From Synaphobranchus kaupii (lineage: Eukaryota; Chordata; Actinopteri; Anguilliformes; Synaphobranchidae), in the NCBI GenBank assembly GCA_029718625.1, contig CM056389.1:23841381-23905380 (forward strand): 64,000 nt of DNA, written 5' to 3'. Shown piece by piece: positions 1 through 64,000 of the stretch. The notes beneath the pieces were generated by a model that did no database searches, was not told the DNA's origin, and worked only from the letters and a program-made list of their open reading frames with translations. Numbering within the stretch: the first letter of the stretch is position 1; each line of letters opens with the position of its first letter. A program made the position numbers and the translations under genes.

Positions 1-1031
1 TACCTGTAAGTGCTGTTACAGTCAGAAGACGTTTGATCGAAGCTAAGCTATCAGCAACAAGCTGTTGAAAGCACCATTGTTGAAAAAACGGCATGCGCAG
101 AATCGGTTAAAATTTGCCAAAGAACACATCGATTGGCCCCAAGAGAAATGGCGTAACATTCTGTGGACTGATGAGAGTAAAATTGTTCTTTTCGGGTCTA
201 GTGGTCGTCGACAGTACGTCAGACGACCCTCGGGTACTGAATTCAAGCCACAGTACACTGTGAAGACAGTGAAGCATGGTGGCGCAAAAATCATGGTATG
301 GGGATGTTTTTCATACTACGGTGTTGGGCCTATTTATCGTATACCAGGGATCATGGATCAGTTTGAATACATCAAAATACTTGAAGAGATTATGTTGCCA
401 TATGACAAAAAGGAAATGCCCCTGAAATGGGTGTTTCAACAAGACAACGACCCCAAACACACGAGTAAGCGAGCAACATCTTGGTTCCAGACAAAAAGAA
501 TTGAGGTAATGGAGTGGCCAGCTCAATCCCCTGACCTCAACCCCATTGAAAACTTGTGGGGTGACATTAAAAATGCAGTTTCTGAAGCAAAACCCAAAAA
601 TTCACAGGAACTGTGGAATGTAGTTCGTTCATCCTGGGCTGAAATACCTGTTTCTAGGTGCCAGAAGTTGGTTGACTCGATGCAACGCAGATGCGCAGCA
701 GTTATCAAAAACAATGGTTATGCAACTAAATATTAATTCAGTAATTTAAAGTGAAGTTAAATCTTGAAAATTTTCTTCAGTTTATACAGTAAGTGTTTGA
801 ATTTGAAGAGAAAAATGTCAACACTGCTATTTTTTTGAACAGATTAATATTCCTTTTCTTTGCTTCCTGTAAAAGAATAACGCAGACTTGATAAAATTTG
901 TTAATGCTTTGATTTGGAATTGAATGTGTAATGTTTCCACTACATTTGAAATATGGAACTAAAAGCTATTAAAAAATATTTGCACTATTCACTTTTTTTA
1001 GCGCACTGCTATTTATTTGAACACAACTGTA
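1..1031 (+). mobile_element. Tc1-like transposon, left part outside window
   Basis: The window opens inside a Tc1/mariner element. A DD34E transposase occupies the first 736 bases. The right end is the sequence ACACAACTGTA at 1021-1031, the form of a Tc1 terminal inverted repeat next to a TA target. A 19-bp motif CACTGCTATTTTTTTGAAC at 822-840 recurs with one mismatch at 1004-1022. This gives the inner and outer direct repeats of an IR/DR type end, as in Sleeping Beauty-like elements. The left end lies outside the window. Confidence 0.85.
3..736 (+). pseudogene. Tc1-like transposase, 5' incomplete, frameshifted
   Basis: This is a cut-and-paste transposase that would act in the nucleus on the element's own ends. 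Only the last third of the DNA-binding region and the whole catalytic domain are in the window. Bases 3-62 read VSAVTVRRRLIEAKL in one frame and end in a stop. The frame then shifts by one base near 57-63 and stays open to 736. Counting from codon 65, the catalytic residues are D36 (WTDES), D127 (FQQDNDPKH) and E162 (LNPIENLW). There are 34 residues between the last two, the DD34E signature of Tc1. The C-terminus (RRCAAVIKNNG..TKY) is complete. The catalytic core looks intact, so the damage seen is one early frameshift; the N-terminal part cannot be judged. Confidence 0.85.
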
Positions 1032-1073
1032 GATCCTGTTATATGACATGGAAGCCAAACGAGTGGGGCAATG

Positions 1074-1459
1074 CCAGAGATGGGCAATGCCGAGTCGAGT
1101 CCCGAGTCCCGAGTCCCCAGTGTTTGAGTCCGAGTCCAAGTCCAAGTCTGAGTCACCAAAGAAGAGTCGAGTCCCCATTACCTGAGTCAGAGTTGAGTCC
1201 CCATTACCCTAGTCCGAGTCCGAATCATCAAGGTTGAGTCGAGTCCAATTCCAAGATGTGCTCCAGTGCTCCAGTGCTCCACTCTGGCACAGTCAAAGAG
1301 CTGACATACAAATAAAAAAGGTCTACATTAAACAAACACAGCTGTCACCATTTTATAGGGAGTTTATTTACTTTGTGACACAATAGTCAAACAAATCAAG
1401 TCCGAGTCATCAGTCCTCAAGTCGAGTCCGAGTCCTGGACTCGACTACTACAACACTGA
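1074..1459. repeat. GAGTC-rich degenerate repeat, possible hAT-like MITE
   Basis: Two blocks of degenerate GAGTCC or GAGTCG hexamers (about 1086-1250 and 1398-1450) flank a short AT-rich stretch. The left edge reads CAGAGATGGGC and the right edge reads ACAACACTG. The reverse complement of the right edge starts CAGTGTTG, so both outer ends begin with CAG, as hAT elements do. No clean 8-bp target duplication was found, so the family is unproven. Confidence 0.4.
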
Positions 1460-1698
1460 TGTCAAGTTCTTCCTAGTCGGGGTTGTTGATTTCCGACATG
1501 GAACTCCGAGTCGGAAGGGCGTTTTATTACATTATTTATTTCACTAGTCAGATATCGGGATTCCTAGTTGGAAATGAAAAAAGGAATGCAGCATTAATTC
1601 AGTTGCTGTGCTCATGGGCTGAACTAAAAACATCTGGCTCTTTGCGAAGGTTATGTCTTCGGGGGGACTCAGAGTTTTGAATTTAAGTTCAGCACACG

Positions 1699-1818
1699 AA
1701 AAAAGTTATGCACGTGTGTGGTTAAAGCTAGACTATTAATTCGGCTCACAACGCGCACTGAACCAAAAGCCATGTACCGAACGGTTCGGTACGAATACGT
1801 GTACCGTTACACCCCGAA
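1699..1818. repeat. Probable hAT end fragment (GTGTAACGGTACACG type)
   Basis: The sequence GAACGGTTCGGTACGAATAC followed by GTGTACCGTTACACCCC looks like the end of a widespread fish hAT family whose termini read GGGGTGTAACGGTACACG. It contains the palindrome CCGAACGGTTCGG. No opposite end or transposase is recognisable nearby. The family assignment is from memory. Confidence 0.35.
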
Positions 1819-2519
1819 TGTCCATTGTGGACTATAACCTACATTGCCTAAGATAGATGGATAGCTATACATATCTAATAAAGCAGTATTTACATATAGC
1901 TAGCATAGACAAGATGCATGCAAACTCATTAGCTAACATTAGCTATATCATAATGTCCCAGTGAACATTTTTGTGTGAAACGCCACCTCGCATCTAGGTG
2001 AAAAACCGGCTAAATTTGGTTGAAAAGTTAATTTAAAATTTTTTTTTACCAGCTAGGATGTAGCCTATATCCGGGTAAAACCTGGACTAAATTGACACGT
2101 TTATTTCAAATTCTGACGTGGTGTTCGTCAATTCGATGAGGCGTTGAATTGTGAACACGGCGTAAACGTCTGGATTCCGGTTTTTGGGGTAACTGGGCTT
2201 ACATGAATCTTGAAACACCACCGCATAGAGTAACCTAAATCTATGGAGATAATGCATTACTACATATTGATAAATGTGTTTATGAATTAATTACTTGTCT
2301 AACCACAAAAGATTAGTCACTTGACATGATTGAGACTGATTCTGTCTCTGACTCCACTATTCACACTCAGATGAAGTAACGTTATATACACAAAATGCAG
2401 ATGAAACGAGTCAATCTGGCAACCAGTTGACGGGCTTGTGCTTCGAACAGCAGCAGTTGTGTTGTTATGAAATGCAATCTCCTTAAGAGACACTAGAGGG
2501 GGTGAAATGCTGTATCTAC
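1819..2519. other. Intergenic, nothing recognised
   Basis: AT-rich sequence with GCTAGC and AACGTTAG words common in this genome. I see no open frame, RNA gene or repeat boundary here. Confidence 0.5.
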
Positions 2520-2523
2520 AGCC

Positions 2524-3374
2524 TTTAAAGTGTAAGCACCAGATAATTAAAAATGCTGGAAAATCAAAAAATGTGAAAGAAAAATTACTGGTATAAAATT
2601 ACGTAGTCAGAAAGTATATTAATGTGATATAAACATTGGATATCGGTGTTTAAGAAGTGTTTCCAGTACCTCTTTCGCCCCGCCTCCAACATTTTTCGTA
2701 TTTCATAAAAGAAAGCTGACGTCATACTTGGTACTATCAACGTTCTTCAGCTGCTTCCCAATGCAACATGCAAACTTAACAAACAGAAATCTAGAAGGAA
2801 AAAAAAAACTACACTGCACCCTGAAGGCATACTGTCGAAACATGTTGGTGACTTAAAAATAAAAACTTTCTAGTTGCATGGAGAGAAGTGTGCAATTTTC
2901 TTTATTAGACTACGCACAGGCCAGTGATATGATGCAGCTATCCTGTAGAGACTTCCCCGTCTTGCGTACATGTGCAGCAGTGTTTACATCGGAAACAACA
3001 GCAACCGAAAGCATCACGTCTAAATACTAACTAACCCTACCAATTGCACAGAGACAGTTTTCACAGCTAGCTAACGTTAGACTAACGTCGTTGTCTGTTG
3101 GGAGGATTTTCTGCATCCTGGTGTGGTGCTTCATCAGGTTCAAAGCAAAACGGCTAAATAAACATATCTTTTTCCATCTTTTTCCCTCCTCAAAATATTC
3201 AAATTCCTCTTCATCCAAAGAACTGTCGGATTTGTGAGTGTCTGCCATTATGATTTGTGAGTGTCTGTATACCGATAGGCTCTAACCAGCTCACCCCCCC
3301 CCCCCCAAGTTAGACACCCAGTCCCAGCCAAGTTCTGCATAAGTGCATACCGGGACAAATCTACCACCGATATA
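2524..3374. repeat. Dispersed repeat, copy 1 (left end plus core)
   Basis: Bases 3031-3374 are about 90% identical by eye to 7161-7471, including the start of a 73-codon minus-strand frame beginning MADTHKSDSSLDEEE. The left end at 2524-2547 (TTTAAAGTGTAAGCACCAGA) reappears inverted at 7774-7798. The simplest reading is one transposon family: copy 1 keeps the left terminus and core, copy 2 the core and right terminus. The short acidic peptide matches no family I know. A run of C at 3294-3306 lies inside the core. Confidence 0.5.
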
Positions 3375-3679
3375 TTAATTCAATTTCTACTATTTGTAAA
3401 CGGTCGGTCGTCAGCGCTTACTGAATCTTTCCCAGATTGCTTTTTAAGTACCCAAAAGTGTGTTTCAGAAAAGAGTTTTAGGGTGTTTAAAAATTGTTTT
3501 TCTCTGCCTCTGCTCTAACACATAGGTTACATGCACAGAGTAGGCCTGCAGGTGCTCTTTTTTTGTCAATAACATTGTGTCTACACAGAAAAATGTTCAG
3601 TGTTAATTCAGCAGCAATAGAGCATATTTTACCCTTCTTGGACATGCACATTCTGGTAGAGCCATTCAGTGTTATACTG
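3375..3679. other. Gap with no recognised gene
   Basis: No coding potential recognised. The right part (about 3530-3720) contains pieces that recur inverted in the unit D sequence near 37400-37640, such as AGAAGAGTCTTGTTCTGTTC, so it merges into OR unit A. Confidence 0.4.
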
Positions 3680-4477
3680 TGATACTACCAGGGCCCAGTT
3701 CTGACAGTACTGCTCAAGAAGAGTCTTGTTCTGTTCTAAGACATTTCAAGAGAGGGCCATTCAGTAATGGTAAGTAATAAGTGATGCTTTTGTTTCTTCA
3801 GTAGGCAATGGAGTAGTATGGATCATTGTGAAGCTGGTTTGATTATTTGTTTTTTAAAAGAAAGGGCAGAAAAATGCATGGTGTAACAGTTTTAATAAAG
3901 CAATTGAGTAACATTATACTAGATTTCATCAGAGGTATGTGTTTTTGTTGTATTTTATAAAATAAAGCATACAGTAGAGTCAAACAAATGCAAACTTCAG
4001 TGTTAAAAGTCACTGGTCAACCAAACAGGGTATGGACCCATTTTCAAGCTCTTTATTATACAATACATGGATTGTCTTTTTTGTGATCACTGATTGTGAA
4101 TTAAATGAAATCACACTTCCCATTGACAAAAACAGAACAGACACTTCTCTTTCTATAACTCCATATTGGGTACATCTAAAAGTTGAGCTAGTTGTGTCAG
4201 TTCTTCTGGCATATAAAAATACATATAATTTTCTGAGATCCAGCTTGTGGTTTGATTATCTGTTATGTATTTCTACTTGTATTCATAGCCTCAACATAAG
4301 AGTGTGCTAAAAAAATTGGTGCATCTTAATTTCAAAGATTTATCAAACATTTCAGAGTTCAGTGCCACACCATTCCCAAATTTTTTATATCTCTGAGATC
4401 TGAGGTTCTGTACATATTATGTCTTTAGGTGTAGCCACTAAACTGCACCAGAGTTAGCTCAGAGGCTACTTTTCTGA
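3680..4477 (-). repeat. OR unit A, region downstream of the receptor
   Basis: On the minus strand this follows the OR stop codon. It matches unit B 14248-15120 and unit D 36258-36870, with indels; shared words include the complement of CCTACTTTTAGATG and of CATTACTGAATGGCCCTC. It marks a segmental duplication larger than the OR coding exon. No coding capacity is evident; open frames here are not conserved between copies. Confidence 0.7.
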
Positions 4478-5408
4478 TTACTGCAGCTGGGTTACTTTTG
4501 AATGAAGAATCTGCACAATTTTGGTCTTTAGTTCCTTGGTCTGCAGGGCGTATATGATGGGGTTCATGATGGCGGGAATGGTGTGAAAGAACATGGCCGC
4601 CACTCTACGATACCTTGAGGATCTGGACACGATCTGAAATTACGATGAAGAAGCCAGACCAGAGCATGACCATGTAGAGTAGCAGGTGGGTGGAGCAGGT
4701 CTGCACGGCCTTTCTGTTCAACTCCTTGTTCTTTCGGGAGACACAGCTGGCCAGGATCCTGAAATACGTGAAGGCCACGCTGCCGATAGACAAGCCCAAA
4801 ATGACCACGCTGTAGGTCAGTCCATAGATGTTGTTGATAGTCACATCCTGGCAGGAGAGTTTGTACAGGGACGGGTTGTTGCAGGCTTGTGCAATGACAG
4901 AACGACAGCGCGTTAGCCGTACGGTAAGGCCCAACAGGATGGTCACCAGCATTATCGATGTGCTCCAGGCAGATACAGTCAGCTTAGCCACCATGGTGGG
5001 GGTCATGATGGAGGTGTACCTGAGAGGGTGGCATATGGCCACGTACCTGTCGAAAGCCATGATCATCATCACCGTGTGGCAGGACGTGGCATATGTGTGG
5101 GTGAAGAAGGCTTGGGAGACGCAGCCGGGGTAGGTGATGGACTTGACAGTGGAGACCACATCCACCATCAGCCGGGGGATGGACAACGTGTTCCCCAGGA
5201 CGTCGTTGAAGGACAGGCTGAAGAACAGCAGGTACATTGGCTGCTGCAGGCTCCTGTCCATCATAATAAGCAGCATGACCCCTATGTTGGTGATCAGGAT
5301 GATCAGGTAGGTGACCAATAGCAGGGCAAACACTGGGTAAATGAAACGATGGGGGACGTTGGTGCCCTCGATCAGCAGGATGGGACTGTTGTAGGTCAGG
5401 TTATTCAT
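4478..5408 (-). pseudogene. Teleost type-1 odorant receptor, frameshifted in TM7 (copy A)
   Basis: This is a seven-helix G-protein coupled receptor of the olfactory family, expected in the cilia of olfactory neurons. From ATG at 5408 it has an N-glycosylation sequon at N3 (NLT), TM1 with N41, PMYLLFFSLSFND at 57-69, the TM3 end MAFDRYVAICHPLRY (DRY at 120-122), C96 for the TM3-loop disulfide, and the TM6 entry RKAVQTCSTHLL (232-243). Compared with copy E, two bases are missing near 4608. The frame runs off after QIL and stops at 4605, before the seventh helix. The rest (MNPIIYALQTKEL) continues in the shifted frame to TAA at 4478-4480. The 931-bp length equals an intact 933 minus 2. Upstream is an acceptor at 5437-5438. 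Confidence 0.9.
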
Positions 5409-5438
5409 ACCGGTTTTCCTGGGAAATTCTGTCAGACT
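5409..5438 (-). promoter_or_regulatory. Splice acceptor and 5' UTR of OR copy A
   Basis: On the minus strand a pyrimidine tract TTTTCTCTTTCCCAG ends at 5437, followed by 28 bases of leader and then ATG. The same acceptor precedes copies B (13298-13299) and E (51979-51980), and remains in unit C (21266-21267) where the OR is gone. Conservation across copies supports a spliced leader. Confidence 0.65.
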
Positions 5439-6224
5439 GGGAAAGAGAAAAATGTAAGTATAAATATAAAGATATTTCAGTTATTACTGCTTTAGAATAC
5501 ATCATTTCATTCCCATATTTTAGAATACATTATGTAATGTCATCTAGCATTAAAATCTATGTATGCATCCTACTATATTTTAAATACTTCTGCCTTTGCT
5601 CTGACAATGACAGTGGAAAGCTACAAAATAATCTTTTTATTAAATGATGATGAAAATCGCCCATTATTAAATGGGGTAAAGCAACCCAGATTTAAAATAA
5701 TGTATATAAGTGAAATAAAATGAATTCTGGAAAAAACATGGATGGAGTATTTTAAAAATTCATACAAATAAACAAAATACATATTCGCCATAAAACACTG
5801 CAATATGTTCTGGCAAATCCATTGAGTCTAGCACATTGTGCATACTGTGTGCAATTAGCTAGGCTTAGCCTTTCACATTTTCTGCATTGTTTAAGTTCAG
5901 AAAGTAATTGGGTGATGCCCATTTATTAAACCTTCCAAAGTGAACACGATGGCCTGCTTCAAAAGTACATACGAGGAATTTTCCATCTCTGCCATCAGCT
6001 GCTGAAACCAGATCCTGAAAACTGGGAGAAATTCACGTGTGTGATCAGAGAAATCCCATTATGCAATAACATAACATCCTTAGTTATCAGGACTTCTAGA
6101 ATGGTCTGCATTGTTACCACTGAGTAACACACAGTATAGTCCAGTAGCGGCTCTCGACTCCGAACAAAGTAACTGAAACATATTCTTTACCTGTATGCTG
6201 AATGGTGTAAAGGCGAGGTCATAC

Positions 6225-6420
6225 CTGTCTCAGGTTTAAGGCTGGCAGTCCTATGTTCCTAGAGAGCTTTCAGGCTTTATCTTACCCTCCCCTCTCTGTC
6301 CTGTCACTCATTTTGGAGGCAGGAGAGGACCGCCCCCAGACTCAGTGGTGATGTAATGCGCTGAAAGACGGGTGGCAGATGCTGCTGCTGTTGACATGTT
6401 ACTGCAGTGTTACATGCAGC
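6225..6420 (-). other. Putative noncoding leader exon of OR copy A
   Basis: On the minus strand the sequence CCTTAAACCTGAGACAG|GTATGACC gives a strong splice donor (exon end at 6225). It is conserved at 19658 and 36234 (plus) and 52751 (minus). OR genes commonly have short noncoding upstream exons, which fits. The exon's 5' end is not determinable; the right boundary is a guess that includes the conserved GC-rich block with TGAGTGACAG and CGCCCCCAGACTC. Confidence 0.5.
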
Positions 6421-7147
6421 CTAGGGAAATGGGCCCACAGGTGCAGCCTCCCTCCAAGATATATTATTTTAATAGTGTAGCATTTCTGTTCTTTTGTAAA
6501 AATATTATTTTAATATGAAGCACATACTGTCCTGGGTCCAATCAGCATTTGTCATGGATGTTCAATTTTTTTTTTTTTAATCTTGACATTTTGACATTTT
6601 TTCTTCCCTTCCCAAACACAGTACAGTACTGCTGCTTTTGACAAGTTGTTCTGCAGTGTTGTTTGCAGCGTAGGGAAAGACGCTCACAGGTGCAGCCTCT
6701 CTCTGAGATATATTATTACTGTAATACTGTAGCACTGTTCTTTTATGTAAATATTATTTTAATATAAAACACATAATGGCCTGGGTCCAATCAACATTTG
6801 TCATGAATGTTCACTTTTTTTCTTCAAAACACAGTACAGTGATTATTTCCGGAACCCTCAGAAATTTGTTTTGCATTACTGCTCATTCTAACAGGGTAAA
6901 ACAACATTATTCCCTGCAAAGATAATGTCCAATAACCTGAACTATCCCTCAATGTAAAAGAGTGAAATAAATATATTTTGTAATGTATTTTATACAGTTC
7001 AGAAACTGAATACATACACAGGTTTAGAATCCTTAGATTTACTCTGAAACTTATTCTGTAGCAGTATATTTCAAGAAATATTTTCTATTTAATTGATCCT
7101 GTCAACATCTTTCCTGGTGTCATACAAGACAGTGCACAACTAAGATT
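6410..7147. repeat. OR-unit upstream block (copy of 17409-18113)
   Basis: TTACATGCAGCCTAGGGAAA through GTGCACAACTAAGAT is repeated in the same orientation at 17409-18113. Its left part also recurs in unit E (52930-53173) and, inverted, in units C and D (19395-19500 and 35940-36060). Two internal sub-repeats, each with CCTAGGGAAA or CGTAGGGAAA followed by GGTGCAGCC, lie about 250 bp apart (6420 and 6670). Confidence 0.7.
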
Positions 7148-7160
7148 TGTAATAAAAAAA

Positions 7161-7798
7161 CTAACTTTACCAATTGCACAGAGACAGTTTTCACAGCTAG
7201 CTAATGTTAGACTAACGTCGTTGTCTGTTGGAGGATTTTCTGCATCCTGGCGTGGTGCTGCATCATGTTCAAAGCGAAACGGCTAAATAAACATATCTTT
7301 TTCCATTGGTCCCTCCTCAAAATATTCCTCTTTATCCAAAGAACTGTCAGATTTGTGAGTGTCTGTATACCGATAGGCGCTAACCAGCTCCCCTCCCCCC
7401 CAAGTTGGACACCCAGTCCCAGCCAAGTTCTGCATAAGTGCATACCGGGATAAATCTACCACCGATATACATGAAATTTCACATATAAAAGTAGAAAGGG
7501 TTCCACGACATTGCAAATATAGCAAATTTAAAATGATAGGCATTTACAATTTACATTTACAGACCTATATTGTACACAGTACAGTAAGTACTAGAGGCAA
7601 ATATTTACACTTCCTCCACGTGTGACGTCATACATCGATGATTCTATTGTCAGCAGTTTTTTCAACGGTTATGGCAAACGTTGCTAATTTTATGTAATTT
7701 CCATATAGTTATATAAAAAATTAATTGATATTGTTGTCTAGATAATGGTCTAGTTTGTAAATATAAAAGTTGTCCATTATCTGGTGCTTACTCTTTAA
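7161..7798. repeat. Dispersed repeat, copy 2 (core plus right end)
   Basis: The core 7161-7471 matches 3031-3374. The right terminus TTATCTGGTGCTTACTCTTTA at 7775-7795 is the inverse of 2524-2547. Between them is AT-rich sequence with a TGACGTCA site (7622-7629). The MADTHKSD-like frame is shifted relative to copy 1, so it is not under visible protein constraint. Confidence 0.5.
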
Positions 7799-8308
7799 GA
7801 TACTTAAAGCTACCAACTTAGGATACGAGGTTTAGAAGTAGTAATTTGAGGTACTTCAGCAAGCAACTGCTGAATCCCTGCGTGGAGGAGAGCAGTTTGT
7901 TTTCTCTCTTCTCTTCTATCATTTACCTTGAATGGTTTGTTGATTCAAATTGACTTTAATAAACTGCTGCGCTTAAGCCCTTTTTTGTTTCCCTTTTAGC
8001 TTAGTGTTTATTGCAAGTTTAACAGTCCACGACACGTCAGGGGCCCACATTCTCCAGCATATGTGACAGGACCAGGGGCAAGGCACAGGGTGCCCAACTT
8101 TGTGCAGTAAATTGCCAACAGGAAACCCCAAAAAACTAAACTAAACAAAGCAAAACAAAAGAAATTAAACCCTAGCTCCACAGGTGTCAAGTTCTTCCTA
8201 GTCGGGGTCATCTGAAATGAGCTGATTCCCTTCAGGTGTGCTGAACCTATTGATTCGTCTCAGTATTTAATTTAATAGTTAAAAGATTTTGTTACCTCTT
8301 TTTATGTA
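7799..8308. other. Gap, possible degraded LTR-like tract
   Basis: A pyrimidine-rich stretch, AATAAACTGC at 7957-7966 and CAGGGGCCCAC at about 8038-8048 resemble an LTR end followed by a primer-binding region, but no second LTR or proteins are seen. Bases 8186-8207 are identical to 1461-1482 (GTCAAGTTCTTCCTAGTCGG and two more G). Confidence 0.25.
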
Positions 8309-8640
8309 CAACCCCAATTCCAAAAAAGTTGGGACAGAATGTAAAATGCACATAAAAGCAGAAAGCACTGATTTGTAATGAATTTTTTACATATATTTAA
8401 TTGAAAACAGTACAAACAAAATATATTTAATGTTTTATCTTATCAACATTATTGATTTTTGTAAATAAATGCTAATTCTGAATTTGATGCCTGCAACACT
8501 TTCCAAAAAAGTTGGGACAGGGGCAAACAAAAAGACTGGGAAGCTCAAAACACCTGTTTGGCATTCCACAGGTAAACAGGTGATGCTTTCATGACTGGGT
8601 ATAAAAGGATATCAAAAGACTTAGCAAATTAAAATTCTGG
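8309..8640. mobile_element. Tc1/mariner-type end with paired direct repeats
   Basis: ACAACCCCAATTCCAAAAAA starts a terminal repeat at 8309. TTCCAAAAAAGTTGGGACAG occurs exactly at 8318-8337 and 8501-8520, 183 bp apart, the spacing of an IR/DR end. The element is cut off after about 8640, with no transposase. A fragment of the same family (CTAAATTTGATGCCTGCAAC and flanks) is at 44033-44090. The stretch CCACAGGTAAACAGGTGATG near 8568 also occurs in the foldback at 61532-62672. Confidence 0.65.
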
Positions 8641-8716
8641 GATTGCAATTGTGGTCGGAATGAAAGCCAGCATACTCAGTGGTCCCTCAGGACTGAGTTT
8701 GGGAACCGCTGCATTG
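8620..8716 (-). repeat. Short dispersed repeat (GGTTCCCAAACTCAG type)
   Basis: On the minus strand it reads GCGGTTCCCAAACTCAGTCC then a tract ending in CCACAATTGCAATCCC. The same sequence with mismatches occurs on the plus strand at 63349-63430 (GTGGTTCCCAAACTCGGTCC). Family unknown to me; possibly a SINE or MITE fragment. Confidence 0.5.
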
Positions 8717-8734
8717 GAAACACTACCTTGTTAA

Positions 8735-9695
8735 AGTGATGGTCAAGGGATTCTAAAAACTTCAAATAACCACAACATATCACAGAGGGATGTATCCACT
8801 ACACACCCACAAAATATATTTTCAAGAAAATGTGAATATACATCTCAGTCAGCTAATAAACTCAGCCTTGAAAGGACTCAGGATTTGTAGGGGTGTGGTC
8901 TAAATCCACGGCCTCAACCCGAGTGCCATCGCCGTCATCCAGCCCTACATGTTTGAACCACAGAACTGTTGTTATACAGTTCTGTGGTTTGAACCTGGCG
9001 AGGAAGTAATGCAATAAATTCTAAGTAAAATACAGTGCGGCTGCTATCAAGAGATAAATAAATATCACACACAAGCTCACAATCAAAGTTAAGTTAACTT
9101 AAACGCTAAGCAGAGTATTGCAACCGTTTGATCTAACGTTAGTCTATTTAAAGCAAGCTAAATTGCAAGGCGACGTTTCACCAAATGCATGTTCCACACA
9201 AATCATTAAATAATGGTAGGTTTTATCGAGTATTTAAAATTTATTTAAAGGCCCATTCATTCATTTCGGTTGCTAATCGAACGAAAATTACGTGCATGGC
9301 AACTACGTACTTTGGTGGATAATGGTTCTCGTTGTATATTTGTTACTGTAACCAGCCACTGAACAATATGACAAAACCAAGGCATTGTTTATTTGGCAAA
9401 ATCTTAACTATCTATTCTTTTCGATATATTATCTGACGAATGAGCAGTGCACCAAGTAAAATGCGTGAGTGATTAGCTTGTTTCCATGCTGAGCTGTGCA
9501 AGAAGCAAGCTAATATTACTAGCTAGCACCACGGACGGATGGATAAAAAGGTGAAAGATTGGGAGAGGGATAAAGGAGATCAGACGTCAGACAGGATTTC
9601 TTTGTGGGACAGGACAGTTTTATTCGCCTCAAACTAAGGGAGGAGTTATGTAATGAGACCAAAATATGTATTGGTTGGGGGTTCATGTCTACGTT
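8735..9695. mobile_element. TTAA-flanked DNA element, copy 1, right end lost
   Basis: TTAA at 8731-8734 is followed by AGTGATGGTCAAGGGATTC. The same element recurs at 22910-30135, where TTAA flanks both ends. TTAA duplications are typical of piggyBac and Kolobok elements; the terminus lacks piggyBac's CCC, so Kolobok-like is the better guess. It has no transposase frame. At 8951-8994 is a perfect 19-bp hairpin (GTTTGAACCACAGAACTGT) with a 6-base loop. Homology ends at about 9696, where gypsy sequence starts. Confidence 0.65.
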
Positions 9696-11352
9696 ACGGC
9701 ATTTTGGGCAGGGCGACGAAGTGAGACGCCCTCGAGAACCGATCAACCACCACCAAGATAACGGTGTTCCCATGGGACGGAGGCAGACTGGTTACGAAAT
9801 CGAGGGCGATGTGACTCCAGGGACGGCTGGGAATGGGAAGTGGACGTAAGAGGCCCGAGGGGGAAAGCCACGAGCCCTTATTACGGGCGCAAGTAGAACA
9901 CGCGGCAACAAATTCCCACACATTGCTCTCGAGTTTAGGCCACCAAAACCGGCGAGAAATAAAATCTTTCGTCCGGTGAACGCCCGGATGAGCCACAAAT
10001 TGAGAGGCGTGACCCCACTGGAGAACTTGCGACCGCAACCGAGAAGGTACAAACAGGCAATGGGGCGGACCCCCACCTGGGCTGGGCTCGGAACGTATAG
10101 CCTTCTGCACAGCCGTCTCAGTAGCCCACTTAACTGAAGCCACAATTTGAGAGCTGGGAACCACAGACTCGGGGCGTGACTCCTTGTCAGACCGGTCGAA
10201 AATGTGTGACAACGCATCAGGTTTAACATTCTCAGACCCTGGACAATAGGTCAGAGTGAAATTAAACCTGGTGAAAAATCGGGACCAACGGGCTTGTTGC
10301 GAGTTGCGTGTCTTAGCCTGTTGGATATACTCCAAATTTTTATGGTCCGTCCAGACCGTAAAAGGGATGCTCTGCTCCCTCCAGCCAATGACGCCATTCC
10401 TCCAACGCCAATTTAACCGCCAACAGCTCTAGATCTCCGACATCATAATTTATCTCGGCAGATGTAAGGATACAAGAGAAATAAGCGCATGGGTGTAGCT
10501 TGCGGTCCAGCGTAGAATGTTGTGACAGAATGGCCCCAACCCCCATCTGAGAAGCGTCGACCTCTACCACAAAGGGGAGGGAGGGATTGGGAGTTATAAG
10601 GATGGGCTCGGAGAAGAACCTCCTCTTTAACTCAGTGAAAGCTGCCTCAGCCCTAGGATTCTACTGGAAGTGGACAGATGTCTTTTTAGTGAGGGATGGG
10701 AGCAGCAACCGTGCTAAAATTTTGAATGAACCTCCAATAAAAATTGGCGTTGTATCTGCTTCACGGAATTGGGCGTAGGCTAATTCTTAACTGGCAAAAA
10801 TCTTTCTGGGTCCATGAGCACTTTGCTGTCTGCCACAATAAATTCTAGAAAGGAGACGGAGTTGGTGTGAAAGGCGCATTTCTCGGCCTTAACAAATAGT
10901 TGGGCCTTAAGCAGCACCTTGAGAACCTGCCTAACGTGAACGACGTGCGATGAGAGATCTGGAGAAAGATTTTTTATGTCGTCTAAATAGACAAATTTCT
11001 CCAGCATTTCTCTCAAAACATCGTTCACTAGCGCCTGGAAGACAGAGGGGGCGCTAGTGAGACCAAACGGCATCACCCGGTCCTCATAGTGCCCATGGTG
11101 CGTGTTAAACGCTGTTTTCCACTCATCACCCTTACGCATGCGCACCAGATTGTAGGCGTTGCGAAGGTCGAGTTTGAAAAAGACTGATGCCCCCTGTAAG
11201 CGCTCAAATGTGGAGTGGAAGAGGGTACCTATTTTTTATGGTGATGTCATTGAGACCCCGATAGTTTATACAAGGTCTCAGCCCCCCGTCTTTTTTCTTG
11301 ACAAAGAAAAAACCCACGCCAGCTAGAGATGTGGACGGCACGATAAAACCAT
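9696..11352 (-). pseudogene. Ty3/gypsy (chromovirus-like) pol fragment: RT, RNase H, integrase
   Basis: Minus-strand reading gives, in order, reverse transcriptase (about 11340-10780, with [24 protein letters not shown] and YLDD), RNase H (about 10640-10340, [14 protein letters not shown]), the RNase H tail and tether (YCPGSENVKPDALS), the integrase HHCC zinc site (HPGVHRTKDFISRRFWWP..CSTCARNK) and the start of the integrase core (HIALDFVTSLP). Integrase is cut off soon after VVVDRFSRASHFVALP. A stop lies in the RT-RNase H linker, the residues after YLDD are altered, and frames shift between blocks. No LTR, gag or protease is attached. The left edge abuts a TTAA element and the right edge OR unit B, so this is an internal fragment. 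The order and motifs fit the sushi-type chromovirus lineage. Confidence 0.85.
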
Positions 11353-11716
11353 TAGGAGCATCTATAGACGATACTGTGTGAGCATTGGTAACAATGCAGA
11401 CCTTTCTAGAAGACCTGAGAACTAAAGATGTTATGTTATTTCAGCTATAATGGGATTTCTTTGATTGCAAACGTGAATTTTTTAGTTTTAAGAAACAGCC
11501 TACCTGATTGCACAAAATATGCACAATGTGCTAGACTCAGTGGAGTTGCTGCCACTATAACACATAGCTTTATATTGTGTTTATTTGTATTAATGTGGAA
11601 AATACTCCAGTTATGCTTTTTTCTGAAATAAAATTTTATTATTTTTATCCATTACTTTTAATCTAGGTTGCTTTATGTCATTGAATTATGACATATTTTC
11701 ATAAAATCTGGTTGAA
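11353..11716 (+). repeat. OR unit B upstream (intron) segment
   Basis: It matches unit C at 19727-19806 and 20780-21010. The shared tract AACTAAAGATGTTATGTTAT at 11422-11441 is the empty site of the Harbinger-like element in unit C. Unit B's leader exon is absent, replaced by the gypsy fragment to the left. Confidence 0.7.
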
Positions 11717-12199
11717 GAGGGTAAAACTCGCACACTGTTGAAATTTGGAGTACTTACTCCAGGAAAAAGTTATTCCGCTGAGATGCAAAAAATGTTTTAT
11801 TCCGTCATGAATGCAAAAAGATATCAAGTGCAAATGTGCAACTTTTTTTCACATACTTATTTACCTTCAACAGAAGGGGACTTTAAGACTGTTTGCAAAT
11901 TAATTTAATCAATCATTTAATTGAACCTATCATGTCTCTGAAAAGGTTTCTATTCCAGTTAATTAGTATGCTTGATTCACCTGTTGCCAATTAAGACTGA
12001 TATCTAAAGTGTCTTATTACCTGTCTGTGTATTAGCTTGGAAGAAGCACTGATGAAAGTCTTTAACTGAAACGTTTGCACTTGAGCACTTTATATCTTTT
12101 TGCATTCATGACAGAATAAAAAGCTAACTTTTTGCATCTCAGTGTAAGAACTTCTTCCTGGAGTAAGTACTCCAAATTTCAACAGTGTTCTACCCTCTT
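11717..12199. mobile_element. Foldback MITE, about 130-bp arms
   Basis: Arms 11717-11845 and 12075-12199 are inverted copies. AGAGGGTAAAACTCGCACAC opens the left arm; the right arm ends AACAGTGTTCTACCCTCT. Shared inner words are GGAGTACTTACTCCAGG and TTTGCATTCATGA. The spacer contains GAAGAAGCACTGATGAAAGTC. No coding capacity. It lies in the intron of unit B. Confidence 0.75.
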
Positions 12200-12300
12200 C
12201 AGCCAGATGTATATGTGACCGGTGTGAATCTGCGTTGTGTATTTTCACAGACGAGACGGACGACTTCTGTATTTCTTTGGCCTGCCGCCATATATTTGCT

Positions 12301-12760
12301 CTGTTATTCAGACAAAAATAATAAACGTAGTACATCACAGGAAACTCAACCTCCACTTCAGCTCCTAGCCTCTTTCCACAAATGCAATAGCAGGAAAGAG
12401 GCATAAGTATGATAATACAAATTAAACTACTATAAAAATAAAAGCAGAAATAGTTTGGCTTAGCCTACCTGTTATTCAGACAAAAAGAATAAACGTAGTA
12501 CATCACAGGAAACTCAACCTCCACTTCAGCTCCTAGCCTACATAAAGATTGTGACCAATATTAGCTATACAGTTACAGTATAACAACAAAAATGCATATG
12601 ACAAGTACATATTAAGAGAACATATAAGATACATTAAGGATGGATAGATAATTGAATCAATTATAGGGGAAAGCACCATAGTGGGGCTGATGACAGTGGA
12701 TACATACCTCTTTCCACAAATGCAATAGCAGGAAAGAGGCAGTGGTATGATGGGGACAAC
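12301..12760. repeat. Tandem duplication, second copy split by an insertion
   Basis: CTGTTATTCAGACAAAAATA onward (12301-12405) is repeated at 12469-12539 and 12707-12750. The second copy is interrupted after CCTAGCCT by 12540-12706. CCT borders both sides of the insert, suggesting a 3-bp duplication. The insert is AT-rich and noncoding. Confidence 0.75.
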
Positions 12761-13299
12761 TTTTAGGGTCAACAGACAGGAAATGAGGTCACAGCGTGGA
12801 GGGACAATATGACAGTTTCCTGATATGAAGTACAGTAGGCTAAATGTGAATATTATAAAAGAAATAAATGAATGTAATGAATAAAATAATAAATAAAATA
12901 CGATTTTGTGTAATTATACATATGAGCGTAAACAACAATGCTACATATACATGTTTCTTGAACCTACGCACCTGTGGTAACCTTTTTGATTTTGGCGCAG
13001 ACTGAATTTCTTCTACATATTTTCATTAAAAAATGTAATCAAAATAAAATTTGTATGACTCCCAAACCCACTGTCATGGCATATAAAAGGCAGGTGTATT
13101 TAAAATATAAGTAGGATGCACACATTGATTTAATGCTCGATGGCATTCCAAAATGCCTGCTACAATATGGGAAATGATGTATTTTAAAGCAGTAATCATT
13201 ACAGATGCATATCATTTTTAACATTTTAAGTTGTTAAATATACTTTATACTGTATTTATATGTTCATGCCATGAAAAAAAATAGTTTTCTCTTTCCCAG
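12761..13299 (+). promoter_or_regulatory. OR unit B intron end and splice acceptor
   Basis: From about 13013 it resumes homology to unit C (20990-21267), with CCCACTGTCATGGCATATAA shared. It ends in TTTTCTCTTTCCCAG at 13285-13299, the conserved acceptor. ACATATTTTCAT borders both sides of the 11.70-13.02 kb block (11688 and 13015), so the whole block may be an insertion with a 12-bp duplication. Bases 12761-13012 hold nothing I recognise. Confidence 0.5.
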
Positions 13300-13326
13300 T
13301 GTGACAGATTTCCCAGGAAAACCAGG

Positions 13327-14247
13327 ATGAATAGTGTGACCTACAACAGTCCCATCCTGGTGATCGAGGGCATAGACGTCCCCCATTTACCCAGTGTTTG
13401 CCCTCGTGTTGATCATCTACCTGACCATCCTGACCACCAACATAGGGGTCATGCTGCTTATTATGACGGAAAGGAGCCTGCAGCAGCCAATGTACCTGCT
13501 GTTCTTAAGCCTGTCCTTCAACGACGTCCTGGGGAACACAGTGCTTCTGCCCCGTCTGATGTTGGACATTGTCTCCACCGAAAAGTCCATCAGCTACAAC
13601 TGGTGCGTCTCCCAGGCCTTCTTTAGCCACACCTATGGTATATCGTGCCACACGGTGATGATGATCATGGCTTTCGACAGGTATGTGGCCATATGCCACC
13701 CTCTCAGGTACGCCTCCATCATGAGCCCCACCATGGTGGCTAAGCTGACTGTATCTGCCTGGAGTTCGTCGGTAATGCTGGTATCCAGCTTTGTGGGCAT
13801 CAGCGTCCGGTTAACGCACTGCCACGCCGTCATTTTGAGTGGCTTCTGTGACATTGGGTCACTGTACAAGCTCTCCTGCCATGACGTGACAATCAACAGC
13901 ATTGTTCCTCACTATCGTCCTTTTTGGCTTTTCTATGGGCAGCGTGGCCTTCACGTATTTCAGGATTCTGGTCAGCTGTGTCTCCAGAAAGAACAAGGAG
14001 CTGAACAGAAAGGCCTTGCAGACCTGCGCCACCCACCTGCTCCTCTACGTGATCATGCTCTGGTCCGGGCTTCGTCATCGTCGTTTCACATCGTCTCCAG
14101 ACCCACATCAGATACCGGATGATGGCGTTTATTCTATTTCACATCGTTCCCGCCAACATGAATCCCATCATATATGCCTTTCAGACCAAGGAACTAAAGA
14201 CCAAGATTGTGCAGATACTTCATTCGAAAGTAACCCAGTTCAGGTAA
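13327..14247 (+). pseudogene. Teleost type-1 odorant receptor, three frameshifts (copy B)
   Basis: Same receptor family as copies A and E. ATG at 13327 opens MNSVTYNSPILVIEG. Compared with A and E there is an 8-base loss after VPH (about 13388), which shifts the frame. TM1 to TM5 then read cleanly (NIGVMLLIMT, PMYLLFLSLSFNDVLG, MAFDRYVAICHPLRY). A second 8-base loss in TM5 near 13897 and one extra base after the TM6 words LLLYVIMLWSG (about 14064) follow. The sum (-8-8+1 = -15) returns the C-terminus (MNPIIYAFQTKEL) to the original frame, ending at TAA 14245-14247. The 921-bp span is 15 short of an intact gene. Codon content between lesions is well kept, so inactivation looks recent. The acceptor at 13298-13299 is intact; the leader exon is missing. 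Confidence 0.9.
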
Positions 14248-15468
14248 TTAGAAAATTAGCCTCTGAGCTATCTCTGGTACAATAAGGCAAAATAAATAAA
14301 TTGCATTGGAGACAAGTATGCACCCTTTCCTTAACAATTAACAATATACTGGACACCATAAAAATTACAATTTTACACTGTCATTAATACATTTAGAGAT
14401 ATGAAAACCTTTGGAACTGGGTGGTTCGGAATTGTTTTTTTCACATATTTTTGATAAATCTTTTCAAGTTAATTTAAAATGCACCAATTTTAATGTGAAT
14501 CATTTATTTGCCACATGAATTATTGTGGTCTTATATTTTAAGCAGACTCTAATTTTGAGGCTATATAATACATGTAGAAATTAGTGATCGATAATCAAAC
14601 AAGCCAAAAGCTGAATCTCAGAACATTGTTTTTTCTACATCACAAAAACTCACCCAACTAGCCCTACTTTTAGATGGACCCAATATACTGTTATAGAGGG
14701 AGAACTGTCTGCCCTGTTTTTATCAGCGGGAAGTGTGACTTGTTTTCGTTTAATTCACAACCAGTGATAATAAAAAAGAGAATATGTATTGTTTATTAAA
14801 GAGTTTGAAAATGGCTTCATAGCCTGCATGGTTTTCTAGTGAATCTGTACCTCTGTTTGCATTTCTTGGGCTCTACTATGTATATATAATTTGACAAAAT
14901 ACAAAAAATCACATATACCTCTGATGATGTATGGAATAATGTTATTACTCACTATCACTCTATTAAAACCGTTACACCGAACATTTTTCTGCCATTTCTT
15001 TATGAAACAAATAATCAAACAAACTCAAAATGAGTTTCACAATGAGCCATTTTGCCTCCTCAAGAAGAAACAGCATCACTAATTTCACCATTACTGAATG
15101 GCCCTCTCTGGAAAGATCAATAGTCAATATAAATAAACAAAACCAGACTAACTGTCACCCTAACCAGCTGTCATACCAAACCCCCATGTGCCTTATTTAT
15201 TTCGGCCTGTACAAATAAACATTAATAAGGAATAACAATAGTTGAGAGAACCTAATGTCACGTCTCGATGCTGCCCCATGAGGGCGCCCTTCTGATTCTT
15301 GGGTATGCTGACTCGTTTCCTTCTGCTCAGTCCTGATTGAAATTGCAGGCACCAGTGGTGGATTTCCCGGGAGCATACTGTATGTACTTGTGTCGTCCTC
15401 TAGCCCTTGTCTCTTTTGCCTTTGGCTTCTTTGTGCACACTGCCAGCTTTGATGCCGTGCTGAAGCTG
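14248..15468 (+). repeat. OR unit B downstream region
   Basis: From about 14492 it matches unit D 36257-37150 closely, in part unit C 22640-22909, and inverted unit A 3680-4240. No conserved frame. The distal part (CCCATGAGGGCGCCC at 15275 to GATGCCGTGCTGAAGCT at 15468) recurs at 30180-30365 and 37030-37190. These are segmental duplicates around the OR. Confidence 0.75.
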
Positions 15469-15591
15469 TGCTGAACTCGTATTTACCGTTTAGGGTCGTT
15501 TTAACGCACTTGTTCCTAGTTCGAAAATGCACTGATGTACGTCGCTCTGGATAAGAGCGTCTGCCAAATGACTATAATGTAATGTAATGTA
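15469..15591 (+). repeat. SINE/LINE 3' tail fragment
   Basis: It ends CGTCGCTCTGGATAAGAGCG then TCTGCCAAATG and (TAATG)n, the common tail of fish SINEs and partner LINEs. AAGCT occurs just before and just after, suggesting a short target duplication. Unit C at 30360 lacks it, giving an empty site. Confidence 0.75.
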
Positions 15592-15931
15592 AGCTCATTT
15601 TTTCAAAAAGAAAGTGTAGTTCAGGTAGTTCATGAAATCTGTTAACGTGCGAGCATAATTTGTCTTTCACATGCCGCTTTCCTTGGGTAACTACACTCTA
15701 GATCACTTTTTTTTATTTTTTACCTGTGAATGTGTTTGTATACCTACCTTATGGAGTGGATGAAACTTATTCTGATTTGTTCAAGAATTCTGAAATAATA
15801 TTGTGTATATCACAAGAAACTGGTCGAAAAGCATCTTGGTGCTGCCCTCTAACAGTTGAAATTTTATTTTCTGCTCCCCACTCTGTCCCCGCCCCAATCG
15901 TGATGTCAGAATACCTCTTTGGAGGTGCCTC
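15592..15931 (+). other. End of OR unit B and unassigned sequence
   Basis: The first bases continue the unit. The rest has small open frames without motifs or conservation. Nothing I can name. Confidence 0.4.
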
Positions 15932-17240
15932 TGGCTGAGTCCCAATATTTTTCACTCCCCACGTCCTTTCCTCCACTCCCCCACTACCACTCCTCTCCTA
16001 GCCGGAAGTATGTGGCGGAATGGAGGGGAGGAGGGGGGTGGAGGAAAGGAGAGGACGAGGAGCAGTGAAGAAAATTGGGACCGGTAATCCGCTTCATCGT
16101 CATCAAAATCGCCGTCGACTATTCATGAAGTTGCCTTATCATAACCCACAACGAGTCCCAGCGCCAATCACAGATCTTATGCACGGCCAGCCCATTTAAA
16201 GCTGCAAAATATCTTTTAGGTTTCAAGCAGAAGGACCCTAGTTACAGTAACTATAAACATGCAGTCTACCTGATATTGCAGTTTGCGTCGAGACACTAAT
16301 TAATATGTAATCAGTAACATTAGATCAAAGTAAACATCACATAGTATATGCAAACATAACAATTTACTGTAATTCCAGAATCCCGATGTTCCCGATGTCT
16401 GAACATACCGAGCACTAATTCACCTCATATAGGCTACTGTAGCTATACTAGAGCCTACTATTGCCATTTCCTTGCATCTCACATAGGCAAATTCGGAAAC
16501 ATTTCCGTAGATTAGTGGCATGAGTTATCATCATATTTTCAGAGATATTATTCCAAATGTTCATAGTATCGCAGTGGTCACACCGAAAAACAGTTAGGCC
16601 TATTTCCCATTGGAACATCTGAAATCATTTGGAAATCCTTTGGAAATTTGGTTGAATACATTCATTAATGCATATTCACATACTGAAATGGTAGCTGTCA
16701 TGCTTAGGCTATATTTAGGTATAGTCACGTTAATAAGCAACATTAATGTGCAAGCAAATAAATAAAGCTGTTTCCCCGACTTAAATTGCCGAATTTTTAT
16801 GTAGGATATGAACCACAAAAACGGACTGGCATTTTGTTATCCGTTGTAGGATGCTATGTCCTATGTGTGATAATAACCTACTGAAGCACACACAATTTAG
16901 GTGAAAAATCTTGCATTGGGACATCATTATTTTGGGGAAATTCATATTCATATTCGTATCTAATTCATAGCTACGCATCATCACTGTTGCCTTCTGTGGG
17001 CGTGAGCACGATAATGTCACCCAAAAATGTGAAAAAAACGTCCACAGTAGGATACATCGATGTATGCTTTGCCGGAGGGGAGGAGTACCCGAGTTTAAAG
17101 CCACTTCGCTCGTCTTTTCTAATATTGGGACAGTGGAGGGAGGGAGGACACAAAGATCGATTTCTGGGACACGGAGTAGAGGAAGTGGTAGTGGAGGATG
17201 GGAGGGTGCATTTTTTGAGTATTGGGACGCATCCTCTGCG
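15932..17240. mobile_element. Possible TIR element with GTCCCAATA ends
   Basis: GAGTCCCAATATTTTTCACT at about 15936 and, inverted, GAGTATTGGGACGCATCC at about 17217 look like terminal repeats, each followed inward by CCTCC/CCACT-rich tracts. A local inverted repeat pairs 15938-16000 with 16020-16082 (TCCCAAT to ATTGGGA). A 200-codon minus-strand frame (17383-16784) overlaps the right part. It opens MRDYEKKAALFRFK and has no domain I recognise; it may be a genuine exon start or chance. Confidence 0.35.
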
Positions 17241-17408
17241 TCATATGGATAATTGTTGCCGCCGACAACTGAAATAGCTGGCACCTGATTGGTTAGAGGC
17301 ACTACGGACGCACTACGGTCCTTTGGTTTCGGCTCCACATTTTTAAAACGGAACAACGCGGCTTTCTTTTCATAATCTCTCATATTCCACCTAGGTAGTC
17401 CACTAAAA

Positions 17409-18113
17409 TATGTTTTACATGCAGCCTAGGGAAACAGGCCCACAGGTGCAGCCACCCTCCAAGATATATTATTTGAATATTGTAGCATTTCTGTTCTTTT
17501 GTAAAAATATTATTTTAATATGAAGCACATACTGGCCTGGGTCCAATCAACATTTGTTATAGATGTTAATCTTTTTTTACAATTTTCTTCCCTTCCCAAA
17601 CACAGTACAGTACTGCTGCTTTAGACAAGTTGTTCTGCAGTGTTGTATGCAGCCTAGGGAAAGACGATCACAGATGCAGCCTCTCTCTGAGATATTTTAT
17701 GACTGTAATATTGTAGCACTGTTATTTTATGTAAATATTATTTTAATATAAAACACATACTGGCCTGGGTCCAATCAGCATTTGTCATGAATGTTCATTT
17801 TTATTCTTCAAAACACAGTACAGTGATTATTTCTAGTAATTTCATAAATTTGTAAAAAACAGGGTAAAAAAACATTATTCACTGCAAAGATAATGTCCAA
17901 TAACCTGAACTACCCCTCAATGTAAAAGGATGAAATAAATATATTTTGTAATGTATTTTATGCAGTTCAGAAACTGAATACATACACAGGTTTAGAATCC
18001 TTAGATTTATTTTGAAACGTATTTTGTAGCAGTATATTTCAAGAAATATTCTACATTCAATTGATCCTGTCAACATCTTTCCTGGTGTCATACAAGACAT
18101 TGCACAACTAAGA
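17409..18113. repeat. OR-unit upstream block, second copy
   Basis: Same order and orientation as 6410-7147, from TTTACATGCAGCCTAGGGAA to GCACAACTAAGAT, with scattered substitutions and a small deletion near 17850. It is not attached to an OR here, so it is an isolated duplicate of the unit margin. Confidence 0.7.
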
Positions 18114-19116
18114 TAAAGGATATTTAAATGTCAGGTATTTTTCATGTAGTCATGGTTCATGAATGAATGTAAGAATGTTTTTTTTTATTTTATAATTTTT
18201 TATTAAACGGCCCTTTCCTGGCTTTTTTCGTATTTTATTTGGAACATAGATCCGGTAGGTAATTCTTGCGCCAGAAACAGCGTTAATGCACTGATGCATC
18301 AGAAACCACTCTGGTCCAAATTTCCATGGAAGCAAGCGTTCCTGGTCGTGTATATCTATGGTAAACAAACCGACCTGCCGACATTTTGCTAGTCTTTTCT
18401 GGTAGCTTGCTAACAACATTGAAGAAAATAGTACTTTTATAAATAATTTTATTTACACAAAAAGAAATGCGTACGAGGACTGGTTATTGTTTGTATTGAC
18501 AGAATCCGCTTCGTTCCCGTTCGTGTACGTTGTAGAAGTGTCCGTTTTAGCTGCCCTATAGAAGTGCATTATCACGTCAGGGTAGCACAGAGCAACTAAC
18601 GAACATCTTTCGCCACCATGTGGACTCATATCATGACTAGGTAACTACACAACCGAAAGTTCTACCAAAGCTCAGTTGTGCCTTAAGTACACTTTTTCTG
18701 AACTAAATCCCAGGTAGTGTACTTAAAATGCACTTTCACTTTACTTTCCAAGAAGTAAACTTAGATCACGGTTTAAAATACTTAAAGGGGATTTCCACTG
18801 ACAAACAACATTAACCCTATTTAACAGATGAAGGCACAACTCTTTTTGACTTGCCAAAACAATCTTTGAACAGAAATATTGACAGTGAAAGGTGTACATT
18901 TGGGAGAGGTATATGTCAAAATGACAAATTTCTTGACTCATTCCTCATTTTTGAAAAACTACAGTGGGCGGGTAAGATGAATTTGGAGATACATCTCATG
19001 CTATGCGAAGGAGGTGTTTACCAAACTCACAGAGAGAGGTGTTACAACTGTAAACAGTATTAACTTGCTAGCTAGCTCAAAGAGTTCTTAGCTAAGTTCC
19101 CAATTATTCCAGTACA
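18114..19116. other. Gap with no recognised gene
   Basis: A minus-strand 89-codon frame (18419-18150) has no known motif. GTGTACTTAAAATGCACTTT-like words repeat around 18680-18740. I see nothing else. Confidence 0.4.
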
Positions 19117-19212
19117 ATGTCTTCCAACGATTTCTTTGACCATGCATTGGATGATGACACCTTCCGAGAAATTGAATCAGATGTGGAAAACTACAATTCT
19201 GAGGCCGAATAG
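19117..19212 (+). pseudogene. Short acidic ORF, possible transposon gene start
   Basis: ATG at 19117 opens a 31-residue acidic peptide (MSSNDFFDHALDDDTF..) ending TAG at 19210. Shifted frames beyond include EEWLCHC, which loosely resembles the cysteine motif (WCTCG) of a fish transposon-associated domain family. The start context and acidic N-terminus suggest the decayed 5' end of such a gene. This is a weak inference; no complete domain is visible. Confidence 0.25.
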
Positions 19213-19394
19213 ACAGCCGAGGAGATTAGCCGAAGGCCTGAGGCAGCAGTACAGAACCAAAATAACAAAAAATGTGTCACTGTCCAATGAAGAATGGTTG
19301 TGTCACTGTAGAATGGTTGTGAAGAACAAAAAGAAACGTTCATGGAAGATTTGATCCAGGCGAGTATGTGTTTTACATTAAAATAATATTCATA

Positions 19395-19806
19395 CAAAAG
19401 AAGAGAAATGCTACAATATTACAGTAATAATATATCTCAGAGGGAGGCTGCATCTGTGGGCCTGTTTCCCTAGGCTGCATGTAACACTGCAGTAACATGT
19501 CAAAAGCTGCAGCATCTCCACCTGTCTTTCAGTGCATTGCATCGTCCCTGAGTCTGGGGGCGGTCCTCTCCTGCCTCCAAAATGAGTGACAGCACAAAGA
19601 GGGGAGGGCCTGAAAGCCCACAAGGAAGAGAGGACTGCCAGCCTTAAACCTGAGACAGGTAAGACCTCGCCTTTACAACATTCAGAGTACAGCCAAGAAT
19701 ATGTTGCAGTTACTTTGTTTGGAGTCAGGAGCATCTACTAGACTATACTGTGTGAGTTTTGGTAACTATGCAGACCATTCTGGAAGACCTGATAACTAAA
19801 GATATT
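19395..19806 (+). other. OR unit C upstream block with leader exon
   Basis: It contains the conserved GC-rich promoter-proximal block (GGGGGCGGTCCTCTCCTGCC) and CCTTAAACCTGAGACAG|GTAAGACC, with the exon end at 19658. The block is the plus-strand counterpart of minus-strand units A (6225) and E (52751). TTTCCCTAGG upstream (19466-19475) partly resembles an Olf/EBF site (TCCCNNGGGA), which is only suggestive. Confidence 0.55.
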
Positions 19807-20776
19807 GGGCTCTATTTTCAAACCAGCGCAAGGGGACGGTATAGTCAAACGCAAGCTTGTTGACAGCATCAACGTCTAAAACTGGCGCTATGGCGTTTCT
19901 CAGCAATACCGCTAGGATCAACAAATTCTCAACATAACATCCTTTCGCTTGCGCTGCAGTGGGATGGGTGGCGCTGTCTGGGGCGTGTTCTAAAATACTT
20001 TCGGCTCAGTGACAATTTGAACCAACGAAAACCCATTGCGTTATGATCAGCTGGAACCACCTCTTAGCGGGAACGCAATAGACTCTGGCAATTTGCCAAC
20101 TTATTCGTCATGTAGTTCTGTGTAGTGTCTATAGGTGATGCCAACATTACACTTCCATTTAATGAACAAATAGCCTATAATTATTATTAATTAATTAATT
20201 TTAATTTAAACTACTAGAATAAAACAGGACAGCTTACAAGAAACTTGCGATCATGTAGGCCACTAGCCTATAATATATAAATTACACATTGACACAGTTG
20301 AATCATAAGCCTACCATTTGAATCATAATTATGCCTACATCACCTAATGTAGGCTAATTCATGCATTCGCTACCTCCTCCCGTGCCTTCCGAACTTCTGG
20401 GAGACGAGATGGTGTGGATTGTGATCCATAAATTACTAGTCCTAGCCTGTACTTCTGTTGCAAGTATGTCTGATTCCTGTGCGGAAAATCTTGTCGTTGA
20501 CGGTCCAGTGCGTTTGGGTTGCTCATTATGAAATTGCATGGAGCGATTGCGTTCCAACGCGATTGCGTTTTAAAGCATGAGAACAACAATTTGATTGGCT
20601 ACCATAGAGACACACCTTGGACGTTTAAACCCAGCCTTTTAGCAATACCGCCATAAGGTGCGCCAAGATTGCCGTCATGAAATTACCAAATTTCTCGCCG
20701 ACACGCCCTCAGAGCGATACCGCCAAGCGATTACTCTTGCGTTCACCATTGCGTTTGGTTTATTAAAATAGAGCCC
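19807..20776 (-). mobile_element. PIF/Harbinger-like element, 3-bp ATT duplication
   Basis: Terminal inverted repeats GGGCTCTATTTT (19807) and AAAATAGAGCCC (to 20776) enclose 970 bp. ATT flanks both sides (19804-19806, 20777-20779). Removing the element and one ATT restores the uninterrupted sequence seen at 11422-11441 in unit B. A 3-bp duplication with GG-starting ends fits PIF/Harbinger. The internal minus-strand frame with a Myb/SANT-like motif supports this; no nuclease is present, so it is non-autonomous. Confidence 0.8.
20354..20557 (-). pseudogene. Myb/SANT-like protein fragment of the Harbinger-like element
   Basis: A 67-codon minus-strand frame contains RFSAQESDILATEVQAR. This resembles the first helix of the Myb/SANT-like DNA-binding domain of Harbinger accessory proteins (aromatic, then acidic E-x-x-x-L, then a basic end). 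The rest of the domain and its second and third helices are not recognisable, and the frame ends early. In complete elements this protein helps the nuclease bind and reach the nucleus. Here it is likely a remnant. Confidence 0.45.
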
Positions 20777-20779
20777 ATT

Positions 20780-21269
20780 ATGTTATTGCAGCTATAATGG
20801 GATTTCTCTGATGACAAATGTGAATTTCTTACAGTTTTGAGAAACCTTTATTACATAGCTGTATATTGTGTTTATTTGCATTAATGTGGAAAATACTCCA
20901 GTCATGCTTTTTTCAAAATACAACTTTATATTATTTATATCCATTAATTTTAATCTGGTTTGCTTTATGTCATTGAATAATGGCAGATTTTCATCAAAAT
21001 ATTATTTTTATGGCTTTCCCACACCCACTGTCATGGCATATAAAAAGGCATGTGTATTTAAAATAGAAGTAGGATGCATACATTTATTTTAATGCTGGAT
21101 GACATTCCAACATGCATGTTACAATATTGGAATGAAATTATGTATTTTAAAGCAGTAATAACAGATACATATATATATATTTTTTTACATTTTGACTCGT
21201 TAAATATACTTTATATTTATAACTTCATGCCATGAAAAAATCTTTCGTTCGCTTTTCTCTTTTCCAGTC
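20780..21269 (+). promoter_or_regulatory. OR unit C intron remnant and orphan splice acceptor
   Basis: It matches unit B 11441-11716 and 13042-13299. It ends CTTTTCTCTTTTCCAG at 21267, where the OR coding exon should begin, but transposon sequence starts at 21270. The OR is therefore missing from a unit that keeps both flanks. Confidence 0.7.
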
Positions 21270-22630
21270 CAGTGTTTCCCCTATATGCACCTAGCAGCGG
21301 CGTTACGCTGAAATATGACCGCCGTTGCTGAATTTTTTTGTAAACAAAACAATCCACTCTCTCCCCTTCAAAATGCTGGAATATACGGCCTTGTAAACGT
21401 TTTAGAGTAAACATAAAAACGTTTTAAACGTAAAGCGCTCATGGAGAAGTTGCTGTCATAAACTCATTTGAAATGCGATTGTGTCCAAACTTTCTAAGCA
21501 AAGCTAACTTTCAGCAAGGTCGTATATGGCCAGTGCTAGCTAGCAAATGCAGCTTTTCTGGCGAGAGAAGGCCATCGATGTACAACATTTTGAAGTGCTG
21601 GACTGCGTTCGGATCCAAAATTTATGCTTTCTTCCTGTCATTCCGACGACATGTGTCCCCGCCAATGTTGGAAAGAGTCCATGTGTCCCCCCCAACCATA
21701 ATTGATCCCTCTCCCATGTAAAGCTTACAGTCAATAAAGGCTGCAACAACGGTAAAAAATTACTTAAATTTATGCGGAAAGATACAGTATGTAACGCCCG
21801 TAAACATAGTATGAATTATTGACCCACCCCCTCGCTACTTCAAACAGTAGCAATGGTTTATCTCATGGCCACGACAAGTTTGAGTTCATGAAAGCACAAA
21901 TGGGATATGTAGTCAACAATTAGGGGTGATTGCTCAAGCCTATAATACTATGGACTTCAATTCCCATAACCCAGTGTTTTAGCCAGTGTTTTGTGTAGCG
22001 TTTTGGATATGTTATAATCAGGTTGGTTGTAATGGAGAAATCAGACCGCAAAAAAAGACGAGAAACTTCACGGAGTATGAAATCGAGACGCTCGTTACGG
22101 GGGTAGAGCAGATGGTTTGTTGGTGTATAGGCGGCCTTTGCTACGTTTCACCTGAAACAGTCCTCTCCACTGTAAATCAAATCAAAATCCCCACAGTGAA
22201 TAAAATAACCGCCGACCCAGAGGTTTCCCCATTCAGGTAGGCTAGGCTACTGTAGGCGCTGTTCCTAACCTAGCTAACTACTCCTTATTTTTCTACAGTC
22301 TATGCCTTATAGGCCTATATACGTAAAAAAAAGTACATGTTTTTTCATAACAAGCAATGTATTACAGCCGCGAGTGCAATAACGTTAGGTAGCACTGTGG
22401 AAATGTCGACGTTGCTGGACAATTGAATAGAGAATTTCTTCAGGGTTCATCAGAAAACAGTTGTAGCTTCTTAAAGGTAGGCTATTTGGTTCCTTAAAAT
22501 GTTTATTGCCCTGCAGTGCAACATGAGAGGTTGATGTATTCGCAAGCGGCGACACTGTAAGACACTGTAATTAGCCTAATTTAGAAGTTCAGAGAAATGT
22601 GAATACCATAATTGGGATGTCAACGACTAC
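21270..22630 (+). mobile_element. DNA transposon insertion replacing the OR exon of unit C
   Basis: It begins CAGTGTTTCCCCTATATGCA at the exact place of the lost coding exon. CAGTGTTTCCC is the form of a fish hAT terminus. No inverse end is found before unit homology resumes near 22640, so insertion was followed by a deletion or other element pieces. Small open frames around 21473-21721 lack known motifs. The right part contains a Myb/SANT-like fragment. Confidence 0.5.
22031..22240 (+). pseudogene. Myb/SANT-like domain gene start, frameshifted
   Basis: ATG at 22031 opens MEKSDRKKRRE. Within the A-run near 22051-22057 the sensible reading moves to another frame, giving KKTRNFTEYEIETLVTGVEQ. 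Together they resemble the start of Harbinger-type Myb/SANT-like proteins (basic stretch, then N-F-T-x-x-E-I-E-x-L-V). The downstream reading to 22240 loses similarity, and TTCAGGTAGGCTAG near 22233 could be an exon end. It would encode a DNA-binding accessory protein; it is broken here by the frameshift and lacks a nuclease partner nearby. Confidence 0.5.
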
Positions 22631-22639
22631 CACTAAAGG

Positions 22640-22909
22640 CTGTGGTTCTTAAATTTTATTTGATAAAATGCAACAAATCACATGGGGACGTATGGTATAA
22701 TGTTACACCAAGCATTTTTCTGCCATTTCTTTATGAAATAATCGAACAAACTCAAAATGAGTTTCACAGTGAGCCATTTTTCCTCAACAAGAAACAGCGT
22801 CACTAATTTAGCCAATGGTCCTCTCTAGAAAGATGGTCAATATAAATAAAGAAAACCAGGCTAACCCCTATGTGACTTATTGATTTCGGCCTGTACGAAT
22901 AAACATTAA
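22640..22909 (+). repeat. OR unit C downstream segment
   Basis: It matches unit B 14885-15225 and unit D 36655-36975 (TTTTTCTGCCATTTCTTTATG, then TGATTTCGGCCTGTAC). It is cut at TTAA 22906-22909 by the next element and resumes after 30140. Confidence 0.7.
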
Positions 22910-22979
22910 AGTGATGGTCAAAGGATTCTAAAAAATTCAAATAACCACAACATATCACAGAGGGATGTGTCCACTACAC

Positions 22980-24606
22980 CAGTGTTGCGCAAGTTCACAC
23001 TTCACAAGAGCTAGCTCAAAGTTCACTTCACACAGATTAAAATGAACTAGTTCTCGTTCATAGTTCACAATTTTGAATTTTGAATTAAGTTCACAGTCCC
23101 AAAAAATGAACTAGTTTGCGTTCATTTCTTTCGGTTTTTTTTTAATGAGCTGCTCTGATCTAACAATATTGCACACATTTTTATGAATTAGATAATCACC
23201 CCAGCTCATTCCAAAGTGATTATTACTACTACTGCTAACGGTTAAACGATGTACCTACAGTCGCCTACTACCCAACTCTAATCAGCACAAAATCAACTCC
23301 ACTCAGAGCTCTGATCCACAGCAATATTCCACGGCTCCAGAGCTGTGACACAAACCAAAGTTCTTTCGAGTTTTAACAGAGAGCAAATGCTGTAGCCTAC
23401 ACCATTAATAAGTGGGTTGAGCCTTGCTACTCTGCGTGGATCAACCAGAAACCTTGACAAAGGTGTTCTGTTATATCAAATGATATTCCGAGACGCCAAC
23501 ACTTTAATAGCCTACTTTTTATTACAAAATTATTACATGTGGCTGTTTGCCACCGAATTGCAGTATAAAACATAATTAATATGCGATTTTGTTCAGCTAA
23601 TGACAGCAAATAGGCTACCTATTATTTAAAGTGGTGACATTTTTATTTTAGAACTCTTGACCAACAACAACAGTGAACAGATAAATACAATTTTGTATAA
23701 TAGAATAAATAAATATCATAATGGTTCAAATAAACATATTTTATGGTGTCCAAATAGATCTTTACCAAATACTATTTAAAACTAATAAACAAAACAGGCT
23801 CCTGTACACAGACACACGCATCAACATCTGGCTTGTTTGTCGGATTTGGCTGGCTATCTCTGCTATTATAGCTATCCATCCACCACATTTTCAGGAGGCA
23901 ACTGGGTTCTAGGATCTGAGAAAAATAAGATTTATATTTGCATAGACTAATAAAATAGGTATATGCAAATATAACCATTCAATGTCTATTCTTAGGCCAC
24001 GTAATGTCTAACGTTACAATCAATGACCGACAGCGTTATTTTAGGCTATAGGCCTAACGTTAAACTTCTGTTAGAATATCGGAGATGGGAAAGTCGTAAA
24101 TAAATGTAAACTGGATGCGATTGCAAACTAGCTTGAAAAGTAAGGGAGAGTGAACAGAAAACATTGAGCATAGGCTATTAAAAATGAGCATCAATCAGGT
24201 GATTTGGGTCTGAATAAAATATCAAGGCTAGTTTAGTCTACTAACTTGATTTGCTACCAGCTAGACTCGGCTTCAAATTCCAGCTCGCGCCACTGGGAGA
24301 AAGAGATGCGGCTCGGGTAGTTTGAAAGAATCAAACAAACAAACGGGACTGTATTAAACTGTATTAACCAGAAGTACCAAAACCTTGCGACTCTGACTCT
24401 TCAAACCGAACGGTAGGGAAAGAGCCGACTCAGTAAAAAGAGCCGAAGTGCCCATCACTACTCGGGTGCCGTAAAACACAGTGTGTGAGCGTCGTTTTCA
24501 CGTTCACATTCATTAGTTGCAAACGGATACGTTCAATTTACCGTTCACCAATAACATGAGCACGTTCAATGAACGCGCTCTTTTAACGCATTCATGCACA
24601 ACACTG
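22980..24606. mobile_element. Non-autonomous hAT element, 8-bp duplication
   Basis: Ends CAGTGTTGCGCAAGTTCAC and, inverted, GTGCATGAATGCG..CACTG share CAGTGTTG. The flanks CACTACAC (22972-22979) and CACTGCAC (24607-24614) are an 8-bp duplication with one change. The site is uninterrupted in the other copy at 8789-8796. Terminal regions are rich in GTTCAC and GAACG words. No transposase is visible in 1.63 kb. Confidence 0.85.
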
Positions 24607-24804
24607 CACTGCACAACCACCCACCAAATATCTTTTCAATAAAATGTGAATAGGTATATTAATATACATGTCAAAGTCAGCTAATAAACGACTTAATTGA
24701 AAGGACAGGGTGTGGTCTAAATCTACGCCCTCAACCCGAGTGCCATCGACGTCATCCAGCCTTACATGTTTGAACCACTGAACTGTTCTTATATGTGTAA
24801 GAAT

Positions 24805-27800
24805 CAGGGGCGCCGGAATCATTTCATGAGTGCGTGGGCCAAAAAAAAAATTAAATAAAATAGCCTAAATGTATAGGCTAAATCTCCGGTCTACCTAACG
24901 GTATTTTTTTTCTTATTACATTTTCACTTTGGACGTTAGCTAAGCAATTATAGGCTATAATATAGCTATATAATTGCTTCTTTAACATCAAAAGTAAAAA
25001 TGTAAGGGAGAACGGGCACAATTTGGATGTATTACTAGATTCCGGATTTTGATCACTGGAGTAGCCTAATAACTGCATTTTCTCACACAATAAGCACGGA
25101 TACGGAAATGCGTTCATATGCGTATTGTTGTCATCTAACTGATATCCATGCAATTTGCGCTCTCCATTAAACTCTGCGCGAGTTATTTAAAAAAAAGAAT
25201 TTACCCACTCAAGTAGCCTAATTTATGAATCGGATGTGTTTTTTGTTTGCTCCTTGCGATCATTAAACCAAAACACATAGGCTAACATATTTATCATTTA
25301 TCTCCAGGCTCCAAGTTAACATATAGGTTTGACTTGCATTGCCTAGCCTACTCACAGACATTATAAGCAACAAAACAGCAAGCCCATCCCCATGCTGCAT
25401 GGTTGTAACATGTGCTACAATTGTAGCCTGTAGCCTAAAATTAATCTCCATGAAGATGTCGTGGTGTAAGCTGCCCTAAAATGTATGATCCTGCGAGCAC
25501 CTGGGGGCTGGGGTAGCTATTCCAGAACGCAGGATTACTAGGTTAGCTTGATAACTGCAGTAAAACCCGGAACCCTTCCATATCTGGAACATGGATGGAC
25601 TAAAGTAAAAAAGAGCTGTTCGAGATCAGTGCAGTTATCCAGCAAACCCAGTAATCCTGCTTTCTGGAATACCCTTGGTTTCAACCTCACACATGATTAG
25701 TAACTGACTAACAAATTATTGTTAAAAACGCCTATTTAAAATGCGACGAAACCACAACTCACCCAAATACGCACGCCTAACATTTTTGGCAATAAGCAAA
25801 CAAAAGAAGACCCAATTGGTTCCTGGTTCAAACATCAATGCAGGATATGCTCTGTTGAACCAACAGCGTTTTGTCCTGGCAAATATTGCAGATATTAACG
25901 ATTTATGCAGTAGCCTATGTTCCGTTGTTACAATAGCATCTCTGTTGTTCCGCACATAGGCTACTTCACAATTAACATCGCGGACTACGTTAATTATGTT
26001 TGTTTAAATTGTGCACAAACTATTTGTGATCACCTCAAACTTAATGTGACTTATTGCAGCAGGCAATTGTATGCTCTTTGTATAGTGACATTTCAGTCTT
26101 TTATCGCATAATTGAACAAGCCTTTCTTTGTTCAATTAGCCTAAACTACGGGTTTACAGGACTGTAACACTGCCGTTGAGAAGCAGCAAAGAATATCATA
26201 GCGTAGCTTAGCTGTGTATCCCGAAGCCATAATACCCTATCCACGGTGGCCCCCTTGTGGTGCGTCGTTGACATCCCAATTATAGTAGGACCAATTAATA
26301 TTTCTCTGAAATTATAAATTACACATCCTCTCTGGGCAATACAACAATACAACCATTGTTTGCAACGTTCATAAATGCATAAAACGCACCGATACGAAAA
26401 TTGCTTCTAGTGGGCCAAAGGTAACAGGTTTTAACGAAAGGAAAAAAAACAAAAAAAAAACAGAAAAGCATTTATTTAATTATGGAGAAACTCCTGCCCT
26501 TTTCTGCTAAACTAAAGGGTTTACAGCCATATTTTCAACCCAGTTATACCCATAATACATAAGAATCAATGCATGATTTTGCTTGACATGATTCGACAAC
26601 AAAGTTACAGTAGAGTTGTTTTACTCATCGTAAGGCAACTGCTTGGTCAAAATATGAGTCTGATTGATGACAATTGATGAATAGCCTACAAGAAGCACGA
26701 CCATAGTAAAACTTCCATGGTTACTGAGCTGCATATGACCATAGCATATGAATAAATATGTTAGCTCAACAGCTAAAAACTGATTCATGCATTTCTGCCA
26801 ACTAACGTTATAACATTAATTCTGCTAGCTACGTTAGAGGGTAATAGCAGAGGACACGTTTTCTTGTTTTATGTCCTTAGCTAGACAGTTACACCACGCT
26901 ATTCTGCTACTAGCTAAATGTCTCTGCTTAGCTTGGCAGATACTTAGCTGACAGGTAACGTTACCCCCAATAAAGATCCAAAGAGACAGGTGTAAGATTT
27001 AACGTTAGGATCTTTACTGAGTGCAACTGAAAAACTGCAGAAATAAGATATAGAAATAAAGAAAATGTTGCAATTTGTACACACAAACATTCACATGTTC
27101 ACATGAATGAAATATAACAGGCTTAGCATCAAGCTAGAAAATGTAAAAATGTATTTGGCGCAAGTTAGCATTAGCAAGCTAATTTAACATTGAAATCCTC
27201 ATTAGCGGGTCTAGCGGCTAATGGCTGAGGCGCCGCGATCTTCTAAGATATTAAAAGCGGTCCAAAACGGACAACAGAAATGCTAGCTAACACTGTATTA
27301 TCTACCTATGTTCGCTACAAGTACTTACAGACACATATTTCCAAGGCCTAAGCTAAAAGTAAAAGTGACAAGCTTGCACAACAGGTGTCTTCACCATAGC
27401 ATGCCATGGGAAACACGAACTAATCAGCAGGACTCTAACGTTAGCTAGTAACTTAACGTTAACGTTAGAGAGTCTATTGTGGATCAGGTCACCAAAAGCT
27501 AATTTTAGTAGGTTTTCAGCGGAACTAATGGTGTATTCAAATGAATTCGGAAGTCCGAATATTTCCGACTTCCGAGAAGAAAAAACTATTTGAACGTAAC
27601 AATAACGTCACGTTCAAATCGTTTTTTCTTCTCGTTAATCAGAAATATTCAGACTTCGGAAATCATTTGAATACACCACAAGTGGGACCAGCAGCTTGCT
27701 AGGCAGCAAATAGGCTACGAATCACAATCTAGAATAGCTAACTTTTTTTCATCAGCAGTGTGATGTGCCCGATTTCTTTGTGGCTAAAACGTTAGCCATA

Positions 27801-28136
27801 TGTAGCAATCTCTCCCCCACCCGCTGACTGAGCGTGAGGGACGGCTGCAGCGCGAAATAGGTCCTAAAGATGGCGCCGTGTTTACATTGTCATTTTGTCA
27901 TAGAAACCTGTGACCATCATGTGATCAATACGACCAACCAGAGACGACGGACAGGAGGCTAGTGCAAATCACGTGCTGCTGCCGCCAGCTGGCAAATTGC
28001 ACTGTCTGCGCCTTTGACACTCCATAATCAGCGCAAACCAGCACGGGTTTGCAGCGTACCCACAGATTCCCGAGGAGGACGGTAAAAGTGGGGGGGCCAA
28101 TGGCCCCTTGCCCCCCCCCCCTTTCCGGCGCCCCTG
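24805..28136. mobile_element. hAT element, perfect 14-bp TIR, 8-bp duplication
   Basis: Perfect terminal repeats CAGGGGCGCCGGAA (24805-24818) and TTCCGGCGCCCCTG (28123-28136). The flanks GTAAGAAT (24797-24804) and GTAAGATT (28137-28144) are an 8-bp duplication with one change. The 3.3-kb interior has only short frames and no recognisable hAT dimerisation or BED domain, so the transposase is lost or too decayed. A smaller foldback lies at 27529-27678. The rest of the interior shows nothing I can name. Confidence 0.85.
27529..27678. mobile_element. 150-bp foldback MITE inside the hAT
   Basis: TGGTGTATTCAAATGA (27529-27544) and TCATTTGAATACACCA (27663-27678) are perfect inverted ends. The arms continue imperfectly inward (TTCGGAAGTC with GACTTCGGAA; GAACGTAAC with GTCACGTTC), so almost the whole element can form one hairpin. 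Confidence 0.8.
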
Positions 28137-30139
28137 GTAAGATTATGGTACTGGAAAAGAGAGTGGTGTCTTGGTGTCCAAAAATTGTAATTGACAGTAA
28201 AATTGGTGTCCAATATTTAACACATCTTTCCCCAAAAATAATTCATATCGATAGAATAAACATGAAAGTATTTGTACATACCTCTATTCATGCAATTTGC
28301 TCCACATCAGCCACTTCCGAAGTGGTTAAACCTGGTGCTACGCTCCACTGCAACATTCATAACCAAGACGCCATTGTAACGAATGTAGTGACCCGGAGTT
28401 GAATTTCTGATTTACGGGAGTATGATGGGATAGCTTATGACCTCAAAGCGATCTCGGTCACTGATATTTGAGTCAAAATTGTATACTTCAGTGCAGTGGG
28501 TGATGTTACCTTCGCAATGTAAATTTTCTATCACGTAACATTTGTTACAGGTTTGACACCACGTTTTCGTAAAATAGTCAATTTCTATTATTGTTGATTC
28601 TTGCATTATTGAGGAGTATTTATTTTTCGGGGGTTAGACATTTCAAGGTATTATTAAGATTGTAGGACCTTTGTAAAACAAGGGAAACATTCTGATTTTA
28701 TTTTAGGCATGCTTGAAATTTGTAAGCCTACTTGGACACGACGTGTAACGAATGTTAGGCACTTCTTTCAGGGTATTTTTCGTGGAATTACGCGATCGTT
28801 TTGAAATGCACCACCACGCATATATTAATTTACATATTGGTCAGCAGAACTACAAAATCGTATAATCATGCATGCTTCAGACGGCTGTGTTGTTGTTTCA
28901 TCTTCAATTTGACTAAAATCATGACACCTTTTTTGACGCCATTAACAAAATTTTATACAAAAACGGCCGTAAATAAATAATGCGGTGGTTATAGGTTGTC
29001 TTCATACATAATATCTATCATCTGTAACCACAAAAAATGCAGAAACGGTATATTTATGTAACAGTACTGAAAACAAAAATTCGTACCCTAGTGTTTTCCA
29101 ATACCATATTCTTACACATATAGTTATGTGGTTTGAACCATAGGTTTGAACCCGGCGAGGAATTAATGCAATCAATTCAAAGTAAAATACAGTGCGGCTG
29201 CTATCACAAGATAAATATCACAGGCAAGCTTGCAATCAAAGTTAAGTTAACTTAAACGCTAAGACGTTTGATCTAATGTTAGTCTATTTAAAGCAAGCTA
29301 AATTGCAAGGCGCCATTTCACCAAATGCATGTTCCACACAAATCATTAAATAATGGTAGGTTTTTATCAAGTTTTAAAATTTTATTTAAAGACCCATTCA
29401 TTAATTTCGGTTGCGAATCAAACAAAAATTACATGCATGGCAACGAAGTACTTCGGTGGATAATGGTTCTCGTCTATTTTTGTTACTGTAACCAGCCACT
29501 GAACAATACGACAAAACCATTTCCAAGGCATGGTTTATTTGGCAAAATCTTAACTATCTATTATTTTCGATTATTATCTGACGAATGAGCAGTGCACCAA
29601 GTAAAAACCACACGTGAGTGATTAGTTTGTTTCCATGCTGAGCTGTGCAAGAAGCAAGCTAATGTTACTAGCTAGCACCACGGAGGGATGGATAAAAAGG
29701 TGAAAGAGTGGGATAAAATTGGTATAGGGATAAGGAGAGCGGGAAAAAATAAACACTTTTGCTAACTAGCTATTCCAAATCCAAATGCTGATAACGCGGA
29801 CAACTATTCTCAAGGGCAAACAAAATGAGCATTTGGTTCAGACTTCAGACAAGATTTCTTAGTGGGACAGGACGGTTTAATTTGCCTCAACCTATGGGAG
29901 GAGTTATGTAAGGAGATCAAAGTATGTATTGGTTGAGGTTTCACGTCTACGTCACCATGGACCCATTTCGACTCCACCTTTTTTTTTCAGCATACAGGAA
30001 TAAAGAGATTTGACTGAAATTTAACGAGACTGCAATGAAATTTATTCCTTGCACTTTATTGGTGCTCAATACATACCTTAATAGCCATAAATAACGTGGT
30101 TATAAGCATATTACGGATTTTCCTTGTCCATCACTTTAA

Positions 30140-30375
30140 TAAATAAAGAATAGTGATATTTGAGAAAACGTTATCTGTATGCTTCCCCATGAGGGCGCTC
30201 CTCTGATTCTGACTCGTTTCCTTCTGCTCAGTCTTGATTGAAATTGCAGACACCTGTGGTGGATTTCCCGGGAGCATACTGTATGTACTTGCGGTGTTCT
30301 CTAGCCCTCTGTTGTCACTTTGGCTTCTTTGTGCACACTGCCAGCTTTGATGCCGTGCTGAAGCTCATTTTAAAA
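30140..30375 (+). repeat. OR unit C distal end
   Basis: CCCCATGAGGGCGCTCCTCTG to GATGCCGTGCTGAAGCTCAT matches 15275-15468 and 37030-37190. It continues unit C across the TTAA element. No gene. Confidence 0.65.
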
Positions 30376-30504
30376 TATTGCTGTTGTGTTTCAAGTTGTG
30401 TTGCAGCCGGTTACTGTATTTGTCACAGTTGTTACCATGCAAGCATACTTTGTCTTTTATATGCTGCTTTTGTGTATGCACACAAAACGGTTCTGAGCAG
30501 GGAC

Positions 30505-31247
30505 TGGACTCAAATGCACGACACACACACAAGGAATTCCAATATTCCAATAATTTATTTCTTCGACCAATACTCCTGAAGCATAGGGAGATGGTTAGAC
30601 AGACAAACAGAAACCAGTAATGGATCAGCAGGGGAAGAGCAGGAGCGGGAGAGGCCAGGGACTGGATGGTGGCAGGAATTCGGGCAGGTTGAGCAGAGGA
30701 GGAGCGGGCAGCGGGAGACGGGGCAGCGTGGAGTGGGCACGAACAGCTGCAGTTTGGCAGAACTGGAGCACAGACTGGATATGCACAAACAGCTGCAGGC
30801 TGGCGGACTTGGAAGCAGACGAGTTAGTTGACAGGAAGGCAAGACTGGATAAACAGCGTGTTAACGCAGTTTCAAGCGAGAGTTAATTTAAGCAAGGCAA
30901 GACAGAACTAGATACCAAGTATCAGACGAGACAAGACCAGAGTATTACTACAACGAGACTTAACGAACTGGCACAGGACAAAGAACACCGGGTGACTAAA
31001 TAAGAGTTAATGGGTATCAATTAAGTGCAGCGTGCGAATGTATGTGTGAGTGATTAGCGGAGCAGAGAGTGAGCAGAATGCATGCGGAGAGAAGGAAAGG
31101 GATAGGCGGAACACAGAGCAATGGAACAGAGTAACACGAAAGGGAAAACCACAAGGAAGGGGAAACAAACAGGAATACAAACCAACACGATACGAGAGGA
31201 AACAGGTAAAACATGGGACACAAAGGGACGGGAGTGTGAGCATCACA
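30505..31247 (-). mobile_element. LTR-like sequence (solo LTR), minus orientation
   Basis: The stretch runs from TGGACTCAAATGC to GAGTGTGAGCATCACA. It shares layout with 45693-46230: the same start, ATTTATT (minus-strand AATAAAT) soon after, a purine-rich body with AGGAGCGGGCA words, and a ..CA end. This fits LTRs of fish Ty3/gypsy elements read in reverse. No clear target duplication, so the bounds are approximate. Neighbouring gypsy genes at 31.5 kb are on the other strand, so they probably belong to another insertion. Confidence 0.5.
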
Positions 31248-31273
31248 AAAATACTATTATCCAAAAGGATCAT

Positions 31274-31345
31274 TTTGGTAGTAGGCTGCTTGTGGCTACT
31301 TTGCCGTATTTGGTAGTAGGCTGCTTGTGGCTACTTTTCACTACT
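31274..31345 (+). repeat. 36-bp tandem duplication
   Basis: TTGGTAGTAGGCTGCTTGTG plus GCTACTTT occurs at 31274 and again at 31310. Noncoding. Confidence 0.8.
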
Positions 31346-31384
31346 TCTTTTTGTGTAGTGTACTTTTGTCTGATGTGCTTCGAT

Positions 31385-33600
31385 ATTAATACAGTTGTGC
31401 AACCAGGAAGTATTTGTAAATGCGAATACTCAAAACAACTGAGAGGAGGTCCAGAAGCAGAAGACATTGGTGGCAAATTAACCAGGGTTTTGTTTTGTGG
31501 AGAATTTTGGTGTTGCGGATAAGCTGATGGATGAGATGGCGTTAGTCTTTCACCATGACATCTCCGGTCAGGAGGCCGCCATGCAACTAACCCGTCTCCG
31601 CCAGGGCAGCGAATCTGTAGCAGGTTTTGCCATCATGTTTCGAGAACAGGGCGGTCTAAGGGTCCTTTGATTTCGCTGTTCACTAATGCGTTATCTGACC
31701 CTATTAAGGACACCCTGGCAGTGCTCGAACCGCCTGCTACCTTCGATGCCCTGGTGTCCACAGCTATCCGCATCGATAACCATATTTGGGAGCGAGAACG
31801 TGAGAAACAGAGAGGTGACAGGCGAGAACGGTCCAATCGCTATCTCCTCTTTCGGCAGCACCCCCAGTTTTTTCTTCTACGTATTCTCCTGCAAATCAAG
31901 ATGAGACCATGCAGGTAGACGGCACCTCTCTGCGTGAATCTAAACGACCTAAATCGCGTGAGGAGTGGTGTCGCTACTGCAGGTTCAGGGGACACTTAAA
32001 GGAGCAATGCCCTAAATTGGAGGGAAACGGGGGTCTCGCTAGAGAGACCGGGGTCTTTAACGAGACATGACGTTACTTTTTCTCTGACTTTATTAAGGGT
32101 TCAGCTGCATTGGAATAAGCGCTAGACTAATGTTGAGGCGTTTATTGATTCCGGAGCGGTTGAATCTTTCATGGATGCTCAATGGCCTAGGGAACAAAAT
32201 ATTCCTGTGTTCCCTCTCACTCGACCTTGCTTGGTTACAGCTCTGGACGGCCATCCATTGGGTACGGAGACCTTCAAAGAGGCGACAGAGTTTTTAAATA
32301 TGTACGCTTCTCACGAGAATCATTCAGAGCGTATCCAGTTTTTTTTTGGTTAACTCTCCAGCTTTTCCCCTCGTGCTGGGGCATTCGTGGCTGGTGCAGC
32401 ACAGTCCTTATATTGATTTGGGTGGGGACAAGACCGTCATCCTCAGATGGGGTCCCCAATGTAGCTCTCATTGCCGCTTATCTGTTCCTCTCGCCTCGGG
32501 AGGGCACAGAGTTCCCTCTAAACGTCATTACGACAGTGACCTGGAGGATATTGAGTCGCTTTCTGATGGATGAGGTGGAGAGTTTGGCTTGGCTGACGGT
32601 AACTCCCTTTTGGACAAGGGTTCTCTGGAGGAATTTTCAGACTCTGAGATCAGTTGGGACTCGATACTGGATTCTCCTTTTAGTTTGGAGAGTACTAGGT
32701 TAGGAGGGATGCTGGAATTTCCCTTGCCCGCTCATGTACCTGGCAAGTATGCTGACCTCGTTGAGGTTTTTAGCAGACAACGTGCTTCCGTCTTGCCACC
32801 TCATAGGTCCTATGACTGCGCTATCAATTTGTACCCGGGTACTGTTCCTCCCAGGGACTCTATACTCCTTATCCGCTCCTGAGAGTGCGGCTATGAGAAA
32901 CTACATAAAGGAGTCACTGGATAACGGCTTAATCAGGCCTTCAACCTCACCGGCAGGGGCCGATTTTTTTTTTGTTAAAAAGAAAGATGCGAGTTTGAGG
33001 CCGTGTATAGACTACGGGGACTTAATGACATAACTATAAAGAACCGTTACCCGCTTCCCCTCATGAACTCTGCTTTTGAGCGTCTCCAAGGGGCGTTGGT
33101 TTTTTCTAAGCTCAATCTTAGGAACGCGTACAACCTGGTGCGCGTCCGGGAGGGTGATGAATGGAAAACGGCTTTTAATACTCATAATGGACATTATGAG
33201 TACCTAGTGATGCCGTTCGGGCTCACTAGCACCCCCTTTGTTTTTCAGGTGCTTGTCAACGATGTGCTCAGGGAGATGTTAGAGAAATTTATGTTCATTT
33301 ATTTAGATGATATCTTGATTTTCTCTGCTAGTCTCTCTGAGCATATCATCCACATTAAACAGGTGTTAAAGAGTCTTTTGGAGGCCCGATTATTTGTGAA
33401 GGCTGAGAAATGTGTTTTTCATGTTAACTCAGTCTCTTTTCTGGGGTTCATTGTGACGGAGAGCAAGGTCCAGATGGATCCCGAGAAAGTTTCGGCCGTT
33501 AAGAATTGGCCCACTCCGCTTTCTGTGAAACAGGTGCAGCGTTTCCTTGGCTTAGCCAATTTTTACCTTTGAAAAATTTTATTCTCCAGCATGCTTGGTA
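31385..33600 (+). pseudogene. Ty3/gypsy (chromovirus-like) gag, protease and RT remnant
   Basis: In plus order: a gag segment (31524 on, with LTRLRQGSESVAGFAIMFR), a CCHC zinc knuckle (CRYCRFRGHLKEQC near 31970, spacing C-x2-C-x4-H-x4-C), a protease-like site (FIDSGAVESFMD near 32145) and reverse transcriptase (about 32890-33570, with [28 protein letters not shown] and the catalytic YLDD in [11 protein letters not shown]). It breaks at FLGLANFY near 33570. RNase H and integrase are absent. Frames shift in gag, before protease and between 32.3 and 33.0 kb. The 5' part (31385-31523) is presumably leader; no flanking LTR in the right orientation was found. Sequence is close to the fragment at 9696-11352, with which it overlaps only in RT. 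Confidence 0.85.
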
Positions 33601-33920
33601 GGCCGTCGTATGCTGCATTCACATGGTATGAGAGAGATGGTAGGCCATTTCCGCGCTGGTGACGTCAAGTGGAATAAATCAGAGTACAAAAAAACAAGTA
33701 GTATTTACTTGAAAGCTGACGTGAACGGTATTTGCAAATTGGAAGCTCATAGTTACCACCTCTCCAATGAGTCGTGAACACAGCATCAGCACCTTCTGTA
33801 GTAGCTACAATGGCCATTTGGGAGGAAGCTCCACCTACGAAAGTGGACACTAAACAAAAGTTAACACTAAACAAAACCAGGCAAACTCTCAACTTAACCA
33901 TTGCCAAAAGAGAGAGAGAG
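33601..33920. other. Gap, unassigned
   Basis: Short frames without motifs and one GA run (33911-33922). Nothing recognised. Confidence 0.4.
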
Positions 33921-34404
33921 AGTGTATACACATGCTCTGTGTATGCGACCTATTTCTGCTGTCATCTGCAAAACATGTGTTAGAACAGAACAATACTCTT
34001 CTTGAACAGTACTTACTGTCAGGCCCTGGCAGTACCACAGTGAAACCCTAAAATGCACTAACATAATTTACATGTGTCCAAGAAGGGTAACATATATTGT
34101 ATTATGTATCTGTGAGGGAGGTGAAAAATAATGCCACAGCACATCCTGAATTAGGGCCAGTACTATCTACACAACAGAGGCCCCACTTTATAAACATTAT
34201 AAACCCTAAAATGCGACAACCTTACTCTGCAGAAAGACCTTTATTTCACAAACAATTGCCGACATAAAGACGTCTTTGGACAGCAACATGAAGACTTAGG
34301 AAAGTGAACCTGTGTAAGACGTTGGCAGGATCACTTAAATTGAAGATCTTTCTCGAAACATAATGCTATAAGATAAGTTTCAAAGTAAAGGATTCTACAC
34401 CTGT
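33921..34404 (+). repeat. OR unit D segment, left of the hAT insertion
   Basis: GCCCTGGCAGTACCACAGTG (34024) and CACAGCACATCCTGAATTAG (34136) recur at 37402-37940 within the same region, so parts of this unit margin are present twice about 3.4 kb apart. Noncoding. Confidence 0.6.
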
Positions 34405-35723
34405 TAGGGCTGCACAATATTGGAAAGAAATTACATTCTGATATCTTTTTTTTTTTTGCGATATATATTGTGATATGAACAAATACAGGAATACGATCAT
34501 TTCACCAGATACATGCTGCTTTTAACTTGAATAACTATATTTGGAAAGAATTAATCACTCGAGCAATGATAAGGGTGATTTTGGAGGAAGAAATGAGGCA
34601 GTTGTTTAATACTCTGGTTGACTCACCACGACACCATCGTATTCAGATAATATGCCTACTCATCTATCAATCCAGGCTAAAGTCCATGATCCAACATGAT
34701 ATTAATAATGCATGTTGCTTGCCCTAAAATAAGGGTGCTCATCTGTGAATGGGTTGAAGAAAGGTGGTGTCTAGAAGGGATCCAGGAGATTGCAGGAGGC
34801 TGTATATCACTGTTCTCCAGTTTAAAAACATAACATTAAAGCTGCAGTATATCACATTAGGGAATTAACACAAAATAGGTAATTGACAAAATAGGTAAGT
34901 CAACATTTTATTCTACAATTACAAACCCCTTTTAAATAACCAAAATTATAAAAAAATAAGAAATAAAAGAGCAACTATAGACTTACACCAGTCCCCTGAG
35001 TGGTTTACAAATAAATAAAACTTCAAATAAATAGAACTTGTAATAAATAACAAAGAAAAACAGGACCATTTTCTTTCACAATCTACTTTACATTTTTTAA
35101 AATCATCTTTTCCTTGCAACAGTGACAAAGTTACACTGAGTGTTGGCAATCCTGGCTAAACAAATAAAGATAAAATGAAACTATTCAATCTGTTTAAAAC
35201 TAGTTTCTTTCTCAACAGAGAACCTAAAAGATAAAGAATCACGTTTAAAATCGCGTCTCTCAATAAAGTTACTAAGAATAAGTTGCCTATACATTCTACA
35301 AATTACAGCTGATGTTGCTTTTCTTTTTGCGACAAATTCTTTGTTTTCTGTACTTGTGTCCTGTTCCTCACTCATTTTCAGGTTTTAGGCTACAAAATTT
35401 CACAGACGACTGAGGCAACACTTAACTTTCGTTATTTGATAAACAGATCAAGAACGATTGGTTCGCTGTGCACACAGAGCATGCGTGACCGTAGCATAAG
35501 CGCCTGTGTCTCCACAAAACCTTAAATCAGACTAAATTGTTATATCAGATGGACTTTCTTCTAGATGAGTCATGGAAATTGCATACCTTGCGAGTTTTCG
35601 TTTTGTATCAAGCAGCAAAAAAGTTTTAGCATGACATGATTGATTTAATTTAACGCTAAAAGAAAATATTGCGTCCTTCATGAGGTCACTATTGCTCATG
35701 CGCACTGAAACGATATCTCGTGA
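34405..35723 (-). mobile_element. hAT element with perfect 8-bp duplication and empty site
   Basis: ACACCTGT flanks both sides (34397-34404, 35724-35731). The related sequence at 42181-42192 (GATTCTACGCCTGTGTCC) is the unoccupied site. The left end TAGGGCTGCACAATATTGG is the form of a common fish hAT terminus. The right end is only weakly its inverse, so the end may have mutated. The minus strand carries a BED-type transposase start (35181-35375), which supports hAT. Confidence 0.8.
35181..35375 (-). pseudogene. hAT transposase N-terminal fragment (BED-like start)
   Basis: A 64-codon minus-strand frame starts MSEEQDTSTENKEFVAKRKA. The words EFVAKRKATSAV resemble the opening of hAT and ZBED proteins (LVPKRGATSVVW), just before the BED zinc finger. 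The expected W-x-x-F and C-x2-C of the finger are not in frame: ICRMYRQL follows. The catalytic RNase H-like domain and hAT dimerisation region are absent from the 1.3-kb element. It is a truncated, inactive gene start. Confidence 0.45.
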
Positions 35724-35731
35724 ACACCTGT

Positions 35732-36256
35732 GTCCATATTCTCATTCTGATCTGTATAATATACTTTACAAAAGATATTTATTTAATATTTAATTATTTC
35801 AACTGATTGCACATTATCTTTGCAGTGTAATTATTTTTTTCCCTGTTAGAATGGGCAGTAAATCAAAACAAAAAGTGATTTCAGAAGTCTAAATAATCAC
35901 TGTATTGTTGGGGAATTTTTTTTTAAATGATTCATGAAAAATGTTGATGGGACCCAGGCCAGTATGTGCTTTAAATTAAAATAATATTTAGACAAAGGAA
36001 TCTGGGATGGAGGCTGCACCTGTAGGCCTGTTTCCCTAGGCTGCATGTAACACTGCAGTAATCTGTCAAAAGCAGCAGCATCTGCCACCCGTCTTTCAGC
36101 GCATTACATCATCACTAGATCTGGGGCGGTCCTCTCCTGCCTCCAAAATGAGTGACAGCACAAAGAGGGGAGGGCAGCATAAAGCCTGAAAGCCCACGAG
36201 GAAGAGAGGACTGCCAACCTTAAACCTGAGACAGGTATGACCTCGCCTTCACAACA
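35732..36256 (+). other. OR unit D upstream block with leader exon
   Basis: It contains the conserved block GGGGCGGTCCTCTCCTGCCT and CCTTAAACCTGAGACAG|GTATGACC, with the exon end at 36234. 35810-35900 also matches 42285-42410. At about 36256 the intron sequence stops and the post-OR sequence begins, so the receptor has been deleted from this unit. Confidence 0.6.
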
Positions 36257-38025
36257 ATGTGAATCATTTATTGGCCACATGAATTATCGTGTTCTTATAT
36301 TTTAAACAGACTCTAATTTTGAAGCTATAAATACATGTAGAAATTAGTGACCGATAATCAAACAAGCCAAACGCTGAATCTCAGAACATTACTTTTTTCT
36401 ACGTCAGAAAAACTCACCCAACTAGCCCTACTTTTAGATGTACCCAATATACTGTTATAGAGGGAGAAGTGTCTGTCCTGTTTTTATCATTGGGAAGTGT
36501 GACTTGTTTTCATTTAATGCACAACCAGTGATAATAAAAAAGAGAACCTATGTATTGTTTATTAAAAGTGTTTGAAAATGGGTTCATAGCCTGCTTGGTT
36601 TTCCAGTGAATCTGTAACACTGTTTGCATTTCTTGGGCTCTACTGTGTGTATATCATTTGATAAAATACAACCAATCACAAATACCTCTGATGATGTATG
36701 GAATAATGTTAGTATTCACTATCACTCTATTAAAACAATTTTTTCTGCCATTTCTTTATGAAACCTATAATCAAACAAATGCACAATGAGTTTCAGAATA
36801 AGCCGTTTTGCCTCCTCAAGAAGCAACAGTATCACTAATAATCATCATTACTGAATGGCCCTATCTAGAAAATGGTCAATATAAATAAATAAAACCAGGC
36901 TGTTTTTATTTAACAACTGTCACCCTAACCATTACCAGACCCCCATATGCCTTATTGATTTCGGCCTGTACAAATAAAACAAATGAACATTGGTAATAAA
37001 TAATGATTAATAATGAGAGATCCTAATGTCACGTCCGTATGCTGCCTCGAGGGCGCGCTACTGCTTCTTTGGTATACTAACTCATTTACTTCTGCTCACC
37101 TGAGTCTTGAGATGAAATTGGAGACACCTGTGGTGGATTTCCCGGGAGCATACTGTATGTACTTGCGGCGTTCTCTAGGCCTTGTCTCTTTGGCTCACCA
37201 GACCAGAGTAGCATAGAAAGCCTGTCGAATGTTCTGCCTTTTGCACTGTTGTGTTCCGGGTGAGTTAAATAGATTTAAAAAGAAACTAAATATCAGGTGA
37301 ATTACCTTCCTCGTGTGCTTCCTCTGGTTTTGTTTTATTACTGATGAGATGTCTAAAGTTTTAATAAAATCTGCTTGGCTTTTTTTGACTGTGTACTGTC
37401 AGAACTGGGCCCTGGCAGTACCACAGTGAAACAGTAAAATGCACTAAACATAATTTACATGCGTCCAAGAAGATTAATATATATATAGTATATAATATAT
37501 AATATCCTATTATAGCTGATTTAACACAACATTTTGCTGTGTAGACACAAATAATGTCATTTACAAAAAAGAGAGTGCATATCTGCTCCGCGCTTGTGAC
37601 CTATGCGTTAGAACAGAGCCAGATAAAGACTCTTCTTGTACTGTAATGTCAGATATGAGCCCTGCTCCTCAGCTGCTGCTCAACCTGTTCCAGGTTGACT
37701 AGATTTCTGCTGTCACCTGTAGAACAGGTTTTACGCCATGAAATGTAAACTCAGTATCTGAGGGAGGTGAAAAATAAAGCCACAGCACATCCTGAATTAG
37801 GTCCAGTACTATCTACACAACAGGCCCCACCTTAAAAATTTTATAAACCCTAAAATTGGAACACTTGACCCTGCAGAAAAACCTTTATTTCACAAACAAT
37901 TGCCAACGTAAAGACGTCTTTGGACAGCGACATAAGGTGTTGTGTGGGGTCATTTGTGGGGTAGCTGTTGAAAATGTAAGAGAATATACAACGTTTTATT
38001 TTTTATCTTGGATTTTTTTGTGGGT
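36257..38025 (+). repeat. OR unit D downstream region
   Basis: AATGTGAATCATTTATTGGC at 36257 corresponds to 14492 in unit B, about 245 bases after that OR's stop. Homology continues to about 37190. The remainder (37388-37940) repeats 34010-34300. No conserved frame. The foldback element at 38032 interrupts its end; related sequence resumes after 41977. Confidence 0.65.
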
Positions 38026-38069
38026 GATTCTTATGAGGGGCCGTTTAGGCCATAATTCATGTTGGACCT

Positions 38070-38530
38070 CTCACATACATATATTCTCTCTCTCACATAC
38101 ATATATTCTCTCTCTCACATACATATATTCTCACTCTCACATACATATACTCTCTCTCGCATACATATATTCTCTCTCTCACATACATATATTCTCACTC
38201 TCACATACATATATTCTCACTCACATACATATATTCTCACTCTCACATACATATATTCTCACTCTCACATACATATATTTTCACTCTCACATACATATAT
38301 TTTCACTCTCACATACATATATTCTCACTCTCACATACATATATTCTCACTCTCACATACATATATTCTCACTCTCACATACATATATTCTCACTCTCAC
38401 ATACATACATTCTCACTCTCATATACATATATTCTCACTCTCACATACATATATTCTCACTCTCACATACATACATTCTCACTCTCATATACATATATTC
38501 TCACTCTCACATACATATATTCTCATAAGA
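38070..38530 (+). repeat. Minisatellite array, left arm
   Basis: About 28 units of CTCACATACATATATT with variants (CTCTCACATACATATATT, CTCACTCACATACATAT). The 16-18-bp unit leaves long frames open (HIHIFSLS-type peptide), which are not genes. Confidence 0.9.
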
Positions 38531-38966
38531 GAATGTATGTATGTAAGAGTGATAATATATGTATGTGAGAGTAGAATGTATGTATGTGAGAGAAAGTATA
38601 TATATATATGGAAGGCACTTACATGAAACGGAAGTCACTTACATGAAACGGAAGGCACTTACATGAAACGGAAGGAAGTTAGTTTATGGAATTGTGATTG
38701 GCTCAGAAGCTGACTGGTACCATAGATATACAAACATAGATACCTCAGTTGCCCTATTCAAATCTTCACGGCCGCCAAATTAGGGCGGTCAAGATCTGTG
38801 TAAAAACAAACGGTACTGTATACAGGCACGACTTCACACCAGCGTTGCGTTGTGGGTATTATCGGCCTTTTTGCAGACACGCAAACTATAAACATTAACG
38901 GTAACGTTAGCTGTTATGTTAAGGTGACACCTTATGTTACGTTAAGTTAAGGTGTAACCACCTTAA

Positions 38967-39380
38967 TTGTGTTGGACTCATGCACCTGATGCAAATGACC
39001 CCTGGTTTTGTCACACATGCAAACAAGAGTGGAACAGAACTGTAACCAACGGTGAAGCCTTAAAGACTGACCACATAATTATGTTCTATGTTGTGCCTAT
39101 TGAAGCACTTAATTGTTCAAGTTTTTGGGCGTTTTCAGCACTTGGTTCTATTTTTACTTATTATGTACCTTGTGCTTTCAACTTATCCCACAGGGATTTA
39201 TGTGTGCAATCGTTTTTCTTAAATTACTTGAATCGAATATATTACTGGAATGTAACACTGCCACTTGTGGTACTGCCTACTACCTGTTGCACTGTGAACT
39301 TCATTGTAGGCTACTACTACCCCAAACAAATTATATTATCCATTTTGTACATTTCATGCAAGTCATTTCTTTTTTGCTAA
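38967..39380 (+). pseudogene. Transposon-internal ORF with PHD-like cysteine end
   Basis: A 137-codon frame opens MCWTHAPDANDPWFCHTCKQ. The words DPWFCHTC resemble the last zinc-binding pair of a PHD finger (W-F/Y-C-x2-C). The earlier half of such a finger is not in the sequence just upstream, so this could be a 3' terminal exon with the acceptor before GTGTTGGACTC. After CKQEWN the translation looks like chance hydrophobic sequence. AATAAA follows at 39381. Function unknown; it may be the tail of the element's own protein. Confidence 0.25.
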
Positions 39381-40239
39381 ATAAAGACATTCAGAATTGT
39401 ATTCATTGTACATCGTTTATTGCATTTCACACAACATATTACACTCTAGGTACACTTGCGGTTTTCCATTAGAATCCACTATGCTCATTGTCATATTATG
39501 TAGGCTATATGCCGTGAGCACAACGGATGTGGAAATGTTTTAATATTTTTTTACGTCTTACAGCCTATACCCATGCCATAGGACGTCTCTTTGTTAGCTC
39601 GGCGATCAGACTTCCACCCACTTTGCTTCCAAGCTGGAAAGCTGTAAAATCGCTCTCCATTTGCGATTAAAACTGCATCCAAGATTTGCAGCTATAATAC
39701 GGTTATAATAATCAGAGCTACCAAGATAATAAAGAACCAACCTCTACTGCTTTCTAGCAGCTTTAAACAATAAAATCACCATTAGCTCTGACAACATTTT
39801 GACAACGTATGCATAATTGTTAAAGGGCGTTTTACAAATACTAGCTGTTCTGAGAAATTTGGAATTCAGATTAACATTTATCACGTTTATAAAAAGCCAA
39901 ATTTCACGAAAATTAGTTGAGAATTAAGCGAGTTACAGTCGATTTTATCGGAGGAAATCTTAATCTGTCAATACGCTACGATACCGTTTATTTACGTGGA
40001 TCCTGACCGCCCGACGGTGGCCAGGCTATTTGTAGACAATGAACTCATTCCAGAATGTGGATACTTTCACACAAAAAAAGCCATGCATGATTGTTTCTTT
40101 TTACAGAACGTAGCCTACATAGCTACATTTTCAATATTAGTAGCCTATCGCTGCAACGTTACACAGCGGCTGGTGCGGCATAGATCTACGTTTTTATATC
40201 CATGGCTGGTAGGCTGTTGTCATAGTAGCTACTTTGTCC

Positions 40240-41112
40240 GTGCACCATGGAGGGGGAAGACCAGTAACGTTATTAGCCTCCAACCGGCAATCGGAGTAAT
40301 GCATAAATATTACCGTCACCTGAAACAGTCGGTGCTTCTTGAGAGGCCAGCATCAGCCCTGTAGCCTAGCCTACTCAGCGCCTTCTCACAACACAGCTGA
40401 CAGCGAGATGAGAGCACTATTTACACCGTAATGTTCACTCCTGAGTGTAGGCTAATGTCCACAGACACACATTGACTCTCGGCAGAGGAAAACGTAACAA
40501 ATAACGTTAGCTTATTACTAAGCTCATTCACTACGCAAACAGACCAGTGAACCGTTATAATGTGGCAATCATGTACTAGCTAATGCTAAAAAATAATCAC
40601 ATCACTTGCTAACGTTAGCTTGTTTAATGCAAGTCTAAGTAGCCAAGGCCGTTGCTATACGAAGCATTGCTTTTGTTGGTTAGTTAGCTAACGTGAGCAA
40701 GTGGTGTGATTATCTTTTAGCATTACTACATGGTTACGAAATGATAACGGTTCATTTGTCTGTTTGCACAGTGATTAAACTTAGTAGCAAGCTAACGTTA
40801 GTTGTTACCTTTTCCTCGACCGAGAGTCCCAGTTGCCAAAGTGTTGTGGAGTGTTATATCGTGCAGGACGGCAGACTGTCTCCGAGCAAGTCCAAGCTGA
40901 CCTGAGGATTCTTAAGGTAGCTACACTGGAGTTAATGTTACTGGGACTAAATCGCGCTCTCATCTCGCTGTGAGAAGGCGCAGAATGATACAGCGCTGGC
41001 CTGGCCTCAAGAGATGAGGACAACTGCCTGTTTTAGACGGCGATAATATATTATGCATTACTCCGATTTCCTGTTGTAATACATGTATCTGGTCTTCCCC
41101 CTCCACGATGCG
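40240..41112. repeat. Inner inverted repeat of the foldback element
   Basis: Arms of about 160-175 bp: GGAGGGGGAAGACCAG (40250) to CAGCGAGATGAGAGC (40415) and the inverse 40955-41112 (CGCTCTCATCTCGCTGTG to CTGGTCTTCCCCCTCC). The arms are diverged, unlike the outer arms. The spacer (40420-40950) is rich in AACGTTAGC words and has no gene. Confidence 0.7.
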
Positions 41113-41389
41113 TGGGAACTGGACAAGAGCCTGTATGGCATATTATAGTAACAGTGCAGACGTAACTTGAATGGGCGAATAAGGAATCCAGTAGTTGTTT
41201 ATATCTATGGTACCAGCCAGCTTCTGAGCCAATCACGATTCCATAAACTAACTTCCTTCCGTTTCATGTAAGTGCCTTCCATTTCATGTAAGTGACTTCC
41301 GTTTCATGTAAGTGCCTTCCATATATATATATATATATACTTTCTCTCACATACATACATTCTACTCTCACATACATATATTATCACTC

Positions 41390-41935
41390 TTACATACATA
41401 CATTCTCTTATGAGAATATATGTATGTGAGAGTGAGAATATATGTATATGAGAGTGAGAATGTATGTATGTGAGAGTGAGAATATATGTATATGAGAGTG
41501 AGAATGTATGTATGTATGTGAGAGTGAGAATATATGTATGTGAGAGTGAGAATATATGTATATGAGAGTGAGAATGTATGTATGTGAGAGTGAGAATATA
41601 TGTATGTGAGAGTGAGAATATATGTATGTGAGAGTGAGAATGTATGTATGTGAGTGAGAATATATGTATGTGAGAGTGAGAATATATGTATGTGAGAGTG
41701 AGAATATATGTATGTGAGAGTGAGAATATATGTATGTGAGAGTGAGAATATATGTATGTGAGTGAGAATATATGTATGTGAGTGAGAATATATGTATGTG
41801 AGAGTGAGAATATATGTATGTGAGAGAGAGAATATATGTATGCGAGAGAGAGTATATGTATGTGAGAGTGAGAATACATGTATGTGAGAGTGAGAATATA
41901 TGTATGTGAGAGAGAGAATATATGTATGTGAGAGG
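41390..41935 (-). repeat. Minisatellite array, right arm
   Basis: Inverse of the left array (GAGAATATATGTATGTGAGA units). The unit order differs from the left arm (extra CATACATACATACA unit near 41510, different numbers of short units), so the arrays have evolved separately since the arms were made. Confidence 0.9.
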
Positions 41936-41976
41936 TCCAACATGAATTATGGCCTAAACGGCCCCTCATAGATTCT

Positions 41977-42440
41977 AGTGGAACTTATATAATAGGCAGG
42001 TGTATTTAAAATATTCTTGGATGCATACATTGACACACAAAAGGTGACACAGAAAGTGTCTAAATTTATTCATTACAATACTTTTGTGTGTCAAAAACTG
42101 TCAACAAAATATGAGGGTTAAATGAAAAATATTTTTCAAAACATTGCTACGAAATAAGTTTCAGAGTAAATGTAATGATTCTACGCCTGTGTCCGTATTC
42201 TGTTTCTAATCTGTAGAAAATACTTTACAAAAGATATTTACTTCACTTTTTTGTAGTTCAGGTGATTTCAGGTAGTTCAGGTGATTGCACATTATCTTTG
42301 CAGTGTAATCATGTTTTTTCACCCTATTATAATGGGCAGTAAAGCAAAACAAAAAGTGATTTCAGAAGACACCTGAAATAATCACTGTACTGTGTTTTTG
42401 AAGGAATTTTCCTTTGCATAGCTAACTTGCAATTATCAGA
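41977..42440 (+). repeat. OR unit D-related margin, right of the foldback
   Basis: It shares CTTTACAAAAGATATTTA (42223) and AAACAAAAAGTGATTTCAGA (42347) with 35762 and 35868, plus AGGCAGGTGTATTTAAAATA (41995) with unit B at 13089. It carries the empty target ACGCCTGT of the hAT at 34405. Confidence 0.6.
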
Positions 42441-43157
42441 GAGCTGTCATGAAAAGAAAAATATGTAAAAGTAGGCTATGATTATATATATCATACCATA
42501 CACATATTAGATGGATTCATTGATAGACAGTGTCTGGATCATATTTGCTTTCACGAATAGACAATTTTTTTCTCCAAAATTATTAAGTTGAAGACGTTGC
42601 ATATAGGCTATTGTGTTCCATCACCGTAGGCTACATGACTTTATTAGATAAATCATTAAAAAAAGATTAGATTTTTAAATCTTTTCTTTCAGTAAATCCA
42701 ACAATTTATTTGTTTACCTAATAATATTGCATGCACTGTCCAGCGATTATTTATTTTGATTGTGTGACGGGTATATCCCAGTCATCAATAGAAGCTATGA
42801 TCATTTTATCAATGCGATGTAGTAATACGTTCACTGCATGCCTATACCCCGTCATGCAAGAGCGACTACGATGCGCAAAGGCTGGATTTTCCAAAAGGAA
42901 AATGCGATTATTAAAGGCACTTTGAAAATGCATAACCCCACAAACATTTTTTTAGTAGATACCTGGCAACCCGGGGGGCAGGTACAAGAAACAGGTAATT
43001 AGAATATCATGCCCTGTACCACCCACATTTTGAGATAAGCACCTGGGCAGCATAAGTTAGAATACGGCGTAAGTCAGCTCACGTTAAATCCACGCAGGAG
43101 AGGCATTTAAGTGCATGACGTAAAGGCGAAGTTTGGTATTTAGCATGATAAGCCCTG
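42441..43157. other. Gap, one unexplained frame
   Basis: A 64-codon frame (42731-42925) ends in a basic stretch (AGFSKRKMRLLKAL). It has no known motif and no repeat copy in the window. Nothing else seen. Confidence 0.3.
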
Positions 43158-43984
43158 TTATAAGGTTATTTACGATCATATAGAACGGTCCATATCAACA
43201 TTTTGACAAACTGTGCAGTCTTGAGATATACTGCTTTTTGCTCATGTCACAGCTAATTTACACAAGGCTGGGCATATAGAAAATCCTTCAAAAAACACCA
43301 TAAACTCTCGTTTTCAAAGATGGTCACTGGTGTCTTCTTGTAATTTACGTTTACATTTAAAACATATTTTAAGTAACCCTTTAATGATTTAGATAACTAT
43401 TTTCAGTCGCCGTACAGCCATACGTTTTTAAACTTCCGCTTGAAATTTTCGGAGGTCTTTGCTGAGTTTGAAGGCTACCGTAGAAGAAGAAGAGCTGCTT
43501 TTGGGTCACCAGGTCAGGGTTTGCTTTGCAGCTAGTACTCTTCAAAAGGATCCATTTGGCTAAATTAGTGTACGTTTATGCGACTGATTTCTTCACTGCG
43601 AGCGCACAAGACAGCAACAGAAAACTACAAACTTTCCAAAACAATTCAGAAGTATTTCTGGTTTCCGGCTGCGGATGTGTCTATCTAAACCTCCTTTGGT
43701 GTCTATACAAGTCAATGGATTTAAATAAATGATAAATAAAACCAGATGCGAAACATACTTTGTGACGAATTTTGTGTCAGAACATCAACGGACACCAGTG
43801 ACCACTCAGTTTCCCGTCTTTGAAAACGAGAGTTTATGGTGTTTTTTGAAGGATTTTCTATATGCCCATCCAGATACATTGTGTAAGTTAGCTGTGACAT
43901 GAGCAAAAAGTAATATATCTCAAGACTGCAGTTTGTCAAAATGTTGATAAGGACCGATGTATATGATCGTAAGTAACCTTATAT
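43158..43984. mobile_element. Foldback element, about 170-bp arms
   Basis: TTATAAGGTTATTTACGATC at the left and GATCGTAAGTAACCTTATA at the right are inverse. The arms continue through AACATTTTGACAAACTG, GCTCATGTCACAGCTAA and AAAACACCATAAACTCTCG to about 43335 and 43775. The 440-bp spacer has only small frames. No transposase. Confidence 0.75.
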
Positions 43985-44032
43985 CTCCTTTAAGTTAGCC
44001 ATCTCTGATTATGTTAATGTTTTAACTAATCA

Positions 44033-44090
44033 ACTTTATTGTTTTTTGTAAAGACACGCTCATTCTAAATTTGATGCCTGCAACTGCATG
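44033..44090. repeat. Fragment of the mariner-type repeat seen at 8309-8640
   Basis: TTATTGTTTTTTGTAAAGAC and AAATTTGATGCCTGCAAC align with 8449-8497. It is a short internal piece without ends. Confidence 0.55.
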
Positions 44091-44276
44091 AGGACACTAA
44101 TTGTTGTAGTTTTGAAAGCAGATTTTCCCCATTCTTGCTTCATATAAGACTTCAGCTGTTCAACAGACCGGGATCTCCGTTGTCGTGTTTTGCATAATAC
44201 GCCACATCACTTAAAGGGCTTGCCAACTGTTATTAAAACGTGGTTTTCTTTATTTGACACTACTACTCGTTATTAA

Positions 44277-44390
44277 AATAATCATCCACCAAGATTTCAG
44301 CCTTTAAAATCATCTACAGCTGAAAAAAATGGAAATAATCATCCACCAAGATTTCAGCCTTTAAAATCATCTACAGCTGAAAAAAATGAA
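44277..44390 (+). repeat. 57-bp exact tandem duplication
   Basis: AATAATCATCCACCAAGATT onward is present twice head to tail (44277-44333, 44334-44390), identical over the unit by eye. Noncoding. The identity suggests a recent slip or local duplication. Confidence 0.9.
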
Positions 44391-45270
44391 GAGTGAATAG
44401 TGAAATCAACTTAATGGGATTGCCCTGAGACACAACCATAAAATCCCTGTATAAGTAAAAACATACAAACAACGAAAGATATATTTTGTAATGTATATAA
44501 CCACGTCAACTGATTCGATCATCACTACCCAGCATCAGGCGTCAACATACATTTTTGACATTTCAGTGTGGTAACACTAACGTTACTGAGACCACAAAGT
44601 AGTTATTTATTAAGCTACATATGTATTTGCTACAAATAACAATTTTGAGAAGTGTAAAACAGGTCTCATTTACGTGCTAGTTTTCGCGCATCTATGGGGT
44701 GTCCATAGTTGTTAGAATTAAGCTAATCAGTAGCTTACCTTGAACAGCAAAACTGTATTTCTTTGTTTGATTCCTGAGAGGATTAGTTGGTATTGTGTTG
44801 CATGCCAGTTATCATCAGTAAACATGTAAAATTTACCATTAGCCTCTGGATTTGTCTTGGTTGGCTAGCTACTGTATCCATATCTCCAGCTACATTCCTG
44901 CCCAGCTGCCGGTTCAATGAAAATGGGTTTGAACATGAATGTTACAGGCTATGGCTACAGCGAGGGCCGACCTCACGCAAGGCTTACTGAAAGTTTTGCA
45001 GGAAAGATATTTACATATACACGATGGGGGAATCCTCACTGATAAGCCATGCTAAAGGTAATCGGAGCAAACGTGCTTTTCGTCAAAACTGTCCAACGTT
45101 ACCGTTTCAGCTCAGCGGCAGTCAAGAAAAAAAAAAAAGAGACTATAATTTTAGACTATAAAAGACACACAAGAATAATAGCTGGGAATGGATACATGCG
45201 TTGCTAATGATACAGTGATGCAGTTGTGATTCATAATTCACAAATGTATTCATTTAAAACATGAAAATTA
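44391..45270. other. Gap with no recognised gene
   Basis: AT-rich. A 67-codon frame at 44787-44990 has no motif. An A run lies at 45128-45139. Confidence 0.4.
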
Positions 45271-45274
45271 TAGT

Positions 45275-45520
45275 GGGGCAGTGTAGTATAATGGTAAAGG
45301 AACTGGCCTTGGAACCAAAAGGTTGCAGGTTCGATTCCCAGGTAGGACACAGCCGTTGTTCCCTTGAGCAAGGTTCTTAATATATTTACTTAATATACTA
45401 TATTTACTTAATAATGTACTTAATATATCCAGCTGTCTAAATGGATAATATGTATTAAAAAAAAAAATTGTGTAAGTCGCTCTGGATAAGAGCTTCTGCT
45501 AAATACCTGTAATAATAATA
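45275..45520 (+). repeat. Full-length tRNA-derived SINE
   Basis: The head GGGGCAGTGTAGTATAATGG has an A-box-like TAGTATAATGGTAAAGG and a B box GGTTCGATTCC (45328-45340). The body reads GGACACAGCCGTTGTTCCCT then TGAGCAAGGTTCTTAA. The tail GTCGCTCTGGATAAGAGC then TTCTGCTAAAT ends in an (AAT)n run. This is the layout of common teleost SINEs whose tail is shared with a LINE. It would be transcribed by RNA polymerase III from the internal boxes if active. Confidence 0.85.
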
Positions 45521-45527
45521 TAATACT

Positions 45528-45600
45528 CAGGGCCGGTTCTAGGAGTGGACACGGGGGGTAATGCCCCCCAAATGCTCCGCCTGCCCCCCCAAAGCCAAAT
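45528..45600 (+). mobile_element. hAT-type left terminus (CAGGGCCGGTTCTAGG)
   Basis: CAGGGCCGGTTCTAGGAGTG followed by CCCCCC-rich sequence is the form of a fish hAT end. No inverse copy was found to the right within the window, so the partner end is lost or beyond recognition. The THAP-like exon at 49465 could belong to such an element. Confidence 0.45.
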
Positions 45601-45692
45601 CCAGAAAAAATAAAATCCGATAATATGAAGTAGGCTATTAGAACTACAGACGATTCGGCCAATCATAAAAATGCTACTTTTAAGTACTGGAC

Positions 45693-46230
45693 TGGACCCA
45701 AACGCAAGACTCTGAGACAGTCTCCATGTAAACTCCGCCAGGGAGTGAATTTATTTTACACAGCGAGGCAGGAAAAGAGCAAACAAAATGGGGAAACTAA
45801 AAGTGACAGACTGGAAACGCGGTTGGCGAACTAAGCGGGGCAGGTGAGGAGTCAGGGCTGGAGCGGGCAAAGCAGGAGGCAGGCTGGGCGGGCTGGAGTA
45901 AGGAACAGAAAACAAACAGGTTATATCAAGCAGAGAGACAAACAAACTGGCCGGGAGAATCTCAAGACGGAGCTGAGACAATGAACTGGCGAAGAGGCAG
46001 TGAAACAATTGAACTAAAATAAGGAGTGAGGAATGTGTGCGAGAGGGAGAGTGATAGGCTAATGATAAGGGGCGAAAACAAGGAACTAAATGGGGAACCA
46101 CGCCCAGCCTGCAACGAACACAGAAACAAGGCGAACAGGGTAAACTGAAAAATACAACATGAAACATGAGGAATGGAAAAACGAAAGAAACGAAAGGGAG
46201 GTGGACTGGAGGGTAACGGCGGATGTTACA
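45693..46230 (-). mobile_element. Solo LTR of a gypsy-type retrotransposon
   Basis: Plus-strand bounds TGGACCCAAACGC and GGCGGATGTTACA are a TG..CA pair. On the minus strand it starts TGTAACATCCGCCGTTACC and has AATAAA-like ATAAATTCACTCC near the 3' end. No genes attached and no clear target duplication. It resembles 30505-31247 in design. Confidence 0.6.
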
Positions 46231-46716
<486 letters not shown>

Positions 46717-46960
46717 TTGTGTTTTAGTAGCTAGCCTACTGCTGCGTGTTGGCTAGTAGTCAGCCCTATTTTCCTCAAATTTTGGAATACTTCACATATA
46801 TTAAAATACACTGTCATACATCTGTCTGTCTCTTATGTTCTCTATCACTCTCACCACCATCATGCACCGTTTTGTGTTTATAAAACCTTGTAACCCCAAT
46901 GCTGTTGTTTCGGAGGCGAAGCAGCAGCCGTCAACAGTATATATATATATATATATAGTA

Positions 46961-46990
46961 TAATAGTATAATAATAGTGGAGGGCACTGT
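46961..46990 (+). repeat. Orphan terminal repeat of the Tc1 element at 47004
   Basis: AATAATAGTGGAGGGCACTG is the inverse of the left end of the next element (CAGTGCCCTCCACTATTATT). The two ends face each other across TATATATATATA, so a sister element's right end remained beside the new insertion. Confidence 0.75.
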
Positions 46991-47003
46991 ATATATATAT
47001 ATA

Positions 47004-48291
47004 CAGTGCCCTCCACTATTATTGGCACCCCTGATAAAGATGAGTAAAAAGGGTTATAAAAAATTCACCGTTCTGTGAATTAGCTTAATCTCACACTGAA
47101 AAAATGAGAAAAATCCAACCTTTAATTGAAGTAAATTTATGAGAAAAAAAAAACAAATCCCTCATCAAGAAATAATTATTTTTAACAAAACCACGTATGC
47201 AACACATTATTGGCACCTGCGCATTTAACACTTTGTACAAACTCCCTTTGCCAATAAAACAGCACTGGGTCTTCTCCCGTAACATCTAATAAGAATACAG
47301 AGCAAGGAATCTGAGACCATTCCTCTTTACAGAATCTCTCCAGATCATCCAGAGTCCTAGGTCCTCTCTTGTGCACTCTCCTCTTCAGCTCAGCACACAG
47401 GTTTTAAATGGGGTTTAGGTCAGGGGACTGAGATGGCCATGGCAGAATTGTGATTTTGTGTTCAGTTATGTTGATTTGGACGTATGTTTTGGATCATTGT
47501 CCTGCTGGAAGATCCAACGACGACGCAGTTTTAGTTTCCTGGCAGAGGCAGCCATATTCAGATTTAAAATTTCCTGGTATTTAATGGAGTTCATGATGCC
47601 ATGTACCCTAATAAGGTTCCCAGGGCCTTTGGAGGAAAAACAGGCGCTTACATTTGTGGTGAAATGACAGGAAAGGCTTTTTTCTGGCATGCCTTCCAAA
47701 TAATTTGTTGGCATGGAGGTGACATCTAATGGTAGTTTTGGAGACTTGATGACCCCAAGATGCTACTTTCCTCTGTAATTCTCCAACAGTGATCCTTGGG
47801 GATTTTTTTTGCCTCTCTTACCATCGGGGGATGGTGGGGGCAAAATAAACTTGGGCCCTCCTCCAGGCAAGTTTGTAACAGTTCCAGTTGCTTTGAACAT
47901 TTTAAATATTGCCCTAATGGTAGATATGGGCATTTCCAGGTGAGTAGCAATTTGTTTATAGCCATTCCCTGACTTATGAAGCTCAACACACTTTTCCCTC
48001 CTTTGATTTGTGTGTTCTCTTATCTTTCCCATATTGATGTATGAATAAGGGAATATGGCCACTGTCACCTCATATTTATACCCCAGTGAAACAGGAAGTC
48101 ATGGATTACTGCTTAAAAGTTCCTAAACACTCTGATCAACTTTAAAAAGTAAAATATAAATGGAAAAAATGCTTCAGTTACATTTTGTTCATAAGAATTT
48201 CTTAAGATTTTTCTCATTTGTTCAGTGTGAGATTAAGCTAATTCACCAAAAGGTGAATTTGTTTTATAACCAATAATTGTGGAGGGCACTG
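47004..48291 (-). mobile_element. Tc1-like transposon, internally deleted
   Basis: Terminal repeats CAGTGCCCTCCACTATTATT (47004) and its near inverse (CAATAATTGTGGAGGGCACTG to 48291) lie between TA targets (47002-47003, 48292-48293). Sub-terminal repeats AATTAGCTTAATCTCACACTG (47077) and inverse (48221-48241) are also paired. It contains one decayed transposase gene on the minus strand. Confidence 0.9.
47182..48032 (-). pseudogene. Tc1-like transposase lacking part of its catalytic domain
   Basis: From ATG at 48032 (MGKIREHTNQRREKCVELHK) the paired-type helix-turn-helix reads GYKQIATHLEMPISTIRAIF. A frameshift near 47800 follows the G-rich linker. Then VSKTTIRCHLHANKLFGRHA reads into a junction near 47690, where the sequence jumps to FTTNVSACFSS and later FQQDNDPKHTS (second catalytic D). 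The stretch with the first catalytic D (W-[ST]-DE) and the VKHGG..WGCF words is missing. The third acidic residue region (SPDLNPIEN) lies in damaged sequence near 47400-47440, and the tail ends [13 protein letters not shown] at 47182. Length 851 bp against about 1020 for the family. It cannot encode an active enzyme. Confidence 0.85.
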
Positions 48292-48333
48292 TATATATAC
48301 TGTATATAAATGAAAACGATGAAGCAATTACAG

Positions 48334-48523
48334 TATCTTAGTTTTACATGTAAAAATAGAAAATGGCACAAAGAGACTGAAATTATGTAGGAATAAGTAA
48401 TATTCTATAATAATTTTATTTAATTGGGCATTGTCATCCCATAAGGGGTGGGGGGGCTAACATAACTTAGTTTCACATGTAAATAGAAAATAGCACAAAA
48501 GAGATTGAAATGATGAAGGAATA
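48334..48523 (+). repeat. Diverged tandem pair of about 62 bp
   Basis: TTAGTTTTACATGTAAAAAT through AGGAATA (48337-48395) recurs with changes at 48463-48523. Noncoding. Confidence 0.6.
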
Positions 48524-48714
48524 TAGCTCATCTTTAATATACTTGTTTCCATTTAGATTAGATAATGATTTGGTATTATGGGGGGGGGGGGGGGCGGGTG
48601 GAGGTGGGTTTAAAATGTAATAAAATTATCTTATCCACTAATGTACTGATTAGCCTACCATGGCTTTAGCTTTATATGAATATATAAACAAAAAACTATA
48701 AAGTCAACTCTCAG

Positions 48715-49230
48715 AGGTCATTCATTATCCATTGTGGGGGTTAAGCTCTGGAACGGTTTACACGATGAGCTTAAAATGTCTATAAACCTAAAGACCTTCA
48801 AGAGTAAGATAAGATGTAAGATGGTAGGAAATTATCAAATGGGGACTGTCTGCTGTTGAAATGAAACAAATGAAACAAATTGTTTTGACTAATGTATGAC
48901 ATGTATATTTAAATTCGACTTATTTGGACTTTAATGTCTATTTTATTTTACTTTAGCTTATTTTTTCTTTCTCAAACTGTTTTGTTATAAAGAAAATTCA
49001 GTTATGCTGTTGTGATACAAAAAATTTGTTTTAAACAAATGTATATTATGAACATGTAAAATAATGAGGGAAATGGGGCGGGACTATGATAAGCAGGCTG
49101 CTTTTTCCCGTATCCCTTTTCGGCAAGTAATGTGTTTTGTCAGGGCATATTACAGAAATTGTGATAAAGTGTAACTATATGCATGCCGAAATAAATAAAT
49201 AAATAAATAAATAAAAAATAAATAAATGAA
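48715..49230 (+). mobile_element. 3' end of a non-LTR retrotransposon (LINE)
   Basis: Codons from 48740 read VKLWNGLHDELKMSINLKTF then KSKIRCKM and stop at 48857-48859. This is the typical C-terminal block after a LINE reverse transcriptase (G-V-x-L-W-N-x-L followed by L-x-x-F-K). A short 3' UTR has GCCGAAATAAATAAATAAAT and an AAAT microsatellite tail (49190-49227). Only the last few hundred bases are present, as expected for 5' truncation. Confidence 0.75.
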
Positions 49231-49464
49231 AGCATTCAATTAGCATTTAGCTTTATATGAAGCGTCTGGGGGAGGACCCCCAGACCCCCTGCTACTTCAT
49301 GCCTCCCCCAATCAAAGCAGTCGCGAAACGCCCCAGTTTATATTGTGTAGGCTATGTTTGACATGGATATAGTTTGGTTATTTATGTTTTGTTTTTTTTG
49401 TGCCACATTTTGTCGGCGTCCAGATAGTTGTGTGACGAGAAGAGAGAGCTAGCCAGCTAATAGA
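49231..49464. other. GC-rich hairpin and unassigned sequence
   Basis: TCTGGGGGAGGACCCCCAGA (49266-49285) is a perfect local palindrome, followed by CCCCCTGC. Such sequences occur near hAT ends in fish, but no element boundary can be fixed. Confidence 0.4.
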
Positions 49465-49518
49465 ATGCATTTATGTGCGGCGTACAACTGCATAAATCGA
49501 TCTAGCTTAGGGAGTTCT
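49465..49518 (+). pseudogene. THAP-domain first exon
   Basis: ATG at 49465 gives MHLCAAYNCINRSSLGSS, which matches the start of THAP zinc fingers (M-x-x-C-x4-C then N-R). The reading ends at GTAAGA (49519), a good splice donor, and similarity is lost beyond it. THAP fingers bind DNA and occur in P-element-derived and other transposase genes and in host factors. No downstream C-x-x-H or AVPTIF part is visible nearby. It is probably an exon left from a transposon gene; a host gene with long introns cannot be excluded. Confidence 0.5.
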
Positions 49519-50030
49519 GTAAGAAAAATATCAGAAAATGTTTACAAAAATATTATTTCAAAGTGGCAACTGATATGGTATCTTACCTTTCTGTTGTTTT
49601 AAATAATAGGCCTATTCATGCAACGTAGTTAACTTGCAGACGACTATGTATAAAGCTAAGCTAAAATCACGTAGCTACTATTGTTAATTATATTGCTAAC
49701 TAAGTAGCAAAGTTCAGCGTGTTTGATTCCACATTTTTAAGCCTCAAGTTGGCCAACGTTAGCTTACAAGTTGCTTTAAAAATCTCGCTTGGGGATAGAA
49801 CACCTGCTTTTCCATAGGTAAGTTCTGTAAGACATTAAAACATTGGCTAAGTAATTCTATAGCTAGTTAGTAAACAAACTTCAACATGGTTTGAACAAGA
49901 AATGTTGCCAGATACTGATTCCAAACTTTTAATTCCAAACTTTAATCAAGCGTCCTCAAGTTGAGGTTGGCTAATAGTTTACCCATCATACACAACACAG
50001 AGAGACAGGCTGCTGTCAGCGCAGCTCCAG

Positions 50031-50031
<1 letters not shown>
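49519..50031. other. Gap after the THAP-like exon
   Basis: AT-rich with AACGTTAGC words and a possible donor (AGGTAAGTTC at 49817). No frame resembles the second half of a THAP finger. Confidence 0.4.
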
Positions 50032-50077
<46 letters not shown>

Positions 50078-50202
50078 GTTGTATTTTTTCAAGGAAAATT
50101 ATTTCAAGCAGGACCATTGTGACAGTCGAGTTTACTTCATTAGAACAATTTTTGATTTGATTGATTTTTCCCTCTCGCACACTCTCTCTGTCTCTCTCTC
50201 TG

Positions 50203-50250
<48 letters not shown>

Positions 50251-50332
50251 ACGCACACAAAAAAAACATACGTTCCCATGTGAACACACACACACTCACA
50301 TGCGCACATGCACACAAACACGTGTGCGCACG

Positions 50333-50395
<63 letters not shown>
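50032..50395 (+). repeat. Cluster of (AC)n and (TC)n microsatellites
   Basis: Three AC runs (about 50032-50074, 50219-50248, 50337-50394) and a TC run (50175-50218). The run edges hold ACGCACAC and CATGCGCACATG variants. Confidence 0.9.
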
Positions 50396-50398
<3 letters not shown>

Positions 50399-50745
50399 GA
50401 TACCTTTGCAAGGCATCAAAGTTGTTGTCTTTTGGTATTGAATTCATATTCACTAAGACCAAGTGACAGGCATTGCCAAGCCAACATGCTCTCAAAAAAA
50501 AATAAATAAATACTGTAGCACATTGATGTCAAATATAAATGCACCTGATCTTGCTAATGTTTAATGGTTTTTCAGTACCAAAAATGACGGTATTTAGAAT
50601 TAATCGTGCTTTTTCATTTCATGAGATTATCTTTTAATCGGACAATGTTGAATTTAAATGCTGATATGCTTGAAAATTCAAATTATTTACCTTGAAAGTG
50701 CTGGAAAAGTGCCGATTTCACTTAAGAAAAGCTGTATGAACCCTG
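50396..50745. other. Gap before OR unit E
   Basis: No gene or repeat recognised. Unit E homology starts at about 50750. Confidence 0.4.
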
Positions 50746-51014
50746 TCTGACATAAAGATACATATAATTTTCTGAGATCCAGCTTGTGGTTTGATTATGT
50801 TACGTATTTCTACTTGTATTCATAGCCTCAATATAAGAGTGTGCTTAAAATTTGGTGCATCTTAACTTCAATTTCAAAGAAACATTTCAGAGTTCAGTGC
50901 CACACCATTCCCATTCATTTTTTATATCTCTGAGATCTGAGGTTCTGTACATAATATGTCTTTAGGTGTATCCATTAAACTGCACCAGAGTTAGCTCAGA
51001 GGCTACTTTTCTAA
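50746..51014 (-). repeat. OR unit E downstream region
   Basis: It matches unit A 4211-4477 (TAATTTTCTGAGATCCAGCT, ATATCTCTGAGATCTGAGG), so units A and E are the closest pair. Confidence 0.8.
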
Positions 51015-51914
51015 TTACTGCATCTGGGTTACTTTTGAATGAAGAATCTGCACAATCTTGGTCTTTAGTTCCTTGGTCTGCAAGGCGTATATGATGGGGT
51101 TCATGATGACGGGAATGATGTGAAAGAACATGGCCGCCTCTCTACAATACCTGTTGAGGATCTGGAGACGATATGAAATGATGATGAGGAAGCCAGTCCA
51201 GAGCATGACCATGTAGAGGAGCAGGTGGGTGGCGCACGTCTGCAGGGCTTTTCTGTTCAACTCCTTGTTCTTTTGGGAGACACAGCTGGCCAGGATCCTG
51301 AAATATGTGAAGGCCACGCTGCCGATGGATGAGCAAAAAAGGAGCACGCTGAAGGTCAGTCCATAGATGTTGTTGATAGTTACGTCCTGGCAGGAGAGCT
51401 TGTACAGGGATGGGTTGTCACAGTAGACATTGAGAATGACGGAGCGGCAGCGCGTTAGCCGGACGGAGAGGCCCAACAGGATGGACACCATCGTTATCGA
51501 TGTACTCCAGGCAGATACAGTCAGCTTAGCCACCATGGTGGGGTTCATGATGGAGGCGTACCTGAGAGGGTGGCATATGGCCACATACCTGTCGAAAGCC
51601 ATGATCATCATCACCGTATGGCAGGACGTGCCATAAGTGTGGGTGAAGAAGGCCTGGGAGACACACCAGTTGTAGCTGATGGACTTGTCAGTGGAGACCA
51701 CATCCAACATCAGCCGGGGCAGAAGCACCGTGCTCCCCAGGACGTCGTTGAAGGACAGGCTTAAGAACAGCAGGTACATTGGCTGCTGCAGGCTCCTGTC
51801 CGTCATAATAAGCAGCATGACCCCTATGTTGGGGATCAGGATGATCAGGTAGATGACCAACAGCAGGGCAAACACTGGGTAAATGAAACGATGGGGGACG
51901 TTGGTGCCCTCCAT
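51015..51914 (-). CDS. Teleost type-1 odorant receptor, best preserved copy (E)
   Basis: This is a seven-transmembrane olfactory GPCR with an uninterrupted frame of 299 residues from ATG 51914 to TAA 51015. From that Met: TM1 with N29 (IPNIGVMLLIM), PMYLLFLSLSFNDVLG (45-60), MAFDRYVAICHPLRY (105-119), the TM5 to TM6 loop KNKELNRKALQTCATHLL, and TM7 VIMNPIIYALQTKEL. The motif set fits ligand-dependent G-protein coupling at cilia. Aligned to copies A and B, translation should begin 12 codons upstream, but that codon is ATT (51948-51950). The next ATG gives an N-terminus lacking the NLT glycosylation sequon. The protein may still fold if it starts at 51914, or the gene may be a new pseudogene. 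Acceptor at 51979-51980 and leader donor at 52750 are intact. Confidence 0.8.
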   Translation of the reverse strand: MEGTNVPHRFIYPVFALLLVIYLIILIPNIGVMLLIMTDRSLQQPMYLLFLSLSFNDVLGSTVLLPRLMLDVVSTDKSISYNWCVSQAFFTHTYGTSCHTVMMIMAFDRYVAICHPLRYASIMNPTMVAKLTVSAWSTSITMVSILLGLSVRLTRCRSVILNVYCDNPSLYKLSCQDVTINNIYGLTFSVLLFCSSIGSVAFTYFRILASCVSQKNKELNRKALQTCATHLLLYMVMLWTGFLIIISYRLQILNRYCREAAMFFHIIPVIMNPIIYALQTKELKTKIVQILHSKVTQMQ

Positions 51915-51977
51915 CACCAGGATGGGACTGTTGTAGGTCAGGTTATTAATCCAGGTTTTTTTGGGAAATTCTGTCAG

Positions 51978-52751
51978 ACTGGGAAAAAGAAAAATTTAAG
52001 TGTAAATATGAAGATATTTCAGTTATTACTGCTTTAAAATACATCATTTAATTCCCAGATTTTAGAACACATTCTGTTATGTCATCCAGCATAAAAATAT
52101 ATGTATGCATCCTACTATATTGTAAATACTTATGCCTTTGCTCTGACAATGACAGTGGAAAGCTACAAAATAATCTTTTGATTAAATGATAATTAAAATC
52201 TCCCGTTATTAAATGGGGTAAAGCAACCCAGATTTAAAATAATGTATATAAGTCACATAAAGTGAATTCTGAAAAAACATGGAGTATTTAAAACATTTTT
52301 ATACAAATAAACAAAATACATAAAGCAATATGTTCTAGTGGCAAATCCATTGAGTCTAGCACATTGTGCATACTGTGTGCAATTAGCTAAGCTTAGCCTT
52401 TCACATTTTCTGCATTGTTTAAGTTCAGAAAGTAATTGGGTGATGCCCATTTATTAAACCTTCCAAAGTGAACACGATGGCCTGCTTTAAAAGTACATAC
52501 GAGGAATTTTCCATCTCTGCCATCAGCTGCCGAAACCAGATCCTGAAAACTGGAAGAAATTCACGTGTGATCAGAGAAATCCCATTATGCAATAACATAA
52601 CATCCTTAGTTCTCAGGACTTCTAGAATGGTCTGCATTGTTACCACTGAGTAGCACACAGTATAGTCCAGTAGCTGCTCTCAACTCCGAACAAAGTAACT
52701 GAAACATATTCTTTAGCTGTACTCTGAATGGTGTAAAGGCGAGGTCTTACC
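51978..52751 (-). promoter_or_regulatory. Leader intron of OR copy E
   Basis: The donor CAG|GTAAGACC (exon end 52751) and acceptor TTTTTCTTTTTCCCAG (AG complement at 51979-51980) bound a 771-bp intron if paired. Unit A has the same arrangement (6225 and 5436). Pairing is inferred from conservation. Confidence 0.55.
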
Positions 52752-53173
52752 TGTCTCAGGTTTAAGGCTGGCAGTCCTCTCTTCCTTGTGGGCTTTCAGG
52801 CTTTATCCTGCCCTCCCCTCTCTGTCCTGTCACTCATTTTGGAGGCAGGAGAGGACCGCCCCCAGACTCAGTGGTGATGTAATGCACTGAAAGACGGGTG
52901 GCAGATGCTGCAGCTTTTGACATGGTACTGCAGTGTTACATGCAGCCTAGGGAAACGGGCCCACAGGTGCAGCCTCCCTCTGACATATATTATTCTAATA
53001 TTGTAGCATTTCTGTTCTTTTGTAAAAATATTATTTTAATATGAAGCACATACTGGCCTGGGTCCAATCAGCATTTGTCATGGATGTTCAACATTTTTTT
53101 CCCTTTCCAAACAGTACAGTACTGCTGCTTTTGACAAGTTGTTCTGCAGTGTTGTATGCAGCCTAGGGAAAGA
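52752..53173 (-). other. OR unit E upstream block with leader exon
   Basis: It holds the GC-rich leader region (GGCAGGAGAGGACCGCCCCC) and the CCTAGGGAAA sub-repeats. Homology to unit A continues to CAGCCTAGGGAAAGA at 53173 and stops where TATGAGGGGCC begins. Unit A continues CGCTCACAGG at that point. Confidence 0.7.
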
Positions 53174-53795
53174 TATGAGGGGCCATTTGAATTCATAATT
53201 GCCTCGCATATACACATACAATGACTCTCATATTTACTAGTGAAGCTCTCACGCACACTGAAAAAGCTTGTACATAACATCTAAATGCTTGCACACACAC
53301 CCTAAATCTTCTCATAAACACAAAGGGCTTGCACATATACGTACAATGGCTCTCACATTCACTAGTGAAGCTCTCACACGCACTGAAAAAGCATTCACTT
53401 AATATCTACATGCTTGCACACACAGCGTAACTCTTCTCATATACACACAAAGAGCTTGCACATACATTTACAGTGGCACTCACATATTAACTAGTGAAGC
53501 TCTCACTGACACATGAAATCTCTTACACACACTATTTTCATGCTCTCTCACGCTCAAATAATCCTCTTGCATTAACTCCGCTCACAAACATACAAAGCAT
53601 TCGCACATTCACTATTTGTTCTCACAAATTAATATAAACAACACACATACACAGAAAATATTTAGAATTCATATGTGTGTGTGTGTGAGAGGGTTTTCAG
53701 TCCTACGTGTGAGACATCTCAGTTGAAACGGAAAGTGGCTAAAACCTAGCGTTCTGATTGGCTTAGCCAAGCACACTGCTTCACTCACCTACTTA

Positions 53796-55481
53796 ATACT
53801 TCTGGCTGGCGATGCCCGCTGGCGACAGTTTTCTGTATTTAACTCTATGGGCTTTGGCCCCCTAGTGGTGGGACGTATCCGTCCCAATTTTTTATAGTGG
53901 TCATATAGTGTTCTCGGAAATTCTAAATTAAAACGTTAATAAAACACAGAACGTTTGAGGCAAAATTGTTAAAAACAGTCAAAGCCTGCGAACACATTCG
54001 TTTATATGCTTATCAGCTCTCAGGTTACACTACAGGGCCATAAAGCAGCAGGGTGCTAATAGCCCAACCCACTGTTTACAGCCTTCACCTCGCCGCAGCC
54101 ACAGGCAATAAAATGCATATCACAAAAACTCTTGGTACAGTTTCTACACGCTAAAAAATCAAGATCCGATTTAGTATGTTACTGAAAAGTTGTATAAATG
54201 AATCCCGTGCTCACTTCACTATGCATACAACCGATGTTCTTCCGGTTTTGTTTCAATATATTTTATTTTCTACAAGATCTCTTGATAAACAAGGTTTATC
54301 AACAAAATTTGATACCTGGTTATGCAGTTATAACTGTTTTCTGAAGAATCTTTAACCCTTTTTCGTAATCCATTTATCCATTTTCCAGCAAAATCTCAAT
54401 TTCCATGGTGCGTACCCATCGCATTTGCGTTTGTACTACGTTACTACCGTTGCTTAAAAACATTACTAGACTGCTTCAGGGATGATCTAACGTAAACCAC
54501 GTAGATTATCTTCTACGGGGTTTCCTGCCCTTTCAAACGAAGTTAAATATTCTAGCGAATGGGAACGGCGCTAGATCCATGCGTAACTACAGCCCATAGG
54601 GCAATCGTGCTGTGCACACTCGGCTGTAGACAGGCTCAGATTATGCCTGTGGCCATTTTTACTGAGCTTATCCTGCAAGGGATGGACTGGATTGCTGTAC
54701 AAGTACGTTTTTAGCCTATCCAGATGATATTTAGCCATGTGTAGCGCTTTTGTTAGCTGTATGTACGTCATAGGCCAGTTTTTCTCTTTACGCCTACGTG
54801 GTTTGCTGTATGGTGTAATTGCGCTGGTCATATGTCTTTGCTGCTTCAACGATTATGATTATTTGATACATTTATACGCGAACGTGGCAAGCAACGGTGG
54901 AAAGAAGAGCGCTTATTTCATGGTTGCTCAGGTTTTGGAGGTGCTCCACCGCAGTGTCCCGGAGGTGAAGAAGTCTGTCCTCAGGCATAGCAATGACTCT
55001 GTGGCATGGACCCGTGCCTGGACATGTAAGTGTTTTTAAAAATATATAATACAAATTATTATTATTATTATTGTTATTATCATCATCATCATCATAATCA
55101 TCAACAGTATGGAGCGCTATTATCTAGAGTATTTTTAGTTTGGTGATAAATGGATTCTCGCAGAAGTTCGCTAGTTAGCTTCTATGTTGTCACAGGCTGG
55201 AAAGGAGCTCCTGCTGGGGGTTTGTTTTGTAGCGTTCATTCACAGTTTTTTTTGTATAGCAACCAACACAAGGGCTAGTTGTTGAATTCACGCATGAAAC
55301 TACATCCATTCTCAGTACTTTATTTTTAGTTCAGTCAAGACATTACAGTATTATAATAATGTAATTTAGTTTGTGCAAGCTGACAAACTAATTCATAAAT
55401 CCTAGTTAGCTATGATTGCTAATTATGTTGGAGCTAATATCAGACGTACTTTTTTTTTGATTTTTTAATGTATATACGAGT
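53796..55481. other. Left interior of the giant foldback element
   Basis: No complete gene. A plus-strand stretch about 54860-55024 reads GGKKSAYFMVAQVLEVLHRS..VAWTRAWT and ends at CAT|GTAAGTG (donor at 55026), so it could be an exon. It resembles no domain I know. An ATT/ATC microsatellite lies at 55055-55100. Confidence 0.35.
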
Positions 55482-55489
55482 GTGTGTAT

Positions 55490-57358
55490 CAGAGGAGGCT
55501 GGTCCATAGAGGCAGAGGAGGTTGCTCCTCCTCTATTTTTGAGAGACAAGAGGGAGATCAAAATATAAAAAATTTAATTGGTTAAAATAAACCATTACCA
55601 AATCTCAGTATCATTTCTAAAATAATTATTCTCTCTTTTGGGAAAAAAATCCATTATTGAAATTCTGATTAAAATGCTTCAACAGTGACACCTGCAGGGC
55701 AAGAGGGGAAAGGGCAGTCTGTGTGAAGTGGTGGTGAGGGTGGGGGGTCGGGGGGGGGGGGGGGGGGGGGTGCAGAGGAGGACGGGCTCCTGCTGTCCTC
55801 CTTAGGGCGGGATCTCATATCAATTTAATGTACTTCATTTTTTTTCATGCTAATCTGTTATTGGCCAAAACACGTAAAATGATGCGGAGGACGTCCTCCC
55901 TAACCAATCAACAACCAGAATACAGTATTGACATTGCGTTGGTCCAATGATATTTTCCAAATTTCATCTTCAATTGACCCTTCGCTAAGCCCCGCTAAGC
56001 CACTTAGTAACTGTTGCTATGTCCGCCAAGCTTTCTGTGTCCGTCAAAGAAAACATAGCATTTTCAACCATGAAAGTCTGCTACTGCCCTTTTGGAAAAT
56101 GGTAACTTTAGGAACTTTTGGAAAAATTGATCTTCAATTTCATATTTGTAGTGTAGTTTAAATGCTAGCTGAAATGATTAAAAGTAGATTTTGTGATGCT
56201 AGGTAGCATTATTTCCATCACAGCATGCTGTCTCTTTTGCTAGCTAGCTAGTACCACAGTGACAGTGGAAAACTAGCATAACAGACATAAGCAGAGGGAC
56301 TAGCTGGCTTGGCTAGGCATCAAATAACAAACCATATCTCATTCATGAACACGTTATTATCATCGGTTTGTTTACGAGATGGAGTCTGGTAACATTGATG
56401 TTATTCAGCGAACGTTAACGTTATAAAAATAGATCTGCAAATACTAACATATGGTCTTTTATATTAGTAAGCTAACCAAATGTCCAAATAAATTTCAGCA
56501 CAGTAGCTAAGTGGTAACTAGCCAGCTAACGTTAGATGCGCTCGCTTTGGCTTTAAAATGCCTAGCTAGTTACACAGTATTGCACAGTATTGATTTCAGG
56601 CTACGGAAGTGGACATTCCTTTGTATTAAATAAAAATGTTGTCAATTCACATTTGAGGTGAGATTAAATGTACTGTTTCAAATTAAATGGCTCAAGCTAG
56701 AGTCTGATATTATTTCACAAATCTATTAAATGGTCCAATTCTTTGTCTATTTAGTGGCCATTACGTTATTGCATTATTCATGTTTTTAGCTTACCAAATT
56801 TAGTTGGAGATAGTCGGCATGTAACTGCACAGCTCCAGTGCTCCACTATCAGCAGCTGTAGTTGCAGACAGTCACAGCAGCAACAAGTGTTTGTAACATT
56901 ACTCTGGACTTGGCTTCCCACTAACAAATTGCGGGAATAACATGTTTGTTAGAGAACAGTGATTTTCTTTCCTTCTTTTAAAGTTTAATTTAATGTGTCC
57001 TTTTTTAGGTAGCTAGAGCTAACGTAAACAGTAGCTATAACAGCTGACGTCCGTTACGGATAGCCGGGATATGATTAACGTTGCTTTGTTAGTGATTAGA
57101 TGTGTCTTTCCCTCTCGTTCACCTGGCCCCTTTTTTATATTCATCCTTTGTATTGTAATATGATATATGATAATATGATATTTGTTAGGTTATTATTAGG
57201 TTGCTAGTTGGATTATTGCTACATTTGAACATAAGAACATAATATAACTTGAACATAAGAAAGTAGAGATAAGTAGCCAACTAGTGTAAAATGACATGAC
57301 GCCGTGGGTTGGTTTTCCTCCTGTCCTCCCCAATTTTTTGAGTCACCAGCCGCCACTG
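55490..57358. mobile_element. Non-autonomous hAT element, perfect 8-bp duplication
   Basis: The left end CAGAGGAGGCTGGTCC and right end, read inverted, CAGTGGCGGCTGGTGACTC are related termini. GTGTGTAT flanks both (55482-55489, 57359-57366). The right-end form (CAGTGGCGGCTGGTGACTC) is common in fish. The 1.87-kb interior has no transposase frame; it includes a G run at 55751-55770. Confidence 0.85.
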
Positions 57359-57366
57359 GTGTGTAT

Positions 57367-57401
57367 ATATATATATATATGTGTGTGTGTGTATATATAT
57401 A
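57367..57401 (+). repeat. (TA)n(GT)n microsatellite between elements
   Basis: The run TATATATATATA, GTGTGTGTGT, TATATATA supplies the TA target for the Tc1 element that follows. Confidence 0.85.
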
Positions 57402-59038
57402 CAGTCAAGCCGGAAAGTCTCCCCACCCCTTTCACCTTCTCCACGTTTTATTATGTTACAGACATATTCTACAATAGATTGAGTTCATTTTTTGTCTCAA
57501 GATTCTACACAAAATAGCCCATAATGACAAAGTGAAAACAGGTTTTTAGACAATTGTGCTAATTTATAAAAAATCTAAATGTAAAATATCATATGTACAC
57601 AAGTGTGCACACCCTTTGATATGACACCCAAAAGTGAGCTGAGGTGCATTTTGTTTCCACTGATACTGCTTGAGATGTTTCTACAACTTAATTGGAGTCC
57701 ACCTGTGATAAATTCAATTGATTGGACATGATTGGGGATTGCCAACACTTGCCTATATAAGGTCCCACAGTTGACAGTGCATGTCAGAGCAAACTCCAAG
57801 CCATGGGGTCAAAGGAATTATCTGCAGACTTCAGAAACAGGATTGTGTCAAGGCATAGATCTGGAGAAGGGTACAGAAAAATCTCTGCAGCTTTACAGGT
57901 CCCAAAGAGCACAGTGGCCACCATCATTCGTAAATGGAAGAAGTTTGGAACCACCAAGAATCTTCCTAGACCTGGCCGCCCGGCCAAACTGAGCAATCGG
58001 GGAAGACGGGCCTTGGCCAGGGAGGTGAGCAGGAACCCGAGGGTCACTCTGACAGAGCTCCAGCGTATCCTTGTGGAGATGGGAGAACCTTTCAGAAGAT
58101 CAACCATCCAGGCAGCACTCCACCAATCAGGCCTTTATGGTAGTGGCCAGATGGAAGCCCCTCCTTAGTAAAAGGCACATCACAGCCCGCTTGGAGTTTG
58201 CCAAAAGGCACCTAGAGGACTCTCAAACCATGAGAATCAAGATTCTCTGGTCTGATGAAACCAAAATGGAACATTTTGGCCTGAATACCAAGCGTCACGT
58301 CTGGAGGAAACCAGGCACCGCTCATCACCTGGCTAATACCATCCCTACAGTGAAGCATGGCGGTTGCAGCATCATGATGTGGGGATGTTTTTCAGCAGCG
58401 GAACGGGGCGACTAGTCCTGATAGAGGGAAAGATGAATGCAGCTAAGTACACCGAGATCCTTGAAGAAAACCTGCTCCAGAGCGCTCTGGACCTCAGACT
58501 GGGGCGAAGGTTTACCTTCCAACATGACAAAGACCCAAAGCACACAGCCAAGAGAACAAAGGAGTGGCTTCGGAGAAAGTCTGTGCATGTCCTCGAGTGG
58601 CCCAGCCAGAGCCCAGACCTGAATCCAATTGAACATCTGTGGAAAGAGCTGAAAATGGCTGTGTACCGACGCTCCCCATCCAACCTGACGGAGCTTGCAA
58701 GGATATGCCAAGAGGAATGGGCAAAAATGTCCAGAAACAAGTGTGCCAAGCTCGTAGCTTCTTTCCCAAGATGCCTTGAAGCTGTAATCGCTGCCAAAGG
58801 TGCAGCAACCAAGTATTAGGCTAAGGGTGTGTACAGATATGTAACCCCTAAATAACCTATTTTTGTCAGTAAAATAAAATTGCATATTTTCTAAAAACCT
58901 GTTTTCACTTCGTCATTATTGGCTATTGTGTGTAAATGTTTGAGGCAAAAAATGAACTCAATCTATTGTAGTATAAGTCTGTAACGTAATAAAACGTGGA
59001 GAAGGTGAAAGGGGTGGGGAGACTTTCCGGCTTGACTG
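57402..59038 (+). mobile_element. Complete Tc1-like transposon with about 100-bp TIRs
   Basis: CAGTCAAGCCGGAAAGTCTC at 57402 and its inverse ending at 59038 lie between TA targets (57400-57401, 59039-59040). The terminal repeats are about 95% identical over roughly 100 bp. The 1.64-kb length is normal for Tc1 elements. It holds a single transposase gene with two frameshifts. Confidence 0.92.
57803..58819 (+). pseudogene. Tc1-like DD34E transposase, two frameshifts
   Basis: ATG at 57803 (MGSKELSADFRNRIVSRHRS) opens the paired-type DNA-binding region: first helix-turn-helix GYRKISAALQVPKSTVATII, then the GRP(G)R-like linker PRPGRPAKLS and the second helix-turn-helix. The frame shifts near 58135 and again near 58405. 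Catalytic residues are present across the frames: ILWSDETK (first D), FQHDKDPKHT (second D) and SPDLNPIEHLW (E), with 34 residues between the last two. The C-terminus (AAKGAATKY) ends at 58819. Total length, about 339 codons, is normal. Only the two single-base lesions prevent reading, so loss of function looks recent. Confidence 0.92.
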
Positions 59039-59044
59039 TATATA

Positions 59045-60576
59045 CACTACTCACAAAAAGTTAGGGATATTTGGCTTTCGGGTGAAATTTATGGAAAATG
59101 TAAGTTCACGCTACAGTGATATTATACGTATCATGAAAGTAGGGCATTTAAGTAGAAGCATGCAATGGTGATTTCCTCATCTCAAACAATTTATTGAAAC
59201 AAAAGCCAACAACAGTGGTGGGTATACCACAACAAAAATGTCAATGTCTCAATAACTTGTCATGTGTCCTTGAGCATCAATTACAGCTTGACAACGACGT
59301 CTCATGCTGTTCACAAGTCGACTTATTGTCTGCTGAGGCATGGCATCCCACTCTTCTTGAAGGGCAGCCCTCAGGTCATTGAGGTTCTGGGGTACAGAGT
59401 TACGAGCCTCTACACGGTGAGTCAGCTGATCCCATAGGTTTTCTATGGGATTCAGGTCTGGAGAAAGTGCAGGCCACTCCATTTGAGGTACCCCAGTCTC
59501 CAGCAGCCTTTCCCTAATGATGCGACCTCGATGAGCTGGAGCATTGTCGTCCATGAAGATGAAATTAGGCCTGTGTTGTTCATGCAGGGGCACAATGACT
59601 GGATTAATGATGTTATTCAGGTAGTATGGGCTTGTCACTGTACCATTCACAAAAGTGTAGGGCAGTTCTGTATTGACTAGACACACCTGCCCACACTGTA
59701 ACACCGCCACCACCAAAGGGTCGTCTGGTGACAACAGTGGCTGATGCATAGCGCTCTCCTTGACGTCTCCAACATCGTTGGCGGCCATCATTTCTGCTCA
59801 ACGTGAATCGACTTTCATCAGAGAACAGCACTGAGGCCCACTGGTCCCTCGTCCAGCGTAAATGCTCCCTGGCCCATGCAAGACGATGACGCCTGTGCCT
59901 GGTGGTGTGGTCAGGTACCCTTGCAGGTCGTCTAGCACGCAGACCACGCTGATGTAAACGGTTTCGAATGGTCTGACGTGACACTTGGGTGCCTCTCACC
60001 TCCCTTAAATGTGCCTGGAGTTGAGTGGCATTCATCATCCGGTTCCGCAGGGCACTGTTCACAATGAAGCGGTCATCAGTGTGGGATGTGGCCAAAGGAC
60101 GTCCACTTCTATGCTTTTCTGTGACTCTTCCAGTCTCTCTGTAACTCTGTTGCAACCTGCTGATGACACTCTGTGACACTCTAAGCTCAGTGGCCACTTC
60201 CCTCTGAGAACATCCTGTTTGAAGCCTCGCAATGGCGAGGTACTGTTGATCAATTGTTAGGTGTCGTCTTGGTCTCATGATGTCAAAATGTGAACAGCAT
60301 GATGAAGAGGACTGTTTAAATACCAATTCTAATTGAACCAGGAAATTTATTAGTCGATTCATGGATCAAACACCTGTTGTGAATTTTGCCGTTCAGCTCC
60401 TTGTTAGAGAACAGCAAGTTGTGCAAAAAGTACTGAAACATTGAATAGTTGGACATGTGCATTCAAAAGTTTAGAGAAGGTCAAATTAATTTCACCTGTA
60501 AAGGTTATAGTGCATTTTAGGTTCATCCTGAAATTTCACCCGAAAGCCGAATATCCCTAACTTTTTGTGAGTAGTG
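59045..60576 (-). mobile_element. Complete Tc1-like transposon of a second family
   Basis: CACTACTCACAAAAAGTTAG at 59045 and its inverse ending at 60576 lie between TA targets (59043-59044, 60577-60578). Only six bases (TATATA, counting targets) separate it from the previous element. It encodes one transposase on the minus strand. Confidence 0.92.
59249..60278 (-). pseudogene. Tc1-like DD34E transposase, one frameshift
   Basis: ATG at 60278 ([20 protein letters not shown]) is followed by helix-turn-helix [20 protein letters not shown] and the basic linker RSGRPLATS. The catalytic domain has VLFSDESRF (first D), FMDDNAPAH (second D) and SPDLNPIENLW (E), spaced DD34E. One extra T in a TTTT run near 59650 shifts the frame between [15 protein letters not shown] and [10 protein letters not shown]. 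The tail ends AQGHMTSY at 59249. At about 343 codons it is full length and nearly intact. This type differs clearly from the neighbouring element's transposase, so the two arrived separately. Confidence 0.92.
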
Positions 60577-60974
60577 TATATGTGTGTGGCCCCGTTTTGG
60601 AAAAAAATACCAATGCATAAGGAAAGCTGTAGATATCTTTACCAAATTGTAAACACAAGTGGACAACATATTACTGAACTAGTATAAGCAATTCTGGCTT
60701 GCTCCAGTACTTTGAAGTTGAGATATTCAGTGATAAACTATAAAAACACAAGGCGTTTTGTACTTTTTTTTGTATTCTTAAGTGTATTTTGTATAAACTG
60801 TATGTGACCACTTTGACATACATTTATTCTGTTCCAAATTTCTGAATGGTACAAGCCTCTTCTTTCATTCAAACTTTCAACCATGGATGTGCAGTGAATA
60901 GTTTTTGAGATATTGACACTTAATTGACACTAGTAAAAACTAGATGAAAATTGGGCCAAATGTGCCAAAGTAAA
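60577..60974. other. Interior of the giant foldback element
   Basis: AT-rich sequence without a recognised gene, between the Tc1 elements and the inner inverted repeat. Confidence 0.4.
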
Positions 60975-61327
60975 TACGCCATAATACATTGAGACAACGT
61001 AAAAAACTGCTAAAATAATACCGCATTTTTTTTCTCCAAAAAAGCAACGTAGGCTATTTTATGTGCCACAAAAACGAGCGTTTTACTAACAATCAAATGA
61101 GCTCCGCCAGTTGTTTTTCATAGCAAACAAGGTTGCAATTGCTTAATCCAATCAATGATGATCAAGGTCAGACCAGAAGTCAGCGAAACTGGGCCACATT
61201 CAATGTGAAAACGGTGTGCACCGTTTTTCTACGGTTACCGGGTTTAACAACATGTTTCCTCGAAACGGTGTGCAACGGGCTTTGAGGTACATTTTCTCTC
61301 ATTTGGTGGGAGTGTCAGAGGTGTTAC

Positions 61328-61389
61328 CCAATCAGCAGTGACATGTAGGCCTATATAAACCCCGCCATATTAAAAAGGCAGTGCGCACA
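61328..61389 (+). promoter_or_regulatory. Promoter with CCAAT and TATA box
   Basis: CCAATCA at 61328 and TATATAAA at 61352-61359 lie 38-62 bases ahead of ATG 61390. Upstream are two palindromic words, AAACGGTGTGCACCGTTT (61209-61226) and GAAACGGTGTGCAACG (61263-61278), possible binding sites for the element's own protein. Confidence 0.55.
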
Positions 61390-61470
61390 ATGGATCCAAC
61401 TAAAGTCCTTTACAATTGCGTCTACTGCAGCTTGGTGTATGCAACAATTGAAGACATTAGAAGACATGTT
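61390..61470 (+). pseudogene. First exon of a C2H2 zinc-finger-like transposon gene
   Basis: ATG at 61390 gives MDPTKVLYNCVYCSLVYATI then EDIRRHV. C10-x2-C13-x12-H26 is the first part of a C2H2 finger; the last histidine would fall in the next exon. The translation after HV is low-complexity and enters a Tc1 foldback at 61532. GTTTGT or GTATCT near 61470 may be the donor. The promoter context and clean start suggest a real exon. No second exon is visible to the right before the opposing gene begins, so the gene is truncated. Function unknown; such fingers often bind transposon ends. Confidence 0.4.
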
Positions 61471-61531
61471 TGTATCTTTTGCTATTGTATTTACCATTGT
61501 GGTAAATACAACTTTTCTACTCCTCTAAATA

Positions 61532-62672
61532 TACAGTATCAGTCAAACGTTTGGACACACCTACTCATAGAAGGTTTCTTTCCGTTATTTTTACTGTTTT
61601 CCACATTTTGGAATAGTAAAGACATCAAAACTATGAGATAACACAAATTAAATTATGCAAAAACCAAAAAAGTGTTAAACAAATAAAAAAAAGTCTTATA
61701 TTTTAGATTCTTCAAAGTAGCCACTCTTTGCCTTGATAACGGGTTTGCACATTCTTGCCATTCTCTCAAACAACTTTTGTGGTAAACAGGTATTCCACAG
61801 GTAAACAGGTGATGCCAACATGATTCTGTATAAAAGGATATCAAAAGACTCCTGATCTTATTTCCAGGTACTCTTAGAAGCAATACTATACCCTCTCTGC
61901 ATTTGAATGGATCTCTATGGGAATTGGGGGGTGGGACTAGATTAAGCTGTAAATTACACGGGAATAGTATGGAACCCATGGTTTGCTAAATGGCTGTAAG
62001 TCAACAAGGGTCTGAGGTACCAAACGAGCCTCAAACCATCACTCTGCTGCCAGATATGCAGTAGATATGGATGGATCGCTTGAAGGGTTGTTTCTCCTGA
62101 CAAATTTTCCTATTGAACTCTATGGAAAAATAAGTCAGGAGAAGAAACCCTTCAAGTTTTCCATCCATATCTACTGTATTTCTGGCAGCAGAGTGATGGT
62201 TTAAGGCTTGTTTGATACGTCAGACCCTTGATGACTTACAGCCATTTAGCCAACCATGTGATCCACACTGTTCCAGTGTAATTTAAAGATAAATCTAGTC
62301 CCACCCCCCAATTCCCATAGAGATCCATTCAAATGCAGAGAGGTTATAGTATTGCTTCTAAGAGTACCTGGAAATAAGATATCAGGAGTCTTTTGATATC
62401 CTTTTATACGGAATCATGATGGCATCACCTGTTTACCTGTGGAATACCTGTTTACCACAGAAGTTGTTTGAGAGAATGGCAAGAATGTACAAAGCCGTTA
62501 TCAAGGCAAAGGGTGGCTACTTTGAAGAATCTAAAATATAACACTTTTTTGGTTTTTGCATAATTTAATTTGTGTTATCTCATAGTTTTGATGTCTTTAC
62601 TATTCCACAATGTGGAAAATAGAAAAAAACCTTCTATGAGTAGGTGTGTCCAAACTTTTGACTGGTACTGTA
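61532..62672. mobile_element. 1.14-kb near-perfect foldback made of two Tc1-type ends
   Basis: The left half (61532 to about 62100) and right half (about 62110-62672) are inverted copies over about 565 bp each. Outer ends TACAGTATCAGTCAAACGTT and inverse (..CCAAACTTTTGACTGGTACTGTA) are the terminal repeat of a fish Tc1-like family. Each arm retains the last codons of a transposase (right arm plus strand: ERMARMYKAVIKAKGGYFEE, stop near 62541; left arm in reverse). It looks like two 3' halves joined head to head. It lies in what would be an intron of the zinc-finger gene. Confidence 0.9.
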
Positions 62673-62791
62673 TAATGCTAAATATTACAATAGCATATCA
62701 CAACAACAGTGATCAGCAATAATGATAGACCTAATACTCATAATAAAATAATGAGCTCCTATAGATTGATAAGAAGTGGATTATCCTTCAC

Positions 62792-63031
62792 CTGAAATGT
62801 TTGCCTTGTCATCCTGAAATGCGAGTCAAATGTTGGATCACTATACTTAGGAACCACAGTTTCCACATACCCCTTCACTCGATTGGGATGTTCTCTGCTA
62901 TTCTGGACTGCAAGGGCAGTGACTGTAACATCGAGCGTATTTTGGAGTATTAAAAACGTATTTAAACCGATTTCATCAGGCTCTGAAAATTCTTCAAAAA
63001 GAACGCAAAGAATGGCCTTCTCAGCTGCCAT
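62792..63031 (-). pseudogene. First exon of a HARBI1-like nuclease gene
   Basis: ATG at 63031 opens MAAEKAILCVLFEEFSEPDE. Later GYVETVVPKYSDPTFDSHFR and MTRQTFQ follow. The pattern V-x-x-Y-x-x-F/D-S-H-F-R-M-x-R-x-T-F is the N-terminal helix region just before the DDE domain of PIF/Harbinger nucleases and HARBI1. TTTCAG|GTGAAGG puts a splice donor at 62791. The DDE exons should follow at lower coordinates, but 62.67-61.53 kb is the Tc1 foldback and beyond it is the opposing zinc-finger exon, so the catalytic part is gone. Only this 80-codon exon is left. The family call is moderate: similar N-termini occur in relatives. Confidence 0.5.
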
Positions 63032-63348
63032 AGTTGCAACGCTTGCGTAACACTACAGGTTGTTCAACGCACCACCGTTTCCATTTAAATAAATGTTTTG
63101 CTACGTTTTGTCGGGGCTGAACGCAGCCCTAGTTAATGAAAGTAGTGGATCAGACGAGTGGAGCAAAACACCCACTTCCAGAACGTTTTAAAATGCAATA
63201 TAACAATCGATTAAGAATTATGAATATGCTATTATCAGTAGCTAAAATATCCTGATGCATAGATCGAAGCTATGCCACTGAAATGGAGCGATTGTAAAGG
63301 AGGTTGCAGTATTTTAGCTTGCATATGGTGGGCTATAATTCTCCAAGA

Positions 63349-63430
63349 GCAGTGGTTCCCAAACTCGGTCCTGGGATAGCCCTTGCATGCTGGTTTTCTT
63401 CCCAACCAAAATTGCGAGCTATATTGCAAT
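63349..63430 (+). repeat. Short dispersed repeat (GGTTCCCAAACTCGG type)
   Basis: Plus-strand copy of the repeat at 8620-8716, inserted next to the inner right arm. Noncoding. Confidence 0.55.
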
Positions 63431-63644
63431 TAGCCTGCAAAACACCTGGCGGAGCTCATTCTATTGTAAGCAAAACACTCGTTTTTGTGACACAAAAACG
63501 GCATTGCGTTTTTGGAAGGAAAACGCAGTTTTTATATGCTCAAAAACTGTGGAAAATACGGCATTTTTTATTATTTTAGCGCAGTTTTTTACGTTGTCTC
63601 AATTTATTACGCCGCCAGCAGGCAGCGCCAGCCAGAAGAATCAG

Positions 63645-64000
63645 GTAGTGGAGTGAAGCAGTGTGCTTGGCTAAGCCAATCAGAACGCTAGATTTTAGCC
63701 ACCTTCCGTTTCAACTGAAATACCTTCCGGTTTTCAACTGAGATGTCTCACACATACTACTGAAAACCCTCTCACATTCTCACAGTTCTCACACATTCAT
63801 ATAAACAACACACAAGCACACATATCAATTCTGAATATTTTCTGTGTATGTGTGTTGTTTATATGAATATGTGAGAACAAATAGTGAATGTGCGAATGCT
63901 TTGTATGTTTATGTGAGCGTAGTTAATGCAAGAGGATTTTTTGAACATGTGAGAGCATGAACATAGTGCGTGTAAGAGATTTCATGTGTCAGTGAGAGCT
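63645..64000. repeat. Right arm of the giant foldback element, cut by the window edge
   Basis: GAGTGAAGCAGTGTGCTTGG, CTAAGCCAATCAGAACGCTAG and ACACACATACACAG-like words, inverted, match 53790 back to 53498. A small extra inverted stretch at 63785-63870 (AACAACACACAAGCACACAT with ATGTGTGTTGTTTATATGAA) is not in the left arm, so the arms are not identical. Confidence 0.8.

Follow-up and report, generated by a model that had tools for sequence, protein, structure and literature searches.

The window analysed here, a stretch of 64,000 nucleotides in a 1.5-Gb fish-like, apparently teleost, genome (C14:23841381-23905380), holds a cluster of repeated olfactory-receptor (OR) units. The motif TATGAGGGGCC occurs in it at 38032 and at 53174, and its reverse complement once, at 41960-41970. 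This arrangement raises the questions of what begins at 53174, where it ends beyond the edge of the window, and whether its apparent size of about 11 kb is its own. A preliminary description, made from the letters of the window, had forecast both the position of the missing end and the sequence that should follow it. The bases past the edge were read from the contig.

A transposon has split an olfactory-receptor unit

The left flank is homologous to unit A (6075-6680) and to a second unit (17412-17664) up to exactly 53173, where this homology stops. The TATGAGGGGCC motif starts at the next base, 53174, at the break in OR-unit homology pointed out in the preliminary description. The opposite end lies in L009, which comprises the final 500 bases of the window (identical) and the contig beyond, with positions 501-679 holding the rest of the right arm. 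This arm terminates in GGCCCCTCATA, its last base at window-equivalent 64179; the right end of the element reads ...GGCCTAAACGGCCCCTCATA and is followed by the flank GAAAGACGCTCACAGATGCAGCC. The flank opens with GAAAGA, continues with the OR unit sequence CGCTCACAGATGCAGCC and from 64180 onwards regains homology to the units at 6675-7146 (89%) and 17659-18175 (86%). The transposon spans 53174-64179 (11,006 bp) and is bounded on both sides by GAAAGA, a 6-bp target site duplication (TSD) whose left copy occupies 53168-53173 and whose right copy, outside the window, corresponds to 64180-64185. Two unfilled homologous sites are present within the window, at 6675 and 17659, each with a single GAAAGA. 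The element was thus inserted into, and split, a repeated unit of the OR cluster.

Its two arms are inverted repeats of each other. The left terminal inverted repeat (TIR), on the forward strand at 53174-53842, begins with the TATGAGGGGCC end and contains about 2.5 tandem subrepeats of ~125-126 bp (53206-53518), and the right TIR, on the reverse strand, occupies 63561-64000 as far as the window edge and runs on to 64179 in L009. When 53174-53843 was aligned with 63561-64179, two main pieces covering most of the arms were obtained, with 77% and 81% identity; the best score was 481 bits, whereas shuffling the right arm 100 times never gave more than 24.7 bits. The offset between the two pieces fits approximately one fewer ~126-bp subrepeat in the right arm.

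The interpretation given in the preliminary description is supported, with some adjustments. The mirroring of the left arm at the window edge was confirmed by alignment, where it spans 63613-64000 instead of beginning at 63645. The right end had been expected near 64.32 kb and does lie just beyond the window, but 145 bp earlier, which is consistent with a right arm shorter by about one ~126-bp subrepeat. Past the edge, the end motif, GAAAGA and the unit were all seen as forecast, but the predicted unit sequence CGCTCACAGGTGCAGCC was off by one base (CAGATG for CAGGTG), the CAGATG form being that of the unit at 17659.

Nested insertions and the core of the element

The size of 11 kb is not intrinsic to the element, which is an ordinary non-autonomous transposon inflated by later insertions. 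These account for ~9.07 kb of the 11.0 kb, and removal of two inserted spans, 53843-60976 and 61193-63128, leaves a core of ~1.94 kb (~1,938 bp) that is resumed on the forward strand at 60977-61192 and again, as its right inner part, at 63129-63560. The 53174-64179 element is therefore not a larger kind than the first family member in the window, the 3,939-bp element at 38032-41970 (TSD GATTCT, TIRs of 22-bp tandem units). It had been announced as a "second, much larger member"; the kinship holds, since both elements have a common terminus and a 6-bp TSD, but its core is smaller than the 3.94 kb of the first element.

The first insertion, 53843-60976, is of the TTAA type, with ends CTCTATGGG (CCCTATGGG in L049) and AAATA (followed by GGG in L049). 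It is missing at that place in all 14 other copies inspected, of which 13 show a common join, ...TGTATTTRAYGMMG..., and one (L012) a slightly shorter version of it. In L049, the layout TTAA/CCCTAT...ATAGGG/TTAA surrounds sequence matching the left part (53839-55477) and the right part (60588-60976) of the insertion; this layout is typical of piggyBac-like elements, and by such features the insertion is presumed to be piggyBac-like. Set beside L049 and the unfilled sites, the present copy is without the right-hand GGGTTAA. The left 1.6 kb of the insertion has at least 44 matches in the genome, its own copy counted (40 of 1,623 candidates scored), and its left boundary is defined by L049 and the unfilled sites because the query for that search began 7 bases inside the insertion.

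Three further elements sit inside this insertion. One, at 55490-57358, has CAG...CTG ends, which are hAT-like features, and is flanked by an 8-bp duplication, GTGTGTAT, that counts as weaker evidence because the flank is a GT/AT microsatellite. It is followed at 57400-59040 (forward strand) by a Tc1-like element whose transposase extends over several frames and includes a Sleeping Beauty-type helix-turn-helix (HTH_SB, 1.2e-27), with a 96.5% relative in L052, and at 59043-60578 (reverse strand) by a Tc1/mariner-like element with TACACTACTCACAAAAAGTTAGGGATA ends and a two-frame transposase (HTH_Tnp_Tc3_2, 4.5e-19).

The second insertion, 61193-63128, has the ends GGCCACATTCA...TGAACGCAGCC and a 3-4-bp duplication (CTGG/CTAG). 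Ten of the 11 other copies inspected lack it at that position, and the remaining one (L010) differs there in another way. In the relative L024 its 62672-63130 part turns up elsewhere within the element, which would be expected if it belonged to a separate repeat. The insertion encloses a hairpin-like palindromic element (61532-62672; ends TACAGTATCAGTC.../...GACTGGTACTGTA), which is 87% identical to its own reverse complement, and a 97-codon frame on the reverse strand (62762-63052).

Relatives, subfamilies and the transposase

A genome-wide search with a 29-nt end pattern, allowing up to 3 mismatches, returned 638 termini (314 forward and 324 reverse), compared with none for the reversed control. 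In thirteen copies the two ends could both be recognised in the sequence retrieved; these were retained as two-ended, loci that were cut off or one-ended being left out. All 13 begin with TATGA and 12 end in ATA (CATG in L024); an exact 6-bp TSD flanks 12 of them, L028 agreeing at 4 of 6 positions. The terminus common to the 38032-41970 and 53174-64179 elements is TATGAGGGGCCGTTTAGGCCAWAATTCAT, complete at the right end of the latter, and two subfamilies with this terminus can be told apart by their arms, composed of 22-bp units in the former and of ~126-bp units in the latter. A search of the literature for the 11-nt terminus gave only matches that were off-topic, as judged by title. Large copies of 10.9 kb (L033+L034, TSD GAATGT), 7.8 kb (L035) and 13.9 kb (L052, of which the middle 5 kb were inspected) were considered as coding copies and rejected, being of the first-element type and interrupted by other sequence. 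A further large relative, of 20.5 kb, is located on C1 (60189203-60209726).

Pfam searches of nine interior frames of the 53174-64179 element gave only Tc1-type helix-turn-helix matches above the curated cut-offs, in two frames, together with weak matches below the cut-offs, such as zf-C2H2_4 at E 0.14 (61342-61638). The 97-codon frame has 181 relatives and is not the transposase sought, because it lies inside a nested insertion. No Pfam match was found in four frames of the 38032-41970 element, where a PHD-like tail (DPWFCHTC) picked out by eye received no Pfam support; the PHD-type pattern was absent from the fetched loci that were searched.

A candidate source of transposase exists elsewhere in the genome. 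Integrase-core matches to rva_4 (PF24764), which we assume to be the transposase domain of IS3EU/GingerRoot, number 153 in this genome and 0 in 14 control genomes. They are tied to TA..TA ends by an element on C2 (L046), 4,000 bp long, with an rva_4 match, a 350-codon open frame, TIRs TACGGAGCCCCAGACATGAC matching at 20/20 positions and the TSD CTTATT. Its ends, TACGGAGCCCC, resemble TATGAGGGGCC in their TAYGRRG-type terminus, and it resembles the present family in its 6-bp TSD and, as judged by eye, in short (~20-bp) subterminal repeats in the TIR; it differs in encoding an rva_4 transposase frame, in a TIR sequence otherwise unlike, and in shorter arms. For the 100 termini listed out of the 638 (contigs C1-C3), the nearest rva_4 match among those listed was, by eye, ~52 kb away. 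Conversely, no paired TAYGRGG ends were found at ten rva_4 loci (L036-L045, match plus 1.5 kb per side), and L047 and L050 yielded no pair of TA..TA ends flanked by a 6-bp TSD, while L051 gave a weak 13/20 match and no convincing element; as a rough control for the paired-end search, none of five other loci reached 12/20. In L047 the transposase frame is enclosed by a perfect 34-bp inverted repeat, and neither a TA end nor a TSD was seen among the bases checked there.

Assignment, alternatives and significance

We consider it very probable that 53174-64179 is a non-autonomous DNA transposon of this fish-like genome, similar to IS3EU/GingerRoot, that was mobilised in trans by a transposase of the rva_4/IS3EU kind and is now inert and laden with later insertions. 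TA..TA termini are invariable in complete IS3EU families, and their TSD is usually 6 bp long (PMC10045372); the present element has both features; it differs in that neither this copy nor the relatives examined contain an IS3EU transposase, and in arms that carry 22-bp or ~126-bp tandem arrays. Fungal IS3EU elements with TET genes have the ends TAYGG..CCRTA (PMC12730594), and in a study of four teleost genomes IS3EU is tabulated with 17,838 copies in one column (PMC4746887). Because no transposase of the same family, and no rva_4 frame, was found between TATGAGGGGCC ends among the copies examined, the superfamily label is based on termini and TSD, and mobilisation in trans is what we infer.

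In the proposed mechanism, a transposase of the rva_4/IS3EU kind with an integrase (DDE) fold, supplied in trans, would attach to both the termini and the subterminal repeats, where the ~126-bp or 22-bp units may be its binding sites. Excision and integration would then take place at the TA ends, the cut being staggered by 6 bp. GAAAGA was duplicated on insertion into a pre-existing tandem unit of the OR cluster, and other transposons were later inserted into the element. The mobility of this copy was presumably lost after the nested insertions, leaving it inert.

Several other readings were weighed. That the inverted arms arose by chance, or by a segmental inversion, might be suspected in a region so rich in duplicated units, but this reading is refuted by the exact TSD and the unfilled sites and is further opposed by the 638 dispersed termini; we give it a negligible probability. 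A giant transposon with the 11 kb as its own cargo, Maverick/Polinton-like or another type with a 6-bp TSD, is scarcely more credible. Polintons are large, have long TIRs and make a 6-bp TSD, and the 53174-64179 element recalls them in these respects, but the two inserted spans are absent, with precise junctions, from nearly all other copies inspected (14 of 14 and 10 of 11), the first is a separate repeat with TTAA ends, and the frames with Pfam matches above cut-off are of Tc1 type. No Pfam match to a polymerase, capsid or protease was found in the nine interior frames scanned.

An affiliation not with IS3EU but with long-TIR Foldback/Galileo-type elements of the P superfamily, or with MULEs, is better founded, if still improbable. 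MULEs usually have TSDs of 8-10 bp, as opposed to the 6 bp found here in 12 of 13 two-ended copies. Galileo of Drosophila shares with the present family long TIRs with internal tandem repeats that differ in number between arms, and differs from it by a 7-bp TSD and a P-type transposase (PMC3573991); the terminus found here, moreover, fits TA..TA.

The arms of the IS3EU-like family deserve comment of their own. Counts of forward/reverse subrepeats in 10 two-ended copies of the ~126-bp subfamily, obtained with a fuzzy 20-mer over the whole element and thus only approximating arm counts, were 4/2, 5/3, 16/7, 7/12, 5/6, 5/7, 7/12, 6/7, 7/7 and 6/7, that is, unequal in nine. We tentatively suggest that the arms may act as minisatellites, their ~126-bp or 22-bp units expanding and contracting separately in each arm after insertion, and that non-autonomous elements of IS3EU type may in this way scatter mirrored arrays of variable repeat number over a vertebrate genome. 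The same independence of the arms in repeat number is described for Galileo (PMC3573991).

No new mechanism is involved. The locus offers a clean worked case of a forecast made from sequence that proved true beyond the window edge, and it shows insertions nested in an orderly way within an olfactory-receptor cluster. It also contributes a family of IS3EU-like elements, long-armed and non-autonomous, whose termini number in the hundreds in a single fish-like genome, and, should the minisatellite reading of its arms be true, this would represent a second, independent origin of such arrays alongside Galileo of flies.

Nested insertion and arm repeats

The second insertion nested within the 11,006-bp element carries a 1.1-kb palindrome (61532-62672) with TACAGTATCAGTC ends, the two halves of which are 87% identical; portions of this palindrome are shared by two other S. 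kaupii loci, L019 and L020. A 97-codon frame on the minus strand (62762-63052) belongs to the same nested GGGC..GCCC element and has 181 protein relatives, with identities of 62-92% among the 120 matches listed, and no Pfam domain was found in it. One relative, L017, has a right-arm array (3000-6492) with more than 20 tandem units of ~127 bp.

Interior of the first element

The interior of the 3,939-bp element (window 38600-41330) contains a stretch resembling the tail of a PHD finger (HLDCVGL and DPWFCHTC, in two frames) with an AATAAA downstream. A Pfam scan gave no support for this stretch. Together, the stretch and the AATAAA are perhaps the remnant 3' end of a lost gene.

A coding element at L046

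At L046 (contig C2 of the same genome), an element at 1465-5464 is bounded by perfect 20-bp TIRs and a CTTATT TSD, and encodes an integrase-like frame of 350 codons on the minus strand (4267-5316). It is possibly a young IS3EU-like element.
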